Part shown: one piece after another, positions 1 through 35,714 of the stretch
Layout of the letters: every line of letters begins with the position of its first letter
Numbering within the stretch: position 1 is the stretch's first letter
Source: Flammeovirgaceae bacterium BBD 1991-12
Lineage (GTDB): Bacteria; Bacteroidota; Bacteroidia; Cytophagales; Cyclobacteriaceae
Assembly: GCA_001657315.1 (NCBI GenBank)
Contig: LYSV01000047.1
Location: 1 to 35,714, forward strand
Length of the DNA stretch: 35,714 bases
Reading direction: 5' to 3'
Notes under the pieces: model-generated
Seen by the model: only the letters and a program-made list of their open reading frames with translations
The model's database searches: none
Told to the model about the DNA's origin: nothing
Made by a program: the position numbers and the translations under genes

Positions 1-446
1 TCATCCTGAATGACAAAACTTTCAATGAGCTTGTATTCGTCCTTAACAATATTGAAGACAGTACTTATGGTGTCAATGATCTCCATCCTCTGTGGTGTAA
101 AGTTCTTGTCAGAACCGACCAGCTCGAGGATCTTGATCAATACTACTACCTTTTGTTTCTGGGTGAGGGTTTTGTTTATTTTTTTACATAGTCCTAAGGT
201 CTTTACGGAGTCCCTTACAGAGGTGAGCTTCCTTTTCTTCTCCGGCTCTGAGGCATCTTCCTCCTTTTCTTCGGAATAACCGGAGTACTTGTCATAAAGC
301 TCCAGGTACTCACTAACAGACTCCTGGTCCAGTTCCTGTTTGAAGAAGCTGATGACAAATTGCCTTTCCTTTTCCGTTACACCACCGTCCTGTTTGGTGA
401 TTATTGCAAAAAGTTGAGTCAGTGCCTTAAGAATTTCCTCACTCAT
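1..446 (-). CDS. TerB-like N-terminal region of a larger protein (partial, runs off window start)
   Basis: The ATG is at 446 and the frame stays open to base 1, giving 148 N-terminal residues with no stop. The segment is predicted helical and acidic (MSEEILKALTQLFAIITKQD..., then a Glu/Lys-rich linker EEKEEDASEPEKKRK). The pattern of an initial helix, a DGGVTEKE turn and a helix that then repeats resembles TerB-like tellurite-resistance helical domains. From memory, Cytophagales often have a roughly 1000-residue protein here with a TerB-like N-terminus, an FHA domain and an ABC ATPase/permease next to SiaB/SiaC genes. That continuation lies outside the window, so it is only an inference. The gene lies 64 bases after the SiaC-like gene on the same strand and is probably the last part of the signalling operon. 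Confidence 0.7.
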   Translation of the reverse strand, partial: MSEEILKALTQLFAIITKQDGGVTEKERQFVISFFKQELDQESVSEYLELYDKYSGYSEEKEEDASEPEKKRKLTSVRDSVKTLGLCKKINKTLTQKQKVVVLIKILELVGSDKNFTPQRMEIIDTISTVFNIVKDEYKLIESFVIQD

Positions 447-510
447 GTATTCATATCATGCCCTCAAAGGACATCCATTAGTTTAAAAAATAGAGAAAAG
501 GGTCCGGTCA

Positions 511-873
511 TTAATACGTTTTAAATTCAAAAGGTATCTCTACCAGCTCGGAAAATTCTTCTCCGGCTTCTTCCATATCTTCATCATCTTCATGAAAGTA
601 CCACATAATGGTGGTGCCGTCAATATCTTCCAGGGATGACAACACATCCAGAATGAGTTTTGATGAAGCCGTATTAAAGTATTCCAGCTTAAACACAAAT
701 TCGGTGGAGGGATTGGGTGCGCCGGCATACTCCGAGATCCAGTCCAAGACGGGTTGATAGAATTCAGCAGAATCCTCGGGCAGTGATCTTCCGGAAATCT
801 CAAAAATACCGTTTCCTTTGTCCAGTATAATTTTAGGTGTGTCCTCAGTTCCTTCCAGGTTTAATATTTCCAT
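511..873 (-). CDS. SiaC-like regulatory phosphoprotein (DUF1987)
   Basis: A 120-residue cytosolic protein with the DUF1987/SiaC pattern: an N-terminal beta segment (TEDTPKIILDKGNGIFEISG), then SLPEDSAEFYQPVLDWISEY, then the phospho-loop segment KLEYFNTASSKLILDVL. In Pseudomonas aeruginosa, SiaC is phosphorylated by SiaB on Thr68 and dephosphorylated by the PP2C protein SiaA. The threonine of FNTASSK here is also residue 68, in the same kind of segment. The protein therefore very likely acts as the switched partner of the SiaB-like kinase 40 bases upstream and the SpoIIE phosphatase before it. In Pseudomonas the output is the diguanylate cyclase SiaD; no cyclase is visible here, so the downstream target is unknown. 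The C-terminal tail is acidic (DEDDEDMEEAGEEF). Confidence 0.92.
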   Translation of the reverse strand: MEILNLEGTEDTPKIILDKGNGIFEISGRSLPEDSAEFYQPVLDWISEYAGAPNPSTEFVFKLEYFNTASSKLILDVLSSLEDIDGTTIMWYFHEDDEDMEEAGEEFSELVEIPFEFKTY

Positions 874-913
874 TTCAAATGTTTTTTAAAAAATCTTACA
901 GTGTGTTAATTAG

Positions 914-1444
914 TTAAGCTCTAGAGATAGAAGATTTCAGGCAGAAAAATGAACTATCGCTATCCATCTCTATAAAATCGTATTCCAGTTTGTTGCCTGA
1001 TTTACGAGCCATGTCTACAAAGCCCAATCCTGCTCCTCCCTTATCCGAGATCTCAGTATTTTTAATAATATCCTTATAGAGGTTCTTCAAACCATCCTTA
1101 TCCAAACTATTGATATGATCAAGCCTTTCTTTCAAATCGTCAATGCCGCCTTTCTGAATGGGATTTCCTGATACAATGATATATTCATTATCATGTTTGC
1201 CCACCATGAAAATAGCGGAGTGGTTGTGTTTCACATCAGCGGCATGTTTAACAATATTCTGCAGGCACTCCACCATGACATTGAACACCTTTCGCTTGGT
1301 TGTGGATTCTTCACCGGAAGAGTCCATGTTCCTTTCGGCCATAGCCAGTACGGACTTGGTGATCTCCTGGGTAAATTCGCCTTCATAAACCAGTATCAGG
1401 CTGTTGTCCAACATGGTTTTGTGCAAATCGAAAATATACTTCAT
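914..1444 (-). CDS. SiaB-like protein kinase (GHKL fold, DUF6272)
   Basis: A 176-residue soluble protein with a GHKL-type ATP-binding layout. The N-box is VECLQNIVKHA (Glu59, Asn63), and the glycine-rich G-box DKGGAGLGFVDMARKSG starts near residue 134. This is the SiaB family, which phosphorylates SiaC; it is related in fold to anti-sigma-factor kinases such as SpoIIAB/RsbW. There are no membrane segments. It sits 99 bases after the SpoIIE phosphatase and 40 bases before the SiaC-like gene on the same strand, the expected order for a partner-switching module. The ATG at 1444 gives the start expected for the family (MKYIFDLHKTML). Identity as the kinase for the neighbouring DUF1987 protein is inferred from family and context. 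Confidence 0.9.
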   Translation of the reverse strand: MKYIFDLHKTMLDNSLILVYEGEFTQEITKSVLAMAERNMDSSGEESTTKRKVFNVMVECLQNIVKHAADVKHNHSAIFMVGKHDNEYIIVSGNPIQKGGIDDLKERLDHINSLDKDGLKNLYKDIIKNTEISDKGGAGLGFVDMARKSGNKLEYDFIEMDSDSSFFCLKSSISRA

Positions 1445-1498
1445 AGGTCTTGATTTAATTTTTATTCTAGTTGTCTTGAATTCTCTAATCGCAGATTA

Positions 1499-1539
1499 TT
1501 GGATTTAACACACCGCTCCAAAATACGCATTTAATCCAA
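1499..1539 (-). promoter_or_regulatory. Imperfect inverted repeat ahead of the SiaB-like gene
   Basis: In the 99-base gap between the phosphatase and the SiaB-like gene, TTGGATTTAA (1499-1508) is matched by TTTAATCCAA (1530-1539). Nine of ten positions pair, with a 21-base loop. It could be an operator or a weak mRNA hairpin separating the two halves of the operon. No T-run follows it on the minus strand and no clear Bacteroidota promoter was found beside it. Confidence 0.3.
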
Positions 1540-1543
1540 ATGT

Positions 1544-4500
1544 CTAAAATTTTATCCCTATTAATAGGACATCGTCAGTTTGTTTTTCTTCGCCTTTCCA
1601 GTCCTCCCATTCCTTGTCAAATATCTTGTACGCTTCCTTCATGGGTTTCTTATGAATAGTCGTGATCAGCTCACGTGTACGCCTTGGACCGAATTTACGG
1701 TTTTCAGGCCCGCCGAACTGATCAGGGTAACCATCGGAGCAGAAGTAAATGGAATCCCCCTTGCTCAGGTTGATGGTGTAATTGGTAAAGTTTGTCTGGT
1801 TTTTATATATCCCACCGCCTATGGCAAACTTGTTTCCCTTGATCTCTTCCATTTCATTTTTCTTCATGATATACAGCGGCCTGTGGGCTCCGGCAAACTC
1901 AACCTTCCTTGCCCTGGCGTTGATCTTACACAGGGCAATGTCCATTCCATCCTTGGTCTTGGAATCGTCCTGATCCTGTCTAAGCGTGGTAGTAACCCCC
2001 TCATCCAACTGATCCAGGATCAATCCAGGGTCTGAGATCTTTCTACTCCTCACAATATCGTTCAACAGGAAATATCCGATCAATGACAGCAGGGCTCCGG
2101 GCACACCATGTCCGGTACAGTCAACCGCAGCCATATAGATGTCATCGCCCATCTGCACATACCAAGGGAAATCCCCGCTGACCACATCCTTGGGTTTGTA
2201 TAGTATAAAGGACTCCGGCAGCACGCGGTTGATCACATTATTATTGGGCAGTATGGCATTCTGGATACGCTTGGCATAGTTAATACTATCGGCGATCTTC
2301 TTGTTCTTGTTTTGGATCTCCAGTTCTATCAGCTTACGTTCGGTAATGTCATGGGAAACTACCAGTACGGATTCCAGCTTATTCGTTTCATCAAACTCCG
2401 GAATCGCGTTCACCTGCATGATGCGGTCACCCATTTCAGAGGGGAAGTCCATTTCCGTAGCTACTTTCTGATTGGTAGAATTCACTTCATCCACAATTTC
2501 GAGCCATTTATCCAGGATCTCCCGGTTCAGTTCCAGCTCATCAAATTTATTATTGAGATAATTGGCCGGATCTTTCCCGGTATATTCTTCGATCACAGGG
2601 TTGATATAGGAAATCGATTCTTTTTCCAGCCGGGTGATCAGGTCAGGTGAATTTTCGGAAAGGGCCTGCATTTTACTTCTCATACGCTGCTCCTGCTCAG
2701 CCCTTCTGCGCTCGGTGATGTCCCTTGAGTTGACAATAAGACCATGTATTGCCGGATTCGACATAAAGTTGGTTCCTGTCGATTCTATCCAGATATAATT
2801 GCCTTCCTTGGTTCGGTATTCGTACTGGATGGTGACCTGCTCTTCCGGAACTTCCTTAAGGTGCGTGAACATATCCTTAAAAGCGCTCTTGAACTCATCA
2901 CCTACTTTGTCCACATCACTCTTGCCCATCATTTCCTTTTGGGTATATCCCAATATAGGTTCCACAGACGGGCTTATATAACGTACGGTCTCGTCCTCCT
3001 CATAGATGGTGATCACCTCAGAAGCATTTTCCAGCAGCAGTTGCATCCTTTTCTGGGTTTTGTTCACCTCTTCTATCTGCTCTTCGAGCTTCGTGTTGGA
3101 TTTTTGCAGCTCCTCCTGTGTAGCCTGCATTTCTTCTGCATTCTGCCTCAGGATCTCCTGCTTTTCCTGAAGTTCGGAACTCATGGCCTGAGACTCCGCC
3201 AGCAGGTTACGTGTACGCTCATTGACCTTGATGTTAAAGACCGTTCTTGCCAGGATAAGACTGAGCTCCTCAACAAATTTCACCTTACTACTGTCAAACT
3301 TCACAAAGCCTGCAAACTCCAGCACCCCGAATACCTTTTCATTGGTGATCAACGGTACAATCAGAATGGCTGTAGGTTTTTGATCGCCCAGAATCCCCGA
3401 AGTAACGGTCACATAGTCATCCGGTATTTCTACCCTCAGCACGGTATCCATCTCTGCTGCTGCCTGACCTACCAGCCCTTCGGCGAATTTAAAGCTGGCC
3501 TGCAAATGCTTTTTCCTGTTGTAGGCAAAGCTTGATTTCATCTCCAGGTGACTGTCTGTTTCGTCGTCATTCACTACATAGAAGGCCCCTTGTACTGCGT
3601 CTATCTTTCCTATAATATACTGAATGACCTCATCGCCCAGCTGCTCCAGTTGATCATGCGCTCTCAGGATCTCCCCAACTTCTGCCACACCTGTCACGAT
3701 CCAGTTCCGTTCCTTATCTCTTTTCTCCCCTTCTATGAGGTTATCACGCATACCCACGAGGGCATTACCCAGCGCATCCTCCTCACTTATAGGCTTGAAG
3801 TTGGCATCGAAGTTACCTTCACCGATCTTCTGCGCGAAACCAGCCGTCTTTTTCAGTGTTTTCACCAGGTAGTTCACACTTTTGGCCATAAGTCCAATCT
3901 CGTCATCCGATTGCTGTGCTACCTTATCGGGCAATACGCCATTCCCAACCAGCTCAAGAGCAGCTTTAAGGGAGTTCAGCGGATTGGTAAGGTATCTTGA
4001 AAAGATGAGTGATATAAAAACGGCAAGCACCAGTAATATCAACCCGGCCACTGCATACCGCAGGGTAAGCGCTCCGATCTCCTGAACGATCTCAGCATCG
4101 TCAATTTTGGTGACTATGCCCCAGCCTACTGCCGGTATATGGGACCACGCAGCCTGTACTTCCCTGCCCCGGTAGTCGGTACTCACTCCCGAACCGCTGA
4201 TACCGGAAACCGCTTCCTCCAACTGACGAATATTCAGGTCACCTGTGCTCATGAATTCCAGCGCCCTGTCCGGTTCATTTCGCAGCGGACTAACGAAGTT
4301 TATTTTTCCTGACGATGAATCCAGCCTGGCCATTACGACTTCACCCGTACGTCCAAGGCCAATGGTATCCAGGACGATGTCGTACACATCGGATATCCGG
4401 ATCTTTAGCAGCAGCAGGGACTTCGTACCATTATCGTGCGATACCGGGGTGCCGGCATACATCATGTAATTATCGTCTCTTTTCACTACGTTGCTGAACC

Positions 4501-5080
4501 AGGTTCCTCTTGCCGTCATGGCTATGGTCTTACCGTCGGCATCATCAAAGTTGCTGCCTGCGCTTTGCCCCGCATTGGTGGAATACTGAATTTTTCCATC
4601 CTGACCGGTGATGTATACATCTTCGTAGTCATATATGGTTTTTATATCTTTTATAAAGCCTGCTACGTCATAGTTCACCGACACAGGTTCTTCCGGACCG
4701 GATCCAAAGTCCAACCCAAAATCATCGGCAGGTTCTTCGGTCTGAGCAAAGTCAGGGGCGGCGGCTGTTTCATCCGAAGTATCCCCAAAACCAGAAAACA
4801 GATCGGGGGCAGCGGCAGGAGCAGACGACTGAGGCGCAGCACCTTCTTTGATGGTATTGGTTTTGGTCAGAAAAATGAGGTTGGACCTGATCTGATCAAA
4901 ATACTGATTCAGCTTAAGGGCCCGGTGGTTGTTGACCACCGTGAGGTTATCATTGTATCTTTCTCTGATAGCCTTTTTACTCAGGTTAAATGATATATAG
5001 CTGATCGCTGCCAGGGTGAGAACGACCATTAATATCACCAGGCCGGTGATCTTGGTACTTATTTTTAAACTCTTAAACAT
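1544..5080 (-). CDS. Membrane sensor PP2C phosphatase (Cache-HAMP-GAF-PAS-PAS-SpoIIE), SiaA-like
   Basis: 1178 residues. Order: TM1 about 12-33; periplasmic Cache-type domain to about 340; TM2 about 341-362; HAMP and linker to about 450; GAF about 465-620 (FAEGLVGQAA); coiled coil 620-685; two PAS domains, each ending in a DITERR/DITERK type motif, about 685-795 and 800-915; SpoIIE/PP2C phosphatase about 940-1178. Metal-binding aspartates are present: SGDF (Asp970), DCTGHG (Asp987), MDIAL (Asp1047), CSDGYPD (Asp1116) and KQTDD (Asp1169/1170). The phosphatase is therefore probably active, and the natural substrate is the phosphorylated SiaC-like protein two genes on. A Pro/Ala/Asp-rich stretch at about 78-133 interrupts the periplasmic domain. 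The GDF motif is followed by Pro-Trp where Tyr-Trp is more usual. It follows the small GAF gene by 14 bases. Confidence 0.93.
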   Translation of the reverse strand: MFKSLKISTKITGLVILMVVLTLAAISYISFNLSKKAIRERYNDNLTVVNNHRALKLNQYFDQIRSNLIFLTKTNTIKEGAAPQSSAPAAAPDLFSGFGDTSDETAAAPDFAQTEEPADDFGLDFGSGPEEPVSVNYDVAGFIKDIKTIYDYEDVYITGQDGKIQYSTNAGQSAGSNFDDADGKTIAMTARGTWFSNVVKRDDNYMMYAGTPVSHDNGTKSLLLLKIRISDVYDIVLDTIGLGRTGEVVMARLDSSSGKINFVSPLRNEPDRALEFMSTGDLNIRQLEEAVSGISGSGVSTDYRGREVQAAWSHIPAVGWGIVTKIDDAEIVQEIGALTLRYAVAGLILLVLAVFISLIFSRYLTNPLNSLKAALELVGNGVLPDKVAQQSDDEIGLMAKSVNYLVKTLKKTAGFAQKIGEGNFDANFKPISEEDALGNALVGMRDNLIEGEKRDKERNWIVTGVAEVGEILRAHDQLEQLGDEVIQYIIGKIDAVQGAFYVVNDDETDSHLEMKSSFAYNRKKHLQASFKFAEGLVGQAAAEMDTVLRVEIPDDYVTVTSGILGDQKPTAILIVPLITNEKVFGVLEFAGFVKFDSSKVKFVEELSLILARTVFNIKVNERTRNLLAESQAMSSELQEKQEILRQNAEEMQATQEELQKSNTKLEEQIEEVNKTQKRMQLLLENASEVITIYEEDETVRYISPSVEPILGYTQKEMMGKSDVDKVGDEFKSAFKDMFTHLKEVPEEQVTIQYEYRTKEGNYIWIESTGTNFMSNPAIHGLIVNSRDITERRRAEQEQRMRSKMQALSENSPDLITRLEKESISYINPVIEEYTGKDPANYLNNKFDELELNREILDKWLEIVDEVNSTNQKVATEMDFPSEMGDRIMQVNAIPEFDETNKLESVLVVSHDITERKLIELEIQNKNKKIADSINYAKRIQNAILPNNNVINRVLPESFILYKPKDVVSGDFPWYVQMGDDIYMAAVDCTGHGVPGALLSLIGYFLLNDIVRSRKISDPGLILDQLDEGVTTTLRQDQDDSKTKDGMDIALCKINARARKVEFAGAHRPLYIMKKNEMEEIKGNKFAIGGGIYKNQTNFTNYTINLSKGDSIYFCSDGYPDQFGGPENRKFGPRRTRELITTIHKKPMKEAYKIFDKEWEDWKGEEKQTDDVLLIGIKF

Positions 5081-5094
5081 ACGTATTCGATGTT

Positions 5095-5946
5095 TTATGC
5101 TTCTTTGGTTCCTTTTTTTGCTGTGGAGGTTTTTGCGGTCTTCCCTGTTTTAGGTTCTTTCGCGCCATTGGAAAGCTGATCCATGGTTATTTCAAATGCC
5201 TTTTCCACACTTGAAACTATACCCTTGTCAAAAGGCGTGAATGACGCCATTTCGACCACACCGTAAAGTTTATTGTTGGCTTTAACAGGGAAGATCATCA
5301 AATGTTTGGGAGTAGAGCTTCCAAGTCCTGACACTATTTTTATATAACCATCGGGTACATCATCAATGTTTATGCTTTTCTCCTCTGAGGCGGCCTGACC
5401 TACCAGCCCTTCGCCAAATTCATACTTCGGCTTTTTGGTCTCACCAAGGGCCAGAGCATAGGTAGCAGTCATTTCAAGCTGTCTCACATTAGCCTCTTTC
5501 CTGGCCACGTAAAATGCTCCAAGACCAGCCTCTATTTCCTTACATACTTCATTAAGTACTTCCTGGATAAGCCGCTCTTCATTTTCCTTTTCACGGGCGG
5601 CTATTTGCCTTATAGTAGGAATATCCACATCACGAAAGGCCTTGTCATCATCATCCTCCATATCATCGGAGGCCTTTTTTTCCTTTTTCTTTTCCACATA
5701 GATCACCTCCTGATTACGGTTGTTAAGTACGAATACCAGACTACCCAGACCCAGCAGAAGAGTAAGGATCACCGCCAAATTGAGTTCAAGGAATGTGGAC
5801 TCACCCGCAGGCAACTGTGACAATCCCATGGCGCCCTTACTTATAAGGTCGTCAGAAAGACTGAACGTGACGTACGAGGCAAATACTGTACATATAATAT
5901 AGATCAGTACCAGGGTTATACCCAGCTTTCGTTTGTCAAACTTCAT
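5095..5946 (-). CDS. Membrane-anchored GAF-domain protein
   Basis: 283 residues: TM1 about 9-29, a short loop, TM2 about 55-75, an acidic/basic linker (KKKEKKASDDMEDDDDK), then one GAF domain about 115-262, and a Lys/Thr/Ala-rich tail. The GAF carries GEGLVGQAA, PDGYIKIVSGLG and YGVVEMASF. The same landmarks occur in the GAF domains of the phosphatase and the HAMP sensor of this operon, so the three are close paralogues. No enzymatic domain is present; it may bind a ligand or pair with the other two GAF proteins. Its ATG overlaps the CheB stop codon by 4 bases (ATGA), indicating translational coupling, and the phosphatase follows after 14 bases. The specific function is unknown. Confidence 0.85.
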   Translation of the reverse strand: MKFDKRKLGITLVLIYIICTVFASYVTFSLSDDLISKGAMGLSQLPAGESTFLELNLAVILTLLLGLGSLVFVLNNRNQEVIYVEKKKEKKASDDMEDDDDKAFRDVDIPTIRQIAAREKENEERLIQEVLNEVCKEIEAGLGAFYVARKEANVRQLEMTATYALALGETKKPKYEFGEGLVGQAASEEKSINIDDVPDGYIKIVSGLGSSTPKHLMIFPVKANNKLYGVVEMASFTPFDKGIVSSVEKAFEITMDQLSNGAKEPKTGKTAKTSTAKKGTKEA

Positions 5947-6539
5947 CTAATGTATTGTTTATCAAGTTCTTTCAAAAACTGTACAATTTGATCAATTTTC
6001 AAGACATGATCAATGGTCGTAAGGCTTAACGCCGCGTTCGGCATCGTATCTATCATACATTCCGAAGGCTCCTGCACAATGGTGAGACCACCCCGGTCTT
6101 TGATGAATTTCATTCCCAGTCCCCCGTCCCTGTTGGCTCCCGACAGCAGGATGCCTATCAGCTTATCCCGGTATACATAGGCGCCTGTGCCCAGGGTAAT
6201 ATCTATGGCAGGTCTCGAATTATTGATCATTTCCTCCGTCGAAAGGCTGAAGTAATGTCCGAGCTCTATAGACATATGATAGTTGGCCGGAGCAAGGTAT
6301 ACTTTACCTTTTTTAATGTTTTCCTTATCATGGGGCTCCGTCACTTCTGCTATACTCTTAATAGAGAGTGCCTCCACAAAACCGTTTCTTACGTGTTTTA
6401 GGCGGTGAAGACACATGATTATCGGTAAAGGGAAATTTGCAGGTAAGTTAGAAAGTATTTTTACAATTCCCTGAAAACTTCCTGCAGAACCTCCGATTAC
6501 TACAGCCTTGTATTTATTCGTCAGTTTGAACTTACTCAT
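5943..6539 (-). CDS. cheB: CheB-type protein-glutamate methylesterase domain, no receiver domain
   Basis: 198 residues containing only the CheB catalytic domain. The expected triad is visible: Ser18 in VVIGGSAGS, His45 in MCLHRLKH, Asp138 in LLSGANRDGG. Classical CheB has an N-terminal response-regulator domain that gates the esterase with CheA phosphorylation; it is absent here, so control must come from elsewhere. The reaction is hydrolysis of glutamate methyl esters (and deamidation of glutamine) on receptor coiled coils. The gene follows cheR by 20 bases and overlaps the next gene by 4, so methylation and demethylation enzymes are made together. No methyl-accepting signalling domain is encoded in the window. 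Possible substrates are the coiled coils of the two HAMP/GAF proteins, which is inference. Confidence 0.92.
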   Translation of the reverse strand: MSKFKLTNKYKAVVIGGSAGSFQGIVKILSNLPANFPLPIIMCLHRLKHVRNGFVEALSIKSIAEVTEPHDKENIKKGKVYLAPANYHMSIELGHYFSLSTEEMINNSRPAIDITLGTGAYVYRDKLIGILLSGANRDGGLGMKFIKDRGGLTIVQEPSECMIDTMPNAALSLTTIDHVLKIDQIVQFLKELDKQYIR

Positions 6540-6559
6540 CGCCCGATCTCAACCTTCAC

Positions 6560-7378
6560 TCAGTCCTTTATTTTCTTATAAACCTTTTCTTCATTGTTTA
6601 CGACTATGAATTTGTTCGCTATATCACACCATATAAGGGACTCTTTAGACCCTATGGCGAGATATCCATATTTGAAAAGACTTTCATGGAACTTTTTCAG
6701 CACCTCATTTTGCAGGGTCTGATTAAAGTATATCATCACGTTTCTACACAACACCAGATCGAATTTATTGAAGATCCCTCCTTTGACCAGGTCGTGCTTG
6801 CGGAAGGAGACATCCAGAAGAAGTGACTTGTCCATCACCGCCTTACCATTCACCTCCTTGTAGTAGTCCCTGAGTGATCCGGTGCCCTGAAAACGGATAT
6901 AGTTCTTTTCATTCAGGTCCATATTCTTCAGGTGGAACGCCCCTGCCCTGGCACGTTCGAGAATATTGGTGTCCAGATCAGTGGCTATGATCTGTGCATT
7001 GTGAAGAATATCCATTTCCTTGAGTAAAACAGCCATGGAAAAGACCTCCTCACCGGAAGAGCAGCCGGCATGCCATATCCTTATCTTTTGGTGGTTAAGC
7101 AAAATACCGGGTATAATGTCGTCCCGCAGCACCCTCCAGAATGACGGATCGCGAAACATCTCCGTAACATTGACAGTGATCTCATTCAAAAATTCCTCGA
7201 GGAACAGAGGCTGAACCAATTTGGTTATCAAAGTGTCTACACTGATGTTGTACAGTTCGAGGATTCTCACAATGCGCCGTTTAAAGGAAGACATGGCATA
7301 GTTTGTAAAGTCATACCCATGTTTTGTCTTTATGAGCTCCGTTATCCTCCTTAGATCTGCTATGTCAATGTCTTTCAT
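6560..7378 (-). CDS. cheR: CheR-type protein-glutamate O-methyltransferase
   Basis: 272 residues, usual length for CheR. An N-terminal helical domain (about 1-75) contains TVNVTEMFRDPSFW. The SAM-dependent methyltransferase domain carries the SAM loop IWHAGCSSGEEVFSMA (about 101-116), the acidic ATDLD strand (about 132-136) and DLVLCRNVMIYF (about 207-218). It transfers methyl groups from S-adenosylmethionine to receptor glutamates. It lies 83 bases after the HAMP/PAS sensor and 20 bases before cheB. CheR/CheB without CheA/CheW are common in bacteria that pair them with PAS/GAF sensors, which fits this operon better than flagellar chemotaxis. The ATG at 7378 is the natural start. Confidence 0.94.
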   Translation of the reverse strand: MKDIDIADLRRITELIKTKHGYDFTNYAMSSFKRRIVRILELYNISVDTLITKLVQPLFLEEFLNEITVNVTEMFRDPSFWRVLRDDIIPGILLNHQKIRIWHAGCSSGEEVFSMAVLLKEMDILHNAQIIATDLDTNILERARAGAFHLKNMDLNEKNYIRFQGTGSLRDYYKEVNGKAVMDKSLLLDVSFRKHDLVKGGIFNKFDLVLCRNVMIYFNQTLQNEVLKKFHESLFKYGYLAIGSKESLIWCDIANKFIVVNNEEKVYKKIKD

Positions 7379-7461
7379 TCCGTCGCGTTACTGTTCTTTC
7401 TGATATTTGTTATCTGTACACTATTCCTCTATACCTGTTATAGCCGCCAGGTAAGTAATAA

Positions 7462-9735
7462 TCAAGTCCAAATTATGGCAATCATACCTGTAGCTCCATC
7501 CTGTTGCAGATGTTGAACATTTGCCTCAATGCTTTTCCCTGAACCGGTCACCAGGGTTTGGCTGCCCGCCTGAAGTTCAGCTTTGTCAAAAATATCCTGC
7601 ACGGCTGATCCTACGAGCCGGCTTCTTTCAAGCCCAAGAGCTTGCGTTGCCTTTTCATTGGCATCTGCAATAGTACCATCCGGACTGCATAGAATAAAGC
7701 TGAATACTGCATTGACCGCACGCAGCCTGTCATCCGCAAACTTCACCTTCTGGTTCAGTTGCTCCTGGGTTATCTCCAGCTCCTCCATCTGCTGCCTGAG
7801 CATGGCCTCTACATCGGAGAGTTCATGATCACTTTCTTCCATCTCAGGTTTTTCAAACTCGGTGACCAGCTCTATGATCCGGGTTTCGTCCTGTGACGCA
7901 ACTACAGCAAAGCTGGACTGCATTTCCAGCTGTTCTCCTGAGCTTTTCGTCTTGGCGTACCATCCTTTCTTCACAGCCCCTTCTACAATACCCTGCCATA
8001 AACCACTCTCTGCGGCTATCCTGCTGAATGGCATATCCTTTAATTCATCCACCGAATACCCCAGACCGGAAGCATAGGGTGCATTGACGTTGATCAGTAA
8101 ACCTTCTTCTGAGAACTCAGCAATGCCAATATTGGAATTAATAGCGGACTGTTGAGCATAAAGCTCTTTTTCTGTCCTGGCCATCTCCTCCTGGGTGGCA
8201 GTGAGCTCTTCCATATTTTGCCTCATCTCCTCTTCCTGGGCCTGCATTTGTTCTGTCATCGACTGGGATTCTTCCAGCAGTATTTTGGTTTGCTGATTGG
8301 TTTTGACTCCTGAAATAGTTGACGCTATACTTTCACCGAGCTTTTCAACAAATTCTATTTCATAGGGCTGGTATTCATTAAATGATGCCAGCTCTATGAT
8401 ACCATAGATCTCCTCATTTACCATTAGTGGTACTATGAGAATAGCCTTGGGATTAGCACCACCCAAACCTGAAACTATGGTGATGTATTCGTGGGGAATT
8501 TCCAGGAGATAAGTGGTTTTCCTCTCCAGAAAGGTCTGTCCAACAAGGCCTTCCCCAGGACGTATGGTCTTCTCATCGTACTTTCTGGTATCAAAGGCAT
8601 ACAGGGCTACCAGTTCCAGATGCTGGTTATATTCGTCCTCATCGTTAAGCAGGTAAAGGCCTCCCTGATTAGAGTTTGTATAGTCAACCAGCTCAGATAT
8701 GATCCTGTTGCCAAGCTCATGCACATCTGATTCATTGGATCTCAGAATATCCACAAACCGGGTCAGGCCTTCTGTACTCCATTTTCTTTCCTTCTCTTCC
8801 TGTTGCACCTGCTTCATCTGATCCCGCATGGTAAGCAGAGCCCCTTCGAGGCTATTTTTATTCACCTCATCTTCATCCGTACCTTTGAGTTGCTCATCAA
8901 GGCTTCCCTCCCCTATCTTCTGCACGAAGGAGGTGGCATTTTTCAGGTTAACGACCAATCCGTTGAGGGTACCTGAGATCTCTCCAAGCTCATTTTTAAA
9001 GGCATAATCTGATCGTGCATCAAGATCACCGCTGCTTATTCTGACAGCTGCCGTGCCAACATCCCTGAGAGGTTCAAACAAATACCTGATCACCAAAAAA
9101 AGAACCAACACCAGAGTAAGTATATCTATTACAAGAAAGATGATCAGTGCATTCCTGATCCGGGCCTTTTTCTGATTGTTTTCGATGATCAGCACCTGCA
9201 CAAGATGCTGGCAATCATTGAGCATGGCATCATGCATTTGATTGATCAGGTCAAAAGCTTCCTGTCGCGAATTTCCGATCTGAAAATTTTCTGCTTCCAA
9301 TGCTACAGAATCTGTATCCGTTCCAATACTGCCGCTTATAAATACCTGAAGGTTCTGCCGATAACTGTGCCAGGTCTCCAGTACTCTGGTAAGGCCTGAT
9401 CTTTCCATTCCCTGGAACGGCTCGATCATCGCATCATAGCCCGGCAGTTTACCCCCGAATTCAAAAGTCTTGAAAATATTATCCTGCCTGTCCATCTGGT
9501 CACGAAGCTGTGCTCTCAGATGCTCTTCACCATCGTGGACCCGGTTGGCCAAAAGCGCAATCCGCTGGGATAACATCCTCGTTTTTCCTGCTACATCTAT
9601 CTTCTCAGATTCCCTCTGTACATTCAACCGAAAAGTGTTGATAACAAAAAAATTGATAACCGCCACAAGCGCAAGAGTTCCAAAAATAATGTAGGCCTGG
9701 GTCCTTATCCTAAGGTCTCGAAAGTCGAAATTCAT
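7462..9735 (-). CDS. Membrane sensor with PilJ-type N-domain, HAMP, GAF and two PAS domains; no output domain
   Basis: 757 residues. TM1 about 14-34; a helical sensory domain about 38-185 with the PilJ-N/NarX-like signature GKTRMLSQRIALLANRV; TM2 about 196-220; HAMP and linker about 219-300; GAF about 325-475 (RPGEGLVGQ, YITIVSGLG, YGIIELASF); Glu/Gln-rich coiled coil about 480-530; PAS about 530-630; second coiled coil about 635-665; C-terminal PAS about 665-757. It stops there: no kinase, cyclase, phosphatase or methyl-accepting domain. It is the first gene of the cheR-cheB-phosphatase-Sia cluster, and the HAMP-to-GAF linker closely resembles that of the SpoIIE protein (KIGEGSLDEQLK versus KIGEGNFDANFK). 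It may act by pairing with that protein or as CheR/CheB substrate through its coiled coils; both are inferences. Confidence 0.88.
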   Translation of the reverse strand: MNFDFRDLRIRTQAYIIFGTLALVAVINFFVINTFRLNVQRESEKIDVAGKTRMLSQRIALLANRVHDGEEHLRAQLRDQMDRQDNIFKTFEFGGKLPGYDAMIEPFQGMERSGLTRVLETWHSYRQNLQVFISGSIGTDTDSVALEAENFQIGNSRQEAFDLINQMHDAMLNDCQHLVQVLIIENNQKKARIRNALIIFLVIDILTLVLVLFLVIRYLFEPLRDVGTAAVRISSGDLDARSDYAFKNELGEISGTLNGLVVNLKNATSFVQKIGEGSLDEQLKGTDEDEVNKNSLEGALLTMRDQMKQVQQEEKERKWSTEGLTRFVDILRSNESDVHELGNRIISELVDYTNSNQGGLYLLNDEDEYNQHLELVALYAFDTRKYDEKTIRPGEGLVGQTFLERKTTYLLEIPHEYITIVSGLGGANPKAILIVPLMVNEEIYGIIELASFNEYQPYEIEFVEKLGESIASTISGVKTNQQTKILLEESQSMTEQMQAQEEEMRQNMEELTATQEEMARTEKELYAQQSAINSNIGIAEFSEEGLLINVNAPYASGLGYSVDELKDMPFSRIAAESGLWQGIVEGAVKKGWYAKTKSSGEQLEMQSSFAVVASQDETRIIELVTEFEKPEMEESDHELSDVEAMLRQQMEELEITQEQLNQKVKFADDRLRAVNAVFSFILCSPDGTIADANEKATQALGLERSRLVGSAVQDIFDKAELQAGSQTLVTGSGKSIEANVQHLQQDGATGMIAIIWT

Positions 9736-9813
9736 TTAAGCCTAACGTTAAAAAAATAGCTAAACAACGAAATTACAATTTATTGTCAAATATTAAAGTT
9801 TTACTTTAAGTAT

Positions 9814-10284
9814 CTACAGGCTTTCCTTATCAAAACAAAATGGCAGCAACATTTTCGCGTTGTCCGTGACTATCCAGTCACCATTGGGAGACTGTAGAAT
9901 AACCTGTATAGGAGAGTTTTGTTTCAGCTCATACTCCACGATCACCTGACGGCAGATGCCACAGGGGGATACAGGTCTGAAATGCGTATCAGCACGTCTT
10001 TTGGCCACCGTAGCCAGGGCCATTATCTTTTCATCGGGCAGCACCGAAGCGGTATGGAAGAGGGCCACCCTCTCTGCACACAGGCCGGCCGGATAGGAAG
10101 CATTCTCCTGGTTTGAACCAGTGATCACCTGTCCATTGCCCAGCATCAGCGCCGCGCCTACCTGATAGTTTGAATAAGGTGAATAGCTGGAAGCTGACGC
10201 TTCCATGGCCTGGGTGATGAGATTCTTGTGGGATGGATCAAGAAGATCTTTGCTTTTGTAGACCCTGAAGTCCTCTTCGTGCAT
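9814..10284 (-). CDS. cdd: Cytidine deaminase
   Basis: 156 residues, the short homotetrameric type. Zinc site: Cys69 and catalytic Glu71 in GLCAERVALF, then Cys108 and Cys111 in PCGICRQ. The substrate segment SPYSNYQVGAAL is present. It deaminates cytidine and deoxycytidine to uridine and deoxyuridine in pyrimidine salvage, in the cytoplasm. It lies 78 bases upstream of the sensor operon on the same strand, so read-through is possible, but the function is unrelated. It is divergent from the saccharopine-dehydrogenase-like gene, with 131 bases between the starts. The ATG at 10284 gives an N-terminus of usual length (MHEEDFRVYKSKDLL). Confidence 0.96.
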   Translation of the reverse strand: MHEEDFRVYKSKDLLDPSHKNLITQAMEASASSYSPYSNYQVGAALMLGNGQVITGSNQENASYPAGLCAERVALFHTASVLPDEKIMALATVAKRRADTHFRPVSPCGICRQVIVEYELKQNSPIQVILQSPNGDWIVTDNAKMLLPFCFDKESL

Positions 10285-10415
10285 TCCTGATACTAATAAA
10301 TTATGCTAACCAGGTGCAATATAACACTACATATCGGACCTTAAAATTTTATACCTGATTAATGGCGGTTAACCCTGACAATTTCTTTTAATTTGGAGGC
10401 CTCAGAGATACAACT

Positions 10416-11747
10416 ATGAAAATAATACTGGTGCTGGGCGCAGGCAGGTCTGCCCATTCTCTCATTGAATATTTACTGACAAGAGCCGAAGAAGGGCAAT
10501 GGAAAGTACGCGTAGGCGATCACTCGCTGGCGCTGGCCAGGGAAAAATGCAGGGATCACAGGCACGCCGAAACCTTTCAGTTCGATATCCTGGATGAAAC
10601 CCAGCGGCAGCAGGAGATAGCCGGAGCGGACATTGTCATCTCTATGCTACCAGCCCGGTTCCATCCCCTGGTGGCTGAACTGTGTGTGGAGCATGGCGTG
10701 AATATGGTCACAGCCTCCTACGTTTCGCCGGAAATGAAAGCGCTTGACCGGGAGGCCCGGAACAAGGGGGTCATCCTGCTCAACGAATGTGGCCTGGATC
10801 CCGGTATAGATCATATGTCCGCTATGAAGGTCATCGATAAGATCCGCGAAAACGGGGCTGATCTAACCGCCTTTGAGACATTCACCGGTGGACTGCTGGC
10901 CCCCGTGGCAGATGATAATCCATGGGAGTACAAATTCACCTGGAACCCAAGAAATGTAGTGCTGGCCGGCCAGGGGATTGTCAAGTTCATTCAGGAAAAT
11001 ACCTATAAATATATTCCGTATCACAAGCTTTTCCGCAGAACGGAGCAGGTGTATATTCCTGAATATGGATATTTTGAAGGATATGCCAACCGTGATTCCC
11101 TTAAGTATCTGGATGTTTACGGTCTCAGAGGCATCAAAACCATATACCGGGGTACCTTCAGACGGCCGGGATTTTGCCGGGCGTGGGACATCTTCGTGCA
11201 ACTTGGCGCCACTGATGATACGTATGAAATGGAAGGAGTGGATGAAATGACCCATAGGGATTTCATCAATTCATTCCTTTCCTACAACCCGCACGACTCC
11301 GTGGAGCTAAAGCTGGCCCACTACATGGGGCTTGATATAGAAGGTCCTGAAATGCATCGTCTGAGATGGGCAGGTATATTTGATCAGACACCTATCGGAC
11401 TGGACAAGGGCACACCCGCACAAGTACTGGAGCACATTCTTAAAAAGAAATGGACCCTGTCTGAAGATGACCGGGATATGATCGTGATGTGGCATAAATT
11501 TGAGTATGTGGAAAACGGAAAGGAGAGAGAAATCAACAGCACTCTGGTAGCCATAGGCGATGATGCGGTAAATACTGCCATGTCAAAGACAGTGGGACTG
11601 CCGGTAGGGATAGCCACACGCCTGATCCTGGAAGGAAAAATCAGCGAAAAGGGGGTACAGATACCTATCCAAAAAGGAATTTATGACCCTATTCTTACCG
11701 AGCTTTCCGGCCTGGGCTTTGAAATGATGGAGGAGCAGAGGAAGTAG
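10416..11747 (+). CDS. Saccharopine dehydrogenase-like oxidoreductase
   Basis: 443 residues. An N-terminal Rossmann fold begins at once with ILVLGAGRSAHSLIEYL; the second strand RVGDHS and ADIVISMLPARFHPLVAELC follow the saccharopine dehydrogenase family, as does the NECGLDPGIDHMSAMKVID motif at the junction with the C-terminal catalytic domain (FETFTGGLLAP, NPWEYKFTWNPRNVV). The family converts saccharopine to lysine or the reverse; related enzymes make carboxynorspermidine. Length and motifs fit the Bacteroidota version annotated as a saccharopine dehydrogenase C-terminal-domain protein, probably in lysine metabolism. The exact substrate is not decided by the sequence. The start is the ATG at 10416, about 15 bases after TTTGGAGGCC. 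It is divergent from cdd. No partner lysine gene lies beside it. Confidence 0.9.
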   Translation: MKIILVLGAGRSAHSLIEYLLTRAEEGQWKVRVGDHSLALAREKCRDHRHAETFQFDILDETQRQQEIAGADIVISMLPARFHPLVAELCVEHGVNMVTASYVSPEMKALDREARNKGVILLNECGLDPGIDHMSAMKVIDKIRENGADLTAFETFTGGLLAPVADDNPWEYKFTWNPRNVVLAGQGIVKFIQENTYKYIPYHKLFRRTEQVYIPEYGYFEGYANRDSLKYLDVYGLRGIKTIYRGTFRRPGFCRAWDIFVQLGATDDTYEMEGVDEMTHRDFINSFLSYNPHDSVELKLAHYMGLDIEGPEMHRLRWAGIFDQTPIGLDKGTPAQVLEHILKKKWTLSEDDRDMIVMWHKFEYVENGKEREINSTLVAIGDDAVNTAMSKTVGLPVGIATRLILEGKISEKGVQIPIQKGIYDPILTELSGLGFEMMEEQRK

Positions 11748-11772
11748 TTATTGGGTTATTAGTTATTAGTGA

Positions 11773-11814
11773 TCTCAGTGGCTCTCCGTGGTTCCCTCCG
11801 TTTTCTCTGTGGTT
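11773..11814. repeat. CTC(T/C)GTGG-type short repeat tract
   Basis: Downstream of the saccharopine-dehydrogenase-like gene lie closely spaced variants of one motif: CTCAGTGG, CTCTCCGTGG, TTCCCTCCG and CTCTGTGG. Tracts built of such CCACAGAG/CTCTGTGG units recur between genes in many bacterial genomes; I recall this from general experience and cannot show it here. The surrounding 11748-11997 also contains AT-rich TTATTAGGTTATTG-like runs (11748-11770 and 11951-11985), echoed at about 13121-13141. No gene is seen in this gap. Confidence 0.4.
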
Positions 11815-11997
11815 AAACATTTGACTACCTGGATATTAAACCTAAAACTCACGTTAACTTAATAACCATAATTTTTCCTCAGCTGATAACGATCAACAAT
11901 GGACACACAAAATCTTCTTTTTTGGTTCCGGCTTGGGGGTCTGCAGAACGCCTTAATAACTCAATTACCCAGTAACTCAATAACTATCGGCAAAGTA

Positions 11998-12666
11998 CTA
12001 AAACCGGCCGAACTTAAGGGTAAGAAAGTAGTTCATGTTCTCAAAATCACCGGAGCTGGCAAAGTCCAGGTCGAGGTCCTGTGTGAAACGCTTGCTCATA
12101 CCCAGCGCTATTCTGAAGTGCCGTGCTATGTTGATCTCTACCGCTACTCCAGGCTCTACATACCAGAATACATCATCGTCAATGATCTCTTCATCTTCAG
12201 GTTCGTTATCCTCCCAATCGTCATGAAATCCAAGCCAGCCGGCTCCCGCAGCTACGGGAAAGGTAACGTGCACTATTTCATTGGAAAACAAAATAGGCTC
12301 CAGGAACATCCCACCATATCCTCCCAGCAGTACGGCATCTCTGTCAGGCAGCAGGTTTTCAAATTCTGCAGTGGGGATGAGTCCATGCCCTTCCAGCCCT
12401 ATGGCCAGGGTCCGGTTGATGATCCATCCTCCCCGGAAACCTGCCATGATAATGGTCTCATTCTGAAAATCGGAGGAACGAAAGGAGACTGCGCCAAAAC
12501 CACCGGAATGGTATCCGTTGCCGGTCAGGGTTTTTATCCGGCCACGATGACGGTATTTTGTTTTTTTATGCTTTACGTAGGTGACCTCATCGTCATTTTC
12601 ATCCTGCGCCCATCCCGGGCAGGCGGCAAACAGGGTAATAAGAATGGTGGTAAATAAAGTTTTCAT
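11998..12666 (-). CDS. Secreted beta-rich protein, probable outer-membrane barrel, unknown function
   Basis: 222 residues from the ATG at 12666. That start gives a clean signal peptide, MKTLFTTILITLFAACPGWAQ, cleaved near residue 21. The mature part begins acidic and basic (DENDDEVTYVKHKKTKYRHRGR) and continues as alternating hydrophobic strands with many Gly and aromatics (GGFGAVSFRSS, IMAGFRGGWIINRTLAIGLEGHGL, LGGYGGMFLEP), ending in FLTLKFGRF. An aromatic C-terminal residue on a beta strand is typical of outer-membrane barrels. It resembles the small Bacteroidota beta-barrel proteins without known function. It stands alone: the plus-strand neighbours converge on it at one side and diverge at the other. 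A longer reading from 12870 is open but would bury the signal peptide. Confidence 0.75.
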   Translation of the reverse strand: MKTLFTTILITLFAACPGWAQDENDDEVTYVKHKKTKYRHRGRIKTLTGNGYHSGGFGAVSFRSSDFQNETIIMAGFRGGWIINRTLAIGLEGHGLIPTAEFENLLPDRDAVLLGGYGGMFLEPILFSNEIVHVTFPVAAGAGWLGFHDDWEDNEPEDEEIIDDDVFWYVEPGVAVEINIARHFRIALGMSKRFTQDLDLDFASSGDFENMNYFLTLKFGRF

Positions 12667-13202
12667 ATTATTTGAGTCTTTGCTGTAAAGACATCTTTGT
12701 TTGAAACAGGTTTCCACAACTTGTAAAAAATTGTTATAGGTTGATGATCCTACCGGGTTTGAATTGGCGGCTTTGATATTGAGTTTGGCATTGCAGATCG
12801 TGTTGTATGGTTTGTTCATGTTGCCGGTTGCCAGTAAACCGGTTAGGGATAAAGCCACCGCATATAACAAACGGCTACGGATGTGAACTGGTTAAAACCA
12901 GGATAGGTTAAGCACATAACCAGGCAACAAGAATCATGGCACACAAGAAAAAAGGAATACGCACGCCGACTTTCATGCAAACCGGATCCAATAAGCTTCA
13001 TAAAATTTAGCCAGAAGCCAGAAGTTGAACATTATTCCAGCTTCAAACTTCTGACTTCCGGCTTCCGACTCCCCGGCTTTCGTAGAGAGTTATCCCGATA
13101 AAGAAACGAACCTTCCCCAACCACTTAATAACCCATCCCAATACCCTCCATTCATACCAAAAGATTTTTATTTATCCGGGGAAACCCATTAATTGCAGAC
13201 CT
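12667..13202. other. Intergenic region with short inverted repeats, no gene seen
   Basis: This is 536 bases between two divergent starts. Visible elements are a 6-bp stem CTGGTT/AACCAG around an AA loop (about 12888-12901), GGTTA/TAACC at about 12906-12921, and a larger imperfect hairpin at 13009-13064 listed separately. An ATG-led extension of the minus-strand gene is open to 12870 but does not look coding. No clear TAnnTTTG promoter was found for either neighbour. Confidence 0.5.
13009..13064. repeat. Imperfect inverted repeat of GAAGCC/GGCTTC units
   Basis: The left arm (13009-13029) contains AGCCAGAAGCCAGAAG followed by TTGAA. The right arm (13042-13064) contains TTCAAACTTCTGACTTCC followed by GGCTT. 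They pair with a few mismatches around a 12-base loop. The arms are themselves made of short GAAGCC/GAAGTC repeats. The element lies about 140 bases upstream of the small plus-strand gene. It could be a dispersed repeat or a transcript hairpin; the sequence does not decide. Confidence 0.5.
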
Positions 13203-13448
13203 ATGTTCGGATGGTTTAAAAAGAAGGATAAAAAGGAGAAGTTACCACAGTTACTGGACTTAAACAACACCCCCCTGCAGGAAGGAGATATTGTAGATGC
13301 TCTGCGTTATGAGCTGGGCAAATGCCGGCTGCTTCTTGTCGATGAGGAATATATCTACGAATCTATAGATACCGGAGAGCAGGTGAGCTGGCTTAAGATG
13401 ATCGATGCTTCCACGGATAATCAAAAGGTGAAGAAGGCGAAGGAGTGA
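13203..13448 (+). CDS. Small protein of unknown function, 81 residues
   Basis: I do not recognise a named family. The N-terminus is aromatic and very basic (MFGWFKKKDKKEKLPQ). The middle is a compact alpha/beta-looking stretch: TPLQEGDIVDALRYELGK, CRLLLVDEEYIYES, TGEQVSWLKMIDA. The end is charged (NQKVKKAKE). No signal peptide, membrane segment or cysteine pair is present. The ATG at 13203 is the only good start. Composition and codon use look like real coding DNA, and small proteins of this look are frequent in Cytophagales. It has no operon partner: the next gene on either side is more than 500 bases away on the opposite strand. Confidence 0.65.
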   Translation: MFGWFKKKDKKEKLPQLLDLNNTPLQEGDIVDALRYELGKCRLLLVDEEYIYESIDTGEQVSWLKMIDASTDNQKVKKAKE

Positions 13449-13726
13449 CCGGGATTATGGAGGATTATCAGGATAAAACAGGATTGGGGGAATTGGGTAA
13501 TGATGAAGTTCTCATAGCTTCATGTAGGATCATAGTACTAGGGTATGGATGATTTGTAAGCCTCTTCTGCATTATAGCCAATATAAATTTAGGTCCGGGC
13601 GATGAAAGTAGCGTCTTTTGAGTTTAACCGGGCGGCGCCTATGCCGTTTCAGGTCATTGGCACTACTCATGCTCGACCAGTTCCGTCTCATCATTCATAG
13701 CTCATAGTCCCTTGCAGGAGATCTGA
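13449..13726. other. Intergenic region, nothing identified
   Basis: 278 bases between the small unknown gene and the 21-bp repeat array. No plausible coding frame, terminator hairpin or promoter consensus was recognised. The stretch around 13590-13650 is more GC-rich than its surroundings but shows no start codon and frame worth reporting. Confidence 0.4.
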
Positions 13727-14020
13727 GGAGGTGTAATGCCCCAACGAGCACTGTCACTTCTTTTTCCTGCGGTGGAATGATCTTTACGAGCGTTTCCACC
13801 ATTCTCCGGTGCGTTTTGGTAATTCCCACGTGCGTTTTTATGATTCCCACATGCGGTGGAAGGGTTCGGGGATGCGTTTTTGTCATTGATGCCAGCGGTG
13901 GAGTGATTACCCGATGCGTTTTAGTGGTTTTTTAGTGCGGTGGAATGATTCTTTTATGCCCTGCAACGATTCTGTACCGCGGTTTAGTGATCCTGTACCA
14001 CGTTTCAATGTTACAATCCT
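13727..14020. repeat. Degenerate 21-bp tandem repeat array, about 14 units
   Basis: From 13769 to 14020 the DNA falls into twelve consecutive units of exactly 21 bases. Most begin with GCGGTGG (13769, 13853, 13895, 13937) or GCGTTTT/GCGTTTC (13790, 13811, 13832, 13874, 13916); the last three (13958, 13979, 14000) are more diverged. Units share a central T-ATT or GATT and often a CCCAC(G/A)T end. Two weaker units precede it from 13727. Since 21 is seven codons, each frame repeats as a heptad; on the minus strand a frame open through units 1-8 reads KTHVGIT and PPHVGII-type heptads. There is no constant repeat with unique spacers, so it is not CRISPR. It could be a decaying minisatellite or a remnant coding repeat. 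Confidence 0.8.
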
Positions 14021-14338
14021 GGCTGGTGTAAAATTATGATGGGTTAAGTGATATTTTTCTTTGATTCCGGCATTCGGGTCAAATAAAAGGTAAGAAGCAA
14101 TGCCTTACAGCATGGGGTAGATTTGTTTAGGTTAAAAGAATTTTAATTATTTGCTATAAATATATTAAGTTTTTGATCTTACGCCAATATGGAGCGTGTT
14201 TTTACAGGATCATAGGGGTATTTTGAGTAGTGTCGTTGAAAGCCGCATGACAAATGCTAAATCGTTGTCACGGTTCGTTCATTCAGTCTCGTTGTAAACG
14301 AGAACGATTAAGTTTAGGTAACCATCTTTAGTGTATCA
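14021..14338. other. Intergenic region with one short hairpin
   Basis: 318 AT-rich bases between the repeat array and the toxin-antitoxin remnant. At 14287-14303 a perfect 7-bp stem TCTCGTT/AACGAGA closes a GTA loop, about 36 bases past the end of the minus-strand remnant. It lacks a following T-run, so a terminator role is uncertain. No coding frame was found. Confidence 0.4.
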
Positions 14339-14497
14339 CTATTTTTTGGATTCCCTGATTCTCCTCCTGCGATCTTCGTAATATTTCAAGACCTGTTCGG
14401 ACGTCATTCCTTCCAACTCCTTATCGATCTTATTCCGAATATCCCTCATCATTTTTACGGCATCGAAAGTTTTTTCCGTTTTTATGTTCGTTTTCAT
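14339..14497 (-). CDS. Possible separately translated antitoxin partner, 52 residues
   Basis: Inside the fused frame an ATG at 14497 begins MKTNIKTEKTFDAVKMMRD, which matches how the small partner proteins of Bacteroidota PIN toxins start. AAGAGAGAT lies about 6-14 bases ahead and could serve as a ribosome binding site. Removing one copy of the adjacent 13-bp duplication restores an ATGA overlap between toxin stop and this ATG. The product is helical and highly charged, ending YEDRRRRIRESKK. It may still be made from its own start although the toxin is broken. Its role as antitoxin rests on family context. Confidence 0.5.
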   Translation of the reverse strand: MKTNIKTEKTFDAVKMMRDIRNKIDKELEGMTSEQVLKYYEDRRRRIRESKK

Positions 14498-14500
14498 TTT

Positions 14501-14526
14501 AATATCTCTCTTGAATATCTCTCTTG
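14501..14526 (-). repeat. 13-bp tandem duplication causing a frameshift
   Basis: On the minus strand CAAGAGAGATATT occurs twice in direct succession (plus-strand copies 14501-14513 and 14514-14526). Thirteen is not a multiple of three, so the downstream frame changes. With one copy the toxin would read TPREILK followed by TGA, overlapping the antitoxin ATG. Confidence 0.9.
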
Positions 14527-14909
14527 GTGTTCTTATCTCTATCGGTTTATACCCTTTCTTCAAATTTACTGCGTTGTAAAGTCTTATTTTATCAAGGTTT
14601 ACAATATGTTTAAAGTTCCAACTCACAAGAATATCGATGTTATTTACTGTGGCTGTGGCAATGTGTTGGCAATCTACCAGACTCTTAAGTCCAACTATCT
14701 GTTCTTTTATGTATTCCCTTGAAAGAAGTTCAGATTCCTCATCAAATGTTAATTCAATTATTCTTGCCCGGGTAAGCTGTTTAAAAAATGCAATAACCTC
14801 TGTTGGTGCTCCTATCAATTCACCCTCCAGCAGGTCAGAAACTGCAATTTCAAAATAACCATCCTGTACCTGTTGGAAAAAGAGTTCCGTCCAAAATTTA
14901 AACTCCTCA

Positions 14910-14943
14910 TTTGTTTATCAACAATAAAGTGTTGATAAACAAA
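14910..14943. repeat. Perfect 14-bp inverted repeat
   Basis: TTTGTTTATCAACA (14910-14923) is followed by ATAAAG and then its exact reverse complement TGTTGATAAACAAA (14930-14943). It sits exactly where the N-terminus of the PIN toxin should be encoded, and supplies the in-frame TAA. It could be a site-specific recombination or protein-binding site, the end of an excised element, or a transcript hairpin of the toxin-antitoxin pair. Confidence 0.85.
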
Positions 14944-15006
14944 GATTTAAAACGATTTTAAGGATCGACTAATTATATATATCAATAAGAAGTTATACAT
15001 AGCAGA

Positions 15007-15096
15007 TCAATCAAAAATACTTTCAGTAATGCTTCTTCCGCTGTATAAACTCCACCCAAAATCTGCGATTGTGTAAACCACCCCAATTGGGGCTAC
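15007..15096 (-). pseudogene. Orphan copy of the Rhs toxin C-terminal tail
   Basis: These 90 bases encode the same last 29 residues as the Rhs protein (VAPIGVVYTIADFGW to the terminal SITESIFD), followed by TGA. The Rhs copy is at 15498-15587 and ends in TAA. Ten of the 29 codons differ and all ten changes are synonymous. Upstream the frame continues a few codons into unrelated residues (NTAANSRA) and then overlaps the end of the membrane-protein gene in another frame. There is no start, so it is a fragment left by recombination between toxin cassettes or alleles. It is separated from the Rhs gene by the putative immunity gene. Confidence 0.88.
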
Positions 15097-15118
15097 AGCA
15101 CGGGAATTTGCAGCTGTA

Positions 15119-15496
15119 TTAAAGTAGGTAAATCAAAAAAATCAATGGAAGAATGGCGATTACTATAAAGAATAGGGAGTTAATAATTGTCAGAACTGAA
15201 GCATTTTCATACTTTTTTATAATTTTTGAAACTCTATTTTTATTTAAATAAACATAACAAAGAATCATCAATCCAATAATTAATGGAGCATAGTAGTATT
15301 TACTGCGACTACTGTCGTGATTAAAGGATTGTGAGAAATCAAATAATTCTAAATGCCTTAGAAATACTAATACAAAGAGTAAGTTGGAAATCATGACGAA
15401 AACAGAAAATGTCACTGCTCCGTCACGGACATCATCAGCTCCAACTCTTTTTAAGAACTTATAAATGAATATAAATATAAATTCATACGGGTTCAT
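15119..15496 (-). CDS. Small multi-pass membrane protein, candidate immunity protein
   Basis: 125 residues from the ATG at 15496 (MNPYEFIFIFIYKFL); a TTG at 15505 is also in frame but less likely. There are three clear hydrophobic segments, about 30-50 (VFVMISNLLFVLVFL), 72-90 (APLIIGLMILCYVYL) and 102-124 (VLTIINSLFFIVIAILPLIF), with perhaps a fourth at the N-terminus. It begins one base after the Rhs stop codon on the same strand, the usual place for a polymorphic-toxin immunity gene. Immunity proteins of pore-forming toxins are typically small multi-pass membrane proteins, so this would fit a membrane-acting toxin tip. I recognise no named family. It is noticeably richer in A+T than the Rhs genes, as immunity genes often are. 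Confidence 0.7.
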   Translation of the reverse strand: MNPYEFIFIFIYKFLKRVGADDVRDGAVTFSVFVMISNLLFVLVFLRHLELFDFSQSFNHDSSRSKYYYAPLIIGLMILCYVYLNKNRVSKIIKKYENASVLTIINSLFFIVIAILPLIFLIYLL

Positions 15497-15497
15497 A

Positions 15498-18400
15498 TTA
15501 ATCAAAAATACTTTCCGTTATACTTCTTCCGCTGTAGAGACTCCATCCAAAATCTGCGATTGTATAGACAACCCCAATCGGCGCTACTACTGCGTTAACA
15601 CCTGGAATTACAGATCCTCCGGAAATAATTCCATTGATTATTAGATCCGCTTTGTGTGAATTTTTAAACTGACCATCTAGAGCGGCATCACCCAAAGTTA
15701 ATAATGCACTTGCGGCGGCAAACTTTCTTCCTAAACTCTTACCTGCCGCTTTGAGCCGCATCCATTCCTTCGGCCCAGCATATAATGGTTTATGAAGAGT
15801 AGCAGCAAAATTGGCCGTTGACCATATAGCAGCCTGTTTTTGCGCCTGGCTAATTACCGTGCCCCAAAAATCATGGTCCACCTCACCGGCAAAATCAACC
15901 CCTTGACTAGCCATGTTCCGCACAATTCTATGCTCTCCTGCATAAAATATGGCCTCGCCACCAGTAGCAGCAGCGAACCTACTATACGCATCCGCTACAC
16001 TTAGTGCCCCTCCATCAAACTGGCCGAATAGGCCGAATTCCTGCATTTGAGCTAGGCTTTCTTCGAACAAAAAGTCTTGTTCTACCTGGCTATTACCTAG
16101 AAATGCCCATTCGTGTGTATACCCATTATAGTAAGCCCCACTTATACCATTATGCGTCAGGGCTACATTTACGTAGGCCGATAGTGTCTCCCAAGAAGGC
16201 GCTCCGGTAAACAATTCTTCTAAAGCCTTATTCAATTGCAATTGCTCATAGCTTGGCCCATACATGCCCATACTGTTCGCATATCCACTACCATAATCGC
16301 TAAAGGACCCATTACCAAATCCATCTGCATCATGGGTCCGCTCATAGTGGAACATGACATGGTTTCTAAGCATGATCTCGTCGTACACCGAACGACCCCG
16401 GCCATAGTCTCCCATAGGATCATTGTAGTAGATCGGATCGTTGTTCGCAAATTGATACGGGGTCTGGCTACCAAATTGATCAGCCAATGGATCAATGCCA
16501 TTGAACCTCCCCAGTGCCGGATCATACTGCCGGTAAAAGGTTTCATAATTACCCGTCTGCTCGTTCAGCTCCGAGCCCTGGTTGTAAAGGTAGTTATTTT
16601 TCAGATCTGTTACCCGCATCCACGAGGAAGAGAACTGAAGGCCGAAGGGGTAATAGTCCGTACACTGCACCACCGGGCTTTCATGGATTGTCACTTCGAG
16701 ATCGTCATAATATACCTCGGCGTTGCTTTCGTTGGTAAGGTATACATACACAAACCCTTCTACGGGAGATACCGGCGCCGGTTGCATCTGCATGAGCATG
16801 GCTGCGCCTGTGGCGGCATCGTCCATCGCCCAGTGACCATACTGGGCCACGTTCATGTCTTTGTCAAAAATGATGTAGTTCAGGTAGGCCGCCACCTCGT
16901 TGTTACTGGGTGACTGTACCCCAAAACCGCCCATGGCAGGGTTGATAGCGTTATCAAAACTGTTATAGATCGCCTGTTCTGAGGTATTACCACCGTCTGC
17001 GCCTCCGAATATACCGGCTACGGCTGCAATAAGTGCAGTAGTATTGACTGTTGAGCTTCCATCGCCGTTACCATAGAACCCCTGAACGCTCATATCGATG
17101 ACATCACCGGGGTATACGGGTATGCTGATCCCCGGCCCGTCCACCGTACCCGGCAGCAGCCGGTATACCTGGTTGTGTGAAGTGGCAGATAGGTGCGTGG
17201 GACGATCACCGGCGGATAAATTGCTGAACAGGGCATCATCCTGCTGCTCCCATGCCTCCGTTTCCATGGTGGCACGGAAGGTGTGAATGCCCGGATCTGC
17301 CGTATAGATCAGCCGGATATTGCCCAAATGGTCAGTGTAGGCATACTGGTAATTAAACGAACCATCGGAAGGCGTATATACGATCCGCCCCTCAGCGTGG
17401 GAAAGGAACTGTAAAACATCATTCTCATACACGGCTCCCGCGAGATAGTCCGTAGTGGTGATCAGGGAATTGTTCTCATAAAGTTCCCTTGCCCGCTGTA
17501 TGCCATCCGCACTGTAAATATATTTTAATGTTCTACCGTCGTTGAAAACAACCTCGGCAGGTTTATTCAGAATATTGTAGGTAATGCTGGTGATCCCCTT
17601 GTGCACGTCGCTGGCCAGGTTGCCATTGACATCATAGGCATAGGTGGTACCGGAGGCATTGTCTGTAAAGCCCTCCGCCGTATTGCCGGTGTCATGTACG
17701 GCGGTCACCTGATTACCGCTGTAGCTGTAGGTCAGGTCATCAAGAGACATGGCCCCACCCATGGGGTCAGGAGCCTGACGGGTCAGGTTTTCTATGTTAC
17801 CATTGGTATCATAGCCGATGGCCGTCACGGCATGATGCTGGGCGTTTTGGGTGAACCCTGCCCCTGATCCATATCCTGCCTTGGTTATACGATCAGCCCT
17901 GTCATATTCATAGGCGTAGGCATTGGTTTGGCTATTCGCCACAAGATTGTTTTTCCACTTCATGGCGGTGATGTTACCATTATGCGCAGGGGTTTGCCCC
18001 AGGGCAGCCAGCGATCCATTATAGAGCAGTTCCATACCGAACAACCGGCCGGCGGGCAACTGGTCAGGGTCATTGATACTTTTCAGCCAGCCTCTGATCG
18101 TATAGGCGTAATCCACAGCCTGAAAGTAGCTGCCACCCGGGGCGGACTGGTGCAGGTTTTTTGCAGATAGCTGATCAAACTCATTATAGGTATAGGCGGC
18201 AAGGGTTACGGGTGCCGCTCCATTCACACTGTGAGTGATCTCCAGTAGACGACCGGCATGATCGTAGCTCATTTCCTGATGCACCGTTACTCCGTTTTGC
18301 ACACTCTGCGTAGCCAGTACCTGCCCGCTGAAATCGTACACTACGGTTGCCTTGTCCGTGGAGCCCTTATGGTTATCCGCATGCGTCTGTATCACCCGGC

Positions 18401-21400
18401 CATAGTCATCATAAAAGACCGCGCTGTACAGCCACTGGTTTGTATCCAGCATGCGGACCCCTCCACCCGTGGCACGCCCACGTACGCGGTTGAAAGCGGC
18501 GGTTTCCTGACCGGCCAGTTGAGTATTGTCATAGCTGTAGTCCGCCGTACCGTCCCTGTCAAAGTCATAATGATCGTAATAGCTGACCTGAAGTACCTGC
18601 AGCCCGGAAGTCGGAAAAGCCTGATTGGTATATCCCTGATACGTCGCATTGGCAGCCGCCTCCTCATACCATAGATCAGTACCATCATAATCCAGCGCAT
18701 CGAATAATCCCTGTACCGCCACACGTGTAGTTTGTGTATTGTTGGTATAAATACCTGAATAAACGGGTCGCTCCAGCCGGTCATGCTTGGAGAAGAACCA
18801 TTGGTTATGCTGCCGTAGCAGACCATCCTGGGTCAGCACAGGCCGGTCCAGGGGATCATATACGATATATTCCACCGCCTTACCGGGTACTTTTCTTTCG
18901 ACAAGCCTTCCCTTATCATCATATACATAAGTATAGATGAGATCCGCTACGGTTGAACTGTTGGCGTCAAGAGTACTTCCTGAACCCAGCAGTTCAACTG
19001 CCTTGGGTGGCAGGGTGTACAACAGTCTGCCCAGCTTGTCATGGATCATGTAGGTGTCCAGATACTGCCCGGCATCGGACTCTACCTTTTTGAGTATGGT
19101 CAGACCCTCACTGTCAGTATAGGTAATTACTTCATGATCATTTTCATCGGTCACCGTATTTTTGAACAGGGCATATGCGGCATAATAGCCGCTGGTGGTT
19201 CCGTCGGCCTTCCAGTAGCGAACTTCATCTGCCACATTATATCCATAGTCATAACGGACAGTGTGCCCGCCACCGGGCTGCCAGTCAGCACCGGGTGCCC
19301 CCTGTTCGATAACCCTTTGTAAGGGGGAAGATTCATACAGCGTTTGCGCATAAGGGGTCTCCCCCGGATAGTGTGAAGTATAAAAAGCTGTTTGTCCGGC
19401 TGATGCATTGCCGTAGTATTCACTACCTGTGGTGGTAAATGGTAGCCAGGCCCTTGTTACACGACCAAAGGCATCATAGGCCATAAACGATACCACATCC
19501 TTCCCTGAGGCGCTGGCCTCTTCTGCTACTTGCTGGACATCACGTCCCAAACCATCATAATATGTTCGCTGCACCACTTTCTCACCCTGTGCCACCGTCA
19601 GCCCATCCACGGAAAGAGGGTCTGTACGGGGTACTTTTACCTGTGTCACCTGCGTATAGTTCTCACCATTATGGTCTGGCTCCTGAGCGAACCATTTGAC
19701 ACGGAAGGGCGCCGAGTAGCCCTGAGTACCCAGGAAGTTGACTACCGCCCGGTACAGCCGGTCTCCATCCAGTTGGCTGAATGTAATGGTACTGGAAGTG
19801 CTCGATACAGTACGCCATCGCCATCGGTCTGAGACGTGGCTATAGCTGTAATGCTGCCAACGAAGGATCTCTCCCTGATATCCCTCCAAACGCAGTGTGC
19901 CACTACCACCGTCAATTACCATGTCGTCACCCGTGATGTACCCTTCAAAACCGGTCTGATTGACCGTTACCTGTGCCGTAGCTGACCAGATCGAGGGACA
20001 ACTGCCATTGGTGATCCGTGCCCTGAAGTCCGTGCTTCTGTCCAGGCTGGTAAACGGCAGGTCCGTGACCCCGGCAGAAGAGGATACATCCTGCCATGAG
20101 CCACCGTAGGCTCTCTTTTGCCATTTTGTAACCTGACCGGTATGGCTGCTGAGTTTCACCTGTCCACTGGCTGATCCCCAGAATTCTCCCCTTGAGGGCG
20201 CTATGGAACCTGCCAGAGACGAACTACTGATGCTGACTGTTTTGGTATTGGAATACAAAGTCCCGCAACTGCCAAAGAATGCCACCCGGTACTGGTAGCC
20301 ATTGAGGGCAGGTTCACTCAGGTTATCCCCTGTAGGCTGAGAGTCGATATGCACAAAGCCCGAGCCGGTGTTGCGCTGCCATGCTTTCAGAACGCCCTGC
20401 GACGAACCGGAAAGAGTGAGATTCACCGTGCCGGACTGACAGAATTCGGTATTCCCTGAAAGCATTCCTGCCGTTATGCTGTTATGCACTGAGATCGTTA
20501 CGGTGTTGGAATACAACGAGCCACAGTTTGAAGTAACCCTTCTCCGATAGTAGGTTCGTTGGGTGATCGTACCTGGTGGGTCATAACCGGCTCCGGTGTT
20601 GGTCCCGGAGGCTGGGGTCCAGTTTGTATTGTTATAGGAAACCTGCCATTGATAAGTATAGCTGCCGGACCCGCCAGAAGGAAGGGACTGACTGCTGATC
20701 AGTGGCGCTGCGCTGCCTGGACATACGGTTCGGTTACCGCTGATGGATCCCGCCGTTGGGCTATTGTACACTGAGATCGTTACTGTATTGGAATGCCGGG
20801 AGCGGCAGTTTGAGGTGACCCTTCTCCTATAGTAGGTTTGCTGTGTGATCGTACCTGGCGGATCATAGCTGGCTCCGGTGTTGGTCCCCGGAGCCGGGGT
20901 CCAGTTTGTATTGTTGTAGGAAACCTGCCACTGATAAGTATAGCTGCCGGACCCGCCGGTAGGGAGAGACTGACTGCTGATCAGCGGCGCTGCAACGCCT
21001 GGACATGCCGTTTGGTTACCACCAATGGACCCGGCTGTCAGGTTGCTGTATACTGAGATCGTTACTGTATTGGAATACAGGGAGCCGCATGAGAAGACCT
21101 TTCTCCTATAGTAGGTTCGCTGCGTAACAGCCCCGGACGGATCATAGCTGGCTCCCATGTTGGCCCCCGGGGCCAGGGTCCAGTTCATATTATCGTAGGA
21201 AACCTGCCATTGAAAAAGATAAGTGCCGGTACCCCCGGTAGGAAGAGACTGACTACTGATCTGTGGTGATGCGTCACCGGTACATACCGTTTGGTTACCA
21301 CCAATGGATCCGCCGGCTGTTAAGGTATTGTACACTGAGATCGTCACCGTATTGGAATACAACGAGCCACAGTTTGAGGTGACCTTTCTCCGGTAGTAGG

Positions 21401-22166
21401 TTCGTTGTGTAATAGTCCCTGGCGGATTATAGCTGGACCCTGTATTGGTCCCTGAGGCTGGGGTCCAGCTCGTATTGTTGTAGGAAACCTGCCACTGATA
21501 AGTATAACTGCCGGACCCACCGGCAGGGAGGGACTGACTTCTGATCAGTGGCGCTGCACTGCCTGAACATACGGTTCGGCTGCCGCTGATGGATCCGGCT
21601 GTCATGCCTGGATAATAGGTTACGGATACTCCAACCTTTGAGCTCCAGTAATACGCCCCATTGGTTTTCGCTACTAAATAGTAGGTACCAGAGGCACTAA
21701 CCTGGTAGGTTGAAGATGAATTTGACGTTGAATTGCCGTTAATATTGGTACCCTGCCAGTACCATGTAACACCGGATGGGGGTGTACCCCTCGTCAGGGT
21801 ACGGGTGCCACATACATTACTGGAAACAGTAGGTGTGGCAGGACGGGCAGGTCTACTAGAAATAATGATCACCTGTTTATCGGCAACAGTAGCGCCACCC
21901 CACGAGGATATCATTTTCAACTCACCGTTTCCGGGTGTGTCCCAAACTACCGTAGCCCAGTAGTGTGTTCCATTATAGGAATCACTGGTGATAGTACCTC
22001 CGGTGATTTCCCATGTTCCTCCCAGTATATTGACGCCAATATCAAAAGTGTATGTGTAATTTCTTCCTACAAGAGGTGTTCCATCGCCACTCAAAGTCAC
22101 CGGCTCCCACGCCTTTGCACCAGAGCACAAAAAAAAGAGTATGGAGATTAGTGTTAGTTCTTTCAT
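15498..22166 (-). CDS. Giant secreted Rhs/YD-repeat polymorphic toxin with Ig-like repeats
   Basis: 2222 residues. Signal peptide 1-19 (MKELTLISILFFLCSGAKA); four Ig-like repeats of about 94 residues at about 187-565, each with TYQWQVSY and YYRR(R/K)V; further Ig-like modules to about 800; a DUF6443-type N-terminal Rhs region about 830-980 (VVQRTYYDGLGRDVQQ); YD repeats about 990-1630, such as YDHAGRLLEI and YEYDRADRITKAG; YTDHLGNIRLIY near 1612; then the Rhs-associated core (YYPFGLQF, YDPALGRFNGIDPLADQFG) closing with NDPMGD near 1918. After the core comes a unique tip of about 300 residues ending in a Gly-rich hydrophobic tail. Rhs barrels enclose and deliver such tips. No known nuclease or deaminase motif is visible; the tail suggests membrane action. 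No C-terminal type IX sorting domain is seen. It starts directly after the stop of the 1374-residue partner. Confidence 0.92.
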   Translation of the reverse strand: MKELTLISILFFLCSGAKAWEPVTLSGDGTPLVGRNYTYTFDIGVNILGGTWEITGGTITSDSYNGTHYWATVVWDTPGNGELKMISSWGGATVADKQVIIISSRPARPATPTVSSNVCGTRTLTRGTPPSGVTWYWQGTNINGNSTSNSSSTYQVSASGTYYLVAKTNGAYYWSSKVGVSVTYYPGMTAGSISGSRTVCSGSAAPLIRSQSLPAGGSGSYTYQWQVSYNNTSWTPASGTNTGSSYNPPGTITQRTYYRRKVTSNCGSLYSNTVTISVYNTLTAGGSIGGNQTVCTGDASPQISSQSLPTGGTGTYLFQWQVSYDNMNWTLAPGANMGASYDPSGAVTQRTYYRRKVFSCGSLYSNTVTISVYSNLTAGSIGGNQTACPGVAAPLISSQSLPTGGSGSYTYQWQVSYNNTNWTPAPGTNTGASYDPPGTITQQTYYRRRVTSNCRSRHSNTVTISVYNSPTAGSISGNRTVCPGSAAPLISSQSLPSGGSGSYTYQWQVSYNNTNWTPASGTNTGAGYDPPGTITQRTYYRRRVTSNCGSLYSNTVTISVHNSITAGMLSGNTEFCQSGTVNLTLSGSSQGVLKAWQRNTGSGFVHIDSQPTGDNLSEPALNGYQYRVAFFGSCGTLYSNTKTVSISSSSLAGSIAPSRGEFWGSASGQVKLSSHTGQVTKWQKRAYGGSWQDVSSSAGVTDLPFTSLDRSTDFRARITNGSCPSIWSATAQVTVNQTGFEGYITGDDMVIDGGSGTLRLEGYQGEILRWQHYSYSHVSDRWRWRTVSSTSSTITFSQLDGDRLYRAVVNFLGTQGYSAPFRVKWFAQEPDHNGENYTQVTQVKVPRTDPLSVDGLTVAQGEKVVQRTYYDGLGRDVQQVAEEASASGKDVVSFMAYDAFGRVTRAWLPFTTTGSEYYGNASAGQTAFYTSHYPGETPYAQTLYESSPLQRVIEQGAPGADWQPGGGHTVRYDYGYNVADEVRYWKADGTTSGYYAAYALFKNTVTDENDHEVITYTDSEGLTILKKVESDAGQYLDTYMIHDKLGRLLYTLPPKAVELLGSGSTLDANSSTVADLIYTYVYDDKGRLVERKVPGKAVEYIVYDPLDRPVLTQDGLLRQHNQWFFSKHDRLERPVYSGIYTNNTQTTRVAVQGLFDALDYDGTDLWYEEAAANATYQGYTNQAFPTSGLQVLQVSYYDHYDFDRDGTADYSYDNTQLAGQETAAFNRVRGRATGGGVRMLDTNQWLYSAVFYDDYGRVIQTHADNHKGSTDKATVVYDFSGQVLATQSVQNGVTVHQEMSYDHAGRLLEITHSVNGAAPVTLAAYTYNEFDQLSAKNLHQSAPGGSYFQAVDYAYTIRGWLKSINDPDQLPAGRLFGMELLYNGSLAALGQTPAHNGNITAMKWKNNLVANSQTNAYAYEYDRADRITKAGYGSGAGFTQNAQHHAVTAIGYDTNGNIENLTRQAPDPMGGAMSLDDLTYSYSGNQVTAVHDTGNTAEGFTDNASGTTYAYDVNGNLASDVHKGITSITYNILNKPAEVVFNDGRTLKYIYSADGIQRARELYENNSLITTTDYLAGAVYENDVLQFLSHAEGRIVYTPSDGSFNYQYAYTDHLGNIRLIYTADPGIHTFRATMETEAWEQQDDALFSNLSAGDRPTHLSATSHNQVYRLLPGTVDGPGISIPVYPGDVIDMSVQGFYGNGDGSSTVNTTALIAAVAGIFGGADGGNTSEQAIYNSFDNAINPAMGGFGVQSPSNNEVAAYLNYIIFDKDMNVAQYGHWAMDDAATGAAMLMQMQPAPVSPVEGFVYVYLTNESNAEVYYDDLEVTIHESPVVQCTDYYPFGLQFSSSWMRVTDLKNNYLYNQGSELNEQTGNYETFYRQYDPALGRFNGIDPLADQFGSQTPYQFANNDPIYYNDPMGDYGRGRSVYDEIMLRNHVMFHYERTHDADGFGNGSFSDYGSGYANSMGMYGPSYEQLQLNKALEELFTGAPSWETLSAYVNVALTHNGISGAYYNGYTHEWAFLGNSQVEQDFLFEESLAQMQEFGLFGQFDGGALSVADAYSRFAAATGGEAIFYAGEHRIVRNMASQGVDFAGEVDHDFWGTVISQAQKQAAIWSTANFAATLHKPLYAGPKEWMRLKAAGKSLGRKFAAASALLTLGDAALDGQFKNSHKADLIINGIISGGSVIPGVNAVVAPIGVVYTIADFGWSLYSGRSITESIFD
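20470..21605 (-). repeat. Four tandem repeats of about 283 bp inside the Rhs gene
   Basis: Corresponding points such as GGATCC(G/C)GC...GT near 21592, 21306, 21024, 20741 and 20463 are spaced by about 278-286 bases, which is about 94 codons. The copies are strongly alike at DNA level (for example GACTGACTGCTGATCAG and CTGATAAGTATA recur). Each encodes an Ig-like module with two cysteines. Such similarity favours copy-number change by recombination. Confidence 0.85.
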
Positions 22167-25100
22167 TTATTGAGGGTTAGGGATGGAACAATAAGGATCG
22201 CTTTGAAATATACGAATGGAAATACCGGCCTCTCCGATTCTTTCACCACTGGCATTTTTGACTCTACATCTGTATAGACGGTTCTGCCGGTAGTTACTGA
22301 TTTTTATAATGGAAGAATTACCGGTAAGCAATGTTTCCTGTCCACCGTTCAAATTAGAGGCTGCCCATTCAAAGGTATGGCCCACTGGTGAATTCGTAAC
22401 CGTCGCCTTCAGTGTCAGACGATCCGTATCCGTGCTACAGCCGGGATTAGCCAAACGTGGGGTGGGCTGACAGGCATCAATACGGGTACCAAAGTTGGAG
22501 CATATCTCTATGGTAACAGGCCTTTCACTCACTCTTATGCGCTTATCCACCCATTTGGTTTCACCGGAATAGGTTATTTCAAGCCTTACAACATATGGGC
22601 CTTCCAGATTAAAGGTCAGTCCAACCGTAGGATCAGTAGTGACTATCGGGGTCCCAAAATTTGCCTGATCGATCTCTTTATAAGACCACTTGTATGAGGC
22701 AGCGCCAGGAAATGAAGATGGTGTAGCTAAAAAATCGATACTTTCACCAACATACCGCTCTGACGAATAAGTCATCCCCGGATGCCAGAGACTTCTGTCA
22801 CCCTTTTGACTATAGGTCTGTTTTTGACGGATATGACCGGCATGATCCCGGATATAGCTGAGGCGCCCCAGATCATCATAAACATAGCTATTGGTCTGAC
22901 CATTGGTAGTTTCTGCCAGTTTAAGCCCACCAGATCCGTACAGGTGGTGACTTACCCCGGCATGATACGGGGCTATCAGAATATCGTCAATGATCAGGGC
23001 TGCACTACTTTGCATACTTACATCGACTGCATCGGACAAGCCGGAAAGGTCAACTTCCTGTTCGTAATATTGCCAGTCTGCCCGTATACTGACCGGGCAT
23101 GTAACGTTGACTGGTGGATTTGTACCATCCGAAAAAACAAGTTGCAGATTGCTGTTTTGATCACTTTTATACCAGAAGGAAAGAACATAATCATTTTGTA
23201 CTTTGGTCAAAGTTCCTGAAAGGCTGTGCAATGATCCCGACTGAAAGTCGAGGGCGGAGCCGGCTATTCTCCCATTGGTCAGGGGGGGCCCCGTCCAGTT
23301 AGTCTCCACGTATTGAAGCTCAAAATCGCTGCTGTGTTCAAAATCAGTAAAAAGAACCTCATCTGCCAATGCACCTGATATTGAGGTTTTTAAGAACCCA
23401 GGCGCATCGTAGTGAGATCCCGCTTTGCTTTGCCTGGTGGACTTTATACTCTGCGGGATATTATTCTTATGAAAATCGGCGAATTCACTGTAATCCTTGA
23501 AATTGTTCTGATCAAACAGGAAAGTAGAACCCGAGCCATTCGACACACCGGAGGGCACAAAAGTATTGAGGGCCACAGGCTTATCCAGTACATACTCCCT
23601 GACCAGGTGGATCTGATCATCGGTAGATCCATACTCAAAAAGACCCACAGACCCACCCGATATGGTTTCATCCGTTCCATCTGTAACAACAGAGAGCCTT
23701 TCTATGGGCAGGCTTAACATGTTGTACAGCTGCATTTTCGTTAGCGCCCGGGACATGGCATCCCTGTTGGCCCATGGTGAAGTGGGCACATAGTCCTGCG
23801 GATAGGTGAATCTTTCTTCAAACTTCTTCCCGTTATCAAGGATGGTCTCCTGTCGTGTCAGATAGTGGTGGGAGGAACTTTCGTAGGAATAATTTACCGT
23901 AGTAGACCTCCGGGCTACGGAATTTGTATAGGTGCGCTCTATCGACTGTGTTCTGGCCACCCTCGATCCCACAAAGTATTCATAGGGTTGATACATGAAA
24001 AAAGGGAGATTGGCTTCAACCCATGATGTACCCTGGTCAAATGTGACCTGATAGCGTTGCGGATTTACATAACGGTCGAATGTGATCCCCTGAACAATAG
24101 TGTAAGGAGTTTCAAAACTGTAGGAGTAATGATAGCTTTTGACAGGAGAACCTGTCTCATCGTAATAGTATTCCGATTCCGGCAGGCCCTGTCTTCTGTA
24201 ATTGGATAACGTTCCATGGGGAAATTTAAAGGTGCCCTGCAGATCCGGTATAGGTTGGCAATCAAATTGCGAAGCAAATTCAGGTGCTTCCCGGGCAATC
24301 CATGTATTTCCTGCCTTCCACTCATTGTGTTGAGAAACCCCATGATAAACCGGTATGCTATAGTTAATGACATGGGTACCCCCTGGCACATTGGAAGTCA
24401 CCCGGCTGTAGGCCAGCGCCGGGCCCGACGCACCGGGACCGATATCCCGTTTCGTCCTCACCAGCAGTCGTTTAAAGACCTCTTCTTCCGGTAATCCGGC
24501 CATATCCTTGAAATAGGTAATATTGCCCGTTACCGGATGTTCGTGAAAATTAAGCTGGAAGGCATACTGTGGCTTGTACAGCAGTCTTCCACTTGAATTT
24601 CCGGCATCATCTTCATAACTGTATTTTTCAACAACAGTCTCTGCCATAGGGTCTGCACTGTATCTTTCGACCTTTTTTACCCTGAGCCCTCCTCCATATA
24701 CATTCATTCCAGCAAGTTGATCATAATAGCTATTGGGCTCATAGGTAATATCATGGATACCACCGTTAGGGGTTGTGATCCTTTTTAAACTACCGGCTGT
24801 GAGCAGCGACATATCAGCTTTCGCATACTTGCCGTCAAGTACAAAGAAGTCACCGGTGTATCCCGGTATAGGATAGTAGCGCATTCTGTCTTCGGTAGGT
24901 AAGTCCGGGTAAACAAACAGCCGCACGGGCTGACCGGAATTGAATGTTCCTCCATAGAAACCATAGGGATCGGCCAGGTCCGGGTTCCTTTCAGTTATAT
25001 AGGCGCTCTTGTTCTCAAGGTCTACGCCGTAGTATTCAAAAAAATAGGAGCCTGCCTCACTGAGCTCGGACCCCGTGGTCATTGACCTCAGATAAATATG

Positions 25101-26291
25101 GCTGAACCTGTCCTCAAAACCATTCTGTTTGATGGTGGCATAGTCAAATACTATTCTTCTGACCAGTTTCTCATCCTCCCCGGACACATCGTATATGTGT
25201 ACCCAGTTAAGTATGGAGAAACCAAGATCATAGTCGCCCTGCGGTAGTATTATTTGATTGTTCAACAACTCCACACGATGGGTTTTCGTCCGGATCGCCT
25301 GGACCTGTTTCGGGGTAGGAACTTTTATTTCGATCTGGTCCTGCCCATGTAAGGTGTACTCCTGCTGATCAGGATCGTACAGGAACACATCATTTTTTAT
25401 TTCCTCTTTCCCGAGGGGTAGTAATGGAAAAGTGCCCGTGTGATTGGGGGGAGTGGGTTGCGGAGTATACCATGGTATCGGGTCGTGAGATCCATAGTCA
25501 AACGTGATCTCATGGTGGGAGGGTGATTTAATTCTTAACAGGTGCCAGAGTGTGGGAGCTTTCAAGGACGTGACTGTATTATAGAAATAATGGCTCCTGG
25601 ACAGAAAAGAAGGGGGGTCGTTTCCGGCAGTTGTATTCCAATAGGTATTGTTAGGTTCGCCAAAATGATATTCTACCCCGCGGTCATTAACTACAACAAA
25701 CCCCGTAATAAGTCCATCTTCATCCAGCGAGTGGGTCACCTTATAGTTCTCATCGGAGAAAAACCGGATGGAACCGTCGTTAGCAAAAACAAAGCTTCCT
25801 GTCAGGCCACGCACATTGATGGTATAAATGTCCGGTTCTGTATCCCGCCGCACTGAAGCGTCATCAAAACCACCAAGTGAGTGCAGAAATGAAAATGTAC
25901 TATGCTCATTCGTACAGTTGCTCAGGTCATTGGCGGTGGGAGGGTTAAACGATCCGATAAGGCTATGGGTACCATCTACCAGCCAACCTTTTCTAAGATC
26001 ATCCGAATAATCATCAGGAAATCCACGGATCTCACGGGTGATCGTACCCACAGCAGTGGTGTTCCATCCTACACCTAATCTGCCACTGGCATCGGCCACT
26101 TTTATCCCCTGCCCTGCATAGGATATGGATAACGGGTAGGAAAGATCACCGCTCTGTACCGTCCAGAATGGGACATCGATCAACGCGGCACCCGTGTAGG
26201 TATCTACACCGATCAAACTCTGTCCGTTAGAAGTGAAGCAAACAAATAGAAACAATGGAATGAGGGTGAGGGGAGGAGTTCTGAATAGCAT
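22167..26291 (-). CDS. Secreted Rhs-like partner protein with PKD/Ig-like C-terminus
   Basis: 1374 residues. Signal peptide about 1-23 (LTLIPLFLFVCFTSNGQ). The following GVDTYTGAALIDVPFW, LSYPLSISYAGQGIKV and RLGVGWNT resemble the N-terminus of SpvB/Rhs-type proteins. A long middle has aromatic-rich strands. Around 985-1100 lies a region like a carbohydrate-binding jelly-roll (FTDFEHSSDFELQ, NDYVLSFWYKSDQ). One true YD motif, NSYVYDDLGRLSYIRD, is near 1130. A PKD-like module is at about 1175-1260 and an Ig-like end carries several cysteines. It lacks the Rhs core and toxin tip. The next gene begins with its ATG directly after this TAA, so the two are co-translated. The pair probably forms one shell or delivery complex, which is inference. 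Confidence 0.82.
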   Translation of the reverse strand: MLFRTPPLTLIPLFLFVCFTSNGQSLIGVDTYTGAALIDVPFWTVQSGDLSYPLSISYAGQGIKVADASGRLGVGWNTTAVGTITREIRGFPDDYSDDLRKGWLVDGTHSLIGSFNPPTANDLSNCTNEHSTFSFLHSLGGFDDASVRRDTEPDIYTINVRGLTGSFVFANDGSIRFFSDENYKVTHSLDEDGLITGFVVVNDRGVEYHFGEPNNTYWNTTAGNDPPSFLSRSHYFYNTVTSLKAPTLWHLLRIKSPSHHEITFDYGSHDPIPWYTPQPTPPNHTGTFPLLPLGKEEIKNDVFLYDPDQQEYTLHGQDQIEIKVPTPKQVQAIRTKTHRVELLNNQIILPQGDYDLGFSILNWVHIYDVSGEDEKLVRRIVFDYATIKQNGFEDRFSHIYLRSMTTGSELSEAGSYFFEYYGVDLENKSAYITERNPDLADPYGFYGGTFNSGQPVRLFVYPDLPTEDRMRYYPIPGYTGDFFVLDGKYAKADMSLLTAGSLKRITTPNGGIHDITYEPNSYYDQLAGMNVYGGGLRVKKVERYSADPMAETVVEKYSYEDDAGNSSGRLLYKPQYAFQLNFHEHPVTGNITYFKDMAGLPEEEVFKRLLVRTKRDIGPGASGPALAYSRVTSNVPGGTHVINYSIPVYHGVSQHNEWKAGNTWIAREAPEFASQFDCQPIPDLQGTFKFPHGTLSNYRRQGLPESEYYYDETGSPVKSYHYSYSFETPYTIVQGITFDRYVNPQRYQVTFDQGTSWVEANLPFFMYQPYEYFVGSRVARTQSIERTYTNSVARRSTTVNYSYESSSHHYLTRQETILDNGKKFEERFTYPQDYVPTSPWANRDAMSRALTKMQLYNMLSLPIERLSVVTDGTDETISGGSVGLFEYGSTDDQIHLVREYVLDKPVALNTFVPSGVSNGSGSTFLFDQNNFKDYSEFADFHKNNIPQSIKSTRQSKAGSHYDAPGFLKTSISGALADEVLFTDFEHSSDFELQYVETNWTGPPLTNGRIAGSALDFQSGSLHSLSGTLTKVQNDYVLSFWYKSDQNSNLQLVFSDGTNPPVNVTCPVSIRADWQYYEQEVDLSGLSDAVDVSMQSSAALIIDDILIAPYHAGVSHHLYGSGGLKLAETTNGQTNSYVYDDLGRLSYIRDHAGHIRQKQTYSQKGDRSLWHPGMTYSSERYVGESIDFLATPSSFPGAASYKWSYKEIDQANFGTPIVTTDPTVGLTFNLEGPYVVRLEITYSGETKWVDKRIRVSERPVTIEICSNFGTRIDACQPTPRLANPGCSTDTDRLTLKATVTNSPVGHTFEWAASNLNGGQETLLTGNSSIIKISNYRQNRLYRCRVKNASGERIGEAGISIRIFQSDPYCSIPNPQ

Positions 26292-26443
26292 TAGACGTTG
26301 TTGGTTGAAAGATTAATTTTCATCAACCTCATTTAAATCGCCAAACCTCCGGGCTAACCACTCTTTTACCAGACAACTAAATAACTATGATGAAAATAAA
26401 AATGATTTAGATTTCGCATTAAAGTTATAAATATTTAGATAAG

Positions 26444-26465
26444 TTTATTTACCCGGGTAAATAAA
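26444..26465. promoter_or_regulatory. Perfect 22-bp palindrome, candidate operator
   Basis: The half-site TTTATTTACCC is followed at once by its exact reverse complement GGGTAAATAAA, with no spacer. It lies about 155 bases upstream of the Rhs partner start and about 195 upstream of the carB promoter. A spacer-free palindrome of this length is typical of a dimeric repressor or activator site. Its position suits control of the Rhs operon better than carB. The regulator is unknown. Confidence 0.6.
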
Positions 26466-26659
26466 AATAATGATCAACGTCATGTTTCTGTTGGTTATAA
26501 TACTATTATGACATAGGTCCTCTGAACAACAGTGGCTTATCTAATGAAATACAGGATCACAACTGTCACTGTAGCAGCATAAAATCTGAGAAATAATAAA
26601 TTGGAACTCCAGGAGTTTATCAAATAAAAGACGAATCAGTCACCCCTTAATTTTTCATT

Positions 26660-26689
26660 TTGATTCTCCCCTCCTATACTATAACTTTG
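26660..26689 (+). promoter_or_regulatory. Bacteroidota-type promoter of carB
   Basis: TTG at 26660-26662 (in a TTTTG run) and TAACTTTG at 26682-26689 match the -33 TTTG and -7 TAnnTTTG boxes of Bacteroidota, with 19 bases between them. The carB ATG is 51 bases further on. Confidence 0.75.
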
Positions 26690-26740
26690 CGCCAATTTGT
26701 GCATGAGTCATTCATCCATTCTAATCATAATCACTACTAA

Positions 26741-29554
26741 ATGCCAAGAGACAGAAGTATCCGCTCCGTCCTGATCATCGGAAGCGGACCTATTATCATC
26801 GGCCAGGCATGCGAATTCGACTATTCAGGATCACAGGCCGCACGTTCATTGAGAGAAGAAGGTATAGAAGTCACACTGATCAATTCGAACCCTGCCACGA
26901 TCATGACCGATCCGGTCACCGCTGATAATGTTTACCTAAAACCTCTGACAAGAAAATCGATCAAGGAGATCCTTGAAAAACACAACATTGATGCTGTTCT
27001 ACCCACCATGGGCGGACAGACGGCCCTTAATCTCGCCATTGATTGTGATAAGGCCGGACTATGGGACCACTACGGTGTCAGGATCATCGGGGTGGACATC
27101 AATGCTATAGAAACCACGGAAGACCGCGAAAAATTCAGGCTGAAAATGCATGAAATCGGAGTCGGGGTCTGTAAAGGTGAAACTGCCACTTCCTTTCTGC
27201 AGGGAAAGGAAATAGCCCAGGAGATAGGCTTCCCGTTGGTGATCCGGCCTTCCTTCACATTGGGAGGCTCTGGTGGCAGCTTTGTTAATCACCCGGATGA
27301 ATTTGAAAAGGCCCTCACCCACGGGCTGCATACTTCACCTATCCATGAAGTGCTGGTGGAGCAGAGCATCATGGGTTGGAAAGAGTACGAGCTTGAGTTA
27401 CTACGTGACAACCTCGGTAATATCATCATCATCTGCTCCATTGAGAATTTTGATCCGATGGGCGTTCATACAGGTGATTCCATTACTGTGGCTCCCGCCA
27501 TGACGCTGCCGGACACCGTCTACCAGGAAATGCGGAATCTGGCCAAGCGGATGATGAACGGTATCGGTATGTTCGCAGGAGGCTGTAACGTGCAGTTTGC
27601 CGTGAACCCGGAAACAGATGATATCATTGGCATAGAGATCAACCCAAGGGTATCACGATCGTCAGCACTGGCTTCCAAGGCCACAGGGTATCCCATAGCC
27701 AAAATAGCCGCCAAGCTGGCCATAGGGTACAATCTGGACGAGCTGAAGAATGCCATCACCGGCACTACTTCTGCATTTTTCGAACCCGCCATAGACTACG
27801 TTATTGTAAAAGTACCGCGCTGGAACTTTGATAAATTCGAAGGATCCAACCGTAAGCTGGGATTATCCATGAAGTCCGTGGGTGAGGCCATGGGCATTGG
27901 CAGGAATTTCCAGGAGGCCCTGCAGAAAGCCTGTCAGTCGCTGGAGATCAAGCGTAACGGACTGGGAGCGGACGGCAGGGAGTTGACCAAGCAGGAGGAA
28001 TTGCTGGAGAGCCTGGAGCACCCCAGCTGGAACCGGCTGTTCCATATCTATGACGCCTTCAAGCTGGGCATTCCATTCAAGACGATCCAGAAACTCACCA
28101 AAATTGACAAATGGTTCCTTAACCAGATAGAGGAGCTCATCCTGCTGGAAAAGGAGATCTCCAAATATGACATAGATACTATCCCTGAGTCTTTGCTGAG
28201 GACAGCCAAGGAAAAAGGTTATGCGGACCGGCAGCTCGGTCACCTGCTGAACTGCTGGGAAAGTGAAGTGCACAAAAAACGTAATGAGCTCGGTATTACA
28301 AGGGCATATAAGCTCGTGGATACCTGTGCCGCTGAGTTTGAAGCACAGACTCCCTATTACTATTCCACCTTTGACAAGGAAAACGAGTCCATCGTCAGCG
28401 ACCGGAAAAAGATAGTGGTACTGGGCTCCGGACCCAACAGGATAGGTCAGGGAATAGAATTTGACTACTCCTGTGTACATGGTATACTGGCAGCGAAGGA
28501 GTGCGGCTATGAGACCATTATGATCAACTGTAACCCGGAAACGGTCTCCACTGATTTTGATGTGGCAGACAAACTCTACTTCGAGCCGGTATTCTGGGAA
28601 CACATTTATGACATCATAGAACATGAAAAGCCGGAAGGGGTTATTGTACAACTGGGAGGACAAACAGCGCTCAAGCTGGCAGAAAAGCTGGATAAGTATG
28701 GCATTAAGATCATAGGCACCGCGTTCGAAGCGCTGGATCTGGCGGAAGACCGGGGTAGCTTTTCCACTCTCCTGAAGGAAAACAACATTCCTTATCCTCA
28801 ATTCGGCGTAGCTGAGGATGCCGATACTGCTATTGAGTTATCAAAGGACATCGGATTTCCTCTGCTGGTAAGACCATCCTATGTTTTGGGAGGTCAGAGC
28901 ATGAAGATCGTCATCAACGAGCAGGAACTGGAATCACATATCGTAGAGATCCTAAAAAGTATTCCTGGCAACAAAGTCTTGCTCGATCACTTCCTGGACG
29001 GAGCCATAGAGGCAGAGGCTGATGCCATTTGTGACGGAGAAAATATCTACATCATCGGGATCATGCAGCATATTGAACCTGCCGGTATCCACTCCGGAGA
29101 TTCCTACGCTGTGCTCCCACCCTACAATCTGGGTGACCTTGTGGTCAAGCAGATCGAGACCTATACAAAAAAGATAGCTTTGGCGCTCAGGACCGTGGGA
29201 TTGATCAACATTCAGTTTGCCATAAAAGATGATAAAGTGTACATCATTGAGGCCAACCCACGGGCTTCGCGCACGGTACCCTTTATCTGTAAGGCCTATG
29301 AAGAACCCTATGTAAACTATGCTGTGAAGGTAATGCTGGGAGAAAATAAAGTGACTGATTTTAATTTCAAGCCCAAAAAACATGGTTATGCCATAAAGGA
29401 GCCGGTGTTCTCCTTTCACAAATTCCCCAATGTGAACAAGGAGCTGGGGCCGGAAATGAAATCCACCGGCGAAGCCATCTATTTCATTGATGACCTAATG
29501 GACGACTACTTTATGAAAATATACTCCGAACGAAACCTATACCTGAGTAAGTAA
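26741..29554 (+). CDS. carB: Carbamoyl-phosphate synthase large subunit, without the C-terminal regulatory domain
   Basis: 937 residues. Two homologous halves are evident: the first begins VLIIGSGPIIIGQACEFDYSGSQAARSLREEG, with its ATP-grasp at about 130-340 (IRPSFTLGGSGGSFV); the second begins VVLGSGPNRIGQGIEFDYS near 562, with its ATP-grasp at about 670-875 (VRPSYVLGGQSMKIV). It makes carbamoyl phosphate from bicarbonate, ammonia and two ATP for pyrimidine and arginine synthesis; the glutaminase subunit CarA is not in the window. Escherichia coli CarB has 1073 residues. The missing part is the C-terminal MGS-like domain that binds UMP and ornithine; the frame ends cleanly after MKSTGEAIYFIDDLMDDYF. 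Shorter CarB proteins like this are, as I recall, usual in Bacteroidota. It has its own promoter. Confidence 0.97.
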   Translation: MPRDRSIRSVLIIGSGPIIIGQACEFDYSGSQAARSLREEGIEVTLINSNPATIMTDPVTADNVYLKPLTRKSIKEILEKHNIDAVLPTMGGQTALNLAIDCDKAGLWDHYGVRIIGVDINAIETTEDREKFRLKMHEIGVGVCKGETATSFLQGKEIAQEIGFPLVIRPSFTLGGSGGSFVNHPDEFEKALTHGLHTSPIHEVLVEQSIMGWKEYELELLRDNLGNIIIICSIENFDPMGVHTGDSITVAPAMTLPDTVYQEMRNLAKRMMNGIGMFAGGCNVQFAVNPETDDIIGIEINPRVSRSSALASKATGYPIAKIAAKLAIGYNLDELKNAITGTTSAFFEPAIDYVIVKVPRWNFDKFEGSNRKLGLSMKSVGEAMGIGRNFQEALQKACQSLEIKRNGLGADGRELTKQEELLESLEHPSWNRLFHIYDAFKLGIPFKTIQKLTKIDKWFLNQIEELILLEKEISKYDIDTIPESLLRTAKEKGYADRQLGHLLNCWESEVHKKRNELGITRAYKLVDTCAAEFEAQTPYYYSTFDKENESIVSDRKKIVVLGSGPNRIGQGIEFDYSCVHGILAAKECGYETIMINCNPETVSTDFDVADKLYFEPVFWEHIYDIIEHEKPEGVIVQLGGQTALKLAEKLDKYGIKIIGTAFEALDLAEDRGSFSTLLKENNIPYPQFGVAEDADTAIELSKDIGFPLLVRPSYVLGGQSMKIVINEQELESHIVEILKSIPGNKVLLDHFLDGAIEAEADAICDGENIYIIGIMQHIEPAGIHSGDSYAVLPPYNLGDLVVKQIETYTKKIALALRTVGLINIQFAIKDDKVYIIEANPRASRTVPFICKAYEEPYVNYAVKVMLGENKVTDFNFKPKKHGYAIKEPVFSFHKFPNVNKELGPEMKSTGEAIYFIDDLMDDYFMKIYSERNLYLSK

Positions 29555-29568
29555 GTTATATACATTGT

Positions 29569-29817
29569 ATGCTAAAGTTTCTGGTATTCATAGTTCTTTT
29601 CAGCTACATCATATTCAAGGGTTTGGGTATGCTGTTCCGTCTTTTAAGTGGAACCTCCGGCAATGTGAAGCAGCAGCCCCATGGCTACGATGGCTATCAG
29701 ACCAGAAAACCACGGGATGGGAATGTAAATATTGACTACATGCCTGAAAAGGATGGAAAGTCCCGGAAAAAAGGTTTCAGAGGAGGAGAATATGTGGACT
29801 ATGAAGAAGTAAATTAA
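29569..29817 (+). CDS. DUF4834-like small membrane protein
   Basis: 82 residues. The N-terminus is one hydrophobic segment (MLKFLVFIVLFSYIIFKGLGMLF) likely to anchor it in the inner membrane. The rest is hydrophilic and basic, ending in KKGFRGGEYVDYEEVN. The layout of one anchor, a Gly/Arg-rich linker and a short G-x-YVDYEE end is typical of the DUF4834 family of Bacteroidota, whose function is not known. It starts 14 bases after carB and is probably on the same transcript, which then meets a hairpin at 29838-29871. Confidence 0.75.
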   Translation: MLKFLVFIVLFSYIIFKGLGMLFRLLSGTSGNVKQQPHGYDGYQTRKPRDGNVNIDYMPEKDGKSRKKGFRGGEYVDYEEVN

Positions 29818-29837
29818 TCTTTTTACAACAACATTAA

Positions 29838-29871
29838 AACAAGGCCTCTTCCTTTCCGGGAGGGGCCTGTT
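29838..29871 (+). terminator. Probable terminator hairpin after the carB-DUF4834 unit
   Basis: AACAAGGCC and GGCCTGTT form the base of a stem with one bulged A. TCTTCC against GGGAGG extends it with two G-U pairs, and TTTCC forms the loop. TCATTT follows, a weak U-rich tail. It lies 20 bases past the DUF4834 stop and 12 bases before the dapF start, so it could also act as an attenuator for dapF. Confidence 0.5.
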
Positions 29872-29883
29872 CATTTAAACAAT

Positions 29884-30675
29884 ATGATCAATCTTGACTT
29901 TCACAAATATCAGGCGACAGGAAATGATTTCATTCTGGTGGACAACAGAAATGAAGAATTCCAGCCCTCGTTGTCACAGATCCGCTATCTCTGCGATAGA
30001 AAATTTGGCATAGGGTCCGATGGACTCATCCTTATACAGGAGCATCCGGAGTATGATTTTGAAATGGTCTTCTACAATCCTGACGGTAGCCAGAGCCTGT
30101 GCGGAAATGGCAGCCGCTGTGCAGTAGCTTTTGCCAGATCCCTTGATCTCATGAAAAGCTCACAGGCGGAGTTTCTTGCCTACGATGGTCCGCATATGGC
30201 AGAAATACTGGCAGATGACCAGGTAAAACTGAAAATGGCAGACGTACAAAATGTCAGGTTGCTGGAGGATGGTATGTTTGTTGATACCGGATCACCACAT
30301 ATGATCAAATATGTAGCAAATGTAAAAAATTACCGTGTTTTTGAAGAAGGCAGGGCTATTCGTAACGGCGGACTTTTCAAGGAGTCCGGTGTGAATGTCA
30401 ACTTTGCAGAGGTGACCGGTGATCAGGAGATATTTGTGCGAACGTATGAGCGAGGCGTAGAGGATGAGACGCTTTCCTGTGGCACAGGAGTTACAGCTGC
30501 TGCCATCTCTGCCAGCCACAAGGATCTGGACAGCCCGATAAGTGTGCATACACGTGGCGGCGACCTGCAGGTGGAGTATAAGAAGCGTTCGCTTGACCAT
30601 TACACAGATATCTACCTTATCGGACCGGCCATAGCTGTATTTGAAGGCCATATCAGGCTGGCTGACGAAATGTAG
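29884..30675 (+). CDS. dapF: Diaminopimelate epimerase
   Basis: 263 residues, close to the family's usual length. The two catalytic cysteines are in their motifs: Cys73 in QSLCGNGSRCAVAFAR and Cys199 in DETLSCGTGVTAAA. The N-terminal FHKYQATGNDFILVDNR and FGIGSDGLILI are also typical. It interconverts LL- and meso-diaminopimelate, the last step before lysine and the supply of the peptidoglycan cross-linking residue, in the cytoplasm. It follows the DUF4834 gene by 66 bases with a hairpin in between, and is followed by a 170-base structured gap before secA. Confidence 0.97.
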   Translation: MINLDFHKYQATGNDFILVDNRNEEFQPSLSQIRYLCDRKFGIGSDGLILIQEHPEYDFEMVFYNPDGSQSLCGNGSRCAVAFARSLDLMKSSQAEFLAYDGPHMAEILADDQVKLKMADVQNVRLLEDGMFVDTGSPHMIKYVANVKNYRVFEEGRAIRNGGLFKESGVNVNFAEVTGDQEIFVRTYERGVEDETLSCGTGVTAAAISASHKDLDSPISVHTRGGDLQVEYKKRSLDHYTDIYLIGPAIAVFEGHIRLADEM

Positions 30676-30687
30676 CCAAAGCATCCT

Positions 30688-30765
30688 CTTTCCTCACAGG
30701 TCGAAAATGCCTGAAGCAGGCGACCGGAAAGGTGTGCATACAAAGAGCACATAGCCACTGCGGCT
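30688..30765 (+). promoter_or_regulatory. Structured intergenic RNA segment between dapF and secA
   Basis: A contiguous right arm CAGGC-GACC-GGAAAG (30717-30731) pairs fully with three left segments, GCCTG (30709-30713), GGTC (30699-30702) and CTTTCC (30688-30693). The left segments are separated by bulges GAAAAT and TCACA; AAG closes the loop. Two smaller hairpins follow: TGTGC/GCACA (30733-30751) and AGCC/GGCT (30753-30765). No U-run follows, which argues against a simple terminator. It may be a leader controlling secA or a dapF transcript end. TAACTTTA at 30804-30811 resembles a -7 box but lacks a good -33 partner. Confidence 0.5.
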
Positions 30766-30845
30766 GAAAAATATTACGGTGATAGTTTTAATGAAAAACG
30801 GCTTAACTTTAAACGCCTAATTGACCAGACTGAACTGCAGACAAG

Positions 30846-33800
30846 ATGTTAAAACTCATAGCGAAAGTATTCGGCACTAAATCTGAAAAGGACATCAAAC
30901 GATTGATGCCCCTCGTGGAAAAGATAAATCAGGAGTATGCCGGCCTTAGTGACATCAGCGATGATGAGCTCAGAGAAAAGACCCAATCCGTACAAGACAC
31001 GATCAATGAGGAGTTAAAAGCCATTGATGAGCAAATAGCTGTACTTCATCAAAAAATTGCCGATAATCCGGATCTCGATATCAACGAAAAGGAAACCGTT
31101 TTCACCGAGATTGACAAACTGGAGGAGGACCGCAACAAGGAGCTTGAAAAAGTGCTGATGAAGGTACTACCTCTTGCGTTTGCCATCGTAAAGGAAACAG
31201 CCCGCAGGTTTAAGGAAAACGGGAAGCTGGTGGTAACGGCTACTATGCAGGATAAGGTATTTGCCGCAGACAAGCCCCACGTAGAGATAACGGGTGAAAC
31301 CGCAACATGGCACAACCAGTGGATGGCAGCAGGTACGGAAATAACCTGGGAAATGTTACACTACGATGTTCAGCTCATTGGAGGCATAGTGCTGCACGAA
31401 GGCAAAATAGCGGAAATGGCCACGGGAGAAGGAAAAACACTTGTAGCTACCCTGCCCGCTTTTCTCAATGCCCTGGCAAAGCGTGGTGTTCACATCGTTA
31501 CTGTAAACGATTATCTGGCAAGACGCGATAGCGAATGGATGGCGCCGATTTTCGAATTCCACGGACTCACGATCGACTGTATCGACAAGCACGATCCCAA
31601 CTCCGACGCACGGCGGAAAGCCTATCTGGCTGACATTACCTACGGTACCAATAATGAATTTGGTTTCGACTATCTGCGTGACAATATGGCCCGTGACCCG
31701 GAAGAACTGGTGCAGCGCAAGCACCATTATGCTATGGTGGATGAGGTGGATTCAGTGCTTATTGATGAGGCCCGTACACCGCTCATTATTTCAGGACCTA
31801 TTCCCAAGGGCGACGAACATGAGTTTTACGATCTTAAGCCAAGGATCTCCAAACTGGTGGAAGCCCAGAAAAAACTTGTACAGCAATTTCTGTCCGAGTC
31901 CAAGAAACTGATCGGTGATAACAATGAAAAAGAAGGGGGGCTCCCGCTTTTCAGGGTTTACCGAGGACTCCCCAAGCACAAACCACTAATAAAATACCTC
32001 AGCGAAACGGGTATACGCCAGGTCCTTCAGAAAACCGAGAACTTCTATCTGCAGGACAACCAGAAAATGATGCCCGAGGCCGATGAGCCGCTGTACTTCA
32101 CGATCGATGAAAAGCACAACAGCATAGAGCTTACAGAAAAGGGCATCGACCTGATCACCAATGAGGGTGAGGATCCCAATTTCTTTATTCTTCCGGATAT
32201 TGGTACCGAGGTGGCCTCGCTGGAAAAAGATGAAGAACTGAGTGATGACGAGAAAGTGCAAAAGAAAGACGAACTGATCAGGGATTACTCTGTGAAGTCA
32301 CAGCGCATACACTCGGTTAACCAGCTACTCAAGGCCTATACACTCTTTGAAAAAGATACGGAATACATACTGGTAGACGGGAAAGTCAAGATCGTGGATG
32401 AGCAGACGGGTCGTGTGATGGAAGGACGCCGGTACTCCGATGGCCTGCATCAGGCTATTGAGGCCAAGGAAAATGTGAAGGTGGAAGATGCCACACAAAC
32501 GTACGCCACCATTACCCTGCAGAACTATTTCAGAATGTATCACAAGCTGGCCGGTATGACGGGTACGGCGGAAACGGAAGCCGGCGAATTCTGGGAGATC
32601 TATAAGCTGGATGTGGTCGTTATCCCCACCAACAGACCCATATCAAGGAACGATGACCAGGACATGGTATACAAAACCATGCGTGAAAAGTTCAACGCCG
32701 TGGTGGAGGAGATTGTGAGGCTGACAGGAGAAGGAAGGCCGGTACTGGTAGGTACCACGTCAGTAGAGATCTCGGAGCTGCTGAGCCGTATGCTTAACAT
32801 ACGAAAGATCAACCACCAGGTACTGAATGCCAAGCAGCACCAGCGGGAGGCCGAAGTAGTAGCTGAAGCCGGTAAACCCGGCACCGTAACCATTGCCACC
32901 AACATGGCCGGACGGGGTACGGACATCAAACTGACAAAAGAATCCAAAGAGGCCGGTGGATTGGCCATTATAGGTACAGAACGGCATGAATCCCGGCGGG
33001 TGGACAGGCAGTTGCGAGGTAGGTCCGGCCGGCAGGGAGACCCCGGTTCTTCTCAGTTCTTTGTCTCCCTGGAAGATAACCTGATGCGTATGTTCATGCC
33101 AGAGCGTATAGCTAAGATCATGGACCGGCTGGGACTGCAGGAAGGGGAAGTGATCTCCCATTCCATGGTGACCAAGTCGATAGAACGGGCGCAGAAAAAG
33201 GTGGAGGAGAACAACTTCGGCATCCGCAAGCGGCTACTGGAGTATGATGATGTGATGAACTCTCAGCGTGAGGTGATATACACACGCAGGAGAAACGCCC
33301 TGTACGGTGAAAGGCTGCAGCTCGATATTATGAACATGCTGTTCGACACCTGCGAAGATATCATTCTGAATACCAAAGGTGCAGAGAACTATGAAAGCTT
33401 CAAGCTTACTGTGCTGGGTGTACTGGGGATCGATTATGAGATCAACAAAACGGAGTTTGAGGCCATCGATGCTCAGGTGCTGACTGAGAAGCTGTATGAC
33501 GAAGCCTTTGCACACTACAAAAGGAAGAACCTGGCAATAGCAGAAAAATCACTCCCCATCATAAAGGACATCGAAGAAACCCGTGGAGGTACCATTGAGA
33601 ATATTCTGGTTCCCTTCACCGATGGAAAAAAACAGATAGGGGTGGCAGCCAACCTGAAGAAGGCTGTGGCAACAGAAAACAGGGAACTGATCAATGCCAT
33701 GGAAAAGATGGTCACCCTGGCCATCATCGACCAACTCTGGAAGGATCACCTGCGGGAGATGGACGACCTGAAACAGAGTGTGCAAAACGCCGTGTATGAG

Positions 33801-34196
33801 CAGAAAGACCCCTTGCTGATCTACAAGTTTGAGGGCTTCGAACTTTTCAAGCGGTTCATCGCCAAGGTTAATGAGGATACCATATCATTCCTGATAAAGG
33901 CCGACCTGCCCGTTAGGGAGTCCAGCGAGGTTCAGGAGGCCAGAATACAACGACGGCAGAAGCTTCGTGAGCAAAAGGACGAGTCGAGATCTCTGCTGAG
34001 CGGTGGCGAAAGACCTCAGGCCAACAGACCCCCTGTAGAAAAGACCATGCCTATCAAATCGGAAAAAACCGTGGGACGCAATGAAAGGGTGACGGTTCAG
34101 TACATGGACGGTACGGTAAAAAAGGATGTCAAGTATAAAGTAGTGGAGGAAGATATCAAGAGTAATAAATGTGTAATGATCGAAAACAATCAATGA
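30846..34196 (+). CDS. secA: Preprotein translocase ATPase SecA
   Basis: 1116 residues, against 901 in Escherichia coli; extra length lies in the N-terminal helical region and in a segment near residues 330-500, as in other Bacteroidota. Walker A is in [19 protein letters not shown] (about 190-208). DEAD-like [22 protein letters not shown] and the upstream [16 protein letters not shown] are present, as are the second helicase domain ([33 protein letters not shown]) and the wing and scaffold regions. It drives secreted proteins through SecYEG with ATP. The C-terminal end ([21 protein letters not shown]) lacks the Cys-rich zinc tail that binds SecB. Its stop overlaps the start of the next gene by 4 bases. 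Confidence 0.98.
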
Positions 34197-34702
34197 TAAG
34201 ATCAGGCTACTTATTTCTAATTGTCTATGGGGTGGTATTGGCTTGTTCACCGGGTGGGATACCCACCAGCTCTGATACGGAAAGGTACAGGGAAGACCTG
34301 TCCTATCTCAGGCCTACCTATGCTCAGCAAGAAGACTCAGTAAATAATGACCTCCCCGCAGAGGTAAAAGACTACAGTGATGTCGAACCACAGTACGATG
34401 TGACCCGTGAGCTGAATACCATACTGGACAGTATCGATGTACTGAGAAAAAATGTACGATATGTGGATGGATTTACCATACAGGTATACTCAGGTTATGA
34501 CAGTGAAGAAGCCACTATTGCCAGAGGGAAGGTCTATGCCATCCTTCCAGACTCGGCGCCCTCACTGAAATTTGAAGAGCCTAACTTTAAAGTGAAGGTA
34601 GGCCGGTACTATTCAAAGCTGGAGGCGCAAAGGGACTATTCTCTTCTGAGGGTGAAATTTCCCTCTGCCCTGATCATTCCCCAGCGGGTTTATATAAAAT
34701 AA
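34193..34702 (+). CDS. SPOR-like lipoprotein
   Basis: 169 residues from the ATG at 34193, which overlaps the secA stop as ATGA. This start gives a lipoprotein signal, [19 protein letters not shown], with the lipidated cysteine at 18; an upstream ATG at 34169 would precede it with charged residues. The middle is acidic and probably flexible. The last 80 residues ([50 protein letters not shown]) have the alpha/beta layout of a SPOR domain, which binds denuded peptidoglycan glycan strands. It is probably a periplasm-facing cell-envelope protein. Translational coupling to secA suggests shared expression rather than a shared function. The next gene starts 4 bases after its stop. Confidence 0.85.
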
Positions 34703-34706
34703 CACC

Positions 34707-35714
34707 TTGAAAGAAAAGATCCATCAGTTAGCCAGAGAGAACGCCAGGGATATCATTGCTATCCGCAGGCATCTGCATGCTCACCCTGAACTTTCCTATC
34801 AGGAACATAAAACGGCTGCCTATGTGGCAGAACAGCTCAAGGCGATCAACATCACACCCACCGTAGGAGTGGCAGATACAGGCCTTACCGCCCTGATTGA
34901 AGGAAAAACCCCTTCAAAAAAGGTGGTAGCCTTAAGAGCTGATCTCGATGCGCTGCCTATTAAGGAAGCCAATGAAGTACCCTACAAGTCCAAAAATGAA
35001 GGTGTGATGCACGCATGTGGTCATGATGTTCACACCTCTTCCCTGCTGGGTACAGCCAGAATACTTCAGGCCCTGAAAGATGAATTTGAAGGCACGGTAA
35101 AGCTTATCTTTCAGCCAGGCGAGGAACAAAATCCCGGGGGCGCCTCACTCATGATCAAGGCAGGAGCCCTTGAAAACCCAAGGCCTGCTGCCATCCTGGG
35201 GCAGCACGTAATGCCGTTGATCCCTGCCGGAAAGGTAGGGTTCCGGTCAGGGATGTACATGGCAAGTGCTGATGAGATCTACATCACGATCAAAGGTAAG
35301 GGCGGCCATGGAGCCGCTCCTGAGTTCACCATAGATCCTGTGTTGATCGCCTCTCATGTAGTAGTAGCCCTGCAGCAGGTGATCAGCAGAAATGCCAGCC
35401 CGAAAACTCCGACGGTACTTACGTTTGGAAAGGTGGAGGCCAATGGAGCTACCAATATCATTCCTCAGGAGGTGACACTGGCTGGTACCTTTCGGGCCAT
35501 GGATGAAGAATGGAGGGAAAAGGCTCATGGCATCATCATTAACATGGTCCGTAGCCTTGCACAATCCATGGGCGGCGATTGTGATATAGAGATCGATAAG
35601 GGGTATCCCTACCTGGAAAATGATCCTGCTCTGACCGCCATGTCGAAAGCTGCGGCCGAAGAGTACCTGAGCAAGGAAAACGTAATAGACCTCGACCTGA
35701 CCATGGGCGCTGAG
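34707..35714 (+). CDS. M20-family amidohydrolase (partial, runs off window end)
   Basis: 336 residues are visible, starting at TTG 34707, the only start codon after the in-frame TAA at 34695, and giving the usual N-terminus (KEKIHQLARENARDIIAIRRHLHAHPELSYQE). Metal and catalytic motifs of the M20D family are present: LRADLDALPI, MHACGHDVHT (Cys104, His106, His109 region) and FQPGEEQNPGG (Glu139/140). The dimerisation domain (ITIKGKGGHGAAPE) follows. The window ends within TMGAE, which in relatives continues into the last metal-binding segment. The family hydrolyses N-acyl amino acids, hippurate or indole-acetyl conjugates; the substrate cannot be told. It begins 4 bases after the lipoprotein gene, so it is in the secA operon. 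Confidence 0.93.
   Translation, partial: MKEKIHQLARENARDIIAIRRHLHAHPELSYQEHKTAAYVAEQLKAINITPTVGVADTGLTALIEGKTPSKKVVALRADLDALPIKEANEVPYKSKNEGVMHACGHDVHTSSLLGTARILQALKDEFEGTVKLIFQPGEEQNPGGASLMIKAGALENPRPAAILGQHVMPLIPAGKVGFRSGMYMASADEIYITIKGKGGHGAAPEFTIDPVLIASHVVVALQQVISRNASPKTPTVLTFGKVEANGATNIIPQEVTLAGTFRAMDEEWREKAHGIIINMVRSLAQSMGGDCDIEIDKGYPYLENDPALTAMSKAAAEEYLSKENVIDLDLTMGAE

What the first reader, a model, noticed from the sequence alone, without database searches (positions are those of the whole stretch)
15007..15587. Orphan Rhs tail identical in protein but not in DNA to the resident toxin tail
Over 29 codons the orphan copy (15007-15096) and the Rhs copy (15498-15587) differ at ten codons, all synonymous. 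The fragment is therefore not a recent slip copy; both descend from functional tails kept under purifying selection. This is a trace of cassette exchange, as with orphan tips in other polymorphic-toxin loci. The shared tail may be a conserved handle used as a recombination site between different tips.
Basis: partly seen in the sequence, partly recalled or inferred. Interest (0 to 1): 0.75.

Follow-up and report, generated by a model that had tools for sequence, protein, structure and literature searches.

The report
Eroded remnant of a displaced toxin tip
Beside a bacterial weapon gene lies a scrap of an older copy of the same toxin's tail, possibly followed by the start of its antidote gene: a worn-down relic of a known kind of cassette turnover, with no sign that the tail is a special recombination site.

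Summary
dS is about 0.9; all-synonymous by chance is about 1e-7. The scrap is not a recent slip copy.

The tail looks like part of a toxin, not a free-standing handle. It is the C-terminal quarter of a ~105-aa domain whose relatives distantly match the Bacteroides T6SS effector Bfe1. Of 11 toxins with a clear tail match, 8 clearly carry the front of the domain and 3 are borderline. The gene after the resident toxin is a distant Bfi1-family, three-TM immunity gene. After the orphan's stop codon comes an ATG and 17 codons resembling the start of that immunity family, with moderate, mixed support.

Best reading: a toxin-tail/immunity-start junction left when an older allele was displaced downstream and eroded. 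A Fulvivirga relative keeps displaced tips that share a core-end segment, and another tail relic before an intact immunity gene. This is published rhs C-terminal displacement; a new member of a known kind, of modest interest.

The parts
15498..22166 (-). Resident Rhs gene, 2222 aa: N-terminal hydrophobic stretch that looks like a signal peptide (by eye), DUF6443, Rhs core; a DPxG motif (DPMGD) taken as the core end begins 307 residues before the C-terminus
   Evidence: DUF6443 E 3.9e-36; Rhs_assc_core E 3.3e-11
15501..15815 (-). Toxin domain of the resident tip (last 105 aa), with a glycine-rich hydrophobic stretch; homologous to tips of other Bacteroidota Rhs proteins and, only through relatives, distantly to Bfe1
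15498..15587 (-). Resident copy of the 29-residue tail plus stop codon
15119..15496 (-). Resident immunity gene, 125 aa, three hydrophobic segments, distant member of the Bfi1 immunity family
   Evidence: (E 1.8e-6, below the curated cut-off)
15007..15096 (-). Orphan copy of the 29-residue toxin tail plus stop codon
14947..15000 (-). Possible remnant of the orphan's own immunity gene start: MYNFLLIYIISRSLKSF and stop
   Evidence: moderate and mixed: rank 1 of 1400 and rank 2 of 4310 ATG 17-mers, nucleotide-shuffle p 0.011; but no local alignment with 7 immunity proteins reached shuffle p below 0.05
14910..14943 (.). Perfect 14-nt inverted repeat with a 6-nt loop at the junction with the truncated PIN-like gene; its inner 13-nt arms were searched and found only here in this assembly
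14339..14911 (-). PIN-like gene (name recalled) that lacks about its first 15 codons, including the DTSV stretch, compared with a paralogue at G000:C25

Best explanation
The scrap is the eroded junction (toxin 3' end plus, probably, immunity 5' end) of an older toxin/immunity cassette of the same type that once stood at this Rhs locus. A newer tip plus immunity pair now occupies the 3' end of the Rhs gene; the old pair was left downstream. Deletions then removed the body of the old toxin on the upstream side and most of the old immunity gene on the downstream side, where the scrap now runs into a PIN-like gene that has lost its own start. The tail's protein sequence is preserved because it is a constrained part of the toxin domain and because the erosion is young compared with the divergence of the two alleles. 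Shown: the two tails, the all-synonymous divergence, the domain and immunity families, the truncated PIN-like gene, and the displaced array in a relative. Inferred: that the MYNF stretch is an immunity start, that displacement and not old duplication made the second copy, the order of deletions, and that the toxin acts on membranes.
For: Tails identical in protein with 11 nt changes, all synonymous. An ATG that starts 9 nt after the first base of the orphan's stop codon opens MYNF, the start (as I place it) of immunity genes in two distant relatives, G746 and G722 (MYNFIFSFFY, MYNFVFWFFY), with MYDF, MYNY or MYHF in four others. It ranks 1 of 1400 ATG 17-mers in the window and 2 of 4310 in a larger set with six references. 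In the relative G014 a Rhs gene is followed by three blocks that all begin at the same point of its core end (89-94% DNA identity, 315, 316 and 730 nt); the third leads into the window's toxin subtype with its immunity gene. Beyond it a 19-codon tail relic of another toxin subtype precedes an intact Bfi-like immunity gene (tblastn E 0.001 over 15 residues, immunity E 6e-6). G002 (Fulvivirga imtechensis), G746 and G722 also carry further Rhs core-end or tip pieces after the immunity gene. The PIN-like gene next to the scrap has lost its start.
Against: The immunity-start match is short and its support mixed: pairwise shuffle p values run from 0.007 to 0.15, the nucleotide-shuffle p is 0.011, one unrelated 17-mer scored higher, and in local alignments of all three frames with 7 immunity proteins no piece, the MYNF piece included, reached shuffle p below 0.05. 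The resident immunity gene itself begins MNPYEF, not MYNF. No core-end sequence survives beside the scrap, so displacement here is argued from relatives. No second strain of this species was available. Displacement and old tandem duplication cannot be told apart from 87 nucleotides.
Confidence: 0.68

Rival explanations
1. Old tandem duplication inside the locus: the toxin/immunity pair was duplicated long ago, both copies stayed functional, then the downstream copy decayed. No incoming cassette is needed.
For: Same toxin type with an identical tail protein; in the window the only clear repeat of Rhs sequence downstream is the tail.
Against: dS of about 0.9 with no amino-acid change needs two long-maintained copies at one locus; a relative shows displaced tips with core-end arms, which fits turnover by incoming cassettes better.
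Confidence: 0.2
2. One reading: the tail is a conserved DNA or protein handle used as a recombination site between different tips.
For: Its end is conserved in protein (SITExLFD-like) in several distant relatives; the two copies flank the resident immunity gene as direct repeats 491 nt apart; in 3 of 11 clear tail bearers (G538, G627, G188) the front of the domain is only borderline (9.4, 9.1 and 8.4 bits against 8.6 for the best of 380 shuffled controls).
Against: In the other 8 of 11 clear tail bearers the front half is clear (11.9 to 127.9 bits), and the 3 borderline ones still exceed all 14 unrelated tips of this genome (at most 1.2 bits) and all 19 reversed toxins (at most 5.3 bits), and have a three- or four-TM neighbour gene; the tail is found nowhere else in this assembly; the DNA has diverged, longest exact run 17 nt; recombination between the copies would delete the resident immunity gene; the shared arm in the relative's array is the Rhs core end.
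Confidence: 0.05
3. Retained leader: toxin tails are kept before orphan immunity genes because they carry the translation start region of the immunity gene, and the scrap is what is left of such a unit.
For: In G014 a 19-codon tail relic sits directly before an intact immunity gene; toxin stop and immunity start lie close together or overlap in the loci I looked at (not counted).
Against: In the window the immunity gene itself is gone, so such a function cannot be acting now; only two relics are known here.
Confidence: 0.06

Closest known systems
rhs C-terminal displacement (Jackson et al. 2009, PMC2935791; passages seen)
   Same: Existing Rhs tips are displaced downstream by incoming tips through recombination in the core, leaving strings of detached tips; G014 shows core-end segments repeated in this way.
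   Different: In the window no core-end segment is left with the relic, only 29 codons of the toxin 3' end and possibly a piece of the immunity gene; the host is a Bacteroidota bacterium, the paper treats Enterobacteriaceae.
Orphan cdiA-CT/cdiI and rhs-CT/rhsI modules (Poole et al. 2011, PMC3150448; passages seen)
   Same: Detached toxin C-terminal pieces downstream of the main gene, normally with their own immunity gene; the paper mentions two species with fragments that lack the demarcating motif and lack immunity genes.
   Different: The relic is far too short to be a functional module.
Bfe1/Bfi1 T6SS effector-immunity pair of Bacteroides fragilis (NCBIfam NF053698, NF053699; passages of PMC6692515)
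   Same: Relatives of the resident toxin domain match the last part of Bfe1 (G175 E 2.7e-5, G722 E 0.0012); 10 of 16 neighbouring immunity proteins scanned match Bfi1, the window's own at E 1.8e-6.
   Different: The matches seen lie far below the curated cut-offs; the window's toxin itself does not match Bfe1 directly; here the domain is the tip of a 2222-aa Rhs protein.

Membership tests
Rhs / polymorphic toxin | Rhs core with associated core domain followed by a variable C-terminal tip | tested here: met
   Rhs_assc_core E 3.3e-11 at residues 1838-1919, DUF6443 E 3.9e-36; the C-termini of other Rhs-type open frames in this genome differ, and 14 of them score at most 1.2 bits with the front-half profile
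Rhs / polymorphic toxin | small immunity gene directly downstream of the tip | tested here: met
   125-aa gene whose ATG follows the Rhs stop codon after one nt; homologues sit next to homologous tips in relatives. Protection itself was not tested
Displaced (orphan) tip | detached copy of a toxin C-terminus downstream of the main gene | tested here: met
   15007-15096
Displaced (orphan) tip | fragment of Rhs core carried with the detached tip | tested here: not met
   no core-like sequence at the relic; met in the relative G014. The relic is therefore filed as the remnant of such a tip, not as an intact orphan module
Displaced (orphan) tip | own immunity gene after the detached tip | tested here: inconclusive
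   17-codon start-like remnant only, with mixed support
Bfe1/Bfi1 effector-immunity family | match to the curated family models above their cut-offs | tested here: not met
   window immunity 27.9 bits against a cut-off of 100; best toxin relative 23.8 bits against 315; window toxin no match
Bfe1/Bfi1 effector-immunity family | delivery by a type VI secretion system | not testable with these tools
   a T6SS locus exists elsewhere in this genome (G000:C47), but delivery of this Rhs protein was not and could not be tested

The most novel reading that the evidence does not exclude
Short toxin tails kept beside immunity genes are not mere debris: they are retained 3' arms or leaders that let new toxin-immunity cassettes be spliced in while the old immunity gene stays expressed, so that tail relics mark a regular, directional route of cassette replacement in Bacteroidota Rhs loci.
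Probability: 0.06. Interest if true: 0.6.

Novelty: new member of a known kind. Interest (0 to 1): 0.25.

Why it matters
It gives a sequence-level trace that an Rhs locus in Fulvivirga once held a second allele of its toxin, and it points to a distant Bfe1/Bfi1-like toxin-immunity family used as Rhs tips in several Bacteroidota lineages. It also weakens the idea of a tail handle: in the relative with an intact array, the shared segment is the end of the Rhs core. For a specialist the turnover itself is expected; the family link and the erosion stages are the useful part.

Tried and rejected
Tail as a separate module: disfavoured after tail-only searches. In the order set 6 of 390 genomes matched; besides the window's own genome, two hits were Rhs-type toxins (G627, G538) and three (G679, G641, G697) were, by my reading of their translations, unrelated membrane proteins matched by chance. 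In the phylum set 4 of 395 matched; the three others (G722, G746, G807) were Rhs-type toxins. The three chance hits were dropped before the comparison of 19 toxins (the window's included). Of the 13 of 390 genomes matched by the domain profile, three weak ones (G012, G082, G139) were also not carried over. All 19 matched a front-half profile in a 19-sequence set, but with controls that is clear for 16; G538, G627 and G188 score 9.4, 9.1 and 8.4 bits, beside 8.6 for the best of 380 shuffled sequences. The back-half profile is clear for 11 of 19. The profiles were built from three of the 19, most of the 19 were found with the whole domain, and one (G000:C47) is not an Rhs protein; the five tail-only finds are the unbiased ones, with the front clear in three (G722, G746, G807) and borderline in two. 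In a first small search 17 of 38 genomes matched at E up to 1, but apart from the window's own genome only G014 and G002 were well below chance level.

Structure: the toxin model has mean pLDDT 43.6 and was not used. The immunity model (mean pLDDT 74.3, helical) had no PDB match with E of 0.001 or less. Sequence profiles against the PDB gave only matches with E of 0.77 or more. Pfam gave nothing for the window's toxin domain at E up to 0.01; one of 17 family members matched a phage tape-measure model (E 1.3e-4). Pfam matches of the immunity family were scattered, one or two members of 16 each. Rfam found no family above its gathering score at 12000-17000. The inverted repeat at 14910-14943 has no other copy in the assembly; its role is unknown. 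Literature: Bfe1/Bfi1 were seen in passages only; the 2016 paper that I recall as their source is not held. A search for Fulvivirga with Rhs found one name list, and the listings (11 of 11, 15 of 78 and 10 of 59 papers listed) showed no paper titled on Bfe1-like domains as Rhs tips; this is no proof of absence.

Full report
OBSERVATION. On the minus strand the window carries an Rhs gene (22166-15498), a 125-aa gene (15496-15119) and then, after 22 nt, 29 codons and a stop (15096-15007) that repeat the last 29 codons of the Rhs gene. The proteins are identical, 10 of 29 codons differ synonymously by 11 nt, and the stop codon differs as well. DNA identity is 86% over 94 nt. For these codons 22-27% of random point changes would be synonymous, so 11 of 11 has a chance of 5e-8 to 5e-7; dS is 0.92.

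WHAT THE TAIL IS. The tail is the end of a ~105-aa domain that begins near a KPLYxGPK motif. Closest relatives are in the same genus: G014 and G002; the G002 contig is, base for base, contig 94 of Fulvivirga imtechensis AK7. With the 105-aa profile 13 of 390 genomes drawn from the family matched at E up to 0.001; with the 46-aa tail profile 6 of 390 in the order and 4 of 395 in the phylum, the window's own genome counted each time. Of the eight non-own tail hits, five are Rhs-type toxins and three look like chance.

IS THE TAIL SEPARABLE? I compared 19 toxins, the window's included. All 19 match the front half of the domain in a 19-sequence set, E 1e-40 to 0.0023. A control run sets the scale: 14 unrelated Rhs-type C-termini of this genome reach at most 1.2 bits, 19 reversed toxins 5.3, and 380 shuffled ones 8.6. 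Sixteen of 19 lie clearly above (11.9 bits or more); G538 (9.4), G627 (9.1) and G188 (8.4) are borderline. The back half (tail side) is clear in 11 of 19; of these 11, the front is clear in 8 and borderline in 3. So the tail was not found on a clearly unrelated tip, but three divergent cases are not settled by these profiles. G188 aligns with G014's tip over 162 residues in blastp (E 6e-6), which favours an ordinary divergent member. What differs most between relatives is the linker between the core end and the domain.

PARTNER GENE AND LIKELY ACTIVITY. The 125-aa neighbour has three hydrophobic segments and a weak match to the Bfi1 immunity family (E 1.8e-6, 27.9 bits against a cut-off of 100). 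Of 16 such neighbours scanned, 10 match the same family at E up to 0.01; the two immunity genes on G002's contig C94 and the weak one of G807 were not in that scan. On the toxin side 3 of 17 scanned members match the Bfe1 effector family, the best at E 2.7e-5 over the last part of the model; the window's own toxin does not match directly. Distant matches to both halves of one known pair make a Bfe1/Bfi1-like toxin-immunity system likely, though not a member by the curated thresholds. Bfe1 kills when placed in the periplasm (PMC6692515, citing Lim et al.; passages). With a glycine-rich hydrophobic stretch in the toxin domain and a membrane-embedded partner, a membrane-acting toxin is my inference; it was not tested, and the structure model of the toxin was too poor to use.

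WHAT FOLLOWS THE ORPHAN TAIL. An ATG that starts nine bases after the first base of the orphan's stop codon opens MYNFLLIYIISRSLKSF and a stop (14947-15000). Immunity genes of this subfamily begin, as I place their starts, MYNF in G746 and G722 and MYDF, MYNY, MYDF and MYHF in G014, G002, G106 and G175; the resident one begins MNPYEF. Against four relatives' starts it ranks first of 1400 ATG 17-mers in the window; with six references and a larger set it ranks second of 4310, with a nucleotide-shuffle p of 0.011. Against single relatives the shuffle p values lie between 0.007 and 0.15. In free local alignments of all three frames with seven immunity proteins no piece, this one included, came below p 0.05. 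I treat it as a likely but unproven immunity start; its place, directly after the tail, is the main argument.

SURROUNDINGS. Downstream, a perfect 14-nt inverted repeat (14910-14943), with no other copy in the assembly, adjoins a PIN-like gene that lacks about its first 15 codons compared with a paralogue at G000:C25 and genes in G003 and G012. So the scrap is cut off on both sides, as expected of debris. The genome has 16 matches to the Rhs core end, several on short open frames, some of them cut by contig ends, but the tail only here.

RELATIVES SHOW EARLIER STAGES. In G014 one Rhs gene is followed by three blocks that start at the same point of the core end: at 4219, 7205 and 12464 of L043, 91, 89 and 94% identical to the main gene over 315, 316 and 730 nt. 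The last runs on into the linker and leads into the window's toxin subtype with its immunity gene. Further on, a 19-codon tail relic of another subtype, MIPPYPCGLGFIPIGKKPN, stands directly before an intact Bfi-like immunity gene (L043:14243-14302 and 14303-14689; tblastn E 0.001 over 15 residues). G002, G746 and G722 also have further tip or core-end pieces after the immunity gene. The window's scrap looks like a later stage of the same decay.

MECHANISM. The best reading is rhs C-terminal displacement (Jackson et al. 2009, PMC2935791, passages) and orphan toxin/immunity modules (Poole et al. 2011, PMC3150448, passages), followed by erosion. Both describe strings of detached tips; the second mentions fragments without the demarcating motif or immunity gene. 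In the window the arm of core sequence is missing, so displacement is inferred from relatives, and an old tandem duplication remains possible. The handle idea is disfavoured: the copies share at most 17 identical nt in a row, the tail was not found on a clearly unrelated tip, recombination between the copies would remove the resident immunity gene, and the shared arm in the intact array is the core end.

VERDICT. Observation confirmed; interpretation partly supported. A new member of a known kind, interest 0.25.

Noticed in passing
L052 (G000:C47):8388-9575: A T6SS locus in the same genome (TssC, TssN, TssD, ClpB-like ATPase) encodes a LysM protein whose C-terminus resembles this Rhs toxin domain (blastp E 1.9e-7 to G014's tip; front-half profile 14.2 bits); the gene after it had no family match.
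   Followed up: partly
L043 (G014:C1), 2376-14689: Array of displaced Rhs tips, three blocks of which restart at the same point of the core end, with small genes between them and, at the end, an orphan immunity gene with a toxin-tail relic.
   Followed up: partly
14339-14911: PIN-like gene without about its first 15 codons; a paralogue with them is on G000:C25.
   Followed up: partly
14910-14943: Perfect 14-nt inverted repeat with a 6-nt loop, no other copy found in the assembly; terminator or scar, not resolved.
   Followed up: partly
13809-13855: Non-coding stretch with 2.2 imperfect copies of a 21-nt unit (GTGCGTTTTGATAATTCCCAC); similar words recur by eye around it.
   Followed up: no
22167-26291: 1374-aa gene directly upstream of the Rhs gene with only weak family matches (PLDc, YD repeat, both below cut-off); possible partner of the Rhs protein.
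   Followed up: no
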